This document shows positions 1 to 64,000 of a DNA stretch of 64,000 nucleotides, piece after piece. A model generated the notes under the pieces. The model ran no database searches, had not been told where the DNA came from, and saw only the letters and a list, made by a program, of their open reading frames with translations. The DNA comes from Clostridia bacterium (GTDB taxonomy: Bacteria > Bacillota > Clostridia > Christensenellales > Borkfalkiaceae): positions 86,964 to 150,963 of the forward strand of contig JAFTPU010000014.1 in NCBI GenBank assembly GCA_017463105.1, written 5' to 3'. The position numbers were made by a program, and so were the translations under genes. Positions within the stretch are counted from its first letter, which is position 1. Every line of letters begins with the position of its first letter.

Positions 1-995
1 ATCAAGAACGCCGCGAGCGCGATACCCGCTACGATCAGATATTTGGTCGCAACGCCGCCGAACGATTTGGTCGCCAAATATTCGAGCGCGAACGCACCGC
101 CCGCCGTAAGCACGGTGAAGAAAGAGAATACTCTGTAATTCTTCATGCCCGCGCCCTCGATGCCGAAGCGGTTGAATTCCGTCGACGCCGTCGCGTGTTT
201 TACGAGAATAAGAATCCAAATCACGAGAAGCGCCTGTAACGCAACGGGGAGCACCGTTTTTATGATATCACCCGTGAAAGGATTGCTCTTTGCAAGCAAA
301 GCCGCCACCGTTTGGTTAAGCGTGCAAACGGAAACGAAGAAGTAGACGATCGCCGCCGTCGCCGCGACCTGCACGAGGTTGCGGAAGAAATACACGAACA
401 GTCCGCACGATCTCTTTTCTTCCTCCACGTTGCCGTTGGGTCCGCCCACGTTGAAGAAGCTGACTTTACCGCCGATCAGACCCGCAAGGAAGTGGATAAC
501 GAGCCCCACCGCCAACGCCGCGTACGCGTAGATTGTAAGTTTAACCTCCGCGTCGGCGGGTTGCAGGATATAGATAAGCAAATGGAAATTGACGAGCGCG
601 GCAAACGAGCCGGAGAAGATCTTGCCCATGTCGTCCATCGCGCGCATATTCCGATTGTAGCCGTTGACGTATCTCGACGCGCGTTTCGTAAGCCAGCCGA
701 GTTTCCCCAACGCCTTGAAAAAATTGATTACGCCCGTGAGTACGACGAACGCATACAGCACGGCGACGATGAGCGCAAGAACGTCTCTGTCCGCGCTCAA
801 TATCTTAAGGAAAGGCTGCCAAAAATTGACCACCCACAGATCCGTTCCGCCGATACCGAGCATCGGCAGACAGGCGAACGCCGCCAACGCAAGCGTGCCC
901 AGCAAGTACAAAAATCCAACCAGCTTCGCTTTGGAATGTACTTTTTTTACTCTTTTTCTCAATGCGACCGCATTCCTCGTTTCATATGCTTTCAT
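1..995 (-). CDS. Polytopic membrane protein, third tandem paralogue (C-terminus beyond window)
   Basis: The frame opens at an ATG at 995 behind a clear GGAAGGAGAT site and stays open to the window edge (about 331 residues), so the C-terminus is missing. Several hydrophobic segments alternate with charged loops. It matches the next two upstream genes along its whole length: a basic N-terminus of type ALRKRVKKVHSKAK, the loop signature NRNMRAMDDMGK near residue 110, and a late segment VATKYLIVAGIALAAFL. The gap to the upstream paralogue is about 41 bp, so the three are probably one transcript. I do not recognise the family; the only inference is an integral membrane protein of about eight helices. 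Confidence 0.8.
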   Translation of the reverse strand, partial: MKAYETRNAVALRKRVKKVHSKAKLVGFLYLLGTLALAAFACLPMLGIGGTDLWVVNFWQPFLKILSADRDVLALIVAVLYAFVVLTGVINFFKALGKLGWLTKRASRYVNGYNRNMRAMDDMGKIFSGSFAALVNFHLLIYILQPADAEVKLTIYAYAALAVGLVIHFLAGLIGGKVSFFNVGGPNGNVEEEKRSCGLFVYFFRNLVQVAATAAIVYFFVSVCTLNQTVAALLAKSNPFTGDIIKTVLPVALQALLVIWILILVKHATASTEFNRFGIEGAGMKNYRVFSFFTVLTAGGAFALEYLATKSFGGVATKYLIVAGIALAAFL

Positions 996-1036
996 CGTAA
1001 ATCTCCTTCCCCTGAAAGGTCCGTGTCTTTCTATCT

Positions 1037-2191
1037 TTAAATGATCGTGTTGTTATATTTAGCCGTTTCGTAGCTTTCGCCAAAGTATGCGTCCACGTCC
1101 AAGTCGTCGTAGCCGCCGCGATGTCTCGGGCGTACGATACAATCGAACAGGAACGCCGCAAACGCCACGCCCGTCGCGATCAATGCTTTCGTGTTCAGCA
1201 CAGCCGTTTCACCCGTCGCAACTCCGACGCCAAGATACGGCAGCAGCGCGATCGCGCCGAAGCAAAGTGCGGCGAAGAACGCGAACACCGCGAAATTCTT
1301 CATGCCGTCGCCGTCCAAACAGTCGCGGTTATATTCCGTCGCCGCCGTCGCGTGCTTGATCAAGACGATCATACAGATCCATGCAACCAGCTCGACGAGG
1401 AACGGGATCAACGCCGTAATATTTGACTTCAGCCAAGCGAAGTCTCTTACCACGACCAATTTATCGAGTACTTCTTTCAAGTCTGTCCCGAACGTGCTGA
1501 CGGGTGCGAAGAAGTACACGATCGCGCCCACCGCGGCGATCTGCACGAGGTTGCGCAGGAAAAATACGAACAAGCCGTATTCGCGCTCCTCTTCCTCGAT
1601 CTTTTCGCCCGTCGTGAACAGAGTCACCTTGCCTTCGAGAAGCCCGCAAAAAATATGTAAAGCGAGCCCCGCGCCGAGCGCGATGTAGCCGTACATGGTA
1701 AATTTGGGTTCGCCGTCCGTAAACAGATACGCGAATACGTAGAAGATCACGAGCGCCGCAAGCGAGCCCGAGAAACGTTTGCCTAAATCGTCCATCGCAT
1801 ACATGTTACGATTGAAGCCGTTCGCATAGCTTGCGCGGCGTTTGAACAGCCAACCGAGTTTCCCGAAGGATCTGCACGTATTGATCAGAAGCGCGAGAAG
1901 CGTAGCGATATACAATACGAGGATAAGCGCCTTCATCAGCAACGCGCCGTCCTTGATCACGTTCGTAATATCGCCCGTAAACAACGCCTTGATCTCCTCG
2001 ACGAGTTGTAAAACGGGCAACAGTCCGCTTGCCGTGGTAAGGCAGGTCCCGCTAAGCGGGCATACCACCGCGCCGACCGCCAGCAAGGCGATCGTACCGA
2101 GCAAATACAGGAATCCCGTGAATTTTGCCCTGCCCTGCACCGTTTTCACCCGTTTTCTGAGCAATGCCGCTTTGGAATGAATCCTTTTCAT
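1037..2191 (-). CDS. Polytopic membrane protein, second tandem paralogue
   Basis: This is a 384-residue protein with an ATG behind AAGGAG. About eight hydrophobic segments are visible, roughly at residues 26-47, 84-106, 143-160, 167-186, 210-232, 260-280, 297-320 and 333-352. The loop motif FNRNMYAMDDLGKRFSGS (around residue 125) and the stretch around HATAATEYNRD recur in both flanking paralogues. The C-terminal tail is charged and rich in Asp and Tyr, so probably cytosolic. No enzymatic or transporter signature was recognised. It lies between its two paralogues with 40-bp gaps and has no promoter of its own that I can see. Confidence 0.85.
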   Translation of the reverse strand: MKRIHSKAALLRKRVKTVQGRAKFTGFLYLLGTIALLAVGAVVCPLSGTCLTTASGLLPVLQLVEEIKALFTGDITNVIKDGALLMKALILVLYIATLLALLINTCRSFGKLGWLFKRRASYANGFNRNMYAMDDLGKRFSGSLAALVIFYVFAYLFTDGEPKFTMYGYIALGAGLALHIFCGLLEGKVTLFTTGEKIEEEEREYGLFVFFLRNLVQIAAVGAIVYFFAPVSTFGTDLKEVLDKLVVVRDFAWLKSNITALIPFLVELVAWICMIVLIKHATAATEYNRDCLDGDGMKNFAVFAFFAALCFGAIALLPYLGVGVATGETAVLNTKALIATGVAFAAFLFDCIVRPRHRGGYDDLDVDAYFGESYETAKYNNTII

Positions 2192-2231
2192 TTTCTATCT
2201 CCTTATTATCTCCTTGAACGCAACGTTCTTA

Positions 2232-3470
2232 TTATTTTTTCTTTCCGCCCTTTCTCGGCTCGTCGTACTCCACGCCGAGCGAAACGCTTTGCTCGGGCAT
2301 AAGGTATACGCCGGGTTCGTCGTAATCTCCGGTAAGGTAAGAAACGCCGTCGATCTCTTCCTCCCAATCGTCGTCTTTCACCGCCGGCGCGTTGATAAGG
2401 CAAAGCTCGAATACGATCATCGCAAGCGCGATCCCCACCACGACGAGGCTCTCCGCCGAAAGCTGCGTCTCCGTCTTTAACCAAAGCTTAACGCAAACAA
2501 TCGCGCCCGCCGTCGCCCAAAGCAGGACGACCGACCACGCGAGCAAACGTTTCCGTCCCGCCGTTTCCGCGCCGTCGAGATCGAATTCCCTCGTACCCAA
2601 CGCGTGATAGACCATGCCGATGAAGGCAAGCACGGAAAGTCCGCAAAGGAAAGGCGTTACGCCCGTTTTCAATATTTTCACGATCCCGTCGAAATACGCT
2701 TTATTCGCAAAATCCTCGGAGAAAGTCGTTGTGAAGGACTCCCGCACCTCGTTCGTCAATGCGCCCAAGCCCCCGAACGCATTTTTCCAAACGAGGAAAT
2801 ACGCCAACGCAGCGCACGCGGCAAGTTGTAAAAGATTGCGGAGCACGGGAGCGAAATTCCCCACCTCGCGCTTTTCTTCCTTGATACCGCCCTCGAGCGA
2901 GCTGAACAGGCTGACGTTACCCGCGAGTATACCGCAGATAAAATGTACGCCCAAACCGACGGCGAGCAGCGCGATCGCACCGCTTTCGAATGAAACGCCC
3001 GCGTCCCAAACGTTGGTCGCGATCGCGACGTAAGCGAGAAGCAACAAAACGACGGACGCGAAGGAAGCGGAAAAATATTTCCCCATGTCGTCCATCGCGT
3101 ACATATTACGGTTGAAGCCGTAAAGCTTGCTCGCTTTTTTCTTCATCAGCCAATTAAGCTTTACGAGCGATCGGATAAGCCCGATAAGCAGGATAAGCGC
3201 CGCGGCGGCGAAAACGCCGACGCCGGCAAAAAACGCCGTACCGCTCTGTCCCGCAGAGATAATCGCCTTAACGATAGCGATACCCCCGAGCGCGACCGTT
3301 CCCTCGGACGAAGTAACCGTCAATTGCGGAAAGCACAAAAGCACGGCAAGCGCCGCGATCGCGAGCAAATACGCCATGCCGATCCATTTTGCCTTGCCTT
3401 GCGCTTTTGAAATACGGTTTCTGATATAACCGTATTTTCTCGATGCGACGGGCTTCACTTTGTAAGCCAT
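2232..3470 (-). CDS. Polytopic membrane protein, first tandem paralogue
   Basis: A 412-residue protein. The ATG at 3470 is preferred over an upstream TTG at 3476 because GGAGG lies seven bases ahead of it. It shares the basic N-terminus (RNRISKAQGKAKWIGMAYLL), the FNRNMYAMDDMGKYFSAS loop and the helix spacing of the next two genes, but has a longer central extracytoplasmic region and an acidic then basic tail ending GGKKK. It is the promoter-proximal gene of the array, with a consensus sigma-A promoter about 110 bp upstream. Function unknown; the three copies look like old duplications, because identity is moderate and concentrated in a few motifs. Confidence 0.85.
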   Translation of the reverse strand: MAYKVKPVASRKYGYIRNRISKAQGKAKWIGMAYLLAIAALAVLLCFPQLTVTSSEGTVALGGIAIVKAIISAGQSGTAFFAGVGVFAAAALILLIGLIRSLVKLNWLMKKKASKLYGFNRNMYAMDDMGKYFSASFASVVLLLLAYVAIATNVWDAGVSFESGAIALLAVGLGVHFICGILAGNVSLFSSLEGGIKEEKREVGNFAPVLRNLLQLAACAALAYFLVWKNAFGGLGALTNEVRESFTTTFSEDFANKAYFDGIVKILKTGVTPFLCGLSVLAFIGMVYHALGTREFDLDGAETAGRKRLLAWSVVLLWATAGAIVCVKLWLKTETQLSAESLVVVGIALAMIVFELCLINAPAVKDDDWEEEIDGVSYLTGDYDEPGVYLMPEQSVSLGVEYDEPRKGGKKK

Positions 3471-3582
3471 ACCCAACCTCCATTCGCGTTTTGGGGAAAA
3501 CGCGTTCGCTTATGCAAAAAAACGGAAAAAAGCCGATTCTTTCCCGTAAAAATGAAAACCCCCGATTTTCTTTACTTATTTT

Positions 3583-3611
3583 ATTATAGCGTGTTTTTCG
3601 TCCAATGTCAA
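3583..3611 (-). promoter_or_regulatory. Sigma-A promoter for the three-paralogue array
   Basis: On the minus strand TTGACA (3611-3606), a 17-bp spacer and TATAAT (3588-3583) give a perfect consensus. It points at the first paralogue, whose ATG is at 3470. The rest of 3471-3719 is AT-rich and holds no gene I can support. Confidence 0.85.
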
Positions 3612-3719
3612 TATTATGTTTGAAAAAATTTACAGGAATACCAAAAATTTTTTTTCGGTATTCCCGTTTTTTCCGTTGTATTCGCTATCGTTTGCTTTCT
3701 TTCGACCGTTTTTTACGTT

Positions 3720-4250
3720 TTACACGCCGAATGTATTTTTATATGCCTTGATACATTTGTTGATGATATCCATCGCCTCGTCGCGATGACAGATTTCTTT
3801 CACCGTCGTCTGTTTATGCTCGAGCGATTTGTACACTTCGAAGAAATGCATCATTTCGTCGAATACGTGCTTGGGCAATTCCTGAATATCGTAATAATCC
3901 TTATAGGTGGGGTCCTGCACGGGGATCGCGATGATCTTTTCGTCGAGCGAGCCGCCGTCGATCATCTTGATGACGCCGATCGGATAGCAGGTGACGAGCG
4001 TCGCGGGATAGATCGTTTCCCCGCAAAGAACAAGAACGTCGAGCGGGTCGCCGTCGTCCGCAAAGGTGCGCGGAATAAACCCGTAGTTCGCGGGATACAC
4101 CGTCGAGGTGTAAAGTACCCTGTCGAGCTTGAGCAGCCCCGTTTCTTTGTCCAATTCGTACTTCGCTTTACAGCCTTTCGGAATTTCGATGAACGCTTCG
4201 AACTTTTTCGCCGTAATGCGCTCCGCCGAAATATCGTGCCAGATATTCAT
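3720..4250 (-). CDS. ppa: Inorganic pyrophosphatase, family I
   Basis: A 176-residue soluble enzyme that hydrolyses PPi to two phosphates, pulling biosynthetic reactions forward. The family I signature DDGDPLDVLVL is intact with its metal-binding aspartates, followed by DGGSLDEKII. The N-terminal IPKGCKAKYELDKETG and the VLYTSTVYPANYGFIPRT stretch are also standard. Length is normal for the family. The ATG sits behind GAGG and the gene has its own promoter (4298-4326), so it appears monocistronic and independent of the uronate genes upstream. Confidence 0.96.
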   Translation of the reverse strand: MNIWHDISAERITAKKFEAFIEIPKGCKAKYELDKETGLLKLDRVLYTSTVYPANYGFIPRTFADDGDPLDVLVLCGETIYPATLVTCYPIGVIKMIDGGSLDEKIIAIPVQDPTYKDYYDIQELPKHVFDEMMHFFEVYKSLEHKQTTVKEICHRDEAMDIINKCIKAYKNTFGV

Positions 4251-4297
4251 AAGTTTTCTATCTCCTCTTGTTTTATTATTTCCTCTTATTATTATCT

Positions 4298-4326
4298 ATT
4301 GTACCACAAAATCCCCGTTTTCGCAA
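4298..4326 (-). promoter_or_regulatory. Promoter of ppa
   Basis: Minus strand TTGCGA (4326-4321), a 17-bp spacer and TACAAT (4303-4298), about 48 bases ahead of the ppa ATG. The -35 lies inside the loop of the hairpin that ends the upstream transcript. Confidence 0.65.
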
Positions 4327-4347
4327 GAGCTGAACGGGGGATTTTTT
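4311..4347 (-). terminator. Terminator-like hairpin after the mannonate operon
   Basis: The arms CCCCGTT (4313-4319) and AACGGGG (4333-4339) are flanked by A-runs and T-runs on both sides, so it could act in either direction. It lies just downstream of the reductase gene on the minus strand. The loop is rather long (13 bases), which lowers confidence. Confidence 0.5.
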
Positions 4348-4379
4348 CAATTTTTTATCCGTATCGGACTTTTTTTCTT

Positions 4380-5192
4380 TTAAACGCCGCTATACGCCGA
4401 GAATCCGCCGTCCACGGGAATTACCGTGCCCGTCACGAATCCGCTTGCGTTATCGTCCGCAAGCCACAAAAGCGTTCCGATCAGATCGGAGATCTCGCCG
4501 AACTTTTTCATCGGCGTCGCCGCCAAGATCTTGCCCGTTCTTGCTGTCGGCGTGCCGTCCTCGTTAAAGAGCAGGTTTCTGTTTTGGTTAGTCACGAAGA
4601 ACCCGGGCGCGATCGCATTGCAACGGATATTGCAGGGAGCGAAATGCACGGCAAGCCACTGCGTGAAATTGGAGATACCCGCTTTCGCAGCACTGTACGC
4701 GGGGATTTTGGTGAGCGGACGGTACGCATTCATGGAGGAAATATTAATAATATTACCGCCCGTTTTCACCATGTCCACCGCAAACACCTGCGTTACCAAA
4801 AACGCCGAGGTGATATTGAGGTCAAATACAAATTTCAAGCCGCTTTCTTCCAGCGCAAAGAAATCCTTTACACCCTCCAAATCGGGCGTCATGATCTCAT
4901 TGTCCGTAGACGCACGAGGATTGTTTCCGCCCGCGCCGTTGATAAGGAAATTCACTTTGCCGAATTTCCCGTTAATGATCTTCTTTGCGTCTATGATACT
5001 CTGTTTATCCAAACAGTTACATTTAACGGCGAGCGCGTTTTCGCCGATCTCGTCGGCATACTTTTTCGCCGCTTCCTCGTTGATATCGAGCAGAGCCACT
5101 TTTGCGCCCTTTTCCGCAAGCGCCTTGGCGAACGCGCTGCAAATAACGCCGCCCGCGCCCGTGATTGCAATTACTTTATCGCTTAATTTCAT
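4380..5192 (-). CDS. Short-chain dehydrogenase, probable D-mannonate oxidoreductase
   Basis: A 270-residue Rossmann-fold SDR with the glycine-rich ITGAGGVICSAFAKAL motif, an INGAGG strand, the catalytic Ser in NISSMNAY and the YSAAK catalytic Tyr/Lys pair, ending in FVTGTVIPVDGGF. SDRs placed next to mannonate dehydratase usually interconvert D-fructuronate and D-mannonate with NAD(H); specificity is inferred from that position. The start is set at ATG 5192 (GAGGG nine bases upstream) instead of GTG 5207. It begins one base after the uxuA stop, so the two are translationally coupled. Confidence 0.85.
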   Translation of the reverse strand: MKLSDKVIAITGAGGVICSAFAKALAEKGAKVALLDINEEAAKKYADEIGENALAVKCNCLDKQSIIDAKKIINGKFGKVNFLINGAGGNNPRASTDNEIMTPDLEGVKDFFALEESGLKFVFDLNITSAFLVTQVFAVDMVKTGGNIINISSMNAYRPLTKIPAYSAAKAGISNFTQWLAVHFAPCNIRCNAIAPGFFVTNQNRNLLFNEDGTPTARTGKILAATPMKKFGEISDLIGTLLWLADDNASGFVTGTVIPVDGGFSAYSGV

Positions 5193-5193
5193 T

Positions 5194-6282
5194 TTATTTA
5201 CCCTCACTTTTTAATTTATCCAACATATCCCATACGCCGAGCATATACATAATGCCGAGCGCACGATCGTACAAGCCGTACCCGGGACGCACTTTTCCCG
5301 GTCCTTCGTCCCATAAGTGCCTACCATGGTCGGGACGAACGTAGCCTTCGAACCCGCAATCGTGATACGCTTTCAAAATATCGAGTATGCCCGTATCGCC
5401 GTCGCAATCTCTATGGCTCGCTTCGCTGAAATCGCCGTTTTCAAAATGCTTTACGTTGCGGATATGCGCAAAAGCGATCCGATCGCAATGCTTCCGCACG
5501 ATCTCCGCCACGTTGTTTTTCGGGTTGGCGTTCAAGCTCCCCGAACAAAGCGTCAGGCAGTTGTACGGATCGTCCACCATTTTCAAAAATCTGTCGATGC
5601 TCGGCTCGTCCACCAAAAGACGGGGAAGCCCGAAAATATCCCAAGGGGGATCGTCCATATGGATCGCCATTTTGATATCGCATTCGCGGCAGGTGGGCAT
5701 GATCGCTTCTAAGAAATATTTAAGATTTGCCCAAAGTTTTTCTTTGGTTACGCCCTCGTATGCCTTGAACAGCTCGTCCAGCTTTGCCATACGCTCGGGC
5801 TCCCAACCGGGGAAGGACATATTATACTTTTCCGTGAAATCAAGAATATACTTCGCCATTGCGTTGTAATCGTCTTGTATCATTCCCTTTTCATAGAAAA
5901 GAGCGGTCGACCCGTCCCCCACTTCGTGGAAAAGATTACTTCTTGTCCAGTCGAATATAGGCATGAAGTTATAACAGATGACTTTTACGCCGAACTTGGA
6001 TAAGTTGCGGATCGTCTGCTTATAATTTTCTATGTATTTATCGCGCGTAGGCAGACCAATTTTAATATCGTCGTGCACGTTCACCGATTCCACGACGTCG
6101 ATATTAAAGCCGTACTTATCGCACTGCGCCTTGACCTTGGCGATCTCCTTCTCTTCCCATGTTTCCCCCGGCATCTTGTCGTGTAACGCCCAAACGATAC
6201 CCTCTACCCCGGGAATCTGTTTGATGTCCGACAATTTGATACGATCGTTTCCTTCGCCGTACCAACGAAACGTCATTTGCAT
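5194..6282 (-). CDS. uxuA: Mannonate dehydratase
   Basis: A 362-residue TIM-barrel enzyme that dehydrates D-mannonate to 2-keto-3-deoxygluconate (KDG), part of cytosolic D-glucuronate breakdown. The opening MTFRWYGEGNDRIKLSDIKQ, the HMDDPPWDIFGLPRL metal-site region, CSGSLNANPKNN and the final YVRPDHGRHLWDE stretch are typical of UxuA. Length is normal. It is the first gene of a two-gene operon with the SDR reductase; KDG from here would feed kdgK and eda near 24 kb. Its own promoter lies back-to-back with that of a divergent AraC regulator, the likely controller. Confidence 0.95.
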   Translation of the reverse strand: MQMTFRWYGEGNDRIKLSDIKQIPGVEGIVWALHDKMPGETWEEKEIAKVKAQCDKYGFNIDVVESVNVHDDIKIGLPTRDKYIENYKQTIRNLSKFGVKVICYNFMPIFDWTRSNLFHEVGDGSTALFYEKGMIQDDYNAMAKYILDFTEKYNMSFPGWEPERMAKLDELFKAYEGVTKEKLWANLKYFLEAIMPTCRECDIKMAIHMDDPPWDIFGLPRLLVDEPSIDRFLKMVDDPYNCLTLCSGSLNANPKNNVAEIVRKHCDRIAFAHIRNVKHFENGDFSEASHRDCDGDTGILDILKAYHDCGFEGYVRPDHGRHLWDEGPGKVRPGYGLYDRALGIMYMLGVWDMLDKLKSEGK

Positions 6283-6316
6283 AAAATTTCCGCTCCTTTA
6301 TTTACTTTGTGTTTCT

Positions 6317-6345
6317 ATTATAGCACTGTTGAATTTTAAAGTAAA
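6317..6345 (-). promoter_or_regulatory. uxuA promoter
   Basis: Minus strand TTTACT (6345-6340), a 17-bp spacer and TATAAT (6322-6317), followed by GGAGCGG before the uxuA ATG. Confidence 0.75.
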
Positions 6346-6365
6346 TATCAAAAAAAGCACAAAAC

Positions 6366-6390
6366 ATTACAAAAATTGCTTTACTGTAAT
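6366..6390. promoter_or_regulatory. Candidate operator between uxuA and araC-type gene
   Basis: The inverted repeat ATTACA (6366-6371) ... TGTAAT (6385-6390) lies between the two divergent promoters and covers the -35 of the regulator. It is a plausible binding site for the adjacent AraC-family protein. The arms are short and AT-rich, so chance is possible. Confidence 0.35.
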
Positions 6391-6408
6391 TTTTATTTGT
6401 GCTACAAT
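6380..6408 (+). promoter_or_regulatory. Promoter of the AraC-type regulator (uxu locus)
   Basis: TTTACT (6380-6385), a 17-bp spacer and TACAAT (6403-6408). The transcription start would fall at about 6415, which is also the first base of the most upstream ATG of the regulator. Confidence 0.6.
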
Positions 6409-6414
6409 TTATAT

Positions 6415-7215
6415 ATGAACAACGCTACGATCGATTTGGAAAATTTCAGCTTCTCTTATTTGGAGTATAGGGAAATGGACCCTTTCCATTTAAAACGGCA
6501 CATTCACCCCACGTACGAAATATTATTCGTCACCGAGGGGAAGATAGACTACGTTATCGAAGATAAAAGCTATGCGCTGGAAAAGGGCGATCTTTTATTG
6601 ATCCGCCCCGCGCAGTATCATTTCGTCCGCGATATCGTAGCTCCGCCCTATCGGCGATTCTGTTTCCATTTTCTACCCGATTTCACGGGCGACGACAAGC
6701 TGATCGAAAACGTATTCGACCGCGGCGAAATGTTCACCCTGCGGGAAGGCTCCGCCGCCGAAAAACTGATGTTTCTTTTCAAGGAGCTGTTGACCCAGCT
6801 TCCGCAAAACGCGCGGGAACCGCTCTGCAAGGACATGCTCCACGCGATACTTTTGAGTTTGCTCACCTTAAAAAAGGCGCCGAAGAAAAATTCCGCCGTG
6901 ATCGAAAAAAACTGTTGGAAAATACTCGATTATATCAACGTAAACCTTACGACGATAAACAATGCCGAGGATATTGCAAACGCTTTGTTTTATTCGAAAT
7001 CCTATATCAATCATCTGTTTAAAAACGAACTGAACATCAGCGTAATGCAATATATTCGCAATAAGAGGATCCTGCTTGCGCACAAAATGATCGGCGAGGG
7101 CGCGAAGCCGACGGACGTATTTTTAAAATGCGGTTTTTCCAATTACGTCACTTTTTACCGCGCCTATTGCCAATATTTCGGCTTTTCGCCGTCCGACAAT
7201 AAAAGAAAACGTTAA
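6415..7215 (+). CDS. AraC-family transcriptional regulator (uronate/mannonate locus)
   Basis: A protein of about 266 residues with an N-terminal cupin-like sensing domain (HIHPTYEILFVTEGKIDYVI, residues 23-43) and a C-terminal AraC double helix-turn-helix (residues 165-262) containing SKSYINHLFKNEL and CGFSNYVTFYRAYCQYFGFSP. It is divergent from uxuA and probably controls it in response to a uronate or its derivative. The start is uncertain: ATG 6415 has no ribosome binding site and coincides with the predicted transcription start, whereas ATG 6475 has GGAG nine bases upstream but would leave only a few residues before the cupin histidines. I keep 6415 because the second AraC protein in this window has a similar N-terminal length. 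Confidence 0.85.
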   Translation: MNNATIDLENFSFSYLEYREMDPFHLKRHIHPTYEILFVTEGKIDYVIEDKSYALEKGDLLLIRPAQYHFVRDIVAPPYRRFCFHFLPDFTGDDKLIENVFDRGEMFTLREGSAAEKLMFLFKELLTQLPQNAREPLCKDMLHAILLSLLTLKKAPKKNSAVIEKNCWKILDYINVNLTTINNAEDIANALFYSKSYINHLFKNELNISVMQYIRNKRILLAHKMIGEGAKPTDVFLKCGFSNYVTFYRAYCQYFGFSPSDNKRKR

Positions 7216-7306
7216 CGCCCCTCGTACTCTATCGCGCTTTTCCGTTTTTTGCCGTTCGCGTGAACTCGTGTTAATTCACGAGTTCAAGTTACCCGTCAAC
7301 GCCAAA
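7214..7306. repeat. 93-bp direct repeat, copy 1
   Basis: From AACGCCCCTCG to CGTCAACGCCAAA this segment recurs at 7351-7443, apparently without change, with a period of 137 bp. Each copy contains the inverted repeat GAACTCGTG / CACGAGTTC. Copy 1 begins at the stop codon of the AraC gene and is followed by GCGCAGAAGACG, the same bases that form the 3' end of the neighbouring tRNA-Ser gene. Confidence 0.9.
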
Positions 7307-7350
7307 GCGCAGAAGACGACATTCTGCCCTACGGGCAGAGCTTCACGGCA

Positions 7351-7443
7351 AACGCCCCTCGTACTCTATCGCGCTTTTCCGTTTTTTGCCGTTCGCGTGA
7401 ACTCGTGTTAATTCACGAGTTCAAGTTACCCGTCAACGCCAAA
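7351..7443. repeat. 93-bp direct repeat, copy 2
   Basis: Second copy of the 7214-7306 repeat. It leads directly into the terminator and tRNA-Ser gene. The 44 bases between the copies contain a short tRNA 3'-end match and the small hairpin CTGCCC-TAC-GGGCAG. Confidence 0.9.
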
Positions 7444-7474
7444 AGAGGGATGACCGTTTGGTCATCCCTCTTTT
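7441..7474 (-). terminator. Terminator of tRNA-Ser
   Basis: A perfect 15-bp stem, AAAAGAGGGATGACC / GGTCATCCCTCTTTT, with a 4-base loop, immediately beyond the tRNA 3' end on the minus strand and ending in a T-run. Confidence 0.9.
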
Positions 7475-7564
7475 GGCGCAGAAGACGAGATTTGAACTCG
7501 TGCCACCATTACTGATGCTACTCCCTTAGCAGGGGAGCCCCTTGAGCCACTTGGGTACTTCTGC
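7474..7564 (-). tRNA. tRNA-Ser (GCT anticodon)
   Basis: The minus-strand sequence folds as a class II tRNA: acceptor GCAGAAG / CTTCTGC, an anticodon arm with loop CTGCTAA (anticodon GCT, reading AGC/AGU), a long serine-type variable arm, T-arm ACGAG-TTCAAAT-CTCGT, and an encoded G-CCA 3' end. A strong terminator follows directly. Confidence 0.95.
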
Positions 7565-7750
7565 ATGGCTCGATTTATCAAAGCTATACTACTATATCAC
7601 ATTTTTTTTTCGTTGTCAAAGCTTTTTGACTTAAAAAACGAAAATTATTTTTTATTTTTCCGCGCTCCTCTAAAAGTACTCTCCGCCTATTTATATAATA
7701 TATTGTATTCTCGAAATATGTGTTTTCACGAAAAAAATCCGTCGAAACGC

Positions 7751-7779
7751 TTGCTTTTACCGTCGGAATGGTTTATAAT
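7751..7779 (+). promoter_or_regulatory. nagB promoter
   Basis: TTGCTT (7751-7756), a 17-bp spacer and TATAAT (7774-7779), about 43 bases before the nagB ATG. Confidence 0.8.
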
Positions 7780-7821
7780 AAAAGCGTTGAAAAACAAAAT
7801 TTTTATCGAGGTATTGAAAAC

Positions 7822-8544
7822 ATGAAAGTTATCGTTACGGAAAACTATGAAGAAATGAGCGAAAAAGCCGCGCAGATCATCATCGACATCGTGAAAAACA
7901 ATCCCAACGCCATTCTCGGGCTCGCAACGGGCTCCAGCCCCGTCGGCACTTATCAAAATATGATCAAAGACCACAAGGAAAACGGCACCTCCTACAAAAA
8001 CGTAAAAACCGTCAATCTCGACGAATACGTCGGGCTTACCGCCGACCACGATCAGAGCTATGCGTACTTTATGCGCGCCAATCTTTTCGACGGACTCGAT
8101 ATCGATCTGAAAAACACCAACCTGCCTTGCGGCAGCGCGCCCGACGCGAAGAAGGAATGCGACCGTTACAATGCGCTCCTCGAAACGATGAAACAGGACG
8201 TACAGGTGCTCGGCATCGGCTCGAACGGTCACATCGGCTTCAACGAACCCGATACCCCTTTCGATTCCGTTACCCACCTCGTCGATCTTACGGAAAACAC
8301 GATCAAGGACAATTCCCGTATGTTCGCTTCCATCGACGACGTTCCCCGTCAGGCGCTTTCGATGGGTATTAAAAACATCATGCAAGCAAAATCGATCGTC
8401 ATGGTCGTTTCGGGCAAGAACAAGGCGAAAGCCGTTTACGGCATGGTAAAGGGCGAGATCACTCCTGCGTGTCCCGCGTCCGTGTTGCAGCTCCACCCCT
8501 TCGTTACCGTCGTTTGCGATAAGGAAGCGGCAAGTCTGCTTTGA
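7822..8544 (+). CDS. nagB: Glucosamine-6-phosphate deaminase
   Basis: A 240-residue cytosolic enzyme converting glucosamine-6-phosphate to fructose-6-phosphate and ammonia, the exit of amino-sugar catabolism into glycolysis. Diagnostic motifs: LGLATGSSPVGTYQNM near the N-terminus (phosphate binding), VNLDEYVGL with the catalytic Asp, and the signature VLGIGSNGHIGFNEP. The ATG at 7822 is chosen because GAGGT precedes it by nine bases; an in-frame upstream extension to 7720 lies across the promoter and is not credible. It stands alone, with its own promoter and a terminator, and no nagA is nearby. Confidence 0.96.
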   Translation: MKVIVTENYEEMSEKAAQIIIDIVKNNPNAILGLATGSSPVGTYQNMIKDHKENGTSYKNVKTVNLDEYVGLTADHDQSYAYFMRANLFDGLDIDLKNTNLPCGSAPDAKKECDRYNALLETMKQDVQVLGIGSNGHIGFNEPDTPFDSVTHLVDLTENTIKDNSRMFASIDDVPRQALSMGIKNIMQAKSIVMVVSGKNKAKAVYGMVKGEITPACPASVLQLHPFVTVVCDKEAASLL

Positions 8545-8554
8545 TATTTTACGT

Positions 8555-8593
8555 AAACCGCCGCGGCGAGCAAACGCTCGTCGCGGTTTTTTT
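8555..8593 (+). terminator. nagB terminator
   Basis: A stem with outer arms AAACCGC / GCGGTTT and a GC-rich inner stem is followed by a T-run, ten bases after the nagB stop codon. Confidence 0.85.
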
Positions 8594-8657
8594 CACCAAA
8601 CTTTCACAGGAAAACAAATAAAGAACCAAAATGTGATTCGATTGATCGATAAAACAC

Positions 8658-8686
8658 TTGCTTTTTTGTTGCCCGTATGATAAAAT
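8658..8686 (+). promoter_or_regulatory. Promoter of the lipoprotein operon
   Basis: TTGCTT (8658-8663), a 17-bp spacer and TAAAAT (8681-8686). It would give a leader of about 120 bases before the first lipoprotein gene. I see no riboswitch fold in that leader. Confidence 0.65.
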
Positions 8687-8811
8687 AATTATAACTGTAC
8701 GATGGCGTATAGCGATTTTTTGCGGATACAAACACAAAAAAACGACTTTTTTTCGCCGTTTTACATAATTTCGGACGAAATCAGATATGTTTACTGTAAG
8801 GAGGCAATATT

Positions 8812-9258
8812 ATGTCTAAGATCAAAAAACTCATTTCTCTTCTTGCCGCTACCACGCTCTGCTTCGGTATGTGCGCGCTCACCGCTTGCGGCGGCGACGA
8901 CAGCTCCACCCCCTCGGTTTCCAACACGGAAAGCTCGGACACGGGCAGCAACGAGGAAATCAGCGACGCATACGTTATTTACGTAAAGAATTCAGACGGC
9001 ACCCCCGCAACCAACGTACGCGTTCAACTCTGCAAAGGTCTTGAATTTTGTCTCGGACAATTGCCCGAGCTCGTTGACGAAAACGGTAAGGTAGTTATTA
9101 AGCCTTCCGATAGCGAACTCAATGGAGTTGCTTGCGGAGCCGACGAATATGATATTCATATTTGGAGCGGCGATATGACTAATGAGCTCGAATACGAAGA
9201 AACCGACAAGAAAACCCCTGCGACGTACGGCGAGATCACGCTGACGATCGCCGACTGA
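8812..9258 (+). CDS. Small lipoprotein with a single Ig/prealbumin-like domain
   Basis: A 148-residue protein with a signal peptide (KIKKL then a hydrophobic stretch) ending in lipobox LTAC, acylated Cys at about residue 26. A Ser/Asp/Thr-rich linker to about residue 52 is followed by one beta-rich domain (YVIYVKNSDGTPATNVRVQL ... GEITLTIAD). That domain resembles the first domain of the next lipoprotein (YIYRIKVQNPTGYGMRGITV) and recalls Cna-B or transthyretin-like folds. It is anchored on the outer face of the membrane. A good AAGGAGG site precedes the ATG. It is first of three co-directional lipoprotein genes; only 22 bp separate it from the next. Function unknown. Confidence 0.85.
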   Translation: MSKIKKLISLLAATTLCFGMCALTACGGDDSSTPSVSNTESSDTGSNEEISDAYVIYVKNSDGTPATNVRVQLCKGLEFCLGQLPELVDENGKVVIKPSDSELNGVACGADEYDIHIWSGDMTNELEYEETDKKTPATYGEITLTIAD

Positions 9259-9280
9259 TTCGAAACACGGAGAATGATAT

Positions 9281-12115
9281 ATGAGAAAATCCATTAAAAA
9301 GCTTCTGTTGCTTTGCACGTCGTTGGTCATGTGCGCCTCGTTCGCCTTTGCTACGGCTTGCAACGACGACGAAAGTTCTTCCGCGCCCTCCAATACGGCG
9401 ACCGATACGGAATCGGAAACCGCCGACGATACGGGTAGCGACTATACGGGCGACACGGGCTCGTCCGACAGCTCGGACGACAGCTCGGACGACGGCGAGG
9501 ACGTAAATTATATTTACCGTATCAAGGTACAAAATCCCACGGGCTACGGCATGCGCGGGATCACCGTTTCGCTGTACGACGGCGAAACGAAGCTTGCGTC
9601 GAAAACGACTTCCGCCGCGGGCTACGCCGTTTTCAAGGAGGCGGATATTTCCGTCGCGGGCGAATACGCTGTCGAACTCGAAAATATTCCCGTAGGTTAC
9701 GTTTTGGGCGACAAAACGTACGTTACGGAAAACGAAACGGGCGCCCAGCTTCAGATCCCCCTCACCCCTACGGGCGTGATCGCCTCGACCGCTCCGAGCG
9801 GCACGAGTTATAAGCTCGGCGACGTGATGTACGATTTCGAGGTAAAAACCTCGGACGGCTCCACCTTCAAGCTTTCGGAAGCATTGAAGGAAAAGAAAAT
9901 GGTCATGCTCAATTTTTGGGCGACGTGGTGCGGTCCCTGTAAATCGGAATTCCCCGCAATGAACAATGCGTACTATTCGTATCAAAACGACGTTTCCATC
10001 CTCGCGATGAGCACGACGGACGACGATACCGCCGTGGCAAATTATAAAAAGACCAGCGGTCTGCTCTTCGATATGTGCAGAAGCCAAGCGAGTCTTACCA
10101 CGATGTTCAACACCGCGGCGATCCCGACCACCGTCATGATCGACCGTTACGGCGTGATCGTGTTTTACGAAGCGGGCTCGATGACCTCGGTAAACGACTT
10201 CACGGAAAAATTTGCGGCGCTCGTCGAGGACGATTATCAATCCAAGATCTGGGGAACGGACGAGGATACCGCTCTTCCCGACGACGACACCCCCGCCTAT
10301 ACGCTTCCCAACGTGGACGCGCCCAAGCTTTCCGACGTGGAAACGGCGCTCGGCGCGACCGATTTCACGGCTTCGTGGAACGAACAGGACGAATACTCGT
10401 GGCCTTGGCTTATCAGCGACGACGGGTCGCATATCTATTCCTCCAACCCCATCGACAGCTCCTATTCCGAGCTCTATCTCGACTTTACGGTGAGCGAAGC
10501 CTCCGCCGTAACGTTCGAGTATTACATAAGCTCGGAAGAGGATTACGACAACCTTTACGTGCTTATCGACGGTACGATCATCCACTCGATCTCGGGCGTT
10601 AAAGAGGGCTGGAACACCTGTCTTGCGTACGTATTCGACGAGGATTGGCAGATTCGCGACGAAAACGAGGCGCTCGTCGAGCACCGACTCGCCCTGCTCT
10701 TCCTCAGAGACGAAGAAGGCGCGGCGGGCGAAAACGTTGCCAAAGTGAGAAACCTCCGCATCGTTCCCGCAAACGAGTTGGGCGCAAACGTCGGCTCGAC
10801 CGTATTCAAGTATGCGGCGACGCAACTCGGAGACGAAAGCTCCCCTACGCAATATACGAGCTACGTAAACGCGGTATATTCGGAAGCGGACGGCTATTAT
10901 CACGTGGATACGGAAAACGGTCCCATTCTGTTCGCGAATATGATGTACGCGTCGCTTTGGAACGAAACGAGCGTGTGGCAGCTTGCCTATAACGGCTACT
11001 GTGTGGACGAGGACGGCAACGACCTGACCGCGCCGCTCGAACAGCACGCGTGGGTGTCGGTCAACAATATGACGAACAACGGCTACACGCCCGTAACGGA
11101 GGAGCTGAAGCTGTTGCTCGAAGCCGTTACGAGATACACCGTGCTCGGTCAGAAATGGGAAGGCGATTGGCACGAAAACGAATGGTTGGAGCTGTGCGTT
11201 TACTATCAGCCTTACGGCAACGCGACGCAGATGGCAGACCCCACGAAGGGCATTTCCTTCCATGCGGCGATCGAAATGAATCCGCTCGAAGAGAAGAACG
11301 GCGTTCTTTCCTCCTCGACGACGGTAAGCGTTCCGTTCTCGATCAATCCCCGCGGCTTCAAGTATAAATTCACGCCGACGACGGCGGGCGTTTACAATAT
11401 CTATTCCACGGGCAGCTACGATACGGAATGTTTCCTCGTGGCAAGCGATCAAACGACCTTCCTCGGCACGTACACCGACGTGATCGGCGCAACGACGAGC
11501 GGCACGGACGAAAGCGGCAACCCCGTTTTGGTGGCGGATATGAACTTCAACTTCCACTACTATTTCGAGGCGAACACCACGTACTATATGCTGTTTACGA
11601 CCTTCCTCGACACGGTAGCGGATTACGAAGTCGTGATTAAATACGTCGGCGAAACGTACGATTATCTTACGAACGCGGCGACGGGTCCGTACAGCGCGAA
11701 TCTGTCCACGATGGAAATGTATCTTCCCGACGCGATCGATTACGCATTGGGCAACGACGGCTATTACCATTACAAAAACGAGGACGGCACGCTCGGCTCG
11801 ATCATTTACGTAGACTGTCTTAAAGCGACGGCGTTCTTCCCGAACAATTCGCTCAAGGACATCTGCGATCAGGCGACGAAATACGACGTCGACAAGAGAG
11901 CGTTCTATATCGACGGCGTCGATTATACGGGCAAGGTGCAACAGCTTTGCTTCAAGTCGCAGCAAAATTCGGGCGAGCTGAAAGGCTTTATGCCCGTTGA
12001 CGAAGCCACCTACGAATTGCTCCGTACCATTACGACGTCGGATAAATACGAGGGTCTGTACAATTCGTGGCTGATGCTTTGCTACTATTATAAGACGTTG
12101 GGTCCGAGCGCGTGA
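9281..12115 (+). CDS. Large lipoprotein with a TlpA/ResA-type thioredoxin domain
   Basis: 944 residues. Signal peptide with lipobox ATAC (Cys27); acidic Ser/Asp/Thr linker (29-74); Ig-like domain (77-163) matching the preceding small lipoprotein; thioredoxin-like domain (about 175-330) with WATWCGPCKSEFP (CGPC at 217-220) and a cis-Pro region AAIPTTVMIDRYGVI; then several beta-rich domains. Two C-terminal segments (about 538-646 and 827-944) share a pattern also present in the next gene: GYYH near the start, a PV..E.Y..L core, and a final W-L-x-x-C-x-Y-Y. The CGPC pair suggests extracytoplasmic disulfide reduction or exchange. A membrane electron-supply operon is encoded head-on just downstream. 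Confidence 0.88.
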   Translation: MRKSIKKLLLLCTSLVMCASFAFATACNDDESSSAPSNTATDTESETADDTGSDYTGDTGSSDSSDDSSDDGEDVNYIYRIKVQNPTGYGMRGITVSLYDGETKLASKTTSAAGYAVFKEADISVAGEYAVELENIPVGYVLGDKTYVTENETGAQLQIPLTPTGVIASTAPSGTSYKLGDVMYDFEVKTSDGSTFKLSEALKEKKMVMLNFWATWCGPCKSEFPAMNNAYYSYQNDVSILAMSTTDDDTAVANYKKTSGLLFDMCRSQASLTTMFNTAAIPTTVMIDRYGVIVFYEAGSMTSVNDFTEKFAALVEDDYQSKIWGTDEDTALPDDDTPAYTLPNVDAPKLSDVETALGATDFTASWNEQDEYSWPWLISDDGSHIYSSNPIDSSYSELYLDFTVSEASAVTFEYYISSEEDYDNLYVLIDGTIIHSISGVKEGWNTCLAYVFDEDWQIRDENEALVEHRLALLFLRDEEGAAGENVAKVRNLRIVPANELGANVGSTVFKYAATQLGDESSPTQYTSYVNAVYSEADGYYHVDTENGPILFANMMYASLWNETSVWQLAYNGYCVDEDGNDLTAPLEQHAWVSVNNMTNNGYTPVTEELKLLLEAVTRYTVLGQKWEGDWHENEWLELCVYYQPYGNATQMADPTKGISFHAAIEMNPLEEKNGVLSSSTTVSVPFSINPRGFKYKFTPTTAGVYNIYSTGSYDTECFLVASDQTTFLGTYTDVIGATTSGTDESGNPVLVADMNFNFHYYFEANTTYYMLFTTFLDTVADYEVVIKYVGETYDYLTNAATGPYSANLSTMEMYLPDAIDYALGNDGYYHYKNEDGTLGSIIYVDCLKATAFFPNNSLKDICDQATKYDVDKRAFYIDGVDYTGKVQQLCFKSQQNSGELKGFMPVDEATYELLRTITTSDKYEGLYNSWLMLCYYYKTLGPSA

Positions 12116-12140
12116 CCCCCGATTCGGAGTGACAAACGAA

Positions 12141-13763
12141 ATGATAAAAATCAAAAAGATCTTTTACCTTTGTCTTGCCCTCACGGCTTGCTGTTCGTTT
12201 GGCTTTGCGGGCTGTAACGACCACAAATCCGAGTCCTCGCCCGTAAACACCGACACCGAGCAATCGGGAAGCGGCGATACGAGCGGCGACGACGGATACG
12301 ACGAGTGCGAACACGAATGGGTATGGACGCTTGAAAAAGAACCCACCTGTACGGAAAACGGCACGAAAACCGCCGTATGCACGATCGACTCCGCACACAA
12401 ACAAACTTTGCCCGTCGAAAAACGCGGACATGAGTTTGACAACGGCGTTTGCGTGCGTTGTCAAAGCACCCCCACCGTTCCCGCCGCGCCGGACTTGATC
12501 GAATACGTCAATAACTACGACGAGGGCAATCCTTTCGAGGAAAGGGGCGAGACGGGCGAAGAGTACAACCGTTACGAAGTGAAATTGAACGAAAGCGACG
12601 GCTATTACGAATTCGAGATCGGCAGAGAGAAAACGTGGTTATCCCTTTCCGTTCCCGAAGCGGGACAGTACGCGATCTACACGGTCGGCAACCTTCCCGA
12701 CGGCGTTTCGATCACGCGATACGACGCAAGCGTGTTTTACATCCCCGCCAACGGCGAAAAGGCGCGTGTTTTGGGCGAAAACGACTTTTTACCCGCGGGC
12801 ACGCTTTTCTCCGACGTGAATTGCGCGACGACGTATTGGAATACGCAATGGCGCGCGACGTGGTCGCTCGAAGCGCCCGTCGGTTCCGTCGTTAAGGTCC
12901 GTTTCGTGCGTATCGGCGCCCCCGCATGGACGCCCTCCTACGTATACGAGACCGTCGTCCCCACGCAGATCAACGGCGTAAAAGCGCCCGAGGGCGCGGA
13001 AACGCATACGCCCGTCGACGTGCCTTACGAAAGCGGCTATTTCTACGACGAAACCTGCGGCTATTACCGCATGGGCACGAAAGACGCCCCCGGTGAAATC
13101 ATTTACGCGGCGATCTCCGCCCCCGCGGCCCGTCTTTTGGGCGAGCAGAAATTCACTACGATACAATACGAAGGAAACAATCTCTCCCTCGGCGACGGAT
13201 ACACGGTGGACGGCGATTATTTCGTAAAAAATTACGTTTCGTTTATCATGAACAACGGCGGCGACCAAAACGCAACGGCGGACGCGACGGCAAATTGCTA
13301 TCAGAATTACGTGAACTCCGACGGCTTGTATCCCGTAACGGCGGAGCTGTACGACTTCCTTACCCTCTACGCACGGAAAAACCGACCCTTCGAAATCTCC
13401 GACGAGATCTGGAACGACGAAACCGCGCGCAAAGAAAAAGCGTGGCTTTCGGCTTGCTATTATTACGAGGAGCTGGTACTCGGTTCGGCGGACCGTCCTA
13501 TCGAGATCCTCCCCGAGCAATTCGGAACGGATATCGCCGTCGACACGATCGAATGGGATTACGTTTACTACACCGTGACCGCGGGAAGCGCGGCTTGCAC
13601 GATCGCGTGCGAGAATGAAAACGCGTTGCTTCTGCTCGGCGAGAACGTATTCACGGGTCCTTTCTCCGTCAAGGTCGAAGCGGGCGAAACGGTAACGTTT
13701 ATGCTGGCGGCAACGGACGGCTCGGCGACCTCCTACGCGATACGGATAACGACCGACGCATAA
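12141..13763 (+). CDS. Lipoprotein with a cysteine-bearing N-terminal repeat
   Basis: 540 residues from ATG 12141 (GGAG at 12126); a GTG at 12129 is less likely. Signal peptide with lipobox FAGC, then an acidic linker. Residues about 59-112 hold a Cys-rich module (CEHEW, PTCTENGTKTAVCTID, NGVCVRC) of a kind common in Clostridial surface proteins. Middle beta-rich region; residues about 307-446 match the repeated domain of the preceding lipoprotein (GYYRMG ... YPVTAELYDFL ... WLSACYYYEEL). The last 90 residues look like another beta domain. Probably translated with the preceding genes. Role unknown; its reduced or oxidised cysteines could be substrates of the neighbouring thioredoxin. Confidence 0.85.
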   Translation: MIKIKKIFYLCLALTACCSFGFAGCNDHKSESSPVNTDTEQSGSGDTSGDDGYDECEHEWVWTLEKEPTCTENGTKTAVCTIDSAHKQTLPVEKRGHEFDNGVCVRCQSTPTVPAAPDLIEYVNNYDEGNPFEERGETGEEYNRYEVKLNESDGYYEFEIGREKTWLSLSVPEAGQYAIYTVGNLPDGVSITRYDASVFYIPANGEKARVLGENDFLPAGTLFSDVNCATTYWNTQWRATWSLEAPVGSVVKVRFVRIGAPAWTPSYVYETVVPTQINGVKAPEGAETHTPVDVPYESGYFYDETCGYYRMGTKDAPGEIIYAAISAPAARLLGEQKFTTIQYEGNNLSLGDGYTVDGDYFVKNYVSFIMNNGGDQNATADATANCYQNYVNSDGLYPVTAELYDFLTLYARKNRPFEISDEIWNDETARKEKAWLSACYYYEELVLGSADRPIEILPEQFGTDIAVDTIEWDYVYYTVTAGSAACTIACENENALLLLGENVFTGPFSVKVEAGETVTFMLAATDGSATSYAIRITTDA

Positions 13764-13782
13764 AACCGAACGTATACGAAAG

Positions 13783-13818
13783 CCCGACCGAAGCGTTTCG
13801 CTTCGGTCGGGTAATTTT
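13783..13818. terminator. Bidirectional terminator between convergent operons
   Basis: Arms CCCGACCGAAGC / GCTTCGGTCGGG with a 5-base loop, followed by TAATTTTATT on the plus strand. It lies between the stop of the plus-strand lipoprotein operon (13763) and that of the minus-strand thioredoxin gene (13833), so it can serve both. Confidence 0.8.
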
Positions 13819-13832
13819 ATTATCGATATTTC

Positions 13833-14423
13833 TTACAGTACGCTTTCGATCTGCGTTTGCAGACTTTCGTAAGTCATTGCGCCGTCTCCCTCGTAGACGA
13901 CGATACCGCTCTTATCCACGATAACCGTCCTCGGCAACGACCCCGAGCACCCCATTGCCGTACACGTTTCCGTTTCCAGCCAACCGACCGTGAGGGAGAA
14001 ATCCCGCCAATCGCTTTCGGGCGCGTACGACTTCCAACCCTCTCGATTCATCCATGCCGCCGCGGCGTCTATCGTAGAAGTCACGCCCGCAAGCGCGAGC
14101 ACCTCCACCTTGCCCTCGTATTCCTTCTGTATACGGTCGAAATAAGGAAGCTCGTGCACGCACGCCGCGCACCACGTTTCCCAAAAATTTACCACGACCA
14201 CTTTGCCGATCTGTTCGGAAAGGGTAAAGGTATTGCCGTCAACGTAAAATTCTCCTCTATCGTTTACGGCGTACGTCTGCGCCGTAAAGTCCAAACAGCG
14301 GTTCCCCTGCTTTATGCCCGATTCGGCTGCTTTATCGATGAAATTATAATACACGAGCGCGGTACCCATCACGACGGTCGCAAGCGTACCTGCCACTATT
14401 TTAAACACGGTAGGCTTATTCAT
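13833..14423 (-). CDS. Membrane-anchored thioredoxin-fold protein (TlpA/ResA-like)
   Basis: 196 residues: an uncleaved N-terminal anchor (residues 7-25), then an extracytoplasmic thioredoxin-like domain with VVVNFWETWCAACVHELPYF (CAAC at 85-88) and the later SLPRTVIVDKSGIVV. Two further cysteines sit in TETCTAMGCSG, an addition not usual in ResA. It probably passes reducing equivalents to extracellular disulfides or lipoproteins. The gene overlaps the 3' end of the polyferredoxin gene by eight bases (ATGAATAA-type junction), indicating translational coupling and a shared pathway. Convergent to the lipoprotein operon. Confidence 0.88.
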   Translation of the reverse strand: MNKPTVFKIVAGTLATVVMGTALVYYNFIDKAAESGIKQGNRCLDFTAQTYAVNDRGEFYVDGNTFTLSEQIGKVVVVNFWETWCAACVHELPYFDRIQKEYEGKVEVLALAGVTSTIDAAAAWMNREGWKSYAPESDWRDFSLTVGWLETETCTAMGCSGSLPRTVIVDKSGIVVYEGDGAMTYESLQTQIESVL

Positions 14424-15405
14424 TTTCTTTCACCTCCGTATTCAGCGTTTGCGCAACCTCTTCCGTCGTCGTTTCCTTGCGTTTGAGCATACCGTTTAAA
14501 GGCTTGATCTCGGTGTTCGCGGGCATATCCGCGTCGTTTTTGCGCACGAACAGAGACGAACCTTTCCACGATATCGCCTTTGCGGGGCATACGGAAATAC
14601 ATTCGCCGCAGTGGATACATTCGTGATCGCCCACCTTTTTCACGTCCATTTTGCAAACGCCGATACAAAGTCCGCAATCGGTGCATTTGTTTTTATCCAG
14701 CTTTACGCCGATGAGCGCGAGCTTACAGAAAAATCCGTACAACGCGCCGAGCGGGCACAGAAAACGGCAGAATACGCGGTAAATAAAGATACTCCCGACG
14801 ATGACCGCCACGAGCACGGCGAATTTCCACGTGAACAGCGGACCGAGCACGGCGAGAAGCGTTTGATTTTTGACGTTGGACAACAGTCCCAATCCCCCCT
14901 CGAAAGTACCTGCGGGGCAGATATATTCGCAGAAGCCGGGGATCGCGAAGGACAGGGGCAGGATCACGACCAGCGCGATCAGAAGCACGTATTTAAAGTA
15001 AGAAAGCACGCGCGTCGCCTTGCTCTTTTTGAGCTTCGGCGTTTTGATCTTATAGAGAAGCTCCTGACCGAGTCCGACGGGGCACAGGAAACCGCAGATC
15101 GTTCTGCCGAGCAATAAGCCGAACAGAATGATGATACCGAATATGTACGACGGGGTGCGGGTCTTGCTTTCGATGAGCGCGTTTTGCAACGAGCCCAAAG
15201 GACACGCGCCGATCGCGCCGGGGCAGGAATAGCAGTTCAGTCCGGGCACGCACAGATTTTTCGTCGCGCCCTGATAGATCTGTCCGTTGAAAAAGCCCTT
15301 TATGTTGGCGTTGGACAAAAGCGCCGCATAGAGCTGGATTATTCTGCGTTTCGTGGGCGCGTGATTTTTAAACCACAAGCCGATCTTTTTGAAAAAATTC
15401 TTCAT
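14416..15405 (-). CDS. Membrane polyferredoxin (NapH/4Fe-4S binding family)
   Basis: 329 residues. An N-terminal CVPGLNCYSCPGAIGACPLG (51-70) is followed by about four membrane helices. Two membrane-face CxxxCP motifs (ICGFLCPVG, FCRFLCPLG) and two classical 4Fe-4S motifs at the C-terminal end (CTDCGLCIGVCKMDV and CIHCGECISVCPAKAI) complete it. The layout is that of NapH/CcoG-like electron conduits that carry electrons across the membrane from a cytosolic donor. With the thioredoxin gene downstream and the CXXC membrane protein upstream, it most likely powers an extracytoplasmic thiol-reducing chain. The donor is not evident. Confidence 0.9.
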   Translation of the reverse strand: MKNFFKKIGLWFKNHAPTKRRIIQLYAALLSNANIKGFFNGQIYQGATKNLCVPGLNCYSCPGAIGACPLGSLQNALIESKTRTPSYIFGIIILFGLLLGRTICGFLCPVGLGQELLYKIKTPKLKKSKATRVLSYFKYVLLIALVVILPLSFAIPGFCEYICPAGTFEGGLGLLSNVKNQTLLAVLGPLFTWKFAVLVAVIVGSIFIYRVFCRFLCPLGALYGFFCKLALIGVKLDKNKCTDCGLCIGVCKMDVKKVGDHECIHCGECISVCPAKAISWKGSSLFVRKNDADMPANTEIKPLNGMLKRKETTTEEVAQTLNTEVKENE

Positions 15406-15415
15406 ACGTTACCCC

Positions 15416-16246
15416 TCAGCCCAAACCTATACATTGCGTACAGATATTGATCGCTTTCATCAATACGTCGCGCATGCCGCCGTTGCTTATCCCGACGATA
15501 ACGAGCACGACGCCGAGTACGCCGAGCGCTGCGCGAACGCCGATCTTCCAACCTTTCGTCTGCATAAACGCACATTTTGCCGCCAGCTTCTCCGACAGGG
15601 TAAGCCGCTTTTCTCCGCTTTCCGTTTTTATTCCCGCTTTCGCGTTTTCCGCGATCGCTTTCTTCACCCCGTCCGTTTCGCGGATATAGCTGTATTTGCT
15701 TACAATACCCGTGCCGATACATGCCAGCATTGCGCCGAGCACCCACGGGAACACGCGCAGAAGTCTGTCCGCCGCGCCGTAATGCGAAGTGAAAAACGCC
15801 GAACCGAATCTCGGCGCGTACGATTTATCGAGCAGGATCGTCAAAGAAACGACCAGCGCGATCAGGCACGCCGCCGCCGAAGCGATACGGAGCGTCAAAC
15901 GGATATTTTTTTCCTTTTTAACAAAGCTTAAATCATCGCCGTTTGCGGGCAATCTGCGTTTGAGTTTTTCCAAAACGGCTTGCGTTTCGATATACGCTTT
16001 CGGCTTTTCTTTGTTTTGGGGGAACGTCCAACCGAGGATCCCTCCGCCGATCCCGCCCGCGATCCAAAGCCAAAACAATACGGCGATCTCTTGAAAATGC
16101 GCCGATATATTTTGGACGGTGTATTTATCCGCCGAAAAATAGATCGAATATATCTGTACGATAAACGCGACGCCGACGACCGCCGTCCATACGGCAAGAC
16201 AAACCGAATAGATCCTGCGCACCGTATTTTTTCTGCTTTCCGTCAT
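15416..16246 (-). CDS. Multi-pass membrane protein with C-terminal CD1871A-type CXXC motif
   Basis: 276 residues from ATG 16246 (GAAAGGA upstream; a GTG 12 codons earlier is rejected). About five hydrophobic segments. The last 45 residues (GVLGVVLVIVGISNGG ... KAINICTQCIGLG) match from memory the short Clostridial CD1871A-family CXXC proteins, which are normally free-standing proteins of about 45 residues. Here that unit appears fused to a longer membrane domain. First gene of the redox operon, 10 bp ahead of the polyferredoxin. The CTQC pair could be the entry or exit point for electrons. Domain assignment is from recognition of the motif only. Confidence 0.75.
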   Translation of the reverse strand: MTESRKNTVRRIYSVCLAVWTAVVGVAFIVQIYSIYFSADKYTVQNISAHFQEIAVLFWLWIAGGIGGGILGWTFPQNKEKPKAYIETQAVLEKLKRRLPANGDDLSFVKKEKNIRLTLRIASAAACLIALVVSLTILLDKSYAPRFGSAFFTSHYGAADRLLRVFPWVLGAMLACIGTGIVSKYSYIRETDGVKKAIAENAKAGIKTESGEKRLTLSEKLAAKCAFMQTKGWKIGVRAALGVLGVVLVIVGISNGGMRDVLMKAINICTQCIGLG

Positions 16247-16305
16247 ATCTTTTTTCGTCCTTTCACAGTCTACGCGACACACTCCGCTCGGAGTACGACG
16301 ACTAC

Positions 16306-16334
16306 ATTATATAAAAAAGAACGGAGCTTGTCAA
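16306..16334 (-). promoter_or_regulatory. Promoter of the membrane redox operon
   Basis: Minus strand TTGACA (16334-16329), a 17-bp spacer and TATAAT (16311-16306): perfect consensus. The leader contains a small hairpin, CTCCGCTCGGAG. Confidence 0.85.
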
Positions 16335-16417
16335 GCGTTTCTACGCGCACAAGCGGAAAAGGAAAGGTTTCCCTATGTGAAAATCGCATAAAAATCTCGA
16401 AATCCGCCCGTTTTTTC

Positions 16418-16446
16418 TTGTCATTTCAATCGATATATTGTATAAT
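16418..16446 (+). promoter_or_regulatory. Promoter of the 1463-residue lipoprotein
   Basis: TTGTCA (16418-16423), a 17-bp spacer and TATAAT (16441-16446), about 90 bases upstream of the ATG at 16535. Confidence 0.8.
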
Positions 16447-16534
16447 ATTGTTATCCTCATTTTAATGGGGCAGTATGTGTTGCGCGCTTTTCCGAGCAAC
16501 TTACCTCAGTAAATCATTGTTATACGGAGCTTTT

Positions 16535-19500
16535 ATGAAAAAATTTCTGATCGCATTACTACTTTCTCTGTCCTGTGCGTGCACGGTTGTCGCGGCGGCG
16601 GGCTGTAAAGACGACGAGAGTTCCTCCACGCCCGACAATACGGCAACCGACACCGATTCCTCCGACTCGAGTTCGGACGATACGGTGAGCCACGCCCTTC
16701 ACTTTACCCAAGACGGCACTTTCGATTACATAATGGAAACCGTCGACGGTACGGCGTACGAAAGCCTTGACGGCGTAAAGGTCAAAGAAGGCAGCTCGGT
16801 CTCCTTCAACGTGGAGCTCGGCGCGTTCTATACGGGTTATCCGATCGTTCTCGTCAACGGCAGTTCGGTCGCTATGGACGCCAACGGCTTGTATACGTTT
16901 ACCGTCGAAGGCGAAACGACCGTTAAGGTGAACGGTATTGAAAAGGACGTCTCCGATATGCAGGGCGACGGCTCGTTCAGCAACGCATTCGTCGTTACGA
17001 GACCTATCGACTTGCTGTATATCGCGGAACAGGTGAACAAGGGCGTATCCTCGTACGTGAACGGCTCGTACGTATTGGCAAACGATATCGACTGCAAAGG
17101 CGCGGAACTCGAGATCATCGGCGATCTGAGCACGGAAAATTCCTACTTTAGCGGATCGTTTTCCAGCAACGATAACCCCGAAACGCCCGCCACGGAAAGA
17201 TATACCATTTCCAATTTCACGATCTCTTCCGACTACTCCAACTACGTCGGGTTATTCGGCGCGGTATACGTAAATCCCGCCGTTACGAGCAGCGGTCTGT
17301 TCTACGGTATCAGTCTCGAAGATTTCACGATCAACGCGAGTCTCGAAAAACCCGTCGATCCCTCTTCCAAAACGATCGCTTGCGGGTCGCTGATCGCCTA
17401 TGGCGTAGGCGTGCGCCTGTACATGTGCGATTCGACGAACGGCACGATCAACGTATATGCGGACAAGGACTACTTCTCCTACGTGGGCGGTCTGCTCGGC
17501 TTCCAGCAATCGTTGTATAACGAGGATTACGGCTCGTTTCCCGCCGAGGTCGCCTATTCGGCGGTAGACGTCGACGTCAACGTTTTACAGGGCTCGGTGC
17601 TGTATGCGGGCGGCGTTTCGGGTTATCTTATAACCAATTACGCCCTCACCCCCATTCTTATCCATAACGCCTATTCGACGGGCAATATAAGCGGTGCGTT
17701 CCGCGCGGGCGGCATTGCGGGTTACCTCGGGCAATACGGCTCGGTGAGCAATTGCTACGCGACGGGCGAGGTTTCGGCGAACGTATCGACGATGACGCTC
17801 GACACCACTCCCGAATCCTCCTACGAATATCTGCACGCCTATGCGGGCGGTTTAGTCGGCTTTGCGGATAACGACACGATCGTCAACGATTCTTTCTACG
17901 TAGGCGAAACGAAAGCGACGACCAAGAGCGGCGATCAGAACGTTTATACGCACACGGCTCCGTTGGTCGCGGGCGGCTACGAAGCGGGCGCGGTATATGC
18001 CACCTCGCAAAAATATATCGTGCTCGACTGTCTGAAAAACGAGGAAGTAAACACCGCCAAGATTTCCGAGCTGAAAGCGGCTTTGAGCTGGAACGACGCG
18101 GACTGGATCTTCTCTAATAACAGCTATCCCGTTATCAATTACGATCCCATCGAGGAGACGTTCGGCACCACGCTGACCATTCGTTACGTAACAAAGGCGA
18201 CGGACGGCAACGGCGATCCCGTCGCGATCAAGGTGAACGAAAAGACGGAAACCACGCTGAACTATTTCGATTCCGCGGAGGGTCTCTACTATCCCCTCGC
18301 CGACGCGTTTGCGTTGGGTAGTTTATCCTATTATCTGACGGCGGACGACGGCAAATTCCTTTCTTACGGCTATTATTTGGACGAAGCGTGCACGCTGAAA
18401 GCGCCGCTTGCGTACCTCCCCACCAAGACCTTCGGGCTTTACGTCGGTTTTGCCGACCCCGATGCGATCCTCGGCGAGTATACCGCCGTCCTTGCAGACG
18501 GCACTAAGCCCGTTACGATCACGTTGACGGCGGACGGCAAGGCAACGTACACGGACGGTTCGACGACGCGGGAAACGAATTTCCTGTACGACGGCGAAAC
18601 GCTTGTGCTCGAAAGCGCGAGACTTGCGAGATATTACGACGGAGCGATCGTTACGACGGACGACAGCGAGGACGCGAATTTCGACATCGACCGTTATCAG
18701 CTTTACGATTTTAAGGGCACCGTTGCAAACGGCACTCTGTCCCTTTACGACGGCGTTTATTTCACGGAATCCGATCCCCTCGTTGCGAAAAAGGCGTTGT
18801 TCCTCGGTGAATTTTACGGCGAGGACGGCGCGCACTACGCCTTCTGCGGCGAATCGGGCGTGAAGGAGCTCGACGACGCGGAAAGGACCTTTACCTATAC
18901 GGTAAACGGCGACGAGATCACGCTTACGTTCGCGGATAATACGACGGCGACGTTGAACCGTTCCGAGCTTTCCGAATACGATATTTTCAAGGGCACGTGG
19001 ACGAAAGCCCTTGCGATCAACAAAACGTACGCGTTCGACGGCAAAGGCGGCTGGACGGCGAAAGCGAGCGTGAACGGCATCACCGAAACCGCGAGCGGCA
19101 CGTACGAGCTTGCGAGCGACGGCAAGACGGCGACGCTCGACAACGGCTACGTGGTAACGATCGGCACGACGGGTCATCTCGAGATCGCGGGCGGCGGCAA
19201 AACGCAAATCTATTACGCCGACGGCGACGCGTTTACGGGGAAATGGATAAGCGACCGCAGTAAATCGATCGTGCTTACGTTAAACGGTATTGCCGAAAAC
19301 GGCGTCGGTACGGCAAACGCCGTTTACAGCTCGGGTTACACGTACGCGCTGACGTACGAAGCGAGCGAAACGGACGATTATTACGTTCTGTATACGGACG
19401 GCGCGGTGTTCGGCTATTTCACCCTTACCTACGCGAACCGCACCTATTACCTCGGCGCGGTGCTTTACAATCCCCTCGATCCGAACGAAAATTATACGTC

Positions 19501-20926
19501 CTACGCGCTTCAACCCGTGGACGAATACGACGGCGAATGGATCGGCAACAACGAAAAATTCAACACGCTTTCGTTCGAGGGCTTCGGCTTGATCGATAAA
19601 AACGGCAGCACTTTGACCGTGACCGACCTTTCGAGCGGTACGGAAACGGAGGTCGGGATCGAATATTACCTCAACGACGGCTTCACGTTGTCGGGCTTCT
19701 TCCTCTACGGCGACGAAATTTATACGCTTTCCTACGACGAGGACCTCAAGGTGGTAACGATCACGAGCGAATCGAACGTAACGACGGAGTTGCAACGCAA
19801 GGACCGCTTCGCAGGGTATACCTTCGTCGACGAAGCGGGAGACAAGTACGTATTCGACGGCAAAGGCGCGCTGGATAACGGCGGCAAGCTGACGATCAAC
19901 GACGCAACGGCTTATGCGTATAAAAAAGTAAGCGAAACGGAATTTGCCGTTTACGAAGGCACGTATTCCGAATCGGCGACGGCGATCGGTTCGATCACGG
20001 TCGCAACCGAAAACGGAACGGAGAAATATTACAAGCTCACGGGAATCGGCGAAGAAAAAGCTTTGTATATCCAAAACACACTGATGGGCGATTGGGCGAT
20101 CGGCGGCGAATACGCGATGGTAGAGATCGGCGCGACCACCCTCGACGGGAAAATCCTCTCCAAATTTATGAAAACGGAGAATTTCGGGGGCTACGCCTCG
20201 GAAATGACCTACGTCAATCCGACTACCTTGAAGGCATACTATAAAGCGGGTAACGCGCCCTATACCTATTATCTGTTCATTCAATCGAACGACGAGCTCC
20301 TGTTCTCGGAATCGTCCAATCTGTACAGCACCGATTGGAAAGCGATGTCGAGAGTAGACGATTTGTTCGGTACTTGGACGGACAAGGACGGCAAAACGAC
20401 CCTTTCTTTTGACGGCGTGCAAAGCCCCTACGCTTACGGTACGGCAAAGCAGGTAAGTACGAAATACGGCAATACGCCTACCGAAACGGCTTACTACTAC
20501 ACTATTAAAGACGGCGGTATCCTGTTGTGGACGCAAAACTTGGCGTCTATCCGCTATTATAAGATAGAAATATTCAACGATACCACCACCGGTTCGTTGA
20601 CAAACGGGAGCCGTTCGCTCAACCGTACGGAAGTGGATTCCCTCTACCTCTCGCAGGCAACGGATAAAGACGGCGTCGTGTACACCTTCGACGGCGGCAA
20701 CGTGAACGGCGGGGCGGGCACGCTGACGGCGGTCAAGACGGTTGACGGCAACGAAGAAACGGTCGCGGTATACGCATATAAAGTGACCTCGTACAACGGC
20801 GACAGCACGGCGACGATCGCCCTCACGGATAAAGCGACGAACGAGACTTATCTCGCAACGCTCGATTACAGCGACGCTTCGGATATGAAGATCGAGCTTA
20901 TCGAGGACAACGAACAAGCCGCGTAA
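16535..20926 (+). CDS. Giant surface lipoprotein with GLUG-like and repeated beta domains
   Basis: 1463 residues from ATG 16535 (GGAG just upstream). Signal peptide with lipobox AAGC, then a linker DDESSSTPDNTATDTDSSD almost the same as in the 944-residue lipoprotein. Residues of roughly 140-480 carry GLUG-type repeats (VGLFGAVY, GGLLGFQQ, GGVSGYL, GGIAGYLGQYGSVSNCYATG, GGLVGFADNDT) typical of cell-surface beta-helices. From about 640 to the end come several modules that open with a Trp (FKGTWTK, FTGKWIS, YDGEWIG, LFGTWTDK) and continue with an FDGKG-type strand. No catalytic motif recognised. Probably an adhesin or glycan-binding surface protein. Monocistronic, with its own promoter and terminator. 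Confidence 0.88.
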   Translation: MKKFLIALLLSLSCACTVVAAAGCKDDESSSTPDNTATDTDSSDSSSDDTVSHALHFTQDGTFDYIMETVDGTAYESLDGVKVKEGSSVSFNVELGAFYTGYPIVLVNGSSVAMDANGLYTFTVEGETTVKVNGIEKDVSDMQGDGSFSNAFVVTRPIDLLYIAEQVNKGVSSYVNGSYVLANDIDCKGAELEIIGDLSTENSYFSGSFSSNDNPETPATERYTISNFTISSDYSNYVGLFGAVYVNPAVTSSGLFYGISLEDFTINASLEKPVDPSSKTIACGSLIAYGVGVRLYMCDSTNGTINVYADKDYFSYVGGLLGFQQSLYNEDYGSFPAEVAYSAVDVDVNVLQGSVLYAGGVSGYLITNYALTPILIHNAYSTGNISGAFRAGGIAGYLGQYGSVSNCYATGEVSANVSTMTLDTTPESSYEYLHAYAGGLVGFADNDTIVNDSFYVGETKATTKSGDQNVYTHTAPLVAGGYEAGAVYATSQKYIVLDCLKNEEVNTAKISELKAALSWNDADWIFSNNSYPVINYDPIEETFGTTLTIRYVTKATDGNGDPVAIKVNEKTETTLNYFDSAEGLYYPLADAFALGSLSYYLTADDGKFLSYGYYLDEACTLKAPLAYLPTKTFGLYVGFADPDAILGEYTAVLADGTKPVTITLTADGKATYTDGSTTRETNFLYDGETLVLESARLARYYDGAIVTTDDSEDANFDIDRYQLYDFKGTVANGTLSLYDGVYFTESDPLVAKKALFLGEFYGEDGAHYAFCGESGVKELDDAERTFTYTVNGDEITLTFADNTTATLNRSELSEYDIFKGTWTKALAINKTYAFDGKGGWTAKASVNGITETASGTYELASDGKTATLDNGYVVTIGTTGHLEIAGGGKTQIYYADGDAFTGKWISDRSKSIVLTLNGIAENGVGTANAVYSSGYTYALTYEASETDDYYVLYTDGAVFGYFTLTYANRTYYLGAVLYNPLDPNENYTSYALQPVDEYDGEWIGNNEKFNTLSFEGFGLIDKNGSTLTVTDLSSGTETEVGIEYYLNDGFTLSGFFLYGDEIYTLSYDEDLKVVTITSESNVTTELQRKDRFAGYTFVDEAGDKYVFDGKGALDNGGKLTINDATAYAYKKVSETEFAVYEGTYSESATAIGSITVATENGTEKYYKLTGIGEEKALYIQNTLMGDWAIGGEYAMVEIGATTLDGKILSKFMKTENFGGYASEMTYVNPTTLKAYYKAGNAPYTYYLFIQSNDELLFSESSNLYSTDWKAMSRVDDLFGTWTDKDGKTTLSFDGVQSPYAYGTAKQVSTKYGNTPTETAYYYTIKDGGILLWTQNLASIRYYKIEIFNDTTTGSLTNGSRSLNRTEVDSLYLSQATDKDGVVYTFDGGNVNGGAGTLTAVKTVDGNEETVAVYAYKVTSYNGDSTATIALTDKATNETYLATLDYSDASDMKIELIEDNEQAA

Positions 20927-20946
20927 ACCGCATAGATCGAACTGAC

Positions 20947-20990
20947 AAATAGCTATCCCCAAATTTTAATCGGGGATAGCTATTTTTGTA
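20947..20990 (+). terminator. Terminator of the giant lipoprotein gene
   Basis: Perfect 14-bp stem AAATAGCTATCCCC / GGGGATAGCTATTT followed by TTTGTATAG, about 20 bases after the stop codon. Confidence 0.9.
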
Positions 20991-20994
20991 TAGT

Positions 20995-21028
20995 AAACCA
21001 CCCCGAACGACGCTGTTCGGGGTGGTTT
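20995..21028 (-). terminator. Terminator of the pseudouridine synthase gene
   Basis: 14-bp stem AAACCACCCCGAAC / GTTCGGGGTGGTTT placed three bases beyond the stop codon of the minus-strand gene. The two convergent terminators lie side by side. Confidence 0.85.
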
Positions 21029-21031
21029 ATA

Positions 21032-21850
21032 TTAAATTCCAAAACGGGAAACGAAACGCTTGCCGTTTAAATAGGATAATTCGCCGCTCATCTCAAAGGC
21101 AAGCTCCTTTGCCACAAGGCATTGCCGCGCGGCGTTTTTGGCACGGTTTTTCGCCGCGTCGCCGTATTTCATATCGCCCACGATCGGGTTGCCGATATGC
21201 GCAAGGTGCGCGCGTATCTGATGCGTCTTGCCCGTATGTAGAATCAGTTCCGCTTTCGTGGTTTTTTCGTCGCTTTCTATCACTCGGTATTCGGTGACGA
21301 TCCTTTCCGCGCCCGCCGTTTCCTTATCGTAAATTTTTACGAGCGCGTTCTTTTCGTCCTTTTTCAAATACGCCGTCAGCACCGCGCTCGGCTTTTCGAA
21401 AGCGCCGAAACAAAGGGCATGATAGCGTTTTTCCACCCGTTTTTCCTTAAACGCCGAAAGAAGCGCATTTTCCGTTTTTTCATTCAAAGCGAACGCCATA
21501 AGCCCGCGGGTATTTCTGTCCAGTCGATAAATAAACGCGCACCTGCCCCCCGTCTTTCTGTACAATTCGGCGAAAACGGCTTCGGAATTCACGCCGCTTT
21601 CCTTATCGACGACAAGCAGATTTTCGTCCTCGTAAACGGTATAAAACGCAGTTTTTTCCTCTTGCTTTTGCGTAAGATAATAGCGCACGACGTCCCCCTC
21701 TTGCAAAGTCACGTCCGCGCCCACCTTTTTTCCGTTGACCTTGATCTCTTTATCTTTTAAGAGTCGGTTCCAATAAAAGGACGCTTGCGCGCAATTGTTT
21801 TCGGTAAATTCTTTTAAAGACTGCGCCTTATCGCAAATAAGTTCTATCAC
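21032..21850 (-). CDS. RluA-family pseudouridine synthase
   Basis: 272 residues: an N-terminal S4-like RNA-binding domain (about 10-60, FYWNRLLKDKEIKVNGKKVG) and an RluA catalytic domain with YRLDRNTRGLMAFAL carrying the catalytic Asp, then LHTGKTHQIRAHLAHIGNPI and GDMKYGD. It converts uridines of rRNA (or tRNA) to pseudouridine; the exact target cannot be told from sequence. Length fits RluC/RluD-like enzymes of Firmicutes. Monocistronic. Confidence 0.92.
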   Translation of the reverse strand: MIELICDKAQSLKEFTENNCAQASFYWNRLLKDKEIKVNGKKVGADVTLQEGDVVRYYLTQKQEEKTAFYTVYEDENLLVVDKESGVNSEAVFAELYRKTGGRCAFIYRLDRNTRGLMAFALNEKTENALLSAFKEKRVEKRYHALCFGAFEKPSAVLTAYLKKDEKNALVKIYDKETAGAERIVTEYRVIESDEKTTKAELILHTGKTHQIRAHLAHIGNPIVGDMKYGDAAKNRAKNAARQCLVAKELAFEMSGELSYLNGKRFVSRFGI

Positions 21851-21908
21851 GGTTTCACCTCTACACCATTATAAAGCGTTTTCATGAAAAAAGCAAATCT
21901 TTTCAAGC

Positions 21909-21932
21909 AAAAACACCCCGAAAGGGGTGTTT
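21909..21932 (-). terminator. Terminator of the uxaC-to-ROK operon
   Basis: 9-bp stem AAACACCCC / GGGGTGTTT with a tight GAAA-type loop, T-run on the minus strand, four bases after the ROK kinase stop. Confidence 0.9.
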
Positions 21933-21936
21933 CGAT

Positions 21937-22896
21937 TTATAAATTTTCTTTTGCGATCGCATACGCGCCGTATACGCCCGCGCGATTGCCGAGCTTTGCA
22001 CCGACAATCTTCAGGGGCACGATATCCATGGCGATATACGTTCTTGCGTCGACCGCTTTTCTCAGCGGCTCGAAAAGCATTTCGCCCTCGCCCGAAATTC
22101 CGCCGCCGATCACGATCGCTTCGGGACGAAGAATATTGACGAAGTCGGCAATCCCCTCGGAAAGATATCCGACGAACTGCTCGATCACCTTTTTCGCCGT
22201 TTCGTCGCCTTGGCGAGCCGCAATAAACGCCGTGCGTCCGCTCACGTTTTCGATCTTACCGCCCGCGATCTCCCACATCGCGCTTTGCAGGTCTTCCACC
22301 ATTGCATGACGGGTCTGGCGGATAAGCGCCGTGGCGGAAGCGTATTTCTCATAACACCCACGCCGTCCGCAAGCGCAGGGCAGACCACCCTCACGAATGG
22401 TGATATGCCCCAGCTCCGCGCCCGCGCTGTGAAAGCCCTCGATCAGCTTGCCGTCGAAAACGATACCGCCGCCCACGCCCGTGCCGATCGTCAGCAAAAC
22501 GCTGCTTTGATACTGCGCCGTCGCGCCGAACTTCGCCTCGCCGAGCGCCGCCACGTTTGCGTCGTTGGCAACGTACACCTTTTTGCCCGTCAAACGGGAA
22601 AGCGTTTCGGTAAAGGGCGCGTCGTTCCAATCGAAATTGCTCCAACGGAGGATCACACCGCGCCGACTGTCCACAACGCCGGGCGCGCCCGCGCCGATCG
22701 CCGTCACGTCCGAAATCGAAACGCCGCCTTTTTGAGCCAATGTTTCCGCCAAAGCGGCAAGCTTTTGCAGCGTGCCTTCGAATCCGTCCACTTTATTCGT
22801 CTTGATCTTTTCTTCGCAGATCAACTCCCCGTTTTCGGAAAAGAGCGCGCCTTTCGCGCTCATTCCCCCGAGGTCGATACCGATGATATACTTCAT
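21937..22896 (-). CDS. ROK-family sugar kinase
   Basis: 319 residues. ATP-binding IGIDLGGMSAKGALF at the N-terminus, the catalytic region VYVANDANVAALGEAKFG, the TIGTGVGGGIVFDGKL phosphate loop and the ROK zinc motif GHITIREGGLPCACGRRGCYE (His plus three Cys). Family members are glucokinases or other hexose kinases, or regulators with an added HTH; no HTH is present here. Its start codon directly abuts the kdgK stop, so it is co-expressed with uronate genes, which hints at a sugar released together with uronates. Substrate unknown; glucose is the default guess. Confidence 0.9.
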   Translation of the reverse strand: MKYIIGIDLGGMSAKGALFSENGELICEEKIKTNKVDGFEGTLQKLAALAETLAQKGGVSISDVTAIGAGAPGVVDSRRGVILRWSNFDWNDAPFTETLSRLTGKKVYVANDANVAALGEAKFGATAQYQSSVLLTIGTGVGGGIVFDGKLIEGFHSAGAELGHITIREGGLPCACGRRGCYEKYASATALIRQTRHAMVEDLQSAMWEIAGGKIENVSGRTAFIAARQGDETAKKVIEQFVGYLSEGIADFVNILRPEAIVIGGGISGEGEMLFEPLRKAVDARTYIAMDIVPLKIVGAKLGNRAGVYGAYAIAKENL

Positions 22897-23919
22897 TTAT
22901 CTCTGCACTCTGCCGCTCGCGTCGCCGCCCGCAAGGTTCTGCACCTCCGCAACGGACATCATGTTATAGTCGCCCTCGATCGAGTGCTTCAGACAGCTTG
23001 CCGCCACCGCGAATTCGATCGCCGCCTGCGGCGCGTAGCCGTTCACGAGCGAATAGATCAAGCCGCCGCCGAAGCTGTCGCCGCCGCCTACGCGGTCTAC
23101 GATATGCATCGAATATTTTTTGGAGAATACCGCTTCCCCGTTCGTGTACAGCATACCCGACCAGTCGTTGTCGTTTGCGCTCTTGCTCTCTCTGAGCGTG
23201 ATCGCCACGCCTTTGAAATCGAATCTTTCCGTCAGCTTCTTCGCCACGGAAATATAGCCGTCGCGATCGAGCTTGCCGCCGTAGATATCCGTGTTGTCCG
23301 CCTCGATACCGAACACGTCCTTCGCGTCCTCCTCGTTGGCAATACAATAGTCTATATAATGGCAAAGCTTATCCATGACCTGTCCCGCTTTTTCCTTGCT
23401 CCACAGCTTTTTGCGGTAGTTCAGATCGCACGAAACCGTAATGTTTTTCGCTTTCGCCGCCTTGCAAGCCTCTTCGCAAATCGCCGCTACTTCATCGGAG
23501 AGTGCCGGCGTAATACCCGTGAAGTGGAACCATTCCACGCCCTCGAAAATTTTATCCCAATCGAAATCGGACTTTTTCGCCGTTGCGATCGAGCTGTTTG
23601 CGCGGTCGTAAATAACCTTCGAGGGGCGTTGGCTCGCGCCCTTTTCGCAATAATAAATCCCCACTCTGTCGCCGCCGCGAACGATTCTGCTCGTGTCCAC
23701 GCCGAATTTACGCAAAGAGTTCACCGCGCTTTGACCGATCTCGTGCGCGGGGAGCTTCGACACGAACGCCGCGTCCAAACCGTAATTTGCAAGCGAAACC
23801 GCCACGTTGGCTTCCGCGCCGCCGAAGGTCGCCTGATATTTCTCGCTCTGTACGAAACGAAGATACCCCTCGGGGGCAAGTCTCAACATCAATTCGCCGA
23901 ACGTTACTACCTTTTTCAT
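22897..23919 (-). CDS. kdgK: 2-keto-3-deoxygluconate kinase (PfkB family)
   Basis: 340 residues. FGELMLRLAPEGYLRFVQ and FGGAEANVAVSLANYGLD are typical of KDG kinases; the PfkB signature DRVGGGDSFGGGLIYSLVNG holds the catalytic Asp and anion hole. Phosphorylates KDG from both the galacturonate and glucuronate branches to KDPG. It overlaps the end of eda by four bases and is followed at zero distance by the ROK kinase, so the operon order mirrors the pathway end. Confidence 0.94.
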   Translation of the reverse strand: MKKVVTFGELMLRLAPEGYLRFVQSEKYQATFGGAEANVAVSLANYGLDAAFVSKLPAHEIGQSAVNSLRKFGVDTSRIVRGGDRVGIYYCEKGASQRPSKVIYDRANSSIATAKKSDFDWDKIFEGVEWFHFTGITPALSDEVAAICEEACKAAKAKNITVSCDLNYRKKLWSKEKAGQVMDKLCHYIDYCIANEEDAKDVFGIEADNTDIYGGKLDRDGYISVAKKLTERFDFKGVAITLRESKSANDNDWSGMLYTNGEAVFSKKYSMHIVDRVGGGDSFGGGLIYSLVNGYAPQAAIEFAVAASCLKHSIEGDYNMMSVAEVQNLAGGDASGRVQR

Positions 23920-24491
23920 TTTATATTTTCTCCTTGATTTTTATTCTCCATCTTAGCCAAAGCATCCTTCACGTAGAACGACCCGCCGACCGCCGCGATC
24001 TTCTCCCATGCGAGATATTCGTCGAGGTTGGTCGCGTCCACGCCGCCCGTGGGGATAAATTTGATCTGGGGGAAAGGTCCCGCCAAAGCTTTCATCGCTT
24101 TTAAACCGCCGTATACGTTTGCGGGGAAGAACTTCACCGTCGTGATCCCAAGCTCCAACGCCTGCATGATCTCCGTAGGCGTTACGCAACCGGGGTAGTA
24201 CGGGATATTATTCTTATTACAAATTTCCGCAACCGCTACCGAAAGACCGGGCGACACGATAAATTTCGCGCCCGCCGCCAATGCCTTTTCGCACTGCTCG
24301 GCATTGATGACGGTGCCCGCGCCGATATTCATATCGGGATAATTTTTCACCGCGTACGCGATCGCTTCCGCCGCGCAAGCGGTACGGAAGGTGATCTCCG
24401 CGCAATTGATGCCGTCGTTTTTAAGCGCCGTCAGAATTTTGTCCGTTTCGGACGTTTCTTTAATGACGACTACGGGTATTTTTCTATCCAT
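23916..24491 (-). CDS. eda: KDPG (and KHG) aldolase
   Basis: 191 residues, a class I TIM-barrel aldolase cleaving KDPG to pyruvate and glyceraldehyde-3-phosphate. Motifs: AEITFRTACAAEAI (catalytic Glu), IGAGTVINAEQCEKAL, AGAKFIVSPGLS with the preceding family spacing, YYPGCVTPTEIMQAL and the Schiff-base Lys region VKFFPANVYGG. Normal length. Sits between yitT (13 bp) and kdgK (4-bp overlap) in the uronate operon. Confidence 0.95.
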   Translation of the reverse strand: MDRKIPVVVIKETSETDKILTALKNDGINCAEITFRTACAAEAIAYAVKNYPDMNIGAGTVINAEQCEKALAAGAKFIVSPGLSVAVAEICNKNNIPYYPGCVTPTEIMQALELGITTVKFFPANVYGGLKAMKALAGPFPQIKFIPTGGVDATNLDEYLAWEKIAAVGGSFYVKDALAKMENKNQGENIK

Positions 24492-24504
24492 TTTTTATAC
24501 TCCT

Positions 24505-25392
24505 TTATTGTTTGAATCTTCCGAATACTTCGTTTACTTTCGCAAAGCTTGCGAATGTGCCTTGGTAGCGTTTGATGATCTTCATCATCTCGCCGATCTG
24601 CTTTTTACGGATAATGCAAACGAGCATATATTTTTCTGTATGCGAATACATGCCGAGCACCCGAATTTCCGTAACGCCGTGCTTTAATTTTTCGATAAGC
24701 TCTGCGGAAAGCTCCTCGGGCTTATCCGTGACAATTTCGAATTTATAGCCGTTTTTGATACCCGTCAGCACGTTATCCACCACCACGTTGGCGATAAATA
24801 AGTTGAGCAAGGTACAAATAACAGGCGTGATTTTCATTCCGTACACAAAGAACGCGATAAACACCACGCTCGCGTCCATCAAAAAGGACACGTAGGCGAT
24901 ATTCGTCGCAGGCTTCGCCTTTTTGATCAGCGCGGAGATCGCGTACGTACCGCCGCTTGCACCGAACCGACGGAGCATAAACGAGAATCCGATTCCCGAG
25001 ATGACGCCCGTCGCGATACACGCGAACACGATCTCGAAATCCTCGCCGTTATTCGCCGCGCAATACGGCTTCCAGCTAAGCGCTTCGAACGCGACCGCAC
25101 TCAACGATTGCACCGCCATATACAAAATCAGGATAAAACCCAATCTGCGGTTGACGAAAATACTGACGAGCACGAAAATGGGGATATTGAACGCGAGCAT
25201 CAGCACTGCCCACGAAAGGCTTTCGCCGATAAAATTCCCCACGAAATGGTAAGTGATCGTTGCCAAACCGCCCACGCCGCCGGGCGCGAACCCGTTGCTG
25301 TTCTGAAAGAAATAATAAGCAAAACCGACGAACAAGCCCGCTATGACTGCCCATAAGATATCCCCGACGGTCTGTTTTATCTTGCCATTCAT
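24505..25392 (-). CDS. YitT-family membrane protein (DUF161/DUF2179)
   Basis: 295 residues. Five to six membrane helices in the first 205 residues (GLFVGFAYYFFQ; GGVGGLATITYHFVG; FGASGGTYAISALI), then a cytosolic DUF2179 domain (about 210-290) with GVTEIRVLGMYSHTEKYMLV. YitT proteins are widespread in Firmicutes with no settled function; transport has been suggested. It is unexpected inside a uronate operon (15 bp after uxaC, 13 bp before eda), which makes a role in uptake or export of a pathway compound a reasonable hypothesis, given that no other transporter is present. Confidence 0.9.
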   Translation of the reverse strand: MNGKIKQTVGDILWAVIAGLFVGFAYYFFQNSNGFAPGGVGGLATITYHFVGNFIGESLSWAVLMLAFNIPIFVLVSIFVNRRLGFILILYMAVQSLSAVAFEALSWKPYCAANNGEDFEIVFACIATGVISGIGFSFMLRRFGASGGTYAISALIKKAKPATNIAYVSFLMDASVVFIAFFVYGMKITPVICTLLNLFIANVVVDNVLTGIKNGYKFEIVTDKPEELSAELIEKLKHGVTEIRVLGMYSHTEKYMLVCIIRKKQIGEMMKIIKRYQGTFASFAKVNEVFGRFKQ

Positions 25393-25407
25393 CGTCTGAA
25401 CGCTCCT

Positions 25408-26787
25408 TTACATTCCCAAATATTCGATCGCGTTATGATAGCAGATATCTTGCACCACCTTGCCGACGAGCTTTTCGTCCGTCGTCATTTCGCCGTTTTC
25501 CATCATCTTGCCGAAATAGTTGCAAAGGATCCGTCTGAAATAGTGATGACGGGGGTAGGACAACAGCGATCTGCTGTCCGTCAGCATGCCCACGAACGCG
25601 CCGATATGTCCCGTCGCCGTGAGGTCCTCGAGGTGCTTTTCCATACCCACTTTATTGTCCAAGAACCACCAAGCGGGTCCGTATTGCATCTTGCCTTTCG
25701 CCTCGTCGGATTGGAAGCACCCGATCAGCGTCATGATCTCCGCGTTCATTTTCGGATTCAAATTGAACACGATCGTTTTCGGCAGACTGTTTTCGCTATT
25801 CAAACGGTCGAACAGGCGGGACATATACTTGATCGAATTGTCCTCCGCGATACTGTCGTAACCCGTATCCAAGCCCAGCTTCGCGAGCATTTGCGAATTG
25901 TTGTTGCGCATTGCGCCCACGTGCAATTCCGTCGCGATATTATATTTCGCGTACAGCTTGAAAAGGAAATAGGTAAGATATCCTTTGAATATCTCGCTTT
26001 CCTTTTCCGTAACGTTTTCGCCCTTTCTGCGCTTGGCGAAAACTTTCTCCGCTTCCGCCTTTTCGCTCACGGGGTACACGCTCTGAAGCGCCACGTCCGC
26101 CGCCGTCGTGCCCACTTCGATGAACGCCCGCAAGCGTTCCTCGATCTTTTCCTCGAGCGCGGACAGGTCGTTCACCTCGCCGAGCTTTGCGACGAATTCG
26201 TTGTATTTCTCCGCCTCGATATTCATGATCTTATCCGCGCGGAAAGCGGGAATTACCTTGAATTTATATCCTTTCTTTGCGATCGCGGGGAAGGTCGACA
26301 GGTCGTCGAATATCTCGTTGGTCGTAAAGATGTGGGTAACGTTCGACTGCTCGATCAGCTTCTGCGGCGTGATTCCGTTCAGCTTTATGTAATCGTTACA
26401 CCAATCCCAGATCAATTCGGCGTTTTCCTCGTTGATCTCGATCTCGCAATTAAAAAATTCTTTAAGCTCCGCCTGCGACCAATGGTACAGGGGGTTGCCG
26501 AACGCCGTGCCCAGCACGCGGCAATAGGTAAGGAACTTCTCTTTATTGCTCGTCGATTTGCCTGTGATATATTCTTCGTTGGCGCCGTAGTTGCGCATCA
26601 AGCGCCATTTGTAGTGATCGCCCGCCAGCCAAATTTCGAACACGTCGTTAAAGGGCTTGTTTTCGAGAATTTGTTTTTCGGGCAAGTGGCAGTGATAATC
26701 GAAGATCGGCATATCCTTCGCATAACCGAAATACAGTTTCTCCGCCGTTTTGTTCGTCAATAAAAAATTATCTTGGATATAGCTCAT
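25408..26787 (-). CDS. uxaC: Glucuronate/galacturonate isomerase
   Basis: 459 residues from ATG 26787 (AGGTG seven bases upstream; a GTG at 26796 overlaps that site). Amidohydrolase-fold isomerase converting D-glucuronate to D-fructuronate and D-galacturonate to D-tagaturonate. Motifs: MPIFDYHCHLPEKQI with the metal His pair, ATELHVGAMRNNN, IVFNLNPKMNAEI and the C-terminal LTDSRSLLSYPRHHYFRRIL. First gene of the uxaC-yitT-eda-kdgK-ROK operon. Confidence 0.96.
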   Translation of the reverse strand: MSYIQDNFLLTNKTAEKLYFGYAKDMPIFDYHCHLPEKQILENKPFNDVFEIWLAGDHYKWRLMRNYGANEEYITGKSTSNKEKFLTYCRVLGTAFGNPLYHWSQAELKEFFNCEIEINEENAELIWDWCNDYIKLNGITPQKLIEQSNVTHIFTTNEIFDDLSTFPAIAKKGYKFKVIPAFRADKIMNIEAEKYNEFVAKLGEVNDLSALEEKIEERLRAFIEVGTTAADVALQSVYPVSEKAEAEKVFAKRRKGENVTEKESEIFKGYLTYFLFKLYAKYNIATELHVGAMRNNNSQMLAKLGLDTGYDSIAEDNSIKYMSRLFDRLNSENSLPKTIVFNLNPKMNAEIMTLIGCFQSDEAKGKMQYGPAWWFLDNKVGMEKHLEDLTATGHIGAFVGMLTDSRSLLSYPRHHYFRRILCNYFGKMMENGEMTTDEKLVGKVVQDICYHNAIEYLGM

Positions 26788-26804
26788 TTTTTTCACCTAT
26801 AAAA

Positions 26805-26833
26805 ATAATATATCTTTTTTTTCTCTTTGTCAA
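26805..26833 (-). promoter_or_regulatory. Promoter of the uxaC operon
   Basis: Minus strand TTGACA (26833-26828), a 17-bp spacer and TATTAT (26810-26805), with the AGGTG ribosome site directly downstream. Confidence 0.8.
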
Positions 26834-27028
26834 TAAATGTTTCGAAAAACAGAAAGAAAAACAAAAAATGCAATAAAAATAGCAAAAAAACGCAATGTAC
26901 TTTCGGGCAACGGAGCGGGCAAAGAGAAAAAAACTTTCAGAGGAAATAACAGATAAACAAACGTACCCTTTGCCGCCCGTTGACCCGCCTTAAAGGCTAC
27001 TCCGCAAGGAGTATCCGATTAAGCAAAA
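26834..27028. other. Intergenic region between uxaA and the uxaC promoter
   Basis: No open frame of interest. A-rich on the uxaC side. Near 27000 there are two small palindromes, CCTTTAAAGG-like and ACTCC-GCAA-GGAGT. They sit where a uxaA terminator would be expected but lack a T-run. Confidence 0.5.
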
Positions 27029-28429
27029 TCAAAGCGTAACGCCCGTTTTGTAGAACGCGATCTCGCGCACGTCCTCGCTCAGGCATTTATATTCGCCGTT
27101 GACCGTCTTGACGATCAATTCGAACAAGCCGTCCTCGTCCATATCGTAAGCGTTGAAATCGATCCAGCCCGTCTTGTGTTTTGCAAGCCGCGAATTCGAC
27201 GATATCTTCATCGTCGGCACAAAGGTCGAAAACGGCGTGCCCCTGCCTGTCGTGAACAGTACGATCTGACAGCCGCTTGCCGCCAAAGCCGTCGCCGCGA
27301 TCAAGTCGTTCCCGGGGGCGTTGAGTGCGGAAACGCCCGTTTCTTTCACGAGCTCGCCGTAAGCAAGCACGTCCACGATCTCGCTCGTACCCGCCTTTTC
27401 CACGCAACCGAGCGACTTTTCCTCCAGCGTCGTGATCCCGCCCTTCTTATTCCCGGGGCTGGGATTTTCGTACACGGGGAAGCCCTGCTTCGTATAATAC
27501 GCCTTGAAATCCTCGATCATCTTTTTGTATTTTTCGAAGATTTCTTCCGATCTGCATTTATTCATAAGGAGCTGTTCCGCCCCGAACATTTCGGGCACCT
27601 CCGTGAGAATCGCACTGCCGCCGAGCGATACAACCTTATCCGTGATCTTCCCCACAAGCGGGTTTGCGGTCAAGCCCGAATAGCCGTCGCTGCCGCCGCA
27701 TTTGAGTCCGATACAAAGCTCGGAAAAATCGACGTCCTCCCTTTCGAACTTCGCCGCCTTTTCGGCAAATTTTTCAAGGATCGCCATGCCGTATTCGTGC
27801 TCGTCCTCGACGTCCTGCGCGTTGAAATATTCGATATTGTCCCTTTCGTACGGCGCAAGATATTCTTTGATCCCGTCCATACCGTTGTTTTCGCAACCGA
27901 GTCCCACGAACAGCACGAAGGCGGCGTTGGGATTGAGCGCGATCGCGCAAAGCAGCTTTTTGATATTCGCGTTGTCCTCGCCGAGCTGTGAACAGCCGAA
28001 CTGGTGGGTAAGCGCGAAAATGCCGTCGATACTGCCCTTTACGAATTTTTGCGCCTCCTTGGCGAGGCGAATACATACGTTGTTGACGCAACCCACGGTG
28101 GGGATTATGTAAATTTCGTTGCGGATACCCGCTCTGCCTTTCGCGCGCTTGAAGCCCTTGAAGGTCGCTTTCGTTTTGGGAAAGGTTTCCGCGTGGAAAT
28201 CGTAAGAATACGCCACGTTTTCGTCCAAATGCGACCTTACGTTATGCGTATGTACCCATTCCCCTTTTTCGATCGCCGTGGTAGCTCTGCCGATGATCTC
28301 GCCGTATTTGATCACGTATTCGTCCTTAGCGATATCCGTCAAGGCGTATTTATGCCCCGCGGGAATGGTTTCCGTTCCGTCTAGACATACTCCGACGTTG
28401 TCCTTTTCATTGATAATTACGTTTTTCAT
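27029..28429 (-). CDS. uxaA: Altronate dehydratase
   Basis: 466 residues, full-length fusion of the two UxaA/GarD-type domains: an N-terminal SAF-like domain (1-95; EWVHTHNVRSHL) and a large C-terminal domain with KRAKGRAGIRNEIYIIPTVG, THQFGCSQLG, LGCENNG, CGGSDGYSGLTANPLVG and a late IVLFTTGRGTPFS. Dehydrates D-altronate to KDG with an Fe/Mn centre. Follows uxaB on the same strand with only an SGNH remnant between them. Confidence 0.94.
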   Translation of the reverse strand: MKNVIINEKDNVGVCLDGTETIPAGHKYALTDIAKDEYVIKYGEIIGRATTAIEKGEWVHTHNVRSHLDENVAYSYDFHAETFPKTKATFKGFKRAKGRAGIRNEIYIIPTVGCVNNVCIRLAKEAQKFVKGSIDGIFALTHQFGCSQLGEDNANIKKLLCAIALNPNAAFVLFVGLGCENNGMDGIKEYLAPYERDNIEYFNAQDVEDEHEYGMAILEKFAEKAAKFEREDVDFSELCIGLKCGGSDGYSGLTANPLVGKITDKVVSLGGSAILTEVPEMFGAEQLLMNKCRSEEIFEKYKKMIEDFKAYYTKQGFPVYENPSPGNKKGGITTLEEKSLGCVEKAGTSEIVDVLAYGELVKETGVSALNAPGNDLIAATALAASGCQIVLFTTGRGTPFSTFVPTMKISSNSRLAKHKTGWIDFNAYDMDEDGLFELIVKTVNGEYKCLSEDVREIAFYKTGVTL

Positions 28430-28483
28430 AATATACCTTTATTTCTCGGGTTGAAAGTATAAGTTTATGCCGTACGATCTGCG

Positions 28484-28669
28484 CTAATAGTCTGCGAAGA
28501 TTTCCGCATTTTTCGTGTAGTCCGCCTTTACCGATTCGAGCTCGCCCGAGGAAAGGCTGTCGCCGATACACGCGATCGTGCGGAAGATGGCGCAAAACCC
28601 GCCGTCCGTTACGTTCCGATCGAGCGGTTTTTCGTTTTCGTCTACGCGCATATACTCGTAAACGTTCAC
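28484..28669 (-). pseudogene. N-terminal remnant of an SGNH/GDSL hydrolase
   Basis: An open frame of 61 codons with a GTG start and GAGGT ribosome site, nine bases after the uxaB stop. Its product contains IFRTIACIGDSLSSGELESV, which is the block I region (GDS with nucleophile Ser) of SGNH hydrolases common in Clostridia that normally run to 200 residues or more. The frame stops right after NAEIFADY, and only 54 bases remain before uxaA, so blocks II-V are absent. It looks like a deletion remnant whose translation start survives. A short functional peptide is possible but unlikely. Confidence 0.65.
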
Positions 28670-28678
28670 GATTTTACC

Positions 28679-30055
28679 TCAGATCAGGCAAACGCCCTTT
28701 TTGATTTCTTCAACGTTTTCCAAAACCGTATCGTAGAAGCCCGCGTATTTGGTAAGGTCCTCGCCCCAGATCTTCTCGTCGGACATAAACCCGCCGATCG
28801 ATTTTTTCGCCGCAAAGTATTCGAGATACGGAAGATCGTCCTTGAGCTCGATCTCGCGTTTTGCAAGCTTCACGACGTATTTATCCTCTTTCTTCTCCAC
28901 GCTCGAATACAGCGCCATAAGGTAGGAGAAACCGACCGTCAAACGGGGAGCGAGCTTGCCGTTCGCCTTATAATAATCTTTAAAGCTGGGCAGAACTCTC
29001 GCGCGCCATTTGGAAATGGAATTGAGCGCGATGCTGGTGAGCTGGTGATTTAAGTACGGGTTAAGGAAACGGCTCTTGATGCTTTCCGCAAACGCGGTCG
29101 TCACCGCAAGGTCTGCGGAAACGAAAGGATTGATCTCTTCCGTGAGCGTATTCTCCACGAACGCGGAAAGCCTTTCGTCTTTCATGCAATCGTACACCGT
29201 TTCCGCGCCGAGGATCAGCCCTGCGGGCACGAGGTTGGTGTGGCTGCCGTTTAAAACGCGCACCTTTCTCTTTTTATAATAGCCGATATCGTTCGTCAGA
29301 ACGACCTCGATATTGTGCACGCCCTCTTTGATATAGTCGGCGATATCGCCTTTTTTCTCGACCGCCCAAAGTCCGAACGGTTCGCCGACGGAAACCAGCT
29401 CGTCCTTTTCGCCGATCAACGCTTCGAGGTGGCTCTTCGTCTCCTCGTCGCGGGGATAGCCAGATACGATACGGTCCACGAGCGTATTGCAATAGCAGTT
29501 GTTTTCGTCGTTCCATTTTTTGAACGCTTCGGGAAGCGACCAAAGCGCGATATATTTATCGACGCATTTTTTCAGCTCGTCCGCGTTGTTGTCGATCAGC
29601 TCGACGGGCATAAGATATACCCCGTCCAAGCCCGCGTTGAATCTTTCGTACAGGAATTTCGTCAGCTTCGCGGGGTAGGTGATATTTTCAAAACCGTTCA
29701 TTTCGTCCGCGCCGTTATAGCATATCCCCGCCTCCGTCGTATTGGAAACGATGATCTTCAGCTCGGGGTCCTTTGCCAACGCGTAATAGCTCTCCGCGTC
29801 CTTGAACGGGTCGATCGCCGCCGCTACGCTGTCGATCGCGTATACGTTCTCCACGTCCTTATTATCCTCCACGCCGCGCAGAACGATATGGTACTTGTTG
29901 TTCTGCTTTTCAAACCGTTCGAGCGTACCGAACGTAATGGGCTTTACGATATGTACTGCGTATTCTCCTGCGTTTTCTTTGTTCAACGCGTCGAAATACG
30001 CGTCCACAAACGTGCGCAAAAAGTTGCCTTCGCCGTATTGCATGATCTTGATCAT
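28679..30055 (-). CDS. uxaB: Tagaturonate reductase (altronate oxidoreductase)
   Basis: 458 residues of the mannitol dehydrogenase superfamily. The N-terminal YGEGNFLRTFVDAYFD is the nucleotide-binding opening typical of UxaB; IIVSNTTEAGICYN, NCYCNTLVDRIVSGYPRD and the catalytic KVRVLNGSHTNLVPAG (Lys, Asn, His) follow. Reduces D-tagaturonate to D-altronate with NADH for dehydration by UxaA. GGAGG precedes the ATG. Promoter shared back-to-back with a divergent AraC regulator. Confidence 0.95.
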   Translation of the reverse strand: MIKIMQYGEGNFLRTFVDAYFDALNKENAGEYAVHIVKPITFGTLERFEKQNNKYHIVLRGVEDNKDVENVYAIDSVAAAIDPFKDAESYYALAKDPELKIIVSNTTEAGICYNGADEMNGFENITYPAKLTKFLYERFNAGLDGVYLMPVELIDNNADELKKCVDKYIALWSLPEAFKKWNDENNCYCNTLVDRIVSGYPRDEETKSHLEALIGEKDELVSVGEPFGLWAVEKKGDIADYIKEGVHNIEVVLTNDIGYYKKRKVRVLNGSHTNLVPAGLILGAETVYDCMKDERLSAFVENTLTEEINPFVSADLAVTTAFAESIKSRFLNPYLNHQLTSIALNSISKWRARVLPSFKDYYKANGKLAPRLTVGFSYLMALYSSVEKKEDKYVVKLAKREIELKDDLPYLEYFAAKKSIGGFMSDEKIWGEDLTKYAGFYDTVLENVEEIKKGVCLI

Positions 30056-30089
30056 AGAAAAGATCCTCCTTTCTCTTTATTACACACTT

Positions 30090-30118
30090 ATTATAACCTA
30101 ATTTTACTTGACATTCAA
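30090..30118 (-). promoter_or_regulatory. uxaB promoter
   Basis: Minus strand TTGAAT (30118-30113), a 17-bp spacer and TATAAT (30095-30090). Its -35 shares the 30113 base with, and lies directly beside, the -35 of the divergent regulator promoter. Confidence 0.8.
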
Positions 30119-30136
30119 TACAAAAAATGATAATAT
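30108..30136 (+). promoter_or_regulatory. Promoter of the AraC-type regulator (uxaB locus)
   Basis: TTGACA (30108-30113), a 17-bp spacer and TAATAT (30131-30136). It overlaps the uxaB promoter so closely that RNA polymerase can probably occupy only one at a time. Confidence 0.75.
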
Positions 30137-30175
30137 TTTATTAAATTACATATATATTGAAAACAGGTGATTATT

Positions 30176-30964
30176 ATGGCATTTATTGAGATCGAGAGAT
30201 CGGTGCGTAAAAACGAGTGGTCTATGCAAGACCTACACTCGCACCCGCACTACGAGATCTATCTTTTAAAGAGCGGCACGCGGTCGTTTTTCCTTTCCGA
30301 CGCGCTGTTTTGTCTGGAAGCGCCGATTATTATCGTGATCCCGCCCCACGTTCTGCACAAAACGGAGGGCGGACCGTTCGAGCGGTACAATATCAACGTA
30401 TCGCCGTCCTATCTCGACGAATTTCAAACGGACGTGCTGAACGAGAAAGCGCTTCACGTTATCAAGCCCACGCCGCAGGAGCTGCAAAAGCTTCTCGGGA
30501 TATTCGACGAGCTGAGCGAGGAAAAAAAGAAAAAGTACGAGGACTGTATCACGCGGGCGCTGTTTTCCTATTGTATTTTCACTTTGAACAAGTTGCAAAA
30601 CGTAAAAAGTCCCAAAGTAACGACGAAGAGCAGTATCCCCCCGCTCGTATTGAAGATCATCGACTATCTCAACGATCACTACGCGGAAAAGCAAACGCTC
30701 GACGAGATCGCGGAACGGTTTTTCATTTCCAAAGGCGCGTTGATGTACACGTTCAAAAAGCATATGGATTGCTCGCTGATCGACTTTTTGATCTCCCTGC
30801 GTATCTCCAAAGCGAAGGAGCTTCTCATCAAAACGAAAAAAAGCGTGGAGGAGATCTCCGAGCTATGCGGTTTTTCTTCCGCCAACTATTTCGGGCTCAT
30901 CTTCAAACGGAAAGAAATGCTTTCTCCCGTGCAATATCGGAAGCACCAAACGAACAAGCAATGA
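30176..30964 (+). CDS. AraC-family transcriptional regulator (galacturonate branch)
   Basis: 262 residues from ATG 30176; the GTG at 30167 lies within the AGGTG ribosome site. N-terminal cupin domain (LHSHPHYEIYLLKSGTRSFF, about 20-40), C-terminal AraC HTH pair (about 165-260) with EQ-like ISKGALMYTFKKHMDCS and CGFSSANYFGLIFKRK. Divergent from uxaB; likely activates uxaB-uxaA in response to a galacturonate-derived signal. Distinct from the other AraC protein in sequence, so each uronate branch seems to have its own regulator. Followed by a terminator. Confidence 0.9.
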   Translation: MAFIEIERSVRKNEWSMQDLHSHPHYEIYLLKSGTRSFFLSDALFCLEAPIIIVIPPHVLHKTEGGPFERYNINVSPSYLDEFQTDVLNEKALHVIKPTPQELQKLLGIFDELSEEKKKKYEDCITRALFSYCIFTLNKLQNVKSPKVTTKSSIPPLVLKIIDYLNDHYAEKQTLDEIAERFFISKGALMYTFKKHMDCSLIDFLISLRISKAKELLIKTKKSVEEISELCGFSSANYFGLIFKRKEMLSPVQYRKHQTNKQ

Positions 30965-30992
30965 AAAAAGCGCACCTGCGGGTGCGCTTTTC
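30965..30992 (+). terminator. Terminator of the AraC regulator
   Basis: AAAAGCGCACC / GGGTGCGCTTTT with a 3-base loop, overlapping the stop codon region. Confidence 0.9.
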
Positions 30993-31265
30993 GATTTTAT
31001 TTCATTTTCGGATACAATGGTCGTTGCCGTACCGATCGACACGCCGTTCGCGCCGTAATTGACGAGCTCGTCAAAGTCCGTCTTTTGCCGCAACGTTTCC
31101 GCGAAATCGGGAGAAGCCACGGGTATTGGGCGGGTTATCGCCCTACGCCGTATACGTGCCTTTTTGCTTGAATCGCCGATCGTGACGATCTTATATTTTA
31201 TCTTCGTTTTGCCTCTTTACGGACAAATTTCAACCGTTTCGCCCTCTCGCGCCTTTGCGCGTTTT
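30993..31265. other. Intergenic region between regulator and BMC operon end
   Basis: A minus-strand open stretch (about 31216 to 30990) reads DELVNYGANGVSIGTATT in translation but has no ribosome site, runs into the antisense of the regulator and matches no family I know. It may be a decayed gene. No convincing terminator for the BMC operon was found here. Confidence 0.4.
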
Positions 31266-31910
31266 TTACACGTTGGCGGGGAAGCTCGTTTTCATTTCCG
31301 CAAGCTGTTCGTCCGCGCTTTCCTTTTCCACCGTCCATTCTCCGTTACGGTATTTCACGACGGTCACGGACGCGTTGGATACCCAAGGCACGTTTTTCAT
31401 TTCCGACAAAGGCAACCCTTTCCAGCGGCAAAGCAACGTGCGAATGGGCGTTGCGTGCGTAACGACCGCCACCGTTTTTCCCTCGTTTTCCTTTACGATA
31501 TCGAGAACCGCTTCCCATATCCTCGCGGCAAGCTCTTTTACCGTTTCCCCCGACGGACACGCCGCGTTTCCTATATCCCGAAGCCATACGCCGTACGAAT
31601 CCGCGTAACGCGTTTGCAATTCGTCGAAGCAAAGCCCCTGCCAAGTCCCCGCGTATATCTCGCGCAAGCCCGCCGTTGCGACGATCTCTTTTTCCCGCGC
31701 TTGCGCCAAAGGCTTCGCCGTAGCGTACGCCCGCTTTAAATCGCTGGAATATATCTTGTCTACCTTATAATTCTCCGCCACGTAACGCGCGGTAAGTGCC
31801 GCTTGTTTTTCGCCCTTTTCGGAAAGCTCTATATCCAAATGTCCTGCGAAAAAACCTTTGCCGTTCGCACTGCTTTCGCCGTGCCGTATCAATATCAGCG
31901 TGGTTTCCAT
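31266..31910 (-). CDS. Histidine phosphatase family protein
   Basis: 214 residues of the phosphoglycerate mutase/CobC-like superfamily: LILIRHGESSANGKG with the catalytic RHG, a second Arg in SDLKRAYATA, the conserved GLREIYAGTWQG acid site, and VAVVTHATPIRTLL with the second His. The compact size and EIYAGTWQG resemble alpha-ribazole phosphatases, but no cobalamin genes are nearby and the dehydratase here does not need B12, so a broader sugar- or cofactor-phosphatase role is as likely. Last gene of the BMC run, 32 bp after the lysine-rich protein. Confidence 0.88.
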   Translation of the reverse strand: METTLILIRHGESSANGKGFFAGHLDIELSEKGEKQAALTARYVAENYKVDKIYSSDLKRAYATAKPLAQAREKEIVATAGLREIYAGTWQGLCFDELQTRYADSYGVWLRDIGNAACPSGETVKELAARIWEAVLDIVKENEGKTVAVVTHATPIRTLLCRWKGLPLSEMKNVPWVSNASVTVVKYRNGEWTVEKESADEQLAEMKTSFPANV

Positions 31911-31942
31911 CGTCTGAAATCCTCCCGTTTATCCGCTTGCTT

Positions 31943-32230
31943 TTACAACAAATAATAGGGCATATCTTCGCCGACGCTCGTACGGACGAAGCCGTTCTTT
32001 TGCGCGGGCTTTTTACACGTCGCCTTTTTTGTCGCGGGCTTTTTCGCCGACGTTTTCTTTGCCGCCGCCTTTTCCGCAGTCGACTGTTCCACGGGCGCGA
32101 CGAGCTTTTCGACGACCTGTTCGTCGGGTTTTTCGATCACGTGGCTGTTCTCCATATCGGGAGCTTCCGTTTTTACCTTCGAATAACCGTTGTTTTCCAC
32201 TCTCTTGATTGCGTTTTTACCGATTGGCAT
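31943..32230 (-). CDS. Lysine/alanine-rich 95-residue partner of the ParA-like ATPase
   Basis: Starts 14 bases inside the 3' end of the ParA-type gene, so the two are translationally coupled. Three parts are visible: a basic N-terminal segment (MPIGKNAIKRVENNGYSKVK), an acidic middle (EAPDMENSHVIEKPDEQVVE), and a low-complexity Lys/Ala/Thr stretch (residues 52-78) followed by a hydrophobic end (DMPYYLL). No ParB or HTH domain. ParA-type cargo positioning systems often pair the ATPase with a small, poorly conserved, partly disordered protein whose basic N-terminus stimulates ATP hydrolysis; this protein has that shape. Function is inference from context. Related small proteins might also accompany ParA genes that have nothing to do with compartments. 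Confidence 0.75.
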   Translation of the reverse strand: MPIGKNAIKRVENNGYSKVKTEAPDMENSHVIEKPDEQVVEKLVAPVEQSTAEKAAAKKTSAKKPATKKATCKKPAQKNGFVRTSVGEDMPYYLL

Positions 32231-33008
32231 ATTCCATGATCTCCTTCGTTAAATCGATATATTCCACCGCACTGCGGCTGGTTTTCTTATACGCCACGAC
32301 GGGTTTCGAATTATCCTGCGCCCATTCCACCGCACTGTCCACGCGGATATAGTTTTCGAACAGGCGCGCCCCATCCGTGTTTTTCAAGGTCTCCAACGTC
32401 TGCTTGAAATACTTCTTCCTCTCGTCCGCTTTCGTAATGGCGATCCCGAGCACGTTCAGATTCGGCGCGATCGTTTTCGCCTGATTGCAAAATTCGAACA
32501 TGTTCGCCAAACCGAACAACCCCCAAGGGCTTGCCTCGACGGGGATCACGAGGTAATCGGACGCACACATGATATTCATCACCCAACCGCCGAGCGTGGG
32601 CGGCGCGTCGATCAGAATATAATCGTAGTACCCTTTCGCCCTGACCCGTTCCAGACATTTTTTCAAAACGAACTCTCTCTGCCATTTGGAAAAGAGATCG
32701 AACTCTATCGAACTCATCAGCGAAGAGGAAGGGATAATGTCCAGCCCTTCGATACCCGTTTCCACAACGAAATCGGAAAGGTCTTTTTCCTCCTTGATCG
32801 CCGAATGGATATTTTTTCCGCTCTTTGCGTATTCGAGCGCCTGTTCCTCGTCGAAATAGGAAATGGTGAGATTGAGCTGCATATCGCCGTCGATCATCAA
32901 CACCTTTTTCCCAAGGGTCGCCATTGCGCAACCGACGTTGGAGCAGGTCGTCGTTTTGCCGCTGCCGCCCTTATTGTTCGCAAACGCGATCACCTTCGTT
33001 TTACTCAT
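32217..33008 (-). CDS. ParA/MinD-type ATPase, candidate microcompartment-positioning protein
   Basis: 263 residues. Deviant Walker A NNKGGSGKTTT with the signature Lys13 and Lys18, Walker A' MIDGDMQLNLT, Walker B YILIDAPPTLGG, and late Lys/Arg-rich residues (ITKADERKKYFKQ) of the kind that bind DNA nonspecifically in ParA proteins. No N-terminal HTH, so it resembles small ParA/McdA-like ATPases and not plasmid P1-type ParA. It lies 13 bp after the EutP-like gene at the distal end of the BMC operon, with no parB or parS-like repeat nearby. The likely role is spacing compartments along the nucleoid; that is inference. Confidence 0.88.
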   Translation of the reverse strand: MSKTKVIAFANNKGGSGKTTTCSNVGCAMATLGKKVLMIDGDMQLNLTISYFDEEQALEYAKSGKNIHSAIKEEKDLSDFVVETGIEGLDIIPSSSLMSSIEFDLFSKWQREFVLKKCLERVRAKGYYDYILIDAPPTLGGWVMNIMCASDYLVIPVEASPWGLFGLANMFEFCNQAKTIAPNLNVLGIAITKADERKKYFKQTLETLKNTDGARLFENYIRVDSAVEWAQDNSKPVVAYKKTSRSAVEYIDLTKEIMEYANR

Positions 33009-33021
33009 ATTTTCTCCTTTG

Positions 33022-33546
33022 TTATAACAGCCAAGCGTCCAGCTTTCCGCCTATCTCTTTCTTTTCCACCGTCGGTTTTTCCACCGTTTTCAACGCGAGC
33101 TTTTTCTTTTTTATCTCCTCGTCGTCGTTTAAAAACGCCGCCAATTCTTTGATCCCCTCGCCGGTGATCGAGCTGACGGGAAACACCTTTTTACAGCCGG
33201 CAAGCTTCAACCAACGGGTCACCCGTTCCACGTTCGCGTCGGGCTTGTCTATCCCCGTAACGATACCGATCGTCTCGCGGTTTACCATACTGGTAAGACA
33301 GGGCGAAAAAATGGAATACGGCTCGTTTGCAGAAAGCACCAGCCCCACCACGTCCGCCTCGTATGCGTACAAAGCGAGCGCGCCGCTTGTCTCCCGCCGC
33401 TCGGTATATTCCCCGGGAGTGTCGATCACGGTGTCGAGATAATTGACGTATTGCGTCTTGAAATATTTAATTTCTTCGCCGCGCAGAGCTTGCGTAAGCG
33501 TGGTTTTTCCCGCCGCCACTCTGCCGAACAACATAATCTTCTTCAT
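33022..33546 (-). CDS. eutP: EutP/PduV-like small GTPase of the microcompartment
   Basis: 174 residues. P-loop MLFGRVAAGKTTLTQAL (8-15), switch/G3 region VIDTPGEY, and an IVTGIDKPDAN G4-like motif in which NKxD has become GIDKPD. BMC-associated members (EutP, PduV) are linked to compartment maintenance or movement rather than catalysis. The usual fold ends near residue 145; here an extra Lys-rich tail (EEIKKKKLALKTVEKPT) leads to a hydrophobic end GGKLDAWLL that could dock on the shell or on the neighbouring ParA-type protein. Nine bases separate it from the EutS-like gene. Confidence 0.88.
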   Translation of the reverse strand: MKKIMLFGRVAAGKTTLTQALRGEEIKYFKTQYVNYLDTVIDTPGEYTERRETSGALALYAYEADVVGLVLSANEPYSIFSPCLTSMVNRETIGIVTGIDKPDANVERVTRWLKLAGCKKVFPVSSITGEGIKELAAFLNDDEEIKKKKLALKTVEKPTVEKKEIGGKLDAWLL

Positions 33547-33555
33547 TGTTTATAA

Positions 33556-33915
33556 TCAGGTTTTGGTCAACTCGCAGCAAGTATATCCGAGCTTGCCGAT
33601 AAAATATTCTCTGATCGCCGTAAAAGCGGATTCGACGGACGAAACGCTGCCCGTTATGATGAGGGTACCCGTGAATCTGTCCACGAACCCGATCTCCGCG
33701 CCCGAAGATTTCATTGCGATATCCGCCGCGATCACCGCGCTTTCGTAGGGAATCACCGTCAATACGCCGATCGCGCTTTTGGTGTAATCGGTCTGCGGAT
33801 CCAAGCCGAGCTTGGTGTACAGCGTTTCCCCGGGGTTTGCGATGATATGGCAAAGGGTGATCTGTTTACCGGGAACGAATTCCTGTATGATCGTCATTTT
33901 ATCTTTCAGTTCCAT
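33556..33915 (-). CDS. eutS: Circularly permuted BMC-H shell protein (EutS/PduU type)
   Basis: 119 residues. The opening RIIQEFVPGKQITLCHIIANP-like stretch (residues 8-27) is diagnostic of EutS/PduU, whose N-terminal strand forms a small barrel over one hexamer face. The permuted BMC fold follows (SAIGVLTVIPYESAVIAADIAMKSSGAEIGF, GTLIITG). A minor shell component, in PduU/EutS thought to bind accessory factors on the outside. Next to the EutP-like GTPase, as in pdu and eut operons where PduU/PduV neighbour each other. Confidence 0.93.
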   Translation of the reverse strand: MELKDKMTIIQEFVPGKQITLCHIIANPGETLYTKLGLDPQTDYTKSAIGVLTVIPYESAVIAADIAMKSSGAEIGFVDRFTGTLIITGSVSSVESAFTAIREYFIGKLGYTCCELTKT

Positions 33916-34012
33916 AATGATACTCCTGTAAGAGTTTGTTTTTTTGGGGGGCGGTTAAGTTATGCCCGTACAACCAAAGCGCAACGCCGTATTGCGTAAC
34001 GAGCTCTTTATT

Positions 34013-34798
34013 TCATCCGCCGATTTGGCACTTTAAACCGCTCTCTTCGGCTACGCTCAAAAGATATTCCATTCTTTCTTGCGTGGGAGGCTCGATTCCT
34101 TTTAACGAATAGTTTCTGTCCAAGCCCGCGTATTTGTCTTGTCCCAGCCTATGATAAGGCAACAGATGATGTTCTTTTACGCCTTTGAGCGTCGCCGCAA
34201 ACCTCGAGATCGCGCGGATCTCCTCCGCCGTATCGTTGAAGGTAGGCACGACGGGCGTGCGGACGATCAGCTCGACGTCGCTTTCCGCGATCTTCTTCGC
34301 GTTTTCCAAAATCAGTTCGTTGCCCGCGCGGGTGTATTCCCTGTGCTTCGCCGAATCCATATGCTTGATATCCATCAAATACAGATCGAGATAGGGCAAG
34401 ATCTGCCGTATGCTTTCAAAATCGGCGTTTGCCGTCGACTCCACCGCCGTGTGTAAGCCCGCGTCCTTGCAAGCGTGCAACAGATCGCGCGCAAATTCGG
34501 GCTGTGCGAGAATCTCCCCGCCCGAAAGCGTCACCCCGCCGCCGCTGCGACGGTAATAGTTGACGTCCGCAAGAATTTCGGGCAGGATCTCGGCGACCGT
34601 AACGTCCTTGCCGACGATTTTTTCCTTGCCGTTTTCGACGAGCGTTTGAATTTTATATTCCTGCGATTCGGGATTACAGCACCAAGCGCAACGCATATAA
34701 CAGCCTTTGAAGAACACGATCGTACGGATCCCCGGTCCGTCGTGGATCGAGAACCGTTGGATATTGAATATTCTTCCTTTGGTTTCGTATATGCCCAT
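34013..34798 (-). CDS. Glycyl-radical enzyme activating enzyme (radical SAM)
   Basis: 261 residues. GRIFNIQRFSIHDGPGIRTI is the standard GRE-activase opening; the radical SAM cluster motif is CYMRCAWC (CX3CX2C), followed by CNPES; SAM-binding GGEILAQPEF and later RTPVVPTFND are present. It installs the glycyl radical on Gly819 of the dehydratase encoded just upstream. Notably, the approximately 50-residue insert with two extra 4Fe-4S clusters (CxxCx2-5Cx3C pairs) seen in many diol/glycerol-type activases is absent: NPES runs directly into the KIQTLVENGKEKIVGKD segment. Confidence 0.94.
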   Translation of the reverse strand: MGIYETKGRIFNIQRFSIHDGPGIRTIVFFKGCYMRCAWCCNPESQEYKIQTLVENGKEKIVGKDVTVAEILPEILADVNYYRRSGGGVTLSGGEILAQPEFARDLLHACKDAGLHTAVESTANADFESIRQILPYLDLYLMDIKHMDSAKHREYTRAGNELILENAKKIAESDVELIVRTPVVPTFNDTAEEIRAISRFAATLKGVKEHHLLPYHRLGQDKYAGLDRNYSLKGIEPPTQERMEYLLSVAEESGLKCQIGG

Positions 34799-34870
34799 TA
34801 AATTATGCCTCTTGTAAACCCGTATTTGTCTGTTTCGAGCGCATTAAAACGAAGCAGATTCTTCGTTTTA

Positions 34871-37402
34871 TTAAAAGCCTTGCTCGGTGCGGTTGATAAT
34901 ATCGTCCTGCAACGACCGCGACAGCGTCGTAAACAACGCGCTGTAACCCGCCACGCGGACGACGAGCGTCTTGTATTTTTCGGGGTTCTTTTGCGCGTCG
35001 AGCAACGTTTCTCGCGTGACGACGTTGAACTGCATGTGCATGCCCTTCTGATCGAAATACGAGCGGATAAGCGCCACGAATTTACTCAATCCCGCCATGC
35101 CCGCCAATGCGGAGGGATGGAATTTCTGATTCAAAAGCGTGCCGTTCGAAGCAATGCCCTGTTCGAGCTTCGCCACCGAGTTCGCCGTCGCCGTAGGTCC
35201 CTTCACGTCCCTGCCCGAAGCGGGACCGATACCGTCCGCAATCGGCGTAAACGCGAGTCTGCCGTCGGGCGTCGCGCCCGTCTGCGCACCGAGGGGCACG
35301 TTCGCGGATACGGGATACAAGCCCGCTTGGAAAATACCGCCGCGAGGGTTTTTATACTGCGGCAATTCTTTCGTATAGCTGTTCGCCACGTCGCGGGCGA
35401 ACATATCCACCTCGTAAATATCGTTGCCGTATTTGGGACACGTCTCGTCGATCAGCTTCTTGATCTCGCGATATCTCTTTTTCAGCGCGGGATCGACCGA
35501 ACCCGCCGTCGTCACTTCGTCGTAAATAGTACGCACCACGTCCGCCGTGATCTCGATACCCTGCTTTGCAAGCTGACAGGCAATGTCGTTCGTTACGCGC
35601 TCCGCCGCCGCGCCCTGCAAGCCGTAGCCGAAGTTCGCGTTCAGCGCGTCGCGGTATTCCGCCATCGTCACCTTCTTTTCTTCGAAAACAAGTTGCTTTA
35701 TCGCAATCAGACCGTCCGTGTTATTAGCGATACCGAAGCCCTGCGGTCCCGTGAAATTGTAGATCGCGCCGCCCTCCTGCAACGATTTGCCGCGACCGAT
35801 ACAGTCGTCGACCATACACGATTGGAAAGGAAGCGGGCAACGGGTCGCATGCGCCGCGTCGATCGCGTTGTTCGCGTTCACGAGCAATTTGATAAAATAG
35901 CTCTGTTGCGTTTTGTAAGCGTTATAAAATTCCTCGAACGTCGTCATTTTCGTGACGTCGCCCGTATCGGGACCGATCTTTACGCCCTTATCGTACCCGT
36001 TCGAGAACACCATTTCCATCGGACGGCACATGTTAAAGAACGCCGCGTCGTGCCAGCCGTCCGTCTTTGCGCCCTTCTGCGGCTCCACGCAACCGATGAT
36101 ACAGTAATCCCGCGCGTCCTCCAACGTGAGTCCCCGCGCCATAATGGAGGGAATGATGATCTCGTCGTTATAATAGGCGGGCAGACCCGTACCGAGACGC
36201 GTGAGCGCCGCCGCCTTGAGCAGGAAGGATTCGGGCGAACCGTTCCACACGCGCACGGAGATCGAAGGCTGGGGCAGAGGTACGTGCATCGCCGCCTCCA
36301 AACACATATAAGAAAGGTCGTTCGTCGCGTCCATGCCATGCTCGTTCTGTCCGCCGACGATCAGGTTTTGGAACATACCGTAGCCCGCAAACCCGTCCGC
36401 CGAGCCCGCGTCGCGCACCTTGTTGATATCGTTGAGCTTTACCCAAATACAGTCGATAAGCTCCTGCGCCTGCTCGAGCGTGAGCTTGCCCGCGTCGATA
36501 TCCTTTTTGTAGTAGGGATACATATACTGATCGAAACGCCCGGGCGAAATGGAATGTCCGCTCGACTCGATCTGCAACAGAAGCTGTACGAACCAAAAGG
36601 ATTGGCACGCCTCTTGGAAATCGGTTGCGGGGAATTCGGGCACGCGCGCACAGGTCGTCGCGATCTTTTCCAGCTCCGCCTTACGTACGGGGCATTTTTC
36701 CTTTTTCGCCATATCCTTGGCGAGCGCCGCATAACGCCTTGCGTACAGAATGACCGCTTCGCAGCTTTCGATCACGGCGTTTAAAAAGTTGCTTCTTTGT
36801 ACGTAGTCGCCGTCGCTGATCTCCAGCTTATCCAAAGCCGTCTGCGCCTCCGCGATGATCCCTCTGTACCCCTTTTCGAGTACCTTTTTATAGTTCACGT
36901 TTACGTGACCGATGCCGTTATAAAAATAGTTGCCGGGCGTGAACATACCGTGTACGGTAAACGCCTCGTACGCCTCGGTGGACATATTCGCTTTCGCCAG
37001 ATCGCTGCACGTTTTGCCCTTCCAATAGGGATATGCGGCGCGAAGCTCGGCTTTCGTCTTTTCGCTGATATAGAACGGGTCCGCGGCACGGGTAGCCACC
37101 GTTTCGAATTCCGCCTCCAACCATTCGTAGGAATATTCGGGGAATACCTGACAGCCGCGGGGCGCGATGGTCGCACTGCCGACGATAAGTTCCCCGTCTC
37201 GAATCACGATGGGGAGATTTTCAAGGATATGCGCAAACGCCGCGCTACGGCGACGAACGATCGGGAGCGATTCCGTCGCTTTATAGCTTTCCGTTACGAG
37301 CACGCCGCGCGCCGATTCGATCTCGGGCATTTTTTCGTAGAGATCGTTCACGAGCTTATCTATTCTCGCGCTTTTTTCAATTACGAATTTGATGTTTTCC
37401 AT
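34871..37402 (-). CDS. B12-independent 1,2-propanediol dehydratase (glycyl radical enzyme)
   Basis: 843 residues. Catalytic motif CIIGCVEPQ (Cys438, Glu440) and His166 in YNGIGHVNVN match the diol/glycerol dehydratase subgroup; the glycyl radical is Gly819 in VVRVAGYSALF. Converts S-1,2-propanediol to propionaldehyde and water inside the compartment. No N-terminal targeting extension is visible, so it may be encapsulated by binding other cargo. The activase follows 72 bp downstream. The upstream 139 bp carry an unusual row of five hairpins. The enzyme is oxygen-sensitive, consistent with an anaerobe. Glycerol as an alternative substrate cannot be excluded by sequence. Confidence 0.95.
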   Translation of the reverse strand: MENIKFVIEKSARIDKLVNDLYEKMPEIESARGVLVTESYKATESLPIVRRRSAAFAHILENLPIVIRDGELIVGSATIAPRGCQVFPEYSYEWLEAEFETVATRAADPFYISEKTKAELRAAYPYWKGKTCSDLAKANMSTEAYEAFTVHGMFTPGNYFYNGIGHVNVNYKKVLEKGYRGIIAEAQTALDKLEISDGDYVQRSNFLNAVIESCEAVILYARRYAALAKDMAKKEKCPVRKAELEKIATTCARVPEFPATDFQEACQSFWFVQLLLQIESSGHSISPGRFDQYMYPYYKKDIDAGKLTLEQAQELIDCIWVKLNDINKVRDAGSADGFAGYGMFQNLIVGGQNEHGMDATNDLSYMCLEAAMHVPLPQPSISVRVWNGSPESFLLKAAALTRLGTGLPAYYNDEIIIPSIMARGLTLEDARDYCIIGCVEPQKGAKTDGWHDAAFFNMCRPMEMVFSNGYDKGVKIGPDTGDVTKMTTFEEFYNAYKTQQSYFIKLLVNANNAIDAAHATRCPLPFQSCMVDDCIGRGKSLQEGGAIYNFTGPQGFGIANNTDGLIAIKQLVFEEKKVTMAEYRDALNANFGYGLQGAAAERVTNDIACQLAKQGIEITADVVRTIYDEVTTAGSVDPALKKRYREIKKLIDETCPKYGNDIYEVDMFARDVANSYTKELPQYKNPRGGIFQAGLYPVSANVPLGAQTGATPDGRLAFTPIADGIGPASGRDVKGPTATANSVAKLEQGIASNGTLLNQKFHPSALAGMAGLSKFVALIRSYFDQKGMHMQFNVVTRETLLDAQKNPEKYKTLVVRVAGYSALFTTLSRSLQDDIINRTEQGF

Positions 37403-37416
37403 ATTGCGTTACCTTT

Positions 37417-37528
37417 CGCAAGCAAGGCTTGCGCCGACCGCTCCGCGGTGGCAAATCAAAGATTTCCTTCTTGGGGCTGACTATGCGAGGGCGCTGCCCT
37501 CAACCTCCCGCAAGGAACTGAGTTCCTT
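37417..37528. repeat. Row of five short hairpins between pduT-like and dehydratase genes
   Basis: Within 112 bases there are five perfect small stems, each with a 3-base loop: CGCAAGC/GCTTGCG (37417-37433), ACCGC/GCGGT (37437-37449), AAATC/GATTT (37453-37465), GAGGGC/GCCCTC (37487-37501), AAGGAAC/GTTCCTT (37512-37528). There is no T-run, so they are not terminators. This looks like a multi-palindrome repeat element or an RNA processing region in the operon transcript. Confidence 0.8.
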
Positions 37529-37541
37529 ACCTCTTAACTTA

Positions 37542-38087
37542 TTAAAGCTGCTCCCAAAGCTCTGCGTGAGGGGCGGCGATAACAGAATACGACGAAAGCT
37601 GACCGCTCGTCTTAGCGTAGTTTGCGCCCGCTTCGACCGCCGCCGTCACGTCGCCCACTTCGCCCGTGATCATCACGACGCCCTTGCCGCCCATACCGCG
37701 GGATACGCGCAAATCGAAAACTTCCACGCGCGCCGTCTTTACCGCGATATCCGCCGCCTTGATCGTCGTTGCCGCCGAGAAGGTTTCTATCAAGCCCAAC
37801 GAGCCTTTCTTTTCGCTCTTTTGCGTACCGAAAAGCGCCGTGATCACCTGCTCGTCGATCCGACCCATTACGGAGGAATCGATCACGTAATTGCCGAATT
37901 TTTCCAGCACGTGGTCAACCGAAGCCGTTACGTTGGAGATCGAACCCGTCAGAATGATCTCGTATTTACCGGGACACGCGGGATGCGCGGAAACCATTTC
38001 CACGCCCGCGCTTTTCAGCGCCGCGTCCGTCGCCTCCACACCTTTGGGAATACTCTTTAATTCAATGACACCGATCGATTTAAACAT
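37542..38087 (-). CDS. pduT: Tandem-domain BMC-T shell protein, PduT-like with 4Fe-4S pore
   Basis: 181 residues with two BMC domains (1-90, 95-180). SAHPACPGKYEIILTG places a cysteine at residue 38, the same position as the cysteine of PduT that binds a 4Fe-4S cluster at the trimer centre; the CPGK context is conserved. It forms pseudohexameric tiles and probably lets electrons cross the shell. The ATG overlaps the stop of the PduS-like gene by one base, tying the two predicted redox partners together. Confidence 0.93.
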   Translation of the reverse strand: MFKSIGVIELKSIPKGVEATDAALKSAGVEMVSAHPACPGKYEIILTGSISNVTASVDHVLEKFGNYVIDSSVMGRIDEQVITALFGTQKSEKKGSLGLIETFSAATTIKAADIAVKTARVEVFDLRVSRGMGGKGVVMITGEVGDVTAAVEAGANYAKTSGQLSSYSVIAAPHAELWEQL

Positions 38088-39409
38088 TATGCTCTATCCT
38101 TCTCTATGATGATTTTCACGCCTTCTTCCACCGTGATTCTGCCCGAAACGGACGCGTATTGCGGGAGCGAAAGCCCCTCCGCGCTCTCGGCGATCTTGTC
38201 GCCTTTTTGCACGATATCGCCGTCCTTTACGATCGGTACGCTCGGCGCGCCGATATGTTGACGAAGCAATATCTCCACGCGCGGGAAATCGTTTTGCTCG
38301 CCGATATATTTCGCAAGCTTATCGAATTTTGCAACGCCCAGCACGCTCGCCCAACGCTCGGACGGGATCATTCTGTATTCCCGTTCGGGGGCAGGCTCGA
38401 CGTCCGTTTTACCGACGTAACGGAGCTTGTTTTTCGCAAGCAACGCCTTATACTCGTTGATGACCGCTTTCGGCGAAATCCCTTGGCAGCAAGCGAGCGA
38501 TTCGCACACGCCGCACCCGCAACAAAGGGTAGCGGACAACACCATCTGCGGCAATGCCGTCACCGCCGATTTCGCCGTACGCACCATTTTGTGCGGCTCG
38601 AGCGGATAGCCGAGCAAGGCTCTGGGACACATGTCCGTACACCTCGTACATTGACAGCACGCCGTTTCCGCGCGGGCGATCGACTTCGCTCCGTCGATAA
38701 ATTTCGAAACGATCGCTTCGCAATTGTCGGGCAGGATCAGAAGTCCCTTGGTCGTTTTGGTGATCACCGCCGTTTCGGGATCGATCGCCTTACCCATCGA
38801 CGGACCGCCGTCGAGCACGGTATGCTCTGCGGGAACCGCGATCCCGTTCTTTTCGAACAGCGCCCAAACGGGCGTGCCGATCGGGACCTTTACCACGATA
38901 GGCTCGGGCACATTTCCCGCCACCGTCACCCATTTTTCGACGAGCGGTTCGCCGCGCTTCACCATCTGCGCTACGTTGTACATCGTTTCGACGTTATAGA
39001 CGATCACGCCCGCGGTGATGGGAAGATTCCCCGGTCTCACCACGCGTCCCGTCGACTGATAGATAAGACTGATCTCGTCGCCCATCGGATATACGTCGGG
39101 CAACGTTTTTAAAAATATCTTATCCGCCAGCTTCGCCCCGTCGGTAAGACGGAGACGTTTTGCGGTATGCTCTTTTACGCAAAGCAGGGCGCGGGGAATA
39201 TTCGCATATTCCAGCACCTCTTTAATGCCCGTGAGCACCGCGTTTATTTCTTTATGTAAAAGCACGTAATCGGTATACAGCAACGGCTCGCATTCCGCCC
39301 CGTTGATCACGAGCGTGTCCGCCCCCTCGGCAAGCTTTGCATACGAGGGGAAGCCGGCGCCGCCCGAGCCGACGATCCCTGCTTCTTTCATAAGTTCTTT
39401 CAAGTTCAT
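38087..39409 (-). CDS. pduS: RnfC/PduS-like flavin and iron-sulfur NADH oxidoreductase
   Basis: 440 residues. FMN/NADH-binding N-terminal half (GIVGSGGAGFPSYAKLA, NGAECEPLLYTDYVLL, YPMGDEISLIYQ), a SLBB-like region, two 4Fe-4S motifs (CCQCTRCTDMCP; CCGCGVCESLACCQ) and a C-terminal PduS-type domain. In cobalamin-dependent operons PduS reduces B12; here the dehydratase is B12-free, so a role in re-oxidising NADH through the PduT-like Fe-S shell protein is more likely. One-base overlap with pduT. Confidence 0.92.
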   Translation of the reverse strand: MNLKELMKEAGIVGSGGAGFPSYAKLAEGADTLVINGAECEPLLYTDYVLLHKEINAVLTGIKEVLEYANIPRALLCVKEHTAKRLRLTDGAKLADKIFLKTLPDVYPMGDEISLIYQSTGRVVRPGNLPITAGVIVYNVETMYNVAQMVKRGEPLVEKWVTVAGNVPEPIVVKVPIGTPVWALFEKNGIAVPAEHTVLDGGPSMGKAIDPETAVITKTTKGLLILPDNCEAIVSKFIDGAKSIARAETACCQCTRCTDMCPRALLGYPLEPHKMVRTAKSAVTALPQMVLSATLCCGCGVCESLACCQGISPKAVINEYKALLAKNKLRYVGKTDVEPAPEREYRMIPSERWASVLGVAKFDKLAKYIGEQNDFPRVEILLRQHIGAPSVPIVKDGDIVQKGDKIAESAEGLSLPQYASVSGRITVEEGVKIIIEKDRA

Positions 39410-39455
39410 ATTACAGCCTATATAATAACCGCTAAAACGCTTTTACGCGTTCGGC

Positions 39456-39704
39456 TCAATCTACGATACCGACGATCACCGCATCGCACGGTGCGTTCGT
39501 ATTGTGCAACGCCAAACGAGCGGAACTGCCCGTCGTGATGAGTACCGTTTCGCCGATACCTGCGCCCACGCTATCGACCGCGATAACGTATTTGCCCGTC
39601 AACTCGCCGTTCTCCATGATCTCCACTTCCATGAACTTCGAGCCGACCAACGCTTCCTGTTTTCTCGTGGAAACAATGTTTCCTCTGATAATGCCTCTTA
39701 ACAC
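39456..39704 (-). CDS. pduN: Pentameric BMC-P vertex protein (EutN/CcmL/PduN)
   Basis: 82 residues. MLRGIIRGNIVSTRKQEALVG, VAVDSVGAGIGETVLITTGSSAR (bases of the acylphosphatase-like OB pentamer) and NAPCDAVIVGIVD are diagnostic. Caps the twelve vertices of the shell. Four bases downstream of pduL. Confidence 0.95.
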   Translation of the reverse strand: MLRGIIRGNIVSTRKQEALVGSKFMEVEIMENGELTGKYVIAVDSVGAGIGETVLITTGSSARLALHNTNAPCDAVIVGIVD

Positions 39705-39708
39705 TTTT

Positions 39709-40365
39709 TCACTCCTTGACGACTTTTACCTTGAAGCCGTTGCCGATCCCCGCCGCATTGGCGTCGTCCGTATCAACGTGCATTTCCAAACGGAAATCGG
39801 GGTGCACGCGCACCTGCACGTCATACCATCTCGTACGGCGTTTGCCCTCTACGTCCACCGTTACCGTATCGCCGTCTTTCACGCCGAATTTCACGCCGTC
39901 GCTCGGGGACATATGAATGTGTCTGTTCGCGATGATACAGCCCTCTTTCAGTTGCACCACGCCCTTGGGACCGACGATCGTAACGCCCGCCGAGCCCTCC
40001 GTTTTGCCCGATTCGCGTACGGGCGGTTTTACCTTTAAAACGTAGGAATCGGTCATCGAAATTTCCACCTGCGATTTGCTTCTGAGCGGTCCCAATACGC
40101 GTACGCCTTCGATGGGTCGCATGGCGGGTCCTATCAGCGTCAAGGTCTCCTTGCACGCATACTGCCCCGGTTGCGACAGATCTTTGAGCGGCGTAAGCTC
40201 GTAGCCCTCGCCGAACAACGTGGCAAGATCCGCCTTGTTCAAATGAATATGTCTGTTGGATACGCCTACGGGCACTTCGTTGTCGCTTCCCGCCGACGCG
40301 CCGCCCTCCATATCCGCCAATACCTTTTTCACGAGTTCCGCAATTTTTGCACTTGAAATTTCCAT
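39709..40365 (-). CDS. pduL: Phosphate propanoyltransferase with encapsulation peptide
   Basis: 218 residues. Converts propionyl-CoA and phosphate to propionyl-phosphate and recycles CoA inside the compartment. Two PduL zinc-binding halves: VGVSNRHIHLNKADL ... LTPLKDLSQPGQYACKETLTL and IIANRHIHMSPSDG ... DGDTVTVDVEG. The first 21 residues (EISSAKIAELVKKVLADM) form a short amphipathic helix, followed by a Gly/Ala/Ser linker, the classic encapsulation peptide. An unusual hairpin row lies upstream. Confidence 0.96.
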   Translation of the reverse strand: MEISSAKIAELVKKVLADMEGGASAGSDNEVPVGVSNRHIHLNKADLATLFGEGYELTPLKDLSQPGQYACKETLTLIGPAMRPIEGVRVLGPLRSKSQVEISMTDSYVLKVKPPVRESGKTEGSAGVTIVGPKGVVQLKEGCIIANRHIHMSPSDGVKFGVKDGDTVTVDVEGKRRTRWYDVQVRVHPDFRLEMHVDTDDANAAGIGNGFKVKVVKE

Positions 40366-40397
40366 AACGTTCCTTTTCTCTTTTTACTACCGTTTTC

Positions 40398-40517
40398 GGG
40401 GAAATCCCCTGTTTTTGGGCGCAATACGCCCGTAAAGTCTGTTCTTTGCGTCTTTTTACGCAATTTTCGCAATCGAAAAACCTCCGTAGTATCCGAAGCG
40501 TTTTCTTCGGATACTAC
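40398..40517 (-). repeat. Row of hairpins between the major shell gene and pduL
   Basis: Successive stems: GGGG-AAAT-CCCC (40398-40409), GGGCG/CGCCC (40417-40431), TTGCG/CGCAA (40446-40463), TTTTCG/CGAAAA (40464-40479) and a 13-bp stem GTAGTATCCGAAG/CTTCGGATACTAC (40486-40517). On the minus strand the last stem comes first and is followed by GGAGGTTTTT, so it could attenuate transcription or protect the 3' end of the shell-gene mRNA and lower pduL expression relative to the shell genes. Confidence 0.7.
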
Positions 40518-40547
40518 GAGTTCCTTTACCGTTAAATAAGTAGAAAA

Positions 40548-40820
40548 TTATTTAATAGCGGGAAGAAGTTTTTCAACGTCTGCGTGAGGACGAGGGATTA
40601 CGTGCGTTGCGATCACTTCGCCGAGCGCCGTCGCCGCTGCCGTACCTGCTTCCACAGCCGCTTTTACCGCGCCTACGTCGCCGCGGACCATAACGCTTAC
40701 CAAACCGCTACCGATCTTTTCGCTGCCGATAAGTACGACGTTCGCCGCCTTTACCATTGCATCTGCCGCTTCGATCGCCGCTACGAGACCTCTCGTTTCT
40801 ACCATGCCCAATGCTTCCAT
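40548..40820 (-). CDS. BMC-H major shell protein (PduA/PduJ type), copy B
   Basis: 90 residues, a single BMC domain: [40 protein letters not shown] with the pore loop KIGSG, and [15 protein letters not shown]. Forms the hexameric facets and pores that admit propanediol. It differs from the gene at 41209-41484 by the penultimate residue (A or S) and one extra N-terminal Met, and the DNA is also nearly the same, so the pair arose by recent duplication or is kept alike by gene conversion. GGAGG precedes the ATG. Confidence 0.96.
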
Positions 40821-40890
40821 TTTTAAAATCCTCCTGAGATTTTTTTGTTTTTCTTTTTTTATTTAAAGCTTTCGCTTTTAAATACCGTTT

Positions 40891-41163
40891 TTAACCCGTC
40901 GTTAAAAATTTCATAACGTCGGGATGCGGGCGCGCAATCACCTCGCACACTTTTACGTTGCCGACCTCCGCCGCCGCCTTTGCGCCCGCTTCGAGTGCCG
41001 CTTTCACGGCGGAAACTTCACCTTCGACCACAATCGTTACCAATCTGCCGCCAAGCCGTTTTTCCACGTGGATCAGCTTTACGTCTGCGGCTTTTACCAT
41101 TGCGTCAAGCCCGGTGATTGCGGCAACCATGGCTTGCACTTCCAGTAACGCTATTGCTTTCAT
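40891..41163 (-). CDS. BMC-H shell protein, divergent paralogue
   Basis: 90 residues: KAIALLEVQAMVAAITGLDA, LIHVEKRLGGRLVTIVVEGEV, CEVIARPHPDVMKFL. The pore loop is KRLGG instead of KIGSG and carries extra charge, so selectivity probably differs from that of the flanking copies. It sits between the two nearly identical major shell genes. Confidence 0.94.
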   Translation of the reverse strand: MKAIALLEVQAMVAAITGLDAMVKAADVKLIHVEKRLGGRLVTIVVEGEVSAVKAALEAGAKAAAEVGNVKVCEVIARPHPDVMKFLTTG

Positions 41164-41208
41164 TGTCTTGTTCTCCTTGCTTGTTTTTAAAACTCTTACC
41201 CCTTTCTA

Positions 41209-41484
41209 TTATTTGATCGAGGGAAGAAGCTTTTCAACGTCTGCGTGGGGACGAGGGATTACGTGCGTTGCGATCACTTCGCCGAGCGCCGTCGCCGCCG
41301 CCGTACCTGCTTCCACTGCCGCTTTTACCGCGCCTACGTCGCCGCGAACCATAACGCTTACCAAACCGCTACCGATCTTTTCGCTGCCGATAAGTACGAC
41401 GTTCGCCGCCTTTACCATTGCATCCGCCGCTTCGATCGCCGCTACGAGACCTCTCGTTTCTACCATACCTAATGCTTCCATCAT
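41209..41484 (-). CDS. BMC-H major shell protein (PduA/PduJ type), copy A
   Basis: 91 residues; sequence as for copy B (KIGSG pore, [18 protein letters not shown] end). AAGGAG lies ten bases before the first of two adjacent ATGs. Two gene copies probably raise the dose of the main facet protein. Confidence 0.96.
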
Positions 41485-41519
41485 TGTTGTAATTCTCCTT
41501 AAAATTTATTTTTTATTTT

Positions 41520-41837
41520 TTATCTTAATTTGTCTTTTCCGAGGGCGTTCAGATGGGCGAACCATTCGATTTCCTCGCTTTGTCTTGCTATCACTTTGTG
41601 CGTGATATACAATTCTCTCTTTTCGGCTTCGAGCTTTCCCGCCTGCACAGCCGCTTCCACTGCCGCCGCGTCGCCTTCGATCTTGATCGCCATCACGAGC
41701 GGAACGCGCGCGGAATCCCCCGCCGCAGGTTTGTTTTTGTCGATCGCCACCACCTTTACGTCGGCGGCTTTCGCCATTTTATCGGCAACTACGATAGCGG
41801 TAGCGAAGCCGAATACTTCTATCATGCCAAGTGCCAT
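41520..41837 (-). CDS. BMC-H shell protein with insertion and C-terminal extension
   Basis: 105 residues. BMC fold MALGMIEVFGFATAIVVADKMAKAADV with an enlarged mid-region (DKNKPAAGDSARVPLVMAIKI) and a charged tail (IARQSEEIEWFAHLNALGKDKLR). The changed loop replaces the usual pore motif, so pore size or partner binding is altered. Upstream-most of four consecutive BMC-H genes; 35 bp from the next. Confidence 0.9.
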   Translation of the reverse strand: MALGMIEVFGFATAIVVADKMAKAADVKVVAIDKNKPAAGDSARVPLVMAIKIEGDAAAVEAAVQAGKLEAEKRELYITHKVIARQSEEIEWFAHLNALGKDKLR

Positions 41838-41870
41838 AAGTGTTTTACCTCAAACTTTTCTGTTTTCTTT

Positions 41871-41989
41871 AAATGCGGAGACGCAAGCAAGACAAGGCGT
41901 ACGCGGCTTTCCCGACGGGAGTTTACTTAGCGTAAACGAGCGAGGGAAAACGCAAGTACAACGCCGTATTGCGCAACATATACGCATTT
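41871..41989. repeat. Long imperfect palindromic repeat, copy A
   Basis: About 119 bp bounded by AAATGCG ... CGCATTT, with a central GTTTAC-TTAGC-GTAAAC hairpin. A related element lies at 52541-52658 (shared CAAGGCGTA, CGACGGGAGT and ACGAGCGAGG blocks in the same order), and a 15-base piece, CAACGCCGTATTGCG, recurs at 33982-33996. Fills the space between the alcohol dehydrogenase and the shell genes. Confidence 0.75.
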
Positions 41990-41992
41990 AAA

Positions 41993-43192
41993 TCATTTCG
42001 CTACGTAGCAGATCTTTATACCTTGCTGCGCCACGTTCACTTCCATCGCCTCGTTCAACTGATCGAGAGGGAATTCATGCGTGATCAGGTCTTTGATGGG
42101 AATGTTCATTTCCCTTGCCTGACGCAGGAACGCCATCGTCGTAGGATAGTCGTCCGCGCTGTAATCCCACGAACCGACGAGGTTGATCTCCTTGTTGCAC
42201 ATAGCAAAGTGCGGGTTGACGTTGTATTCGCCGTTGTTGACGAAGAAGCCCATTTCGCAAAGCCCGCCGCCGCGACGAATATATTCGTAAATATCCTTTG
42301 CCGCCGCAGGTGCGCCCGTGCACTGGAACGCAAAGTCCGCGCCCACGCCGTTCGCTACGCTCTTGACAAGTTTCACTCTCTCCTCGAGCGTCGTCAATTC
42401 ACGGAAGTTTACGATCGTTTTCGCACCCAGCTTTTTCGCCATATCCAAACGCTTGGGCGTGCCGTCGATCGCGATGATATGGTTGATACCCGCCGCGCGA
42501 AGCACGCTGATCATGACCAGACCTACGGGACCGAGACCCTGTACGAGCACCTTCGAATTGAAGTTGATAAGTCCCGTCGTATTCGCTCTCTTCAATGCGT
42601 GCACACATACGCATGCGAGCTCGAGCAACATTCTTTCCTTCAGATCAAGATCGTTCACGACGAAATACGTCGCGCCCTTGCCGCGGATCAGAAGATGGGT
42701 CGAGAACCAGCCCGTAAGCGGCTGACCGTCGCTGTGAGGAATAAGCCCGAACACGCCTTGCTTATCGCAAAGGTTGGTGTTTGCGGGATGATTACGGCAG
42801 ACGTGGCACTCGCCGCAGCTGATAACGCTGGTGACGATCTTGTCGCCCACTTTAATGGGCTTGCCCGCCGTATCGGTCTTGATGTTTTTGCCGAGATAAA
42901 CGATCTCGCCCGTACCCTCGTGACCGAGCGTTACGGGAATGATCCCGAAGGGATCGCCCTTCCATTCGTGCACGTCCGTACCGCAAACGCCGCATCCTTC
43001 GACCTTTACGAGAATGTCGTCGTCACGCAGCTCGGGAACGGGAAACTCTTTTACTTCGATATGTTTGGGGGAAGTAAGCATCGCCACTTTCGCAGTCTTG
43101 GGAATCGCGCCGTTCGAAGTCGACTTCGAACCGCCCATCTCGCCGAGTATCTTGCGAACGATACTTTCCACCTGAGAAGACGTAATATCCAT
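41993..43192 (-). CDS. Zinc-type alcohol dehydrogenase with N-terminal encapsulation peptide
   Basis: 399 residues. Residues 1-20 (MDITSSQVESIVRKILGEMG) form an amphipathic encapsulation helix like that of PduL, followed by a Ser/Asn linker. The MDR core starts near residue 33: catalytic zinc GCGVCGTDVHEW (Cys70) and GHEGTG (His91), structural zinc CGECHVC with a fourth Cys in NTNLC, and the NAD motif VQGLGPVGLV. Probably reduces propionaldehyde to propanol (or lactaldehyde to propanediol), regenerating NAD+ inside the shell. The usual BMC enzyme here, PduQ, is iron-type; no iron-type ADH is present in the window, so this one seems to replace it. Confidence 0.9.
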   Translation of the reverse strand: MDITSSQVESIVRKILGEMGGSKSTSNGAIPKTAKVAMLTSPKHIEVKEFPVPELRDDDILVKVEGCGVCGTDVHEWKGDPFGIIPVTLGHEGTGEIVYLGKNIKTDTAGKPIKVGDKIVTSVISCGECHVCRNHPANTNLCDKQGVFGLIPHSDGQPLTGWFSTHLLIRGKGATYFVVNDLDLKERMLLELACVCVHALKRANTTGLINFNSKVLVQGLGPVGLVMISVLRAAGINHIIAIDGTPKRLDMAKKLGAKTIVNFRELTTLEERVKLVKSVANGVGADFAFQCTGAPAAAKDIYEYIRRGGGLCEMGFFVNNGEYNVNPHFAMCNKEINLVGSWDYSADDYPTTMAFLRQAREMNIPIKDLITHEFPLDQLNEAMEVNVAQQGIKICYVAK

Positions 43193-43207
43193 GTTCTTTT
43201 CTCTCCT

Positions 43208-44665
43208 TTAAATGATTCTGAACGACTCGGAAAGCACGCATCTTCTGTAACGCGTGAAGCTTCTCGCGCTCGTCAGACCTTCGCCCGTGGGACCCGCGAT
43301 CGTGAAGGTCGTATGACCTTCGCCGCCGAAGCCGATACCCGCGTACGAGGGTGCGTTTTTCACGAAGATCGTCGTTTCCACCGCCCGCGCGAAACGGGTA
43401 AGGTTGTCGATATTCTTCGAGTGCATATGCGCCGTATGTCTGCAACCGTGCTCCGCCTTCACCGCCAGATCGATCGCCTGATCGATATCGTTCACGCGCA
43501 CGATAGGCAGGATCGGCATCATCAGCTCGTTCTGTACGAAAGGATGTTCGAAATCCGTTTCGCAGATGATACAACGTACGTCGTCGCTCACCTTTACGCC
43601 GATCTTGGCAAGAAGCACCGCCGCGTCTCTGCCGACGCATTCGCGGCTGACCGTCTTTTTCACGATACCCGTTTTGGGGTTCTTGCTCTCGACGAGCACG
43701 ATCTCCGCAAGCTTGTTCGCCTGTTCGAGCGTGATCTTGTACGCGCCGTTTTTCAGCATTTCGGAAATGAGCTCGTCTGCGATATTCTTGAACGCAAACA
43801 CTTCTTTTTCCGCTATACAAGGCAAGTTGTTGTCGAACGAGCAACCGTCGATGATGTCCTTGCCCGCTTTCTTGATGTCCGCGGTATCGTCCACGATAAC
43901 GGGAGGATTTCCCGCGCCCGCACCGATCGCTTTTTTACCGCTCGAAAGCACGCTCTTTACCACGCCGGGTCCGCCCGTACAAACGAGCAGACGAATGTTG
44001 TTGTGCTTATACATGATTTGCGCCGTATCCAACGTGGGCTTGACCACCGAAGCCACGAGCACGGCGGGTCCGCCCGCCATAGCGCTCGCACGGTTTACGA
44101 GGTCCACCGCATAGTTGGAAGTCGCGATCGCATTGGGGTGAGGATTGAATACCACGCCGTTGCCCGCCGCGATCATGCCGATACTGTTGCAAATAACCGT
44201 TTCCGAAGGATTGGTGCTGGGCGTAATACTGCCCACGACGCCGAAGGGAGCCATTTCCGTGAGGGTCAGACCGTAGTCGCCCGTTTTCACCTGTGCCACA
44301 ACGTCCGCCGTACCGGGCGTTTTATCGGCGACGAGGATATGCTTTGCGGTCTTGTGTTCGACCCGTCCCATCTTCGTCTCCGCCACGCCGAGCTTCGCCA
44401 TGATCGGTGCTTCTTTACGGCACAGCTCGCGGATCGCGGAAATGATCTTTTCCCGCTCTTCGAGCGACATCGCGCGTACGGCTTTGTACCCTGCCGTCGC
44501 CGCGTCGATTGCGTCGTTCATATCCGCGTATATACCGATCAGCTTGCGTCCGTTATACTGCGTCGAATCCCAATCGCTTCTCGCGGTCGAAACGCCGCCG
44601 CCGAGGCTTTTGATCACGCTTGCGACCACTTCCTCGATCTGGGCTTCCGTCCAATTGATTGCCAT
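43208..44665 (-). CDS. pduP: CoA-acylating propionaldehyde dehydrogenase
   Basis: 485 residues. N-terminal encapsulation helix INWTEAQIEEVVASVIKSLG and Gly/Ser linker, then the PduP/EutE-type fold: MAPFGVVGSITPSTNPSET, IGAGAGNPPVIVDDTADI, FDNNLPCIAEKE with catalytic Cys283. Oxidises propionaldehyde to propionyl-CoA with NAD+. Encoded 12 bp after the aldolase and 15 bp before the alcohol dehydrogenase, the two enzymes that must share its aldehydes and NAD pool. Confidence 0.96.
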   Translation of the reverse strand: MAINWTEAQIEEVVASVIKSLGGGVSTARSDWDSTQYNGRKLIGIYADMNDAIDAATAGYKAVRAMSLEEREKIISAIRELCRKEAPIMAKLGVAETKMGRVEHKTAKHILVADKTPGTADVVAQVKTGDYGLTLTEMAPFGVVGSITPSTNPSETVICNSIGMIAAGNGVVFNPHPNAIATSNYAVDLVNRASAMAGGPAVLVASVVKPTLDTAQIMYKHNNIRLLVCTGGPGVVKSVLSSGKKAIGAGAGNPPVIVDDTADIKKAGKDIIDGCSFDNNLPCIAEKEVFAFKNIADELISEMLKNGAYKITLEQANKLAEIVLVESKNPKTGIVKKTVSRECVGRDAAVLLAKIGVKVSDDVRCIICETDFEHPFVQNELMMPILPIVRVNDIDQAIDLAVKAEHGCRHTAHMHSKNIDNLTRFARAVETTIFVKNAPSYAGIGFGGEGHTTFTIAGPTGEGLTSARSFTRYRRCVLSESFRII

Positions 44666-44677
44666 TGTTTTTTCTCC

Positions 44678-45427
44678 TTATTTACCGAGCGCCGCCAATA
44701 CCTTTTTGGTGATCGCTTCTACCAGCTCTTCTTTGCCGCAATTGCAAGCGGATTCTTCGCCGTAGTCGATACCGGGATGACGTCCGGGAAGATTCATCTT
44801 CTTTCTCAGATCCATAAGCTTTTTAAGCTGTTCGTTGGAGATCTCGTGCACTGCGCCGAGGTCCATTGCGTGCTTACAGATGATCGCGTTGAATTCCACT
44901 TCTTCCATGATGAAGAACGCTTTGGTAAGGTTGCAACCGACCGTCAACGCGCCGTGGTTACGAAGCAGGAACGCGTCGTGATTCTGCAGATACGGCTCGA
45001 GCGAATCGGGAATTTCCATGGTGGAAGGCGTACCGTAATCGCAGGTGGGCACGTTACCGATCGTCAATACCGCTTCGGGCAGAATATACTGATCGAGATC
45101 GATATCCGCAACCGTGAACGCCGTAGCAACGGGAGGATGCGCGTGAACGACCGCCGTAACGTCGGGGCGTTCCTTGTATACTCTCATGTGCATTTTGATT
45201 TCCGAAGAGGGATTGAGTTTACCCTCGATCTTTTTACCGTTCTCATCGACTTTAATGATCATGTCGGGGGTCAGGTCGCCCTTGGATACGCCCGTGGGGG
45301 TGCAATAGAATTCGTGATCGTTGATCTTAACGGAGATGTTACCGTCGTTCGCCGCCACAAAACCTTTCATCCAAAGCTTGTGACCTACTTCGCAAATTTC
45401 CTTCTTGATTTCGAATGGAGATTTCAT
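44678..45427 (-). CDS. Class II aldolase (rhamnulose/fuculose-1-phosphate) with C-terminal encapsulation peptide
   Basis: 249 residues from ATG 45427 (AAAGG upstream; a longer frame to 45628 runs into ackA and is rejected). FVAANDGNISVKI, TPTGVSKGDLTPDMI, zinc His pair VVHAHPPVATAF and LLRNHGALTVG are typical of FucA/AraD-type aldolases. The last 18 residues (KEELVEAITKKVLAALGK) after a Gly/Cys linker form a C-terminal encapsulation helix. Splits L-rhamnulose-1-phosphate (and probably L-fuculose-1-phosphate) into lactaldehyde and DHAP. The choice of rhamnulose as substrate comes from rhaA and rhaB in the same operon. Confidence 0.92.
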   Translation of the reverse strand: MKSPFEIKKEICEVGHKLWMKGFVAANDGNISVKINDHEFYCTPTGVSKGDLTPDMIIKVDENGKKIEGKLNPSSEIKMHMRVYKERPDVTAVVHAHPPVATAFTVADIDLDQYILPEAVLTIGNVPTCDYGTPSTMEIPDSLEPYLQNHDAFLLRNHGALTVGCNLTKAFFIMEEVEFNAIICKHAMDLGAVHEISNEQLKKLMDLRKKMNLPGRHPGIDYGEESACNCGKEELVEAITKKVLAALGK

Positions 45428-45456
45428 AATGTTTTTCCTTTCCTTTATAATATTTT

Positions 45457-46647
45457 TTATTTTGTCAAATTGAGTGTGTCGAGGGCGATCATATACTCCT
45501 CGTTGGTGGGGATAACGTACGTTTTCACTTTCGCGCCCTTCGCGCTTACGTCCGCGATCTCCCCTCTGGGACAAGTAGCGTTTACGTTCTCGTCCATCTC
45601 TATGCCCAGCCACGACATATCCTTGCACACAGCCGCGCGAAGTTCTCTGTCGTTTTCGCCGATACCCGCCGTAAATACCAGCGCGTCGACGCCGTTCATT
45701 TCCGCCACGTACGAACCGATGATCTTCTTAATGTTATGTACCAAAATATCCAAAGCCAGCTTAGCCCGCGCGTTGCCGTTTTCCGCCGCTTCGCTCACGT
45801 CGCGGCAATCGCTCGAAACGCCCGAAACGCCGAGAAGCCCCGATTTCTTGTTCAGGATCGCGTCCGCCTCTTCCGCGCCGACGTTCTTGACCTTTTGGAT
45901 ATACGTTACGACCGTGGGATCGATCGCGCCGCTTCTGGTTCCCATCGGCACGCCGTCCTGCGGCGTGAAGCCCATCGAGGTGTCGATCGCTTTACCGTTC
46001 ACCGTCGCCGTAATGGACGAACCGTTCCCCAAATGGCAGGTGACGATCTTCGCGTTTTTATTGCCGAGAAGCTCCGCCGCCTTCGCCGCTACGTATCTGT
46101 GCGAGGTACCGTGGAAGCCGTAACGGCGGATACGGTAGTCTTCGTACAGCTCGTAAGGGATCGGGTAGATATACGCTTTCTCCTCCATGTCCGAATAGTA
46201 AGAGGTGTCGAACACGCCCACGTGGTTGATATTCGGCATGACCTCTTTACAAGCCTTGAAACCGCTGATCGCGGGAGGTCCGTGCAAGGGATTCAAGCCC
46301 ACGATACTTTCGAGGTATTTTATCTCGTCCGCACCGAGCGCCGCCGAAGCGCGGAGCTTTTCGCCGCCGTGAGCGAATCTGTGCCCCACCGCCGAGATCT
46401 CGTCTACGCTTCCGATCACCCCGAGCTCCTTATCGGTGAGAAGCTTCAGTACACATTCGATCGCCGCGCGGTGATCGGGGAAAGCCGCTTCCGTTTTATA
46501 ATCGGGTTTACCGGGACATTTGTGCGTTACCACGCCGTCAATGCCGATCCTTTCGCAGTTGCCTTTGGCGATCGCCGCGTTCGTATCCATATCGAAAAGT
46601 TGATATTTCAGCGAAGAACTACCCGCGTTTACAACCAAAATTTTCAT
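45457..46647 (-). CDS. ackA: Acetate/propionate kinase
   Basis: 396 residues of the ASKHA fold: VVNAGSSSLKYQLFD, HRFAHGGEKL, FDTSYYSDMEEKAYIYPIPY, RRYGFHGTSHRYV and FTAGIGENDRELR. Makes ATP from propionyl-phosphate (or acetyl-phosphate). Position in the BMC operon suggests propionate as the main product (PduW role), outside the shell since no targeting helix is visible. Full length. Confidence 0.94.
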   Translation of the reverse strand: MKILVVNAGSSSLKYQLFDMDTNAAIAKGNCERIGIDGVVTHKCPGKPDYKTEAAFPDHRAAIECVLKLLTDKELGVIGSVDEISAVGHRFAHGGEKLRASAALGADEIKYLESIVGLNPLHGPPAISGFKACKEVMPNINHVGVFDTSYYSDMEEKAYIYPIPYELYEDYRIRRYGFHGTSHRYVAAKAAELLGNKNAKIVTCHLGNGSSITATVNGKAIDTSMGFTPQDGVPMGTRSGAIDPTVVTYIQKVKNVGAEEADAILNKKSGLLGVSGVSSDCRDVSEAAENGNARAKLALDILVHNIKKIIGSYVAEMNGVDALVFTAGIGENDRELRAAVCKDMSWLGIEMDENVNATCPRGEIADVSAKGAKVKTYVIPTNEEYMIALDTLNLTK

Positions 46648-46650
46648 GTT

Positions 46651-47895
46651 TTAACCTCTCTTGGCGATCACTTCTTTTTCGAATTTTTCGATCGCGTCGT
46701 ACCAATCTTCGCTCAGACCCTGACGACGGAGATATTCGTCCCAAACGTCCGCGTACGGCAGGAATTTCACGCGTTCGTGCATATACAGCACTTTCGTGAA
46801 GTTCGCTTCGTCCTGCAATTTTTTCATTTCCGCATACGGCTGCAGGATCGCGCAAAGAAGGGATTTTTGCATCGAGCGCACGCCCGTTACCCAAGCGCAG
46901 AGACGGTTGATGCTTGCGTCGAAATAGTCGAGCGCGATCATCACCTTTTCGTCCGCGTCGTTACGGATAATTTCTTTCGAAAGCTCTTTGAGCTCGTCGT
47001 CCACTACGATCACGTGATCGGAGTCCCATCTCACGGGACGGGATACGTGGAGCGCCACCTTATCGTAGAACGCAAGGAGGGAAGGGATCTTGTCCGAAAC
47101 CACTTCCGTGGGATGATAATGACCCGTGTCGAGCAGACAGCAGATACCGCGCGTCGCCGCATAGTTCTGATAAAATTCGTTGCTGCCCACCGTATAGCTT
47201 TCGATACCGATACCGAAAACCTTGCTCTCCACAGCGGGAATTACCCATTCTTTGTCGTAATCTTCCAAAATCTCGTCGAGGGATTTTTTCAGACGCAGAC
47301 GGGGTCCGAGACGGTCGGCGGGAATATCCTTGCACCCGTCGGGCACCCAAAGATTCACCGCGCAGGGGCTGCCCATCGCCTTACCCATTTCCGCAGCGAT
47401 CTTTAAACACGCTTTACCGTGCTTTACCCAAAACTTTCTCGTTTCTTCGTCGGGGGAGGACAGCGACAGACCGTCCTTCATCTTGGGGTGCGCGAAGAAC
47501 GTGGGGTTGAAATCTACCCCTTCCAGCCCGATCTCCTTCGCCCATTTTACCCACGGCTCGAAATATTTGTAGGTGTATTCGTCGCGATCGACCTTGCCTT
47601 TATCCTCGCCGAGGATCGCGTAGCACGCGTGCACGTTGATACGCTTTTTACCGGGCATCAGCGAAAACGCAAGCTTTGCGTCTTCGAACAGCTCCTCGGG
47701 CGTTCTCGCTCTGCCGGGATAGTTACCCGTCGTTTGGATACCGCCCGACAGCGAATCGCTGCCGTCGAAACCGATAACGTCGTCGCCCTGCCAACAGTGT
47801 ACGCTTACCGAGATCTTGCTCAATCTTTCGATCGCCGCTTCCGTATCGATCCCGAACGCCGCATACGCTTTCTTTGCTTCTTCATATCTGGACAT
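46651..47895 (-). CDS. rhaA: L-rhamnose isomerase
   Basis: 414 residues. VSVHCWQGDDVIGFDG (substrate and metal region), GIQTTGNYPGRARTPEEL, DFNPTFFAHPKMKDGLSLSS and LDTGHYHPTEVVSDKI are diagnostic for RhaA. Isomerises L-rhamnose to L-rhamnulose with Mn/Zn. Three bases from ackA, so tightly coupled. Length normal. Confidence 0.96.
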   Translation of the reverse strand: MSRYEEAKKAYAAFGIDTEAAIERLSKISVSVHCWQGDDVIGFDGSDSLSGGIQTTGNYPGRARTPEELFEDAKLAFSLMPGKKRINVHACYAILGEDKGKVDRDEYTYKYFEPWVKWAKEIGLEGVDFNPTFFAHPKMKDGLSLSSPDEETRKFWVKHGKACLKIAAEMGKAMGSPCAVNLWVPDGCKDIPADRLGPRLRLKKSLDEILEDYDKEWVIPAVESKVFGIGIESYTVGSNEFYQNYAATRGICCLLDTGHYHPTEVVSDKIPSLLAFYDKVALHVSRPVRWDSDHVIVVDDELKELSKEIIRNDADEKVMIALDYFDASINRLCAWVTGVRSMQKSLLCAILQPYAEMKKLQDEANFTKVLYMHERVKFLPYADVWDEYLRRQGLSEDWYDAIEKFEKEVIAKRG

Positions 47896-47915
47896 AATTT
47901 TCTCTCCTTGTCCTC

Positions 47916-48548
47916 TTATTTTTCTATTTCTTTTTTAAATAACGCCAACCATTCGTCCGCGATCAGCTTCGCGCCCGCCACCGTCGGGTGTACGCCGTCG
48001 GACAAATATTTCTCCGCCCCGTACTTTTCCGCCGCCTTGTCGAGCGTTTCCTGCAAAGGCAGATAATACAAACCGTATTCCTCCGCCAGCCTTTTCGCTA
48101 CTTTTGCATACTTCTTCACTTCGAGGAACTCGGCGTACTTTTCCTTCGTCGCCGCGCCCTCCAAAACGAACGGCTCGCAGATTACGATCTTCAGCTTCGG
48201 CAACCGTTCTTTCGTGTCCTCGATCAGCATACGGTATATTTTCTCGTATCGAACGAGATCGACGCCGTTGCCGTGCCCCAGCTCGTGCCAAATATCGTTG
48301 ATACCGATCAGAATACTCAAAACGTCGGGCTGTAAATTCCAAACGTCCGCTTTGATACGCGCGTACAGATCGACGACCCTGTTCCCGCTGATCCCGCGGT
48401 TTATGATATCGTACCCGTTCGGGTCTTTCGCGAGCAACTCGCCCGCAATAAACGAGGGATAGCCGAAGCCGTAGCTCGATTTGTCGTAATCGACCGAACG
48501 GTTTCTGCCCGCGTCGGTGATAGAGTCCCCGAATAACACAATTTTCAT
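47916..48548 (-). CDS. SGNH/GDSL hydrolase (rhamnogalacturonan acetylesterase-like)
   Basis: 210 residues, no signal peptide. SGNH blocks complete: I FGDSITDAGRN, II RGISGNRV, III GINDIWHE, V LSDGVHPT. Acts as an esterase in the cytosol. Being located between rhaB and rhaA, it may remove acetyl groups from rhamnose- or pectin-derived sugars after uptake. 12 bp after rhaB, 20 bp before rhaA. Substrate inferred from context only. Confidence 0.88.
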   Translation of the reverse strand: MKIVLFGDSITDAGRNRSVDYDKSSYGFGYPSFIAGELLAKDPNGYDIINRGISGNRVVDLYARIKADVWNLQPDVLSILIGINDIWHELGHGNGVDLVRYEKIYRMLIEDTKERLPKLKIVICEPFVLEGAATKEKYAEFLEVKKYAKVAKRLAEEYGLYYLPLQETLDKAAEKYGAEKYLSDGVHPTVAGAKLIADEWLALFKKEIEK

Positions 48549-48560
48549 AATCTTTTTCCT

Positions 48561-49943
48561 TTAAAGCTGTGCGATATCGAACGAATTTTTAATGATCTCT
48601 CTGCCCGCTTTCACGTTTTCGATCTCGCCCGAACCGACCATCTGCATCATCAGATTGCCGATCGCCGTGCCCTCTGCGGGACCCGTGATGATCTGCTTGC
48701 CCGTATACTTTGCCGTCAGCTCGTTGAGAAGCATATTCTTGCTTCCACCGCCGATGATATTCAGCGTTTCGTATTTCTCGCCCGTCACGCCCTCCAAGGC
48801 TTTGAGCGAAAGGTCGTAATATTTCGCAAGGTTGTTATAAATCACGTACGCCATCTCGCCGACCGACAGTCGTCTGCCCACCGCCTCGTTGATGGCGTCG
48901 ATCATGCTTTCGGGTGCCATGTATTTCTGCTCGTTTACGTTGATCTCGTCGTCTACGGGGTTCGCTCTCGCCATGTCCGCAAGCTCCGCGAAGCTATACT
49001 TATCGCCCAGCTCGTGACGGACCTGCTGGATCATCCAAAGCCCCATAATATTGATCTGCAAACGGAAGGTGTTTTTCACGCTCCCCTCGTTCGAATACCC
49101 CGCTTCTCTCGCCGCTTCGCTTGTGTGCGCAAAGTTTTGCTCCACGCCGAGAAGCGACCACGTGCCGCTGGATATATACGGCGTCTGCGCCGACAGGGGC
49201 GCCGCCAAGACCGCGCTCGCCGTATCGTGCGTCGCAGGCAAAACGACCTTCGCTTTATACCCTACGAACGAAGCCACCTCGTCCGTGAACTCGCCCACTT
49301 CCGTACCCGGCTGGCTCAGCTCGCCGAACAGCTCCTTTTTATAGCCGAGCTTTTCGAGGATCTCCTCGTCCCACGTATGCGTTTTCGCGTTCACCATGCC
49401 CGTCGTCGTGGCGTTGGTGTATTCCTGTTTTTTTACGCCCGTCAAGCGGTAATGGAAATAATCGGGCAACATCAACAAAGCTTTCGCCTTTTCCATTCTG
49501 CCCGTCTGCTTGTCGTGCAGAAGCTGGTATACGGTGTTGAACGAGGCGAATTGGATACCCGTTTTTGCGTACAATTCCTCGAAGGGAAGAATACCGTGCA
49601 CCTGCGGGATAGTTTTATCCGTCCGCGCGTCGCGGTAGCAATACACCCCGCCGATCGCTTTGCCGTCCTCGCCTATGAGCGCGTAATCGACGCCCCACGT
49701 GTCGATACCCACGGAATAGGGAATTTTCCCCACTTCCTTGGCTTTTTTCAAACCGTTCAGTATCTCCGCAAACAGACGGTCGGGATCCCACGTCAAGTGC
49801 TTCTCGCCGTCGTAAGCGACCTTGTTTTCGGGACCGTTTTGGAAGCGGTAAATTTCCTCCGTGATCATTTTTCCGTTTTCGAGATGCGCCACGATGTGTC
49901 TGCCCGACGACGCCCCGATATCGATCGCAAGATAATATCTCAT
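48561..49943 (-). CDS. rhaB: L-rhamnulokinase
   Basis: 460 residues, FGGY-type kinase: YYLAIDIGASSGRHIVAHLE (ATP), GIDTWGVDYALIG, PGTEVGEFTDEVASF, LPATHDTASAVLAAPL and the late LNIIGGGSKNMLLN. Phosphorylates L-rhamnulose at C1. First gene of the operon; its leader begins at the promoter at 49999-50027 under likely control of the divergent DeoR-type protein. Confidence 0.96.
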   Translation of the reverse strand: MRYYLAIDIGASSGRHIVAHLENGKMITEEIYRFQNGPENKVAYDGEKHLTWDPDRLFAEILNGLKKAKEVGKIPYSVGIDTWGVDYALIGEDGKAIGGVYCYRDARTDKTIPQVHGILPFEELYAKTGIQFASFNTVYQLLHDKQTGRMEKAKALLMLPDYFHYRLTGVKKQEYTNATTTGMVNAKTHTWDEEILEKLGYKKELFGELSQPGTEVGEFTDEVASFVGYKAKVVLPATHDTASAVLAAPLSAQTPYISSGTWSLLGVEQNFAHTSEAAREAGYSNEGSVKNTFRLQINIMGLWMIQQVRHELGDKYSFAELADMARANPVDDEINVNEQKYMAPESMIDAINEAVGRRLSVGEMAYVIYNNLAKYYDLSLKALEGVTGEKYETLNIIGGGSKNMLLNELTAKYTGKQIITGPAEGTAIGNLMMQMVGSGEIENVKAGREIIKNSFDIAQL

Positions 49944-49998
49944 GTTTCTTTCTCCCGTTTTTTGCCCGCTTTACGGCATTCTTTTCTATCTTGCATAT

Positions 49999-50027
49999 AT
50001 TATATCATACTTTTTTATTTTTGTCTA
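49999..50027 (-). promoter_or_regulatory. Promoter of the rhamnose/BMC operon
   Basis: Minus strand TAGACA (50027-50022), a 17-bp spacer and TATAAT (50004-49999). It is the only strong promoter I see for the roughly 18.7-kb run down to 31266. Confidence 0.8.
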
Positions 50028-50030
50028 TAT

Positions 50031-50079
50031 ATGTTCGAAAGATTGACAAAAAAAATTTTTTATGATATAATTCGAACAT
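50031..50079. promoter_or_regulatory. Paired operator half-sites for the DeoR-type regulator
   Basis: ATGTTCGAA (50031-50039) and its exact inverse TTCGAACAT (50071-50079) are 40 bp apart centre to centre. One lies just upstream of the operon -35, the other overlaps the end of the regulator -10. That spacing is close to four helical turns and fits cooperative or looping repression of both promoters. Confidence 0.7.
50043..50071 (+). promoter_or_regulatory. Promoter of the DeoR-type regulator
   Basis: TTGACA (50043-50048), a 17-bp spacer and TATAAT (50066-50071): perfect consensus, flanked by the two TTCGAA half-sites. Confidence 0.85.
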
Positions 50080-50153
50080 AAACGAAAACAAACGCGCAAA
50101 AATCGCACGTTTATTTTGCGAAAAGAAAGAAAAAGAAGGACCGTATTTGTTTT

Positions 50154-50891
50154 ATGGCATTAAACGAACGACAAAACGAGATATTGCGCATCCTGAAAGA
50201 GCAAAAAAAAGTAAACGTAAACCGACTTTCGAAAGCGTTTTACGTAAGCGAAGCGACCATTCGGCGCGACCTTTCGGAAATGCACGCGATGGGGCTCGTC
50301 GAACGCAGCCACGGCGGCGCGTTGCTTCCCGAAAACTCGGAAGAAATTTCGATCTTTTTCCGTATGGAAAGGAATGCGACCGAAAAGGAACGTGCGGCGA
50401 CGAAGGCGCTCCCCTATATCCCCCCGTTCAAATCGGTGTTTATCGACAGCTCGTCCACGGCGCTCGCGCTTGCCGAGCGTATGGATTTCAGTCATAAGAC
50501 GGTGGTGACGAACAATCTGCAAGCGGCGATACAGCTTTCCAAAAAGCCGAACACCACCCTTATCCTTTTGGGCGGTACCGTGCAGTACAACACCATCGCC
50601 GCGGTAGGTAGCTGGACGGCGAGACAGCTCGATGACTTCGCGTTCGATCTCATGATCGCCTCCTGCGCCGCGGTGCTGGACGGCAACGCATACGAGCGCT
50701 CGCTCGATCAGAAGGAGATCAAGCGCGCGGCGTTCGAGCGTTCGCAAAAACGGGTGCTCCTGATCGACCATACCAAATTCGGCTCGCACGGGGCGTACCG
50801 TCTGACGGAGCTGGAAAATTTCGATCTCGTCGTCACGGACGCGCCGCCGCCCAAAACGCTCGAGGGCAGGAAGATCAATTTTATTTTCTGA
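50154..50891 (+). CDS. DeoR-family transcriptional regulator (rhamnose/BMC)
   Basis: 245 residues. N-terminal HTH (NERQNEILRILKEQKKVNVNR ... VSEATIRRDLSEM, residues 4-42, followed by ERSHGGAL), C-terminal sugar-phosphate-sensing DeoR domain (FIDSSSTALALAERM, VVTNNLQAAIQLS, LLGGTV). Probably represses the divergent rhamnose/BMC operon until a phosphorylated intermediate such as rhamnulose-1-phosphate binds. The ribosome site AAGGA is 13 bases from the ATG, longer than usual. Inverted TTCGAA sites in the intergenic region are the likely targets, including autoregulation. Confidence 0.92.
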   Translation: MALNERQNEILRILKEQKKVNVNRLSKAFYVSEATIRRDLSEMHAMGLVERSHGGALLPENSEEISIFFRMERNATEKERAATKALPYIPPFKSVFIDSSSTALALAERMDFSHKTVVTNNLQAAIQLSKKPNTTLILLGGTVQYNTIAAVGSWTARQLDDFAFDLMIASCAAVLDGNAYERSLDQKEIKRAAFERSQKRVLLIDHTKFGSHGAYRLTELENFDLVVTDAPPPKTLEGRKINFIF

Positions 50892-50907
50892 TTTTCCGTC
50901 TTTCCGC

Positions 50908-50936
50908 TTGCAATATTTTTCGCATTGTATTATAAT
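50908..50936 (+). promoter_or_regulatory. Promoter of the PHP-domain gene
   Basis: TTGCAA (50908-50913), a 17-bp spacer and TATAAT (50931-50936), with GAGGA shortly before the ATG at 50972. Confidence 0.75.
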
Positions 50937-50971
50937 AAATCCGATCATACGTTAAAAAAGAGGAAAAACGA

Positions 50972-51721
50972 ATGGTATTTCAGGATCTGCATGCACACAC
51001 CTATTACTCCTTCGATTCGGACGATCGTCCCGAAAAGGTGATCGAAACCGCGATCGCGGGCGGGATCAAAACGCTCGGTATCACCGACCACAACCACGGC
51101 GTGGGGCTTGCGCGAAAATCCCTTTGTTATTATAAAGGCACCGATCTTTCGACCGACTACGAGCAGACGCTCGTCCGCTATTTCGACCATATAAATCTGT
51201 TAAAAGACAAATACCGCAACAAAATCAATATCCTGCGCGGTATCGAGGTGGCGACCTGCGTGGGCAAGGACAATTACGCGCTTCCCGAAAACGCGGATAT
51301 CTCCTTCTTCGATTATTGTCTCGTCGAGGGCTTGGACAAAGCCAACTCGATCACAAAGGGCGACATCTTCGCGTTCGCGAAGCGTTGCGGCTGCACGACG
51401 GGTATCGCGCACACCGACCTGTTTGCATTTATAAAATCGATCGGCGAGGAGCCCTTCCGCTACTTCCGTAAATTGGCGGAACACAATATTTTTTGGGAAA
51501 TCAACGTAAACCTCGACAGCTCGCACGGCTTTAAAGCATACGACTACGCGACCGAATTTCTGAAAAACAAAGAACAACAGGACGTCGTAAAAAAATCAGG
51601 CGTACGTCTTTCCGTGGGATTCGACAGTCACGCGATCCGCGAATACAAGCCCGAACGTATCAAGTCGGCTTGCACCGTTATCAAAAACGCGGGGATCCAC
51701 CTCGTATTCGAGGGCATTTAA
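50972..51721 (+). CDS. PHP-domain phosphoesterase
   Basis: 249 residues. The PHP metal motifs are present: DLHAHTYYSFDS (HxH), ITDHNHG, a Glu in RGIEVATCV, IAHTDLF and FDSHAIRE. Members hydrolyse phosphoesters (histidinol phosphate, 3',5'-bisnucleotides); specificity cannot be read. No DNA polymerase domains. It has its own promoter and terminator, so it is not obviously tied to the rhamnose system. Confidence 0.88.
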   Translation: MVFQDLHAHTYYSFDSDDRPEKVIETAIAGGIKTLGITDHNHGVGLARKSLCYYKGTDLSTDYEQTLVRYFDHINLLKDKYRNKINILRGIEVATCVGKDNYALPENADISFFDYCLVEGLDKANSITKGDIFAFAKRCGCTTGIAHTDLFAFIKSIGEEPFRYFRKLAEHNIFWEINVNLDSSHGFKAYDYATEFLKNKEQQDVVKKSGVRLSVGFDSHAIREYKPERIKSACTVIKNAGIHLVFEGI

Positions 51722-51737
51722 ACGATGAAAAAACAGT

Positions 51738-51770
51738 ACTCCCGAGGGCTTATCCCTCGGGAGTATTTTT
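51738..51770 (+). terminator. Terminator of the PHP-domain gene
   Basis: TACTCCCGAGGG / CCCTCGGGAGTA with a 5-base loop and TTTTT. Probably also used by the convergent creatininase-like gene that ends at 51776. Confidence 0.9.
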
Positions 51771-51775
51771 AGATT

Positions 51776-52510
51776 TTATTTGATCGCTTCTTTCAGATAT
51801 GCAAGCGACTGCCGCACCATCTCGTCGCCGATCTCCTTGCTCGCTTCGCGCGCGCTTTCGGTGAACCAATGCTTGATATCGTCGATCCTGTCAAGCTGTA
51901 CGCAATCGGGATACAGCGCCATCAAAATGGAACTCTCGTATTTGCCCGCGTGATCGTACCCCGTCGCGTTCTGCACCGCCGTCGACATCGTGGGGATTAC
52001 CTTGATCCAGCTGAACGGATCGTTCGCCCCTTCCATTTCTTCGTAATAGTTGGAATAACTCTCGCTACCCCACCAGCCTTCGCCGAGCGTCTCTTCGAGA
52101 TATTCCATCGTCGCGCGTTTCGCCGCCGTGCGATAACACAGCGTCATCGGCATTTCGTGCTCCTGCTCGAATTGGTGATGAATGACCACGTAGACGTTTC
52201 TGAAGCCCGAATACAACATACTCTTGAATACGTAATATACGTAATCCTCGAACGCGCGTTCGGGTACGTGCACCGTGCCGCTCTTTCTGCCGCCCACGGC
52301 GTAGCTCGAGGGCGAATAGGAAATGGTGGGCGCTATCATGAGCTCTTTCTCTTTGGCGAGAAGCTTCACCAAGCCCTCGGCAACGAGCGTATCGCAACCG
52401 TACGAGCAGTGCGGGCCGTGATATTCGACCGTACCGCCCACGATCACAAGGGGAATATTTTTTTCTTTTACGTAATCCGTTTCACGCGGAAAAGAATGGT
52501 CTAAAATCAT
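51776..52510 (-). CDS. Creatininase-family amidohydrolase
   Basis: 244 residues from ATG 52510 (GGAG upstream; a longer frame is rejected because it runs through a repeat). VIVGGTVEYHGPHCSYGCDT keeps the Glu, His and Asp metal ligands of the family (normally STEQHGPHLPLGTD). The usual NGHGGN motif is replaced by VIHHQFEQEHEM, which retains a His but not the Asn/Gly context. The family includes creatinine amidohydrolases and FAPy/mycofactocin-type hydrolases, so the substrate is open. Last gene of a three-gene minus-strand set. Confidence 0.8.
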   Translation of the reverse strand: MILDHSFPRETDYVKEKNIPLVIVGGTVEYHGPHCSYGCDTLVAEGLVKLLAKEKELMIAPTISYSPSSYAVGGRKSGTVHVPERAFEDYVYYVFKSMLYSGFRNVYVVIHHQFEQEHEMPMTLCYRTAAKRATMEYLEETLGEGWWGSESYSNYYEEMEGANDPFSWIKVIPTMSTAVQNATGYDHAGKYESSILMALYPDCVQLDRIDDIKHWFTESAREASKEIGDEMVRQSLAYLKEAIK

Positions 52511-52540
52511 AGTAATTTTCTCCAAAATTCTTATTTTCCA

Positions 52541-52658
52541 AAAGCAACGAAGATACAAGCAGTTCAAGGCGTATTGAGCACGCCGACGGGAGTGTACAAA
52601 GAAGTACACGAGCGAGGCGCGCGGAAATACAACACCGAAATGTGCCGTATATGCGTTG
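52541..52658. repeat. Long imperfect palindromic repeat, copy B
   Basis: Centre GTGTAC-AAAGAA-GTACAC; shares ordered blocks (CAAGGCGTA, CGACGGGAGT, CACGAGCGAGG, AATACAAC) with 41871-41989. Fills the gap between the creatininase-like and the 120-residue genes. Confidence 0.75.
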
Positions 52659-52668
52659 TTTTTTCTCC

Positions 52669-53031
52669 TTAAAACGCCAAAGTCGTATAATACGCGAGAT
52701 TCGTTTGGCGGTTGTCCAATCTGCCGTATTGTACGACGATGGGTTCGGAGCTTTCCAGCTTCATCGCATACTGCGTTTCGAGCGGTACGACGTAACCGCA
52801 CATATGCTCCACGTTGTTCATGCGGAAGCATCTTACCGTTTGAGGCTCTACCTCCCAAGTGATACCCTCGTAAGCTTTTTCTTCCACGAAATACAATTTT
52901 ACTTTAATCACCGCTTTTTTATCGCTGTCGTTGACGATCACCACGCTTTCGTGACCTTTCAGCACGCCCTCGCCCTCGGGCGGAAGCTCGCAATCGGGAA
53001 TGATCCAATCTTTTTTTCCTACTACTGCCAT
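52669..53031 (-). CDS. Sensory rhodopsin transducer-like small beta protein
   Basis: 120 residues: GKKDWIIPDCELPPEGEG, GHESVVIVNDSDKKAVIKVKLYFVE, VRCFRMNN and EPIVVQYGRLDNRQTNLAYYTT match the family of the Anabaena sensory rhodopsin transducer (all-beta tetramer). There is no rhodopsin gene; family members in non-phototrophs are often found beside sugar-metabolism genes and may bind small ligands. Middle gene of the creatininase-M24 set. Function unknown. Confidence 0.85.
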   Translation of the reverse strand: MAVVGKKDWIIPDCELPPEGEGVLKGHESVVIVNDSDKKAVIKVKLYFVEEKAYEGITWEVEPQTVRCFRMNNVEHMCGYVVPLETQYAMKLESSEPIVVQYGRLDNRQTNLAYYTTLAF

Positions 53032-53127
53032 AATTTTTCTCCTTATGATTTAAACAAGCCGAGAAAGCCAAGGGAAAATCCCTCGGCTTTCCCTATATCC
53101 TATTTATCAAACTTAGATTCTTCGAAC

Positions 53128-54303
53128 TTAGAAGCCCAATTCGATCAAACCGTGCTTTTCAAGATAATCGGTGTAAGATTCTACCCCGTTTTCCTTGATA
53201 GCAATACCCTTTTCCCAACGGCAGCCAAAGGTCGAGCCCGAAATAAACGTATCTACTTGGAACGTCATATTCTTCTTCAAGATATAATCGGAGGAGGTTT
53301 CCATCCAAGGCGCTTCCACTTCGATCATACCCGTACCGTGGCAAGGTCCGTATACGTAGTTCTTTTCATAGCCCGCGTCCTTGAACATTTGCAAGAATTT
53401 CTTGGGAACGACGTCCGCTTTCATGCCCGCCTTCAAATTTTCCGTCGTCCAATTGTGCATCTTCAAGCAGAAATCAACCAATTCTTTCTTTTCGCCCTCT
53501 GCTTTGCCCATAAATACGGGCAGACCGATCGCGGGGGAATAACCGTCGATTTTCGCCGAAAGATTGAGCTGAACGATATCGTTCTTACCAATCGTTTTGT
53601 AGGTCGAACGGCTGATTGCGTGACGGGTAGAAGACTCGCTGAATACGTACATAGGCAGACCTTCGTATTCCGCGCCGTTTTCGTAAATAACTCTTTGCGC
53701 AATACCCACCATTTGCAATTCGGTAACGCCGGGCTTCAAAGCCTTGATAACTTCGTCCGTGGCAAGCTCAACGATTCGAAACCCTTCTCGGATACACGCG
53801 AGCTCGTTGTCGCTCTTAATCGAACGGAGCGCGACCATGATATCGCTGCAAATGCTGATTTCCGCTTTGGGGAAAGTATCCTTCAAGCCTTCCATAATAG
53901 GCAAGGTACATTCTACGTAGCTGCCCAAACCGATTTTAAGATTTTCGCCCGTTGCGCCAACGTAATCAAACGCCATTTTGAACGTGTCGGGAACAAGCTC
54001 GGGATATGCGGGGTCAGCCGATTCACGGAATTCTTTTAAAACCATAACCTTATCGATCTTACCGAAATCTTTTGCGAAAATTGCCGATTCGGGACCTACG
54101 AGCAACACCGCTTTACCGCTTGCGCCGATCAATACGCCCGCTCTTTCGAACAAGGGCCAGAAGCCCGAGAAATATCTTGCGTTTGCATAGTCGCTTTCCG
54201 TCGATACGACGAGCATTGCGTCAAGACCTTTTGCAGCAACAAGCTGCGCCGCTTTTTTAATTCTTTCTTGATATTCCCAATCGGGGATACATACTCTTTG
54301 CAT
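53128..54303 (-). CDS. M24 (aminopeptidase P/creatinase) family protein with altered metal site
   Basis: 391 residues from ATG 54303 (GGAG upstream). N-terminal creatinase-type domain (MQRVCIPDWEYQERIKKA; STESDYANARYFSGF) and a C-terminal pita-bread domain. Aligning DGYSP with the peptidase pattern (D-x6-DGY-x-SD), the two Asp ligands are Asn and Ala here; His is kept in CHGTGM, the first Glu is Asp (QVDTF) and the last Glu is kept (CRWEKG). The complete metal site of true aminopeptidases is therefore absent, as in creatinase, which is metal-free. It probably hydrolyses a non-peptide C-N bond. First gene of the set. Confidence 0.85.
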   Translation of the reverse strand: MQRVCIPDWEYQERIKKAAQLVAAKGLDAMLVVSTESDYANARYFSGFWPLFERAGVLIGASGKAVLLVGPESAIFAKDFGKIDKVMVLKEFRESADPAYPELVPDTFKMAFDYVGATGENLKIGLGSYVECTLPIMEGLKDTFPKAEISICSDIMVALRSIKSDNELACIREGFRIVELATDEVIKALKPGVTELQMVGIAQRVIYENGAEYEGLPMYVFSESSTRHAISRSTYKTIGKNDIVQLNLSAKIDGYSPAIGLPVFMGKAEGEKKELVDFCLKMHNWTTENLKAGMKADVVPKKFLQMFKDAGYEKNYVYGPCHGTGMIEVEAPWMETSSDYILKKNMTFQVDTFISGSTFGCRWEKGIAIKENGVESYTDYLEKHGLIELGF

Positions 54304-54366
54304 AATTTTTCTCCTTATTGATTTTCCTTGAATATTCATATTATGCCCCTTGCATAATACGCCCCT

Positions 54367-54395
54367 ATTATACAATATAATTTTTATTTTGTCGT
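54367..54395 (-). promoter_or_regulatory. Promoter of the M24-like/creatininase-like operon
   Basis: Minus strand ACGACA (54395-54390), a 17-bp spacer and TATAAT (54372-54367). Confidence 0.6.
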
Positions 54396-54452
54396 TAGAA
54401 AATCCTCAATACTTTTTGCACAATCGTAAATTTTGTTATGTTTGGTAAGTAA

Positions 54453-54479
54453 AAAACGGGGCGCGTAACGCCCCGTTTT
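54453..54479 (-). terminator. Terminator of the acyltransferase gene
   Basis: AAAACGGGGCG / CGCCCCGTTTT with a short loop and a T-run on the minus strand. Between it and the gene (54485-54567) lies a low-complexity stretch with several ATTCTGCATT / CATTCCG-type near-repeats. Confidence 0.8.
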
Positions 54480-54567
54480 GTTTAATTCTGAATTAGGAAT
54501 GCGGAATGGCGGCATGTTTATAAATCATTCCGTAATTTTGCATTCTGCATTTTACATTTTGCATTTA

Positions 54568-55299
54568 TTAAAGTCGTAACAGTCTATTTATGTACGCGTC
54601 GTTGTAATTCTCCGAATCGAGCAGGATAAAGACGTCCACGCTCCCGAATTCACGGTCGGTGAAGCTGTCGCGGGAAACCTTCGCGCCGAAGCCGAGATAC
54701 GCTCTTATCAGCGGCGGCAGACTGCGCTTGATCGTCGGCGCGTCGAGCGCCTCTTTGGGCAACAATCCGATTTGCTCCTTCTCCAACGAACGGATATCGA
54801 AATCGGTGATCGCGTGATACGCCGCCAAATAGGAAAACTCGTTTTGCCGAACGGTTTTGTCCGTGCCCAGAAAGCTGGCTTCGCCGATCACGAAACGGTA
54901 GTTTTGCTCGCGCAGATATTTTACCACGAAACGGAGCAGAAGCATCAGCACTACGCTGTTTCTGTATTCGCGTTTTACCACCGCGCGGGAAAGCTCGGCA
55001 ATGCTTTCGCCCGTGGCTTTGAGTGCGGAGATGTCGAACTCGTCCTCGCAGACGAAGCGCTCGTGTTCGGGAAGGGAATCGGAAGTGATGATCCGATACG
55101 AACCCACGACGTCGCCCGTGGCGTTATCGATACACATCGCGTGCTTGGCAAAGGCGTCGGCGGGCGAAATATCGAGTCCGTCCTCCTTTACGTTTTCGGG
55201 GCGGTATTCGAGGATCATATCCCGATACCGAAGCGCGTATACGGCGTTACGTTCCTCCGCCGTTTCCGCAAATTTCAACGTAAATTTTTCGCTTTCCAT
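54568..55299 (-). CDS. GNAT-fold N-acyltransferase (OlsB/hemolysin-like)
   Basis: 243 residues from ATG 55299. The more upstream ATG (55329) falls inside the -10 of the predicted promoter and cannot be on that transcript. FAETAEERNAVYALRYRDMI, CIDNATGDVVGSYRII, ESIAELSRAVVKREYRNS and RFVIGEASFLG match the acyl-ACP-dependent GNAT group that includes ornithine-lipid and N-acyl amino acid synthases. The C-terminal PPLIRAYLGFGAKVSRDSF is also typical. Probably makes an N-acyl amine or lipid in the cytosol or at the membrane. Amine substrate unknown. Confidence 0.85.
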   Translation of the reverse strand: MESEKFTLKFAETAEERNAVYALRYRDMILEYRPENVKEDGLDISPADAFAKHAMCIDNATGDVVGSYRIITSDSLPEHERFVCEDEFDISALKATGESIAELSRAVVKREYRNSVVLMLLLRFVVKYLREQNYRFVIGEASFLGTDKTVRQNEFSYLAAYHAITDFDIRSLEKEQIGLLPKEALDAPTIKRSLPPLIRAYLGFGAKVSRDSFTDREFGSVDVFILLDSENYNDAYINRLLRL

Positions 55300-55327
55300 C
55301 TTTGTACCGTCCAAATAGCTTTTCACC

Positions 55328-55356
55328 ATTTTATCACATTATTTTTTAATATGCAA
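55328..55356 (-). promoter_or_regulatory. Promoter of the acyltransferase gene
   Basis: Minus strand TTGCAT (55356-55351), a 17-bp spacer and TAAAAT (55333-55328). It decides the start of the gene, since the first in-frame ATG overlaps the -10. Confidence 0.6.
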
Positions 55357-55392
55357 GCGTTGAAACAAAAAAATTTTTCCGCTGTAACAAAT

Positions 55393-56658
55393 TTAACGTT
55401 TTCGTTTTATACAAAGCAACGTACAAACGCTCGTCAACAGCCCCGTTACGGCAAATCCGCTTACCGAGGAATTGCACCCCCCTTCTTCTATTTCCCTATA
55501 CCGCGCAAAACCGCAAGTCTTGCAAACGCGCATCTCCGCTTTCGTACCGTCCTCCCGCGTTACGATGAGCGGTTCGCCGTATACGTGCTCACAAACGTTA
55601 TCACTTACGGTATCGCTATCCGTTGTGATATCGCTGTCGCTTACGGTATCGCTGTCCGTTGTGATATCGCTGTCGCTTGCGGTATCGCTGTCCGTTGTGA
55701 TATCGCTGTCGCTTGCGGTATCGCTGTCCGTCGCGGTGTCGGTATCGCTATCGCTTGCAACGGGCGGATTTTGGGCGATCCCCGAGGGCGTGGGCATATT
55801 TTCGGGGATATCCTCGCCGAATAAAAGCCACGCGTATTCGGGGTAATCGACGAATACGTTACGCGTACCCGTAATTGCCTGTACGGCGTCGTTCCTGCCC
55901 ATTTCCCACGTATCGACGGGGTCGGATTCCATCCATGAAAGCAATACTTCGAGACTTTCCATTACTCCCGCCGAGCCCCACATATACTGCGTATTTCCCC
56001 AGCGCGTATACGTATACAGCACGATACGGGCGCAATCCCCTTTTACGTCGTCCGCAGGCTCGTAATACCCCGCGCTTTCGCCGTAACCTTTATTCCCACG
56101 ACTGCTGTTTTCGCTTGACACCGTGGGACGGAGCATCATGATATCGTTTTCATCGCTTCCGCCCAAGCCCTTACTGTTGGGCCACGTATGTTCTTTGTTC
56201 CACGGCGAATCATTACCGCCGACCCACGTTCCGTCGAATTCCGTTCCCGAATAAAAAGAAGAAATGGTGGAATGATCGCTTTTCTGACAATCGGTATAAC
56301 GATAGAGATTATTTGTTTCTTTATACCCTGTTATATGCGTATGCTTTGTTTTCATCATCGCTTGCAACGCTTTATACAGCTCGCTTTCGTGCGCGTCCGA
56401 TTGCGAAGTCCCGCCCTCGTTTTCCGACAGCGTTTCATACGTATACGCGCCCGTGTAAAACGCCTCGGCGTAAACGGAAAGAAATTTGCTTTCCGCGCCG
56501 CGCGTCCCCCAATTGGCGATATAATTCCCGACCTTGACGTATTCCACGTCCGCGGCAGACGGCGCGTCCTCGGTCGCCCGCGCGCGCACCGTACCCAAGG
56601 GCGACAATATCGCAATCAAAACCGCCGCAAAGCTTACGATCTTCTTTTGTGTGTTCAT
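55393..56658 (-). CDS. Secreted, membrane-anchored endonuclease I-family nuclease
   Basis: 421 residues. Signal peptide (1-28, ending VRARA), catalytic endonuclease I domain (about 35-280) with SPWNKEHTWPNSKGLGGSDENDI and the later MLRPTVSSENSSRGNKGYG and GDCARIVLYTYTRWG. A linker of (DSDxxSDSDITT) 12-residue repeats (about 305-355), a short Cys-bearing module (CEHVYGEP ... RVCKTCGFARY) and a C-terminal transmembrane helix with KRKR stop-transfer follow. Cuts DNA or RNA outside the cell, for nutrient scavenging or defence. Normal domain length. Monocistronic. Confidence 0.9.
   Translation of the reverse strand: MNTQKKIVSFAAVLIAILSPLGTVRARATEDAPSAADVEYVKVGNYIANWGTRGAESKFLSVYAEAFYTGAYTYETLSENEGGTSQSDAHESELYKALQAMMKTKHTHITGYKETNNLYRYTDCQKSDHSTISSFYSGTEFDGTWVGGNDSPWNKEHTWPNSKGLGGSDENDIMMLRPTVSSENSSRGNKGYGESAGYYEPADDVKGDCARIVLYTYTRWGNTQYMWGSAGVMESLEVLLSWMESDPVDTWEMGRNDAVQAITGTRNVFVDYPEYAWLLFGEDIPENMPTPSGIAQNPPVASDSDTDTATDSDTASDSDITTDSDTASDSDITTDSDTVSDSDITTDSDTVSDNVCEHVYGEPLIVTREDGTKAEMRVCKTCGFARYREIEEGGCNSSVSGFAVTGLLTSVCTLLCIKRKR
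55609..55752. repeat. 36-bp tandem repeats inside the nuclease gene
   Basis: GGTATCGCT starts at 55609, 55645, 55681 and 55717, giving four units of exactly 36 bp encoding the Ser/Asp linker. Because 36 is a multiple of three, unit gain or loss alters linker length without a frameshift. Confidence 0.9.
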
Positions 56659-56688
56659 GACAACCGATACGGTTTCCCGCCCTCTTTC

Positions 56689-56847
56689 TTATTCTTCCGT
56701 AAAATTTTCTTTGCCTACGCCGCAAAGCTCACATTCGAATCCGTCGGGCAGATCCTCGAATTTCGTGCCCGCCACGATCCCTTTATTCGGTAAGCCGTGC
56801 TCCTCGTCGTATACCCAACCGCATACCGTACAAACGTATTTGCTCAT
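56689..56847 (-). CDS. Rubredoxin
   Basis: 52 residues: MSKYVCTVCGWVYDEEHG, then DLPDGFECELCGVGKENF. The two CxxCG knuckles for the single Fe(Cys)4 site are intact, and the length is standard. ATG at 56847 behind GGAGAG. It is 23 bp downstream of the flavodiiron protein gene on the same strand, the typical electron donor and acceptor pair for oxygen or NO reduction in anaerobes. Confidence 0.96.
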   Translation of the reverse strand: MSKYVCTVCGWVYDEEHGLPNKGIVAGTKFEDLPDGFECELCGVGKENFTEE

Positions 56848-56870
56848 ATTTTTCTCTCCTTATCTATCAT

Positions 56871-58025
56871 TTATTTGCAAAGTTCTTGCGCCAACGCGCT
56901 TATTTCCCCTCGGTTTTCTTCCGTCATCGCCGAAAAGATCTTTACCGTCGCTTCCGTATACTCCAGATTTTTACATTTTTCCAGCATACCGCGCATCACT
57001 CTCGTCGCCATCGGCGCCCAGCTCCCGTTTTCGATAAACCCAACCGTCCTGTTCTGCCAATTCCGTTCGACGAGATTCGCGATAAACTCCCGCATAAACG
57101 GAAATATCTCGCCGTTATAGGTCGTCGTCGCCAAAACGACTTTACCGTAACGGAACGCGTCCTCTACCGCCTCCGCCGTATCGCAACGCGCCAAATCGTT
57201 TACCGCCACTTTTTCGCAACCGTTTTTCTTCAACTCCTCGGCAAGCAATTCGACCGCCTTTTTCGTGTTGCCGTAAACGGAGGTGTACGCGATCATAACG
57301 CCCTCGCTCTCCACGCCGTAGCTCGACCACGTGCTATACAAATCGAGATAATACCCCAAATTCTCTTTCAGCACGGGTCCGTGCAACGGGCAGATCGTTC
57401 TGATCTCCTTGCCCGCCAGCTTCTTCAAAAGCCCCTGCACCTGCACGCCGTATTTGCCGACGATACCGAAATAATACCGCCGCGCCTCGCACGCCCATTC
57501 CTCCTCCGTATCCAACGCGCCGAATTTCCCGAACGCGTCCGCGGAAAAGAGTATCTTGTCCGTTTCGTCGTAGGTCACGACCACCTCGGGCCAATGCACC
57601 ATAGGCGCGGTAATAAACGTAAGCTTATGCTTACCAAGCCCCAACGCGCTCCCCTCGCCCACGACGACCTGCCTCTCCGCAAAATCCGTGCCGAAAAAAT
57701 TCTTTATCATCACGAACGCTTTCGAGGAAGCAACGAGCTTTGCGTTCGGGTATTCCCGCATGAACGCAAAAATATTCGCCGAATGATCGGGCTCCATATG
57801 CTGTACGATCAGATAATCGGGCAATCTGCCGTTCAGGGCGCTTTTCACGTTCTCCAGCCATTCGTCTTTGAACGCCGCGTCGACCGTATCGAGCACGGCG
57901 ACCTTTTCGTCGAGTATCACGTAAGAATTGTACGCTATACCGTTCGGCACGGTATACATGCCCTCGAACAGATCGATATTTTTATCGTTTACGCCCACGT
58001 ATTTCACGTCCGCTTGTATCCGCAT
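56871..58025 (-). CDS. Flavodiiron protein (FprA-type A flavoprotein)
   Basis: 384 residues. Metallo-beta-lactamase-like domain (1-240) with di-iron ligands HMEPDHSAN and later Asp/His (FSADAFGKFG, CPLHGPVL), then a flavodoxin domain (about 245-384) with IAYTSVYGNTKKAV. Reduces O2 (or NO) to water using electrons from rubredoxin. The His in the first motif is kept in HxExDH form. Forms an operon with rubredoxin. Protects oxygen-sensitive enzymes such as the glycyl-radical dehydratase in this genome. Confidence 0.95.
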   Translation of the reverse strand: MRIQADVKYVGVNDKNIDLFEGMYTVPNGIAYNSYVILDEKVAVLDTVDAAFKDEWLENVKSALNGRLPDYLIVQHMEPDHSANIFAFMREYPNAKLVASSKAFVMIKNFFGTDFAERQVVVGEGSALGLGKHKLTFITAPMVHWPEVVVTYDETDKILFSADAFGKFGALDTEEEWACEARRYYFGIVGKYGVQVQGLLKKLAGKEIRTICPLHGPVLKENLGYYLDLYSTWSSYGVESEGVMIAYTSVYGNTKKAVELLAEELKKNGCEKVAVNDLARCDTAEAVEDAFRYGKVVLATTTYNGEIFPFMREFIANLVERNWQNRTVGFIENGSWAPMATRVMRGMLEKCKNLEYTEATVKIFSAMTEENRGEISALAQELCK

Positions 58026-58082
58026 TTTTTCTCCCCCCCCTTTTTAATAATATGTCTTATTTCCCTGTAATTTAACCAAAGC

Positions 58083-59453
58083 TCACAGGAATATATATTT
58101 GAGGATAAACAGTACGGCGAGCACGTACATGACGGGCGACACCTTTTTCGCCTTTCCGCTCACAAGGTGCAAAAATACGTAGGAGATGATCCCCAGCGAA
58201 ATGCCCTCCGAAATGCTGTAAAACAAGGGCATCGCAATGATACAAAGGTATGCGGGAATCGACGACGCGTAATCCCCCTCCTCGAATTTGAGGCTGGTGA
58301 TATTGGTGAACATCAAAAACCCGACAATGATGAGCGCGGGTGCCGTGGCAAACGAAGGGATCGCCGTAAAGACGGGCGCAAACAGCATAGACAAAAGGAA
58401 CAAGACCGCCGACGTCAGAGCGGTAAGACCCGTTCTGCCGCCCGCCGAAACGCCCGAAGCGGATTCGACGAAAGTCGTCGTCGTGGAGGTCCCCAAGAGC
58501 GCGCCCGCACTTGTGGCGATCGCGTCGGCTAAAAGCGCGGGACGGAGATTCGGTAGCCGTCCCTCTTCGTCCAGCATGCCCGCTTTTGTACTGACTCCGA
58601 TAAGCGTACCCATCGTATCGAACAGATCGACGAACAGGAACGAGAAGATGACGACGATGAAATTAAATATACCGACGCCGCTCAGATCGACGTTAAAGCA
58701 TTGTCCGAACGTTTTTCCGAGCGTGGAAAAATCCGTCAGTGCAAACGTAGGGAACAGGGAATAATACCCCTCCGCCGCATTCGGAACGTACAGTCCCACG
58801 AGCTGGCAAAGCATACCTACGATCCACGTCGCCAATATGCCGAACAGAATAGAACCCTTTACCTTTTTTATATAAAGGAATGCGGTGAAAAGCGTGCCCA
58901 AAAGCGCAAGCAACGCGCAAATGCCCGCCGTCGTGAAGTTTTGGGTAAACATGATCATCGACACCAACGTTCTGTCGTTGTTTACGCAAACGCCCGCGCT
59001 CTGCAAGCCGATGAACGCGATATATACGCCGATCCCGACCGAAACCGCGTTTTTCAAGGACATGGGAATCGCGTTGAAGATCGCCTCGCGCACGCTCGTC
59101 AAAGAAAGTATGATAAATACGATACCCTCTATAAACACCGCCAACAACGCGACCTGCCACGAGTATCCGAGCACGTCCACGACGGTGTAGGCGAAATAGG
59201 CGTTCAAGCCCATACCCGCCGAAAGCACGAAGGGCAGGTTTGCCATAAACGCCATGCAGATCGAGCCGATAAAGGAAGCGAGGCAGGTAGCCAAAAGCAC
59301 CGCGGTGGGGTCCATTCCCGCGTCCGCGAGAATACTCGGATTGACCGCGAGTATGTACGCCATCGTCATGAAGGTGGTGAGTCCCGCGCTAAGCTCCGTC
59401 TTTACGTTCGTATTGTTTTCTTTTAATTTAAAAATTCGGTCCAACTTCGACAT
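58083..59453 (-). CDS. NCS2-family purine (guanine/hypoxanthine) permease
   Basis: 456 residues with about 12-14 membrane segments. ELSAGLTTFMTMAYILAVNP, GMGLNAYFAYTVV and the conserved DLFDTMGTLIGVS and TSTTTTFVESASGVSAGGRTG substrate-site motifs place it in the AzgA/PbuG group. Imports guanine, hypoxanthine or adenine by proton symport. Four bases downstream of hpt, so uptake and phosphoribosylation are co-expressed. Confidence 0.93.
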   Translation of the reverse strand: MSKLDRIFKLKENNTNVKTELSAGLTTFMTMAYILAVNPSILADAGMDPTAVLLATCLASFIGSICMAFMANLPFVLSAGMGLNAYFAYTVVDVLGYSWQVALLAVFIEGIVFIILSLTSVREAIFNAIPMSLKNAVSVGIGVYIAFIGLQSAGVCVNNDRTLVSMIMFTQNFTTAGICALLALLGTLFTAFLYIKKVKGSILFGILATWIVGMLCQLVGLYVPNAAEGYYSLFPTFALTDFSTLGKTFGQCFNVDLSGVGIFNFIVVIFSFLFVDLFDTMGTLIGVSTKAGMLDEEGRLPNLRPALLADAIATSAGALLGTSTTTTFVESASGVSAGGRTGLTALTSAVLFLLSMLFAPVFTAIPSFATAPALIIVGFLMFTNITSLKFEEGDYASSIPAYLCIIAMPLFYSISEGISLGIISYVFLHLVSGKAKKVSPVMYVLAVLFILKYIFL

Positions 59454-59457
59454 ATCT

Positions 59458-60015
59458 TTACGCTTCCTGATCGTATTCCGCTATATACGGGAGATTTCTG
59501 TAATATTCCGCGCAATCGAGTCCATAGCCGATCACGAACAGATCGGGAATGGTAAACAACGCCATATCCGCATTAAAATCCACCAACCGCCTGTCGGGCT
59601 TGTCGAGCAAAGTCACCACGCGCAGGGAAAGCGGATTTCTCGCTTTCAACATTTTCACGACGTCGTTGAGCGTTCTGCCCGTGTCGATGATATCCTCTAC
59701 GATGACTACGTGATATCCGCTGATATCCCGATCGAGATCCATCGTGATCTTCACGACGCCCGTGGACACGGTACCGCTGTAATAACTCTTCGCGCACATA
59801 AACCCGATCTCGCACGGCACGCTCACCGCACGGCACAGATCCGCCATAAACACGAACGCACCCTTTAAAATACTGACGAGCAGGATCGGTCTGCCGTCGT
59901 ACCATTCGTCGATCTGTTTTCCGGCTTTTTCGATCGCCTCGGCGATCTGTTCTTTCGTAATGATCACTTTTTTGATCTTACGGCAGTATTCTTCTTGCGT
60001 ACAAAATTCTCCCAT
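59458..60015 (-). CDS. hpt: Hypoxanthine phosphoribosyltransferase
   Basis: 185 residues. KVIITKEQIAEAI at the N-terminus, LVSILKGAFVFMADLCRAV, the PRPP signature VVIVEDIIDTGRTL and the purine-contact FVIGYGLDCAEYYRNLPYIA near the C-terminus. Salvages hypoxanthine/guanine to IMP/GMP. GGAG upstream and a promoter directly ahead; the short leader has no purine-riboswitch fold that I can see. Confidence 0.96.
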   Translation of the reverse strand: MGEFCTQEEYCRKIKKVIITKEQIAEAIEKAGKQIDEWYDGRPILLVSILKGAFVFMADLCRAVSVPCEIGFMCAKSYYSGTVSTGVVKITMDLDRDISGYHVVIVEDIIDTGRTLNDVVKMLKARNPLSLRVVTLLDKPDRRLVDFNADMALFTIPDLFVIGYGLDCAEYYRNLPYIAEYDQEA

Positions 60016-60047
60016 CTTTAAAAGCTCCTTTGAGGGTCTATATGAAA

Positions 60048-60076
60048 ATTATAGCACATACGTATTTTTTTTTCAA
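60048..60076 (-). promoter_or_regulatory. Promoter of the hpt-permease operon
   Basis: Minus strand TTGAAA (60076-60071), a 17-bp spacer and TATAAT (60053-60048). Confidence 0.8.
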
Positions 60077-60120
60077 TTATAATCGACAAATATCGGCAAA
60101 ATATTTTACGCGTTTTTACG

Positions 60121-60155
60121 TAAAAAAAATAAATCCGCCCTAAGCGAACGGATTT
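60121..60155 (-). terminator. Terminator of the DUF421 gene
   Basis: AAATCCG / CGGATTT stem followed on the minus strand by a long T-run. Confidence 0.75.
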
Positions 60156-60164
60156 GTTTTTGCG

Positions 60165-60869
60165 TCAATCGATCTTATTCTTATAATGCACGTTGATCTT
60201 TTTCGTCTCTTCGTCGTACGTTGCCAAAATTATATTTTTCAACTCCCGCCTATTCTTCACGCGCAGTTTTTTGAAAAGCCACGCTTTATCTTTTTTCAGC
60301 TCGGACAAGCCCGATTTCGATATCTCCCCGTCCACGACGAGCGTGTTCGTCAAAGACGCCTGTTTGATCTTCCGTTTATCCACGTCCTCGATGACGACGG
60401 GCTTTTGATTGCCTTTGGGCAAAACGGACAATTGTCCGCTCGTCTCGAAAACCGCGTACGCCACGTCCGCGATATCGAAATATCCCTTCTCCCGCAGCAT
60501 GGAAAGCAGGTCGTTCGCGTCTATTTTACTTTTTACCAAACCGTCGTATACGATCTCCCCCTCGTAAATGAGCGTAACGGGCTTACCTTTGAACAATTTC
60601 TTGAAAAAACAATTTTTCCGACCAAGCAACGCAATGCCTATGGCAAGCAGAAAATAAATCAACATAGCGATCGCGTAATAATAAAACGGCCGTTCCGTCC
60701 CTACCGCCCATTCCGCGGCGATCGATCCTAACGATATCCCGACCGCGTAATCGATAAACTCCAGCTGCGCGATCTGTTTTTTTCCGAGCAGCTTCGATAT
60801 GATAAACAAAAATCCGAAAGAAACAATCGAATTGATAAACACCCAATAGATCTCATCGATACCGAACAT
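60165..60869 (-). CDS. DUF421/YetF-family membrane protein
   Basis: 234 residues. Three N-terminal membrane helices (FINSIVSFGFLFIISKLLG; FIDYAVGISLGSIAAEW; YYYAIAMLIYFLLAIGIALLG), then a cytosolic DUF421 domain with KPVTLIYEGEIVYDGLVKSKIDANDLLSMLR-type core (split here at about residues 96-125) and VEDVDKRK. The C-terminal 60 residues are Lys-rich, longer than in short YetF proteins. Family members are linked to spore or envelope functions; activity unknown. Confidence 0.88.
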   Translation of the reverse strand: MFGIDEIYWVFINSIVSFGFLFIISKLLGKKQIAQLEFIDYAVGISLGSIAAEWAVGTERPFYYYAIAMLIYFLLAIGIALLGRKNCFFKKLFKGKPVTLIYEGEIVYDGLVKSKIDANDLLSMLREKGYFDIADVAYAVFETSGQLSVLPKGNQKPVVIEDVDKRKIKQASLTNTLVVDGEISKSGLSELKKDKAWLFKKLRVKNRRELKNIILATYDEETKKINVHYKNKID

Positions 60870-61118
60870 AATAAACCACCTCGTTGTCAGTATGACGATT
60901 CCGTTGAAAAATATCCTCTCGATTACCGATTGCGTTTCGGAAAAAATATTTTTTACGCCCCTAAGCGATAAATTCTCTTTTGCCGTTACGGCTCGTCTTT
61001 ATTTGGTTTCGAGTCTTTTATGCGCCAAACGAAAAACGACGGACGCGCGTAGCGTAGGCAGCCATTTTTTTCACAATTTTATCCACGCCGCAATATACTA
61101 TTAAAAGGAGGTCGAATC
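60870..61118. other. Divergent intergenic region before the ferritin-like gene
   Basis: No supported gene. A plus-strand frame at 60892-61104 lacks a ribosome site and any recognisable motif. An AAAAGGAGG ribosome site for the next gene lies at 61103-61111. Confidence 0.5.
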
Positions 61119-61421
61119 ATGTTTAATTTTCTTAACAATTCCTACAATAACAATACTTATTCCGAAAACGCCAACGTAGTGGATTTCGATACGTTGCAAA
61201 AAGCCCGCCAAGATCTGGCAGGCGAAATTCAAGCCGTCATAGAATACGACGCGCACATACATAGCACAAACGACAGACTCGCAAAGGAAACGTGGAAAAA
61301 CATCAAAAACGAAGAATTGACCCACGTCGGCGAGCTTTTGGCGTTGCTCAACTATTTGGATCCCAATCAAAAACAATTCGTACAAAAAGGGATTGCGGAA
61401 TTCATGGAAAGATTGAAATAA
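61119..61421 (+). CDS. Small ferritin-like (half-ferritin) di-iron protein
   Basis: 100 residues with a strong AAGGAGG site. Asn/Tyr-rich N-terminus (1-20), then two helices carrying the ferritin-like pattern E-x5-EY (GEIQAVIEYDAHIH, about 34-47) and EExxH (NEELTHVGELLALL, about 63-76). One polypeptide gives half of a four-helix bundle, as in encapsulated ferritins and related rubrerythrin-like proteins that dimerise to form the iron site. No encapsulin gene is in the window, and the usual C-terminal encapsulin-targeting tail is not obvious. Iron storage or oxidation is inferred. Confidence 0.7.
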   Translation: MFNFLNNSYNNNTYSENANVVDFDTLQKARQDLAGEIQAVIEYDAHIHSTNDRLAKETWKNIKNEELTHVGELLALLNYLDPNQKQFVQKGIAEFMERLK

Positions 61422-61431
61422 TGACAAGCGA

Positions 61432-61465
61432 AGAGAACAGCCGCGAGAGCTGTTCTCTCTTTTTG
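61432..61465 (+). terminator. Terminator of the ferritin-like gene
   Basis: AGAGAACAGC / GCTGTTCTCT stem, 7-base loop, CTTTTT tail. Confidence 0.9.
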
Positions 61466-61523
61466 GTGACCTTAGCCAACCTAAATCGAACCTTTTACTG
61501 CCCGATAAATTGGAATTTGATTA

Positions 61524-62021
61524 TTATATTTGCAACTCAAAGTTGCCGCCTTGGAATGAAAAAGTATTATCGAAGGATATGGTTTCGGTCGAAACACAGG
61601 CAAATCCTAACTTTTCTAAAAGCTTACACGAGGGCGTGTTATCTATCGCAGTACCTGCGGTAAAACTTGTCACACCGTAGTTATTGGCGAAGTATTTTAC
61701 AAGAGCATCCGTGCTTTCGTATGCATAACCGTTGGAGTGATACGCAGAGTGGAAGCAATATCCCAAATCGTATTTGTCACCGTTTTTATGGAAGCAAACG
61801 TACCCTATCATATTATTTGATTCTTTCAGAAAAACCGAAAAGAATAGATTGCTGTCAGCAAACCTTTTTGTCAATGCCTTGCTTTCCTCGTTCTCTGTTG
61901 GTAGAGGCATATCATAGATAGCGTATTTTGAGTTGTTGAAATCTATAAACAGTTTTTGCATCTCTTGCCAATCCGACTCATTCAGCCTACGGATGAACAA
62001 CCTGCTCGTTTCTAATCTCAT
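61524..62021 (-). CDS. GNAT-family N-acetyltransferase (RimJ/RimL type)
   Basis: 165 residues. METSRLFIRRL-like opening (LETSRLFIRRLNESDWQEMQ), IGYVCFHKNGDKYDLGYCFH, GYAYESTDALVKYF (acetyl-CoA loop in diverged form) and the final TAIDNTPSCKLLEKLGFACV typical of RimJ-like enzymes. Acceptor unknown. Codon and base usage look AT-richer than the neighbouring genes, which hints at later acquisition. Confidence 0.85.
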   Translation of the reverse strand: MRLETSRLFIRRLNESDWQEMQKLFIDFNNSKYAIYDMPLPTENEESKALTKRFADSNLFFSVFLKESNNMIGYVCFHKNGDKYDLGYCFHSAYHSNGYAYESTDALVKYFANNYGVTSFTAGTAIDNTPSCKLLEKLGFACVSTETISFDNTFSFQGGNFELQI

Positions 62022-62078
62022 ACTTTTAACCCTTACAAATTCTTATTTATCGGTGAGTTTATTATACCGTACTTTTGT

Positions 62079-63347
62079 TTATTCATCTCTTTTATCCTCT
62101 CTTGCTTTGATCATTTCAAGCACTAATAAATTCCAGCTCAAAAAACCCGCGTGCAAATTTTCTTCGCCCGTATCGGGTTGATAACTTTCAAACAAATCGC
62201 CTTTTTCCTCTAATTTCTTTCCCAAAAGCTCTATCGTCGCCACACGCAATTTTTCCGCGAGCGCGTTAAAGCCGTACCGTTTTAAGCCTTTCCAAACACA
62301 ATAGTTCGCAATCGTCCAAATCGCGCCCAGCCAGTTAGAGGGATTACTCGATTTTTCCAAATCGTACATAGGTTCGTCCGAGGCAAGCGTGCGCACGCCG
62401 TAGCGGGCAAACACTCTTTCGTCTTGTAAATGCAAGACGAGTTTTTTCGCACGCTCCTCGTCGCATACTCCCACAAAAAGAGGCAAAAAACAGCCCCAAA
62501 ACCGTATTTTAATCGGAACGGTTTTCCATTTCGGCGCAAGATTTTTATGAAACTCAAAATTTCCCGCTTTTAAAATCGTTTTATGAAAACCAACGTCTTG
62601 GGTATAATAGATCCCGTCGCGTTCGTCCCACGCATACGCGTTGATCGCCCGTATTAAGCTTGCCTTCTTTTCTCGCCAAACGGTTACGCGATTATCCTTT
62701 AACGCCGTTAAAATGCTTATTAACGCGTCATATTCGGCAACCATAAAACAATTCAAATAAATATCTGCACTGCTTCTTGGCGGTCTAAAAAAGACGGTGG
62801 GATTGTTGTCTACGCCAATCATAATATCGTCCTGCCAAATAAACAATCCCGTACCCTCGTCACGCTGATACTTTTCGTAATAAAGCAAATATTTGATTGC
62901 CTTTTCCACATCAAACCAAGCGTAATCGCCCGAAAATTCGCTCGCGTTTACGATAGCTTGACATAAAAAGGGCTTTATTTGATTGAGCGGCGTACCCTTT
63001 TGATGTTCCGTTTCAAAAAAGTCGCAAAAATCACCGTCGCCCGTCATCATAATCGGCACGAACCCGTCGTCCGCTTGCGCGGACAAAAAATTGAGCACGC
63101 AACCGCGTATATGTAAAGCCAGCTTCTCTTTGGAGATTTCCGCTTTGAGAAAACGCATCTCTCCATACAGCTCGTACGCGCGACAAAGCGCGTACGCCGT
63201 CCAGAAAGAATCCCAATCCCATAAGTTGCCGTTATACCCCTCACCGGGATCGATAAACGGATACTTTATTTTTTTATAGGGTTCTTTCAATACCCGCTTG
63301 GCTTTTTCAAAAATATATTCTTCTAACAAACGTTCGTATTTTTGCAT
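62079..63347 (-). CDS. Glycoside hydrolase, (alpha/alpha)6 barrel (GH63/trehalase-like)
   Basis: 422 residues, no signal peptide. DPGEGYNGNLWDWDSFWTAYAL resembles the MGH1-like/GH63 motif with the catalytic acid region, and the later NPSNWLGAIWTIANYCVWKGL and GFLSWNLLVLEMI match the end of such barrels. Likely an intracellular exo-glycosidase on a small alpha-linked oligosaccharide. Like the adjacent GNAT gene it is AT-richer than most of the window, and both lie next to a tRNA relic, so they may be recently gained. Confidence 0.82.
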   Translation of the reverse strand: MQKYERLLEEYIFEKAKRVLKEPYKKIKYPFIDPGEGYNGNLWDWDSFWTAYALCRAYELYGEMRFLKAEISKEKLALHIRGCVLNFLSAQADDGFVPIMMTGDGDFCDFFETEHQKGTPLNQIKPFLCQAIVNASEFSGDYAWFDVEKAIKYLLYYEKYQRDEGTGLFIWQDDIMIGVDNNPTVFFRPPRSSADIYLNCFMVAEYDALISILTALKDNRVTVWREKKASLIRAINAYAWDERDGIYYTQDVGFHKTILKAGNFEFHKNLAPKWKTVPIKIRFWGCFLPLFVGVCDEERAKKLVLHLQDERVFARYGVRTLASDEPMYDLEKSSNPSNWLGAIWTIANYCVWKGLKRYGFNALAEKLRVATIELLGKKLEEKGDLFESYQPDTGEENLHAGFLSWNLLVLEMIKAREDKRDE

Positions 63348-63445
63348 ACGCCTCTATCCTTTCCTAAATAGTAAATAAAATTGATGAAATTGTGAAAACG
63401 GTCATTTTTACAACAAAAAACCGCCAAAATCGGCAGGTTTCGTTT

Positions 63446-63483
63446 GGAGCTACTAGGCGGATTTGAACCGTAATCGTAGCTCC
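63446..63483 (-). other. tRNA- or tmRNA-like 3'-end relic (possible attachment site)
   Basis: On the minus strand GGAGCTAC (63483-63476) pairs with GTAGCTCC (63453-63446) and encloses a T-arm-like CGG-TTCAAAT-CCG, but there is no D-arm or anticodon arm. It looks like a 3' fragment of a tRNA or tmRNA gene of the kind integrases leave behind. A direct repeat of GTTCACCAAAT lies nearby at about 63519-63538. Confidence 0.5.
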
Positions 63484-63637
63484 TAAACCCCTTTAAAATA
63501 AAGCATTTCAGCGTTTGTTCACCAAATGTTCACCAAAAAAAATCAAGATTATTGTTGCTCGTTTTTTGTTTTTTACATTATAACATAATGTCGATTCATA
63601 ATGCAAGTATTTAAAGCAATATTTTTTCGTTTTTAAC

Positions 63638-63680
63638 AGCAAAAAAAGACGGCTACGCCCACGCGTAACCGTCTTTTGCT
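63638..63680 (-). terminator. Terminator-like hairpin
   Basis: AAAAGACGG / CCGTCTTTT with an inner TACG / CGTA stem; on the minus strand it ends in a run of T. No intact gene upstream of it on that strand, so it may have served a lost gene. Confidence 0.6.
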
Positions 63681-63868
63681 ATTGCATTATTTCTTCTTTC
63701 GAATTCTGTCTACAGCCTTCCGCACTCCTTTCTCCTGTCAAGAGTCTTTCGCGGCATAAACCGCCGTTTTTAGCGCGATTTTTCATAAGGGCAGGTATTT
63801 ATTCAAGGTAAAAAGAAAAGCGTTCCCAAGCCAAAAGGAAACGCCTTAAAAACTATTTTAGAAAATGA

Positions 63869-63918
63869 AACAACCCAAACCGTCCACCCTCTAATTGAGG
63901 GGTTCGATTTAGGTTGTT
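63869..63918 (-). terminator. Probable terminator of tRNA-Glu
   Basis: Outer arms AACAACC / GGTTGTT and inner CCCTC / GAGGG, three bases beyond the tRNA 3' end. The T-run is interrupted. Confidence 0.5.
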
Positions 63919-63920
63919 AC

Positions 63921-63995
63921 TGGTGACCTTACCGGGACTCGAACCCGGGTTTACGCCGTGAGAGGGCGTCGTCTTAACCGCTTGACCATAAGGCC
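63921..63995 (-). tRNA. tRNA-Glu (CTC anticodon)
   Basis: 75 bases on the minus strand: acceptor GGCCTTA / TAAGGTC, D-loop AAGCGGTTAAGA, anticodon stem CGCC / GGCG with loop CTCTCAC (anticodon CTC, reading GAG), T-arm CCGGG-TTCGAGT-CCCGG, discriminator A and an encoded CCA. Confidence 0.95.
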
Positions 63996-64000
63996 GTCAC

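Follow-up and report, generated by a model that had tools for sequence, protein, structure and literature searches.

Active spacing of microcompartments (BMCs) has been demonstrated for carboxysomes, where it depends on McdA and McdB. Adaptors of this kind typically meet their ATPase through basic N-terminal residues, and a C-terminal Trp of McdB is required for carboxysome association (PMC11321042, PMC10241942; all publications are cited here from excerpts of their text). The presence of ParA genes in BMC loci was already noted in 2014 (PMC4207490), and McdAB-like pairs have been predicted near PDU, EUT and GRM operons (PMC8262871, PMC11321042, PMC13052382), the McdB-like proteins at PDU and GRM operons having a Tyr or Phe within their last five residues (PMC11321042). 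PduV has been suggested as an aid in placing PDU compartments (PMC8262871). Whether catabolic compartments make use of ParA is left open in two reviews (PMC8262871, PMC13052382), and the Pdu compartment of Salmonella appears not to use a ParA system (PMC12866334).

The window analyzed here, a stretch of 64,000 nucleotides from a gut Clostridia bacterium, carries a gene pair of this general type, encoding a ParA-type ATPase and a small partner, within a BMC operon. The idea of McdAB-like pairs with a C-terminal Tyr or Phe at PDU and GRM operons is not new (PMC8262871, PMC11321042), and the statement in a preliminary description of this DNA that no such example had been described was too strong, as similar McdB-like proteins have been published for the vicinity of PDU and GRM operons (PMC11321042).

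The operon and its terminal gene pair

The operon lies on the minus strand and extends from the rhamnulokinase gene (49943) to the partner gene (31943), its distal end having the order EutS-like, EutP-like, ParA and partner (Table 1). Gaps of 9 bases (EutS-like to EutP-like) and 13 bases (EutP-like to ParA) are followed by a 14-base overlap of the ParA and partner ORFs (32217-32230, ORF coordinates), and the positions and spacings given in the preliminary description were exact to the base. The EutP-like protein exceeded the cut-off of TIGR02528 (148.9 versus 138.35 bits), while the EutS-like protein scored below that of its NCBIfam model (110.6 versus 123 bits). Published GRM5 loci contain a pfam00596 aldolase, a pfam00107/08240 reductase, a glycyl-radical enzyme and homologues of PduS and PduT, together with an activating enzyme lacking the ferredoxin insert pfam00037 (PMC6325248). 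All of these were present in the window (PF00596, PF00107, PF08240, PF02901, PF01228, an RnfC-type protein and a two-domain BMC protein), with substrates assigned by inference, and the activating enzyme matched only Radical_SAM and Fer4_12 at a threshold of 0.01, without the insert. The operon thus fits a GRM5-type locus, in agreement with the published description. A histidine phosphatase gene (31266-31910), located 33 bases beyond the partner, gave no tblastn match in 80 related loci, and the conserved block therefore stops at the partner.

Two further features of the window were observed. The genes at 40548-40820 and 41209-41484 encode near-identical EutM-like BMC-H proteins on either side of a different third one. 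Positions 9281-20926 hold genes for large putative lipoproteins, one of which contains a stretch resembling thioredoxin; encoded beside them are an FeS protein of membrane type and another thioredoxin-like protein (all named by eye).

Table 1. Genes of the rhamnose operon and the terminal ATPase/partner pair (window coordinates).
Feature	Position	Strand	Basis
Partner (McdB-like adaptor), 95 aa: MPIGKNAIKR N-terminus, K/A/T/P-rich linker, GEDMPYYLL C-terminus	31943..32230	-	Tail pattern in 78/78 partners
ParA-type ATPase, 263 aa, ATG start, deviant Walker A (Lys13, Lys18)	32217..33008	-	Pfam AAA_31 1.5e-52; 24-row alignment
EutP/PduV-type GTPase; lysine-rich linker leading to a C-terminal KLDAWLL tail that resembles the partner's	33022..33546	-	Pfam PduV-EutP 2.3e-51; TIGR02528 over cut-off
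EutS-like BMC shell protein	33556..33915	-	Pfam BMC 3.5e-12; NCBIfam EutS below cut-off
Glycyl-radical activating enzyme (radical SAM)	34013..34798	-	Pfam
Glycyl-radical enzyme, probable 1,2-propanediol dehydratase (substrate deduced from operon)	34871..37402	-	PF02901, PF01228
Two-BMC-domain shell protein, resembling PduT in location and domains; no PduT model matched above cut-off	37542..38087	-	Pfam
PduS/RnfC-like flavin and FeS protein; no PduS-specific model passed	38087..39409	-	Pfam
Pentameric vertex protein (EutN_CcmL)	39456..39704	-	PF03319 1e-27
PduL-type phosphotransacylase	39709..40365	-	Domain match
Four BMC-H shell genes, starts 40548, 40891, 41209, 41520	40548..41837	-	PF00936
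Zinc alcohol dehydrogenase, likely lactaldehyde reductase (inferred)	41993..43192	-	PF00107, PF08240
CoA-acylating aldehyde dehydrogenase	43208..44665	-	Domain match
Class II aldolase, FucA/RhaD-type judged by location; no named NCBIfam subfamily above cut-off	44678..45427	-	PF00596
Acetate/propionate kinase	45457..46647	-	Domain match
L-rhamnose isomerase	46651..47895	-	Domain match
GDSL-type lipase/acylhydrolase	47916..48548	-	Domain match
Rhamnulokinase	48561..49943	-	TIGR02627 476 bits, below its cut-off of 528

The Walker A motif of the ATPase, NNKGGSGKTT, follows the deviant pattern KGGxxGK[ST] of ParA/MinD (A/D) ATPases; Lys13 and Lys18, to which the preliminary description had drawn attention, are invariant across 24 aligned relatives, and apart from AAA_31 the only Pfam matches were to P-loop families. 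The absence of a nearby parB, also claimed earlier, was borne out on a wider scale, as the window genome assembly (80% complete) contained no ParB_N domain; nor was a second ParA found in it at E 1e-5. The window lineage may be without chromosomal ParAB.

With each species represented by a single genome, a scan returned 255 ParA relatives, the best 80 of which (64-90% identity) were studied. A partner ORF was found downstream of ParA in 78 of these best 80 (all but L077 and L080), its start offset from the ParA end by -13 in 65 loci and by -25 in 13, and in 18 of 23 further Lachnospiraceae ParA loci. As the partner follows ParA in 78/80 loci although its middle is barely conserved and its linker highly variable in length, the pair appears genuine, beyond chance. 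Partner starts were located by matching M.[VI]G[KS], which makes those N-terminal positions selected; the remaining N-terminal positions and the tail were unselected. Of the 78 partners, 75 have Ile and 3 have Leu at position 8, 76 have Arg and 2 have Lys at position 10, and 72 keep the N-terminal pattern in full. The C-terminal pattern [LM]Px[YWHF]L[LM] was present in all 78 partners of the best 80 ParA loci, with Tyr (56), Trp (10), His (10) or Phe (2) at position -3. Tyr or Phe occurs within the last five residues of 60/78 and Trp only in 8/78, while the 10/78 with none of the three have His at position -3. In the 18 partners from the further loci the tail pattern fitted 13, the five off-pattern tails being IPTYLL, IPVYLL, LPIFLR, MPIYLF and MPVYYF.

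The frequency of this tail as a chance ending was assessed with 5579 ORFs of at least 60 aa in 96 loci, 107 of which end in the pattern. The N-terminal pattern automatically classed 81 of the 107 as partners; the other 26, read singly, comprised 6 partners with extended starts, 19 EutP and 1 antisense chance match. A common chance ending was rejected on the strength of that one chance match among the 26 read. Judged from these comparisons, the partner is a genuine protein family.

No partner was found beside ParA in L077, L080, L088, L090, L096 and L097, which form one supported ParA clade, nor in a seventh locus, L124. Four of the six loci of the clade carry GRM5-type BMC genes on the same stretch of DNA. 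A degenerate DNA tail pattern was run over 12 genomes, 6 of them without an adjacent partner, and gave 15 matches against 8 for the reversed control, indicating low specificity; it recovered the adaptor in G000 (the window genome), G013, G001 and G004 and missed the known adaptors of G118 (ending MPIYLF) and G055 (ending LPTFLM). The other tail matches that were translated proved to be short or unrelated frames, and in the partnerless genomes none was partner-like, with a pattern that misses some known adaptors. A partner hidden elsewhere in these genomes was thus sought with imperfect sensitivity and none was found.

Several neighboring genes were recorded in passing. A regulator-like gene (named by eye) follows ParA in L077, L080, L096, L097 and L124, the first four also having rhamnose genes. 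An iron-containing alcohol dehydrogenase, which we take to be possibly PduQ-like, follows the pair in L066 (9114-10259), L067 (9223-10368) and L103, identified by Pfam in L066 and by eye in the others. In L024, L025, L026 and L029 a protein of 935-950 aa with PFWSW near its start lies downstream of the partner, and in our estimation it resembles family 106 rhamnosidases.

Co-occurrence with microcompartment genes

Shell, PduL or EutP genes were found near ParA in 63 of the 80 loci, within the DNA retrieved around ParA. The genomes of the 17 loci without nearby BMC genes, together with those of L081 and L024, were all BMC-positive by PF00936 (19/19). Among 250 Lachnospiraceae genomes, 28 were ParA-positive (331-518 bits, the next score down being 171) and 74 BMC-positive, and all 28 of the former were among the latter (hypergeometric p 2e-17; here and below the p-values treat genomes as independent although they are related, so that independence is overstated). 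In 15 of the 28, ParA was remote, that is, on another contig or more than 400 kb from the shell genes among the matches listed. The flanks of about 3-10 kb around 14 of these 15 held no BMC, PduL or EutP match, although draft contigs may hide nearness; in the flank of G244, PduL- and RnfC-like matches were located 6-8 kb from ParA. All 14 Lachnospiraceae genomes with remote ParA were BMC-positive (p 1e-9, or 9e-8 when three genomes known beforehand are removed).

In the window's family (141 genomes), 32 genomes were ParA-positive and 34 BMC-positive, all 32 having both and only G653 and G678 being BMC-positive without ParA; eight of eight same-genus genomes without ParA were also without BMC genes, among the genomes listed. 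Co-occurrence in this family is partly plain linkage, since the pair lies inside the operon. A sample of 291 genomes of the class contained 86 BMC-positive and 3 ParA-positive genomes, the latter all BMC-positive and including the window genome. Homologues were therefore not found mostly in BMC-free genomes, ParA-positive genomes being BMC-positive in 19/19, 28/28, 32/32 and 3/3 cases, in sets that overlap (three genomes are in both the 19 and the 28, and the window genome is in both the 32 and the 3). The BMC-linked ATPase and adaptor pair proposed in the preliminary description is strongly supported by this association.

The reverse does not hold, as 46 of the 74 BMC-positive Lachnospiraceae were without this ParA, and BMCs can therefore manage without it. 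A GRM5-type aldolase at 52% identity was found in 26/28 ParA-positive and 25/46 ParA-negative BMC-positive Lachnospiraceae (p 6e-4), with corresponding counts of 27 and 28 at 50% identity and 24 and 23 at 54% (each p < 0.003). These counts take the best match anywhere in the genome, and 10 BMC-negative genomes were also positive at 52%; 25 of the 51 aldolase-bearing BMC genomes were without this ParA. On this evidence the cargo is likely a GRM5-type compartment like that of the window.

A proposed positioning system and its alternatives

The pair is a candidate ParA-type positioning system for a rhamnose/propanediol (GRM5-type) microcompartment, a reading that we consider likely and that draws on the observed gene order, end motifs, BMC co-occurrence and EutP tail. 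The ATP-bound ParA would bind the nucleoid, and its ATP hydrolysis would be set off when it is bound by the conserved basic N-terminus of the partner (MxΨGKxxIxR). The partner tail, typically [DE][LM]PxYLL, would attach to the outside of the compartment, the two ends being joined by a positively charged and presumably disordered linker. Release and rebinding of ParA would then distribute the compartments across the nucleoid in the way known for carboxysomes with McdA and McdB. Counting against this are the seven partnerless ParA loci, the 46 BMC-positive Lachnospiraceae without this ParA, the ten tails without Tyr, Phe or Trp and the five off-pattern tails of more distant partners, as well as the report that Salmonella Pdu compartments are indifferent to ParA, MinD and added McdAB (PMC12866334).

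It is also conceivable that the lysine-rich linker binds DNA itself as a passive nucleoid tether, with ParA only modulating it, which would be compatible with positioning. The PHA-granule proteins PhaF and PhaM, with their histone-like tails, provide a model for such a tether. Linkers consist of 19% Lys, 18% Ala and 1.4% Arg, and their net charge is positive in 73/77 (two partners with a ParB_N domain left out, the window added), that of the window linker being +5; the acidic middle of the preliminary description exists locally, within a linker that is net positive as a whole. In Pfam and NCBIfam (the Pfam query lacking the first Met) the partner matched only low-complexity families below their cut-offs, among them the histone H1-like HC2 with a weak 23.8 bits (cut-off 40). 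One to three copies of RGRKP, which look to us like DNA-binding AT-hooks, occur in the linkers of L060, L069 and L087 (3/78), and the L069 partner exceeded the cut-off of Pfam RBR, an RNA-binding region (31 versus 24 bits). These motifs hint that some linkers may contact nucleic acid. However, net charge ranges from -2 to +18 with four linkers non-positive, low-complexity matches are weak evidence, and a tether leaves both the tightly conserved N-terminus and the neighboring ParA gene unexplained. We regard a passive tether as unlikely.

The window EutP extends past its GTPase domain into a lysine-rich linker and then KLDAWLL. An adaptor-like tail (LDTWLL, LATWLL, LPTWLL or similar) was present in 20 of 69 EutP rows, the window included, all in one clade of 22 rows in which L047 and L051 lack it; at least three changes are needed on the EutP tree, such as a gain plus two losses, which is compatible with a single gain. 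EutP appears to be a second protein that carries a similar tail of its own, and the two tails point by inference to a shared docking site. The preliminary description had taken the EutP-like GTPase or an EutS-type shell protein as the link to the compartment. This was not sustained, as the partner tail is unchanged in loci where the retrieved DNA contains neither gene, and EutP as a necessary bridge was dropped because partners without a nearby EutP retain the tail.

That EutP adjoins ParA and has a similar tail in the window's clade, so that the docking site may be common, would also suit a role of the pair in governing nucleation, fusion or EutP activity instead of cellular place, and in E. 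coli the overexpression of EutP reportedly interfered with the assembly of Eut shells (PMC4827028). Such control of assembly or number seems improbable, as the placing of cargo is the role described for ParA/MinD ATPases and their partners (PMC10241942) and the pair also occurs in loci without a nearby EutP. A broader proposal is offered tentatively, as perhaps slightly more doubtful than probable: the LPxYLL-type tail could be a transferable docking signal for the metabolosome shell exterior, used by the ParA adaptor throughout, of which EutP acquired a version (LDTWLL, LPTWLL) in one clade on its own lysine-rich linker, sharing a shell site and a positioning or maturation circuit with the adaptor, while adaptor middles (disordered linker or ParB_N) swap between constant ends.

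The ATPase itself resembles DNA partition proteins. Its profile scored 131 bits on the ParA structure 8ray, 114.3 on Soj (6iub) and 62.1 on 6noo, the one named McdA structure in the comparison, on which the distance from McdA rests; it was thus not closer to McdA than to other ParA proteins. The ATPase would act like McdA, but its recruitment was probably a separate one, from ParA/Soj stock. Pfam detected a ParB_N domain between the usual ends of two partners (L068:8779-9321 and L073:8779-9423); the window partner and six further ones, scanned likewise, gave no match to a ParB or helix-turn-helix domain. L068 and L073 sit beside L066 and L067, which are without ParB_N, and a gain of the domain is therefore as likely as its retention. 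ParB ancestry of the adaptor was considered, and with ParB_N only in these two of the nine scanned no conclusion was drawn.

A chromosome, plasmid or integrated-element partition system that stands in the operon by chance would account for the likeness to Soj and ParA among solved structures, for the two ParB_N partners and for the lack of another ParA (1e-5) or ParB_N in the window assembly. It is nevertheless very improbable. Relatives reached at most 40% identity on plasmids and 36% in phages, all counted matches being below 60% (among the matches listed), against 64-90% in the 80 loci; presence of the pair tracks BMC genes, and the seven partners without a ParB or helix-turn-helix domain include that of the window. 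As 109 of the 141 same-family genomes were without this ParA at 1e-60, it is not a general chromosome system. A mobile partition system was likewise rejected, the plasmid, phage and viral-contig searches giving only distant ParA proteins or none; no relative was confirmed when viral contigs were scanned with a peptide pattern. Finally, a chance low-complexity frame, with ParA partnering another protein, perhaps EutP, might be suspected from the low-complexity middle and the seven partnerless loci, but conservation of the tail (78/78) and full N-terminal pattern (72/78) despite variable linkers brings it close to refutation.

Comparison with known systems

The family gives a clear test case for ParA use by catabolic compartments: the pair is well delimited, it has two short end motifs, and its link to BMC genes holds even at separate loci. 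If the tail binds shells, it could serve as a small tag for bringing proteins onto the exteriors of engineered compartments.

The pair resembles the McdAB systems of alpha- and beta-carboxysomes in having a ParA/MinD ATPase and a small adaptor at a BMC locus and an aromatic-bearing, conserved C-terminus (PMC11321042), the adaptor gene standing beside that of the ATPase in 78/80 and 18/23 loci. It differs in that the compartment is a catabolic one of GRM5 type, the tail is LPxYLL and not a Trp motif, an invariant C-terminal Trp being absent from the partner family, and the ATPase scores lower on 6noo (62 bits) than on ParA (131) or Soj (114). The window adaptor is likened to McdB by gene layout and tail description. 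With ParABS (Soj/Spo0J) it shares the ATPase, closest to ParA and Soj by sequence, and ParB_N in two adaptors; unlike ParABS, seven other adaptors have no ParB or helix-turn-helix domain, and presence follows BMC genes. Among the EutP/PduV GTPases of BMC operons, the EutP of one clade is set apart by its lysine-rich linker and adaptor-like tail.

A further likeness in print is to metabolosome McdAB-like pairs, in which a ParA-like protein and an adaptor with a terminal Tyr or Phe lie near the operons; the window partner ends MPYYLL, with a Tyr within its last five residues (PYYLL), and is encoded within a BMC operon. Those McdB-like proteins may belong to the window partner family, as far as text descriptions allow comparison. 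The excerpts of the papers on them (PMC8262871, PMC11321042, PMC13052382) do not mention remote-locus co-occurrence, the EutP tail or ParB_N adaptors, and the wider literature search, with figures and many subscription papers outside it, gave no description of the Clostridia family by sequence, of separate-locus co-occurrence or of the EutP tail. What is new in comparison with these systems is the EutP tail, the ParB_N domain in two partners and an ATPase closer to Soj than to McdA.
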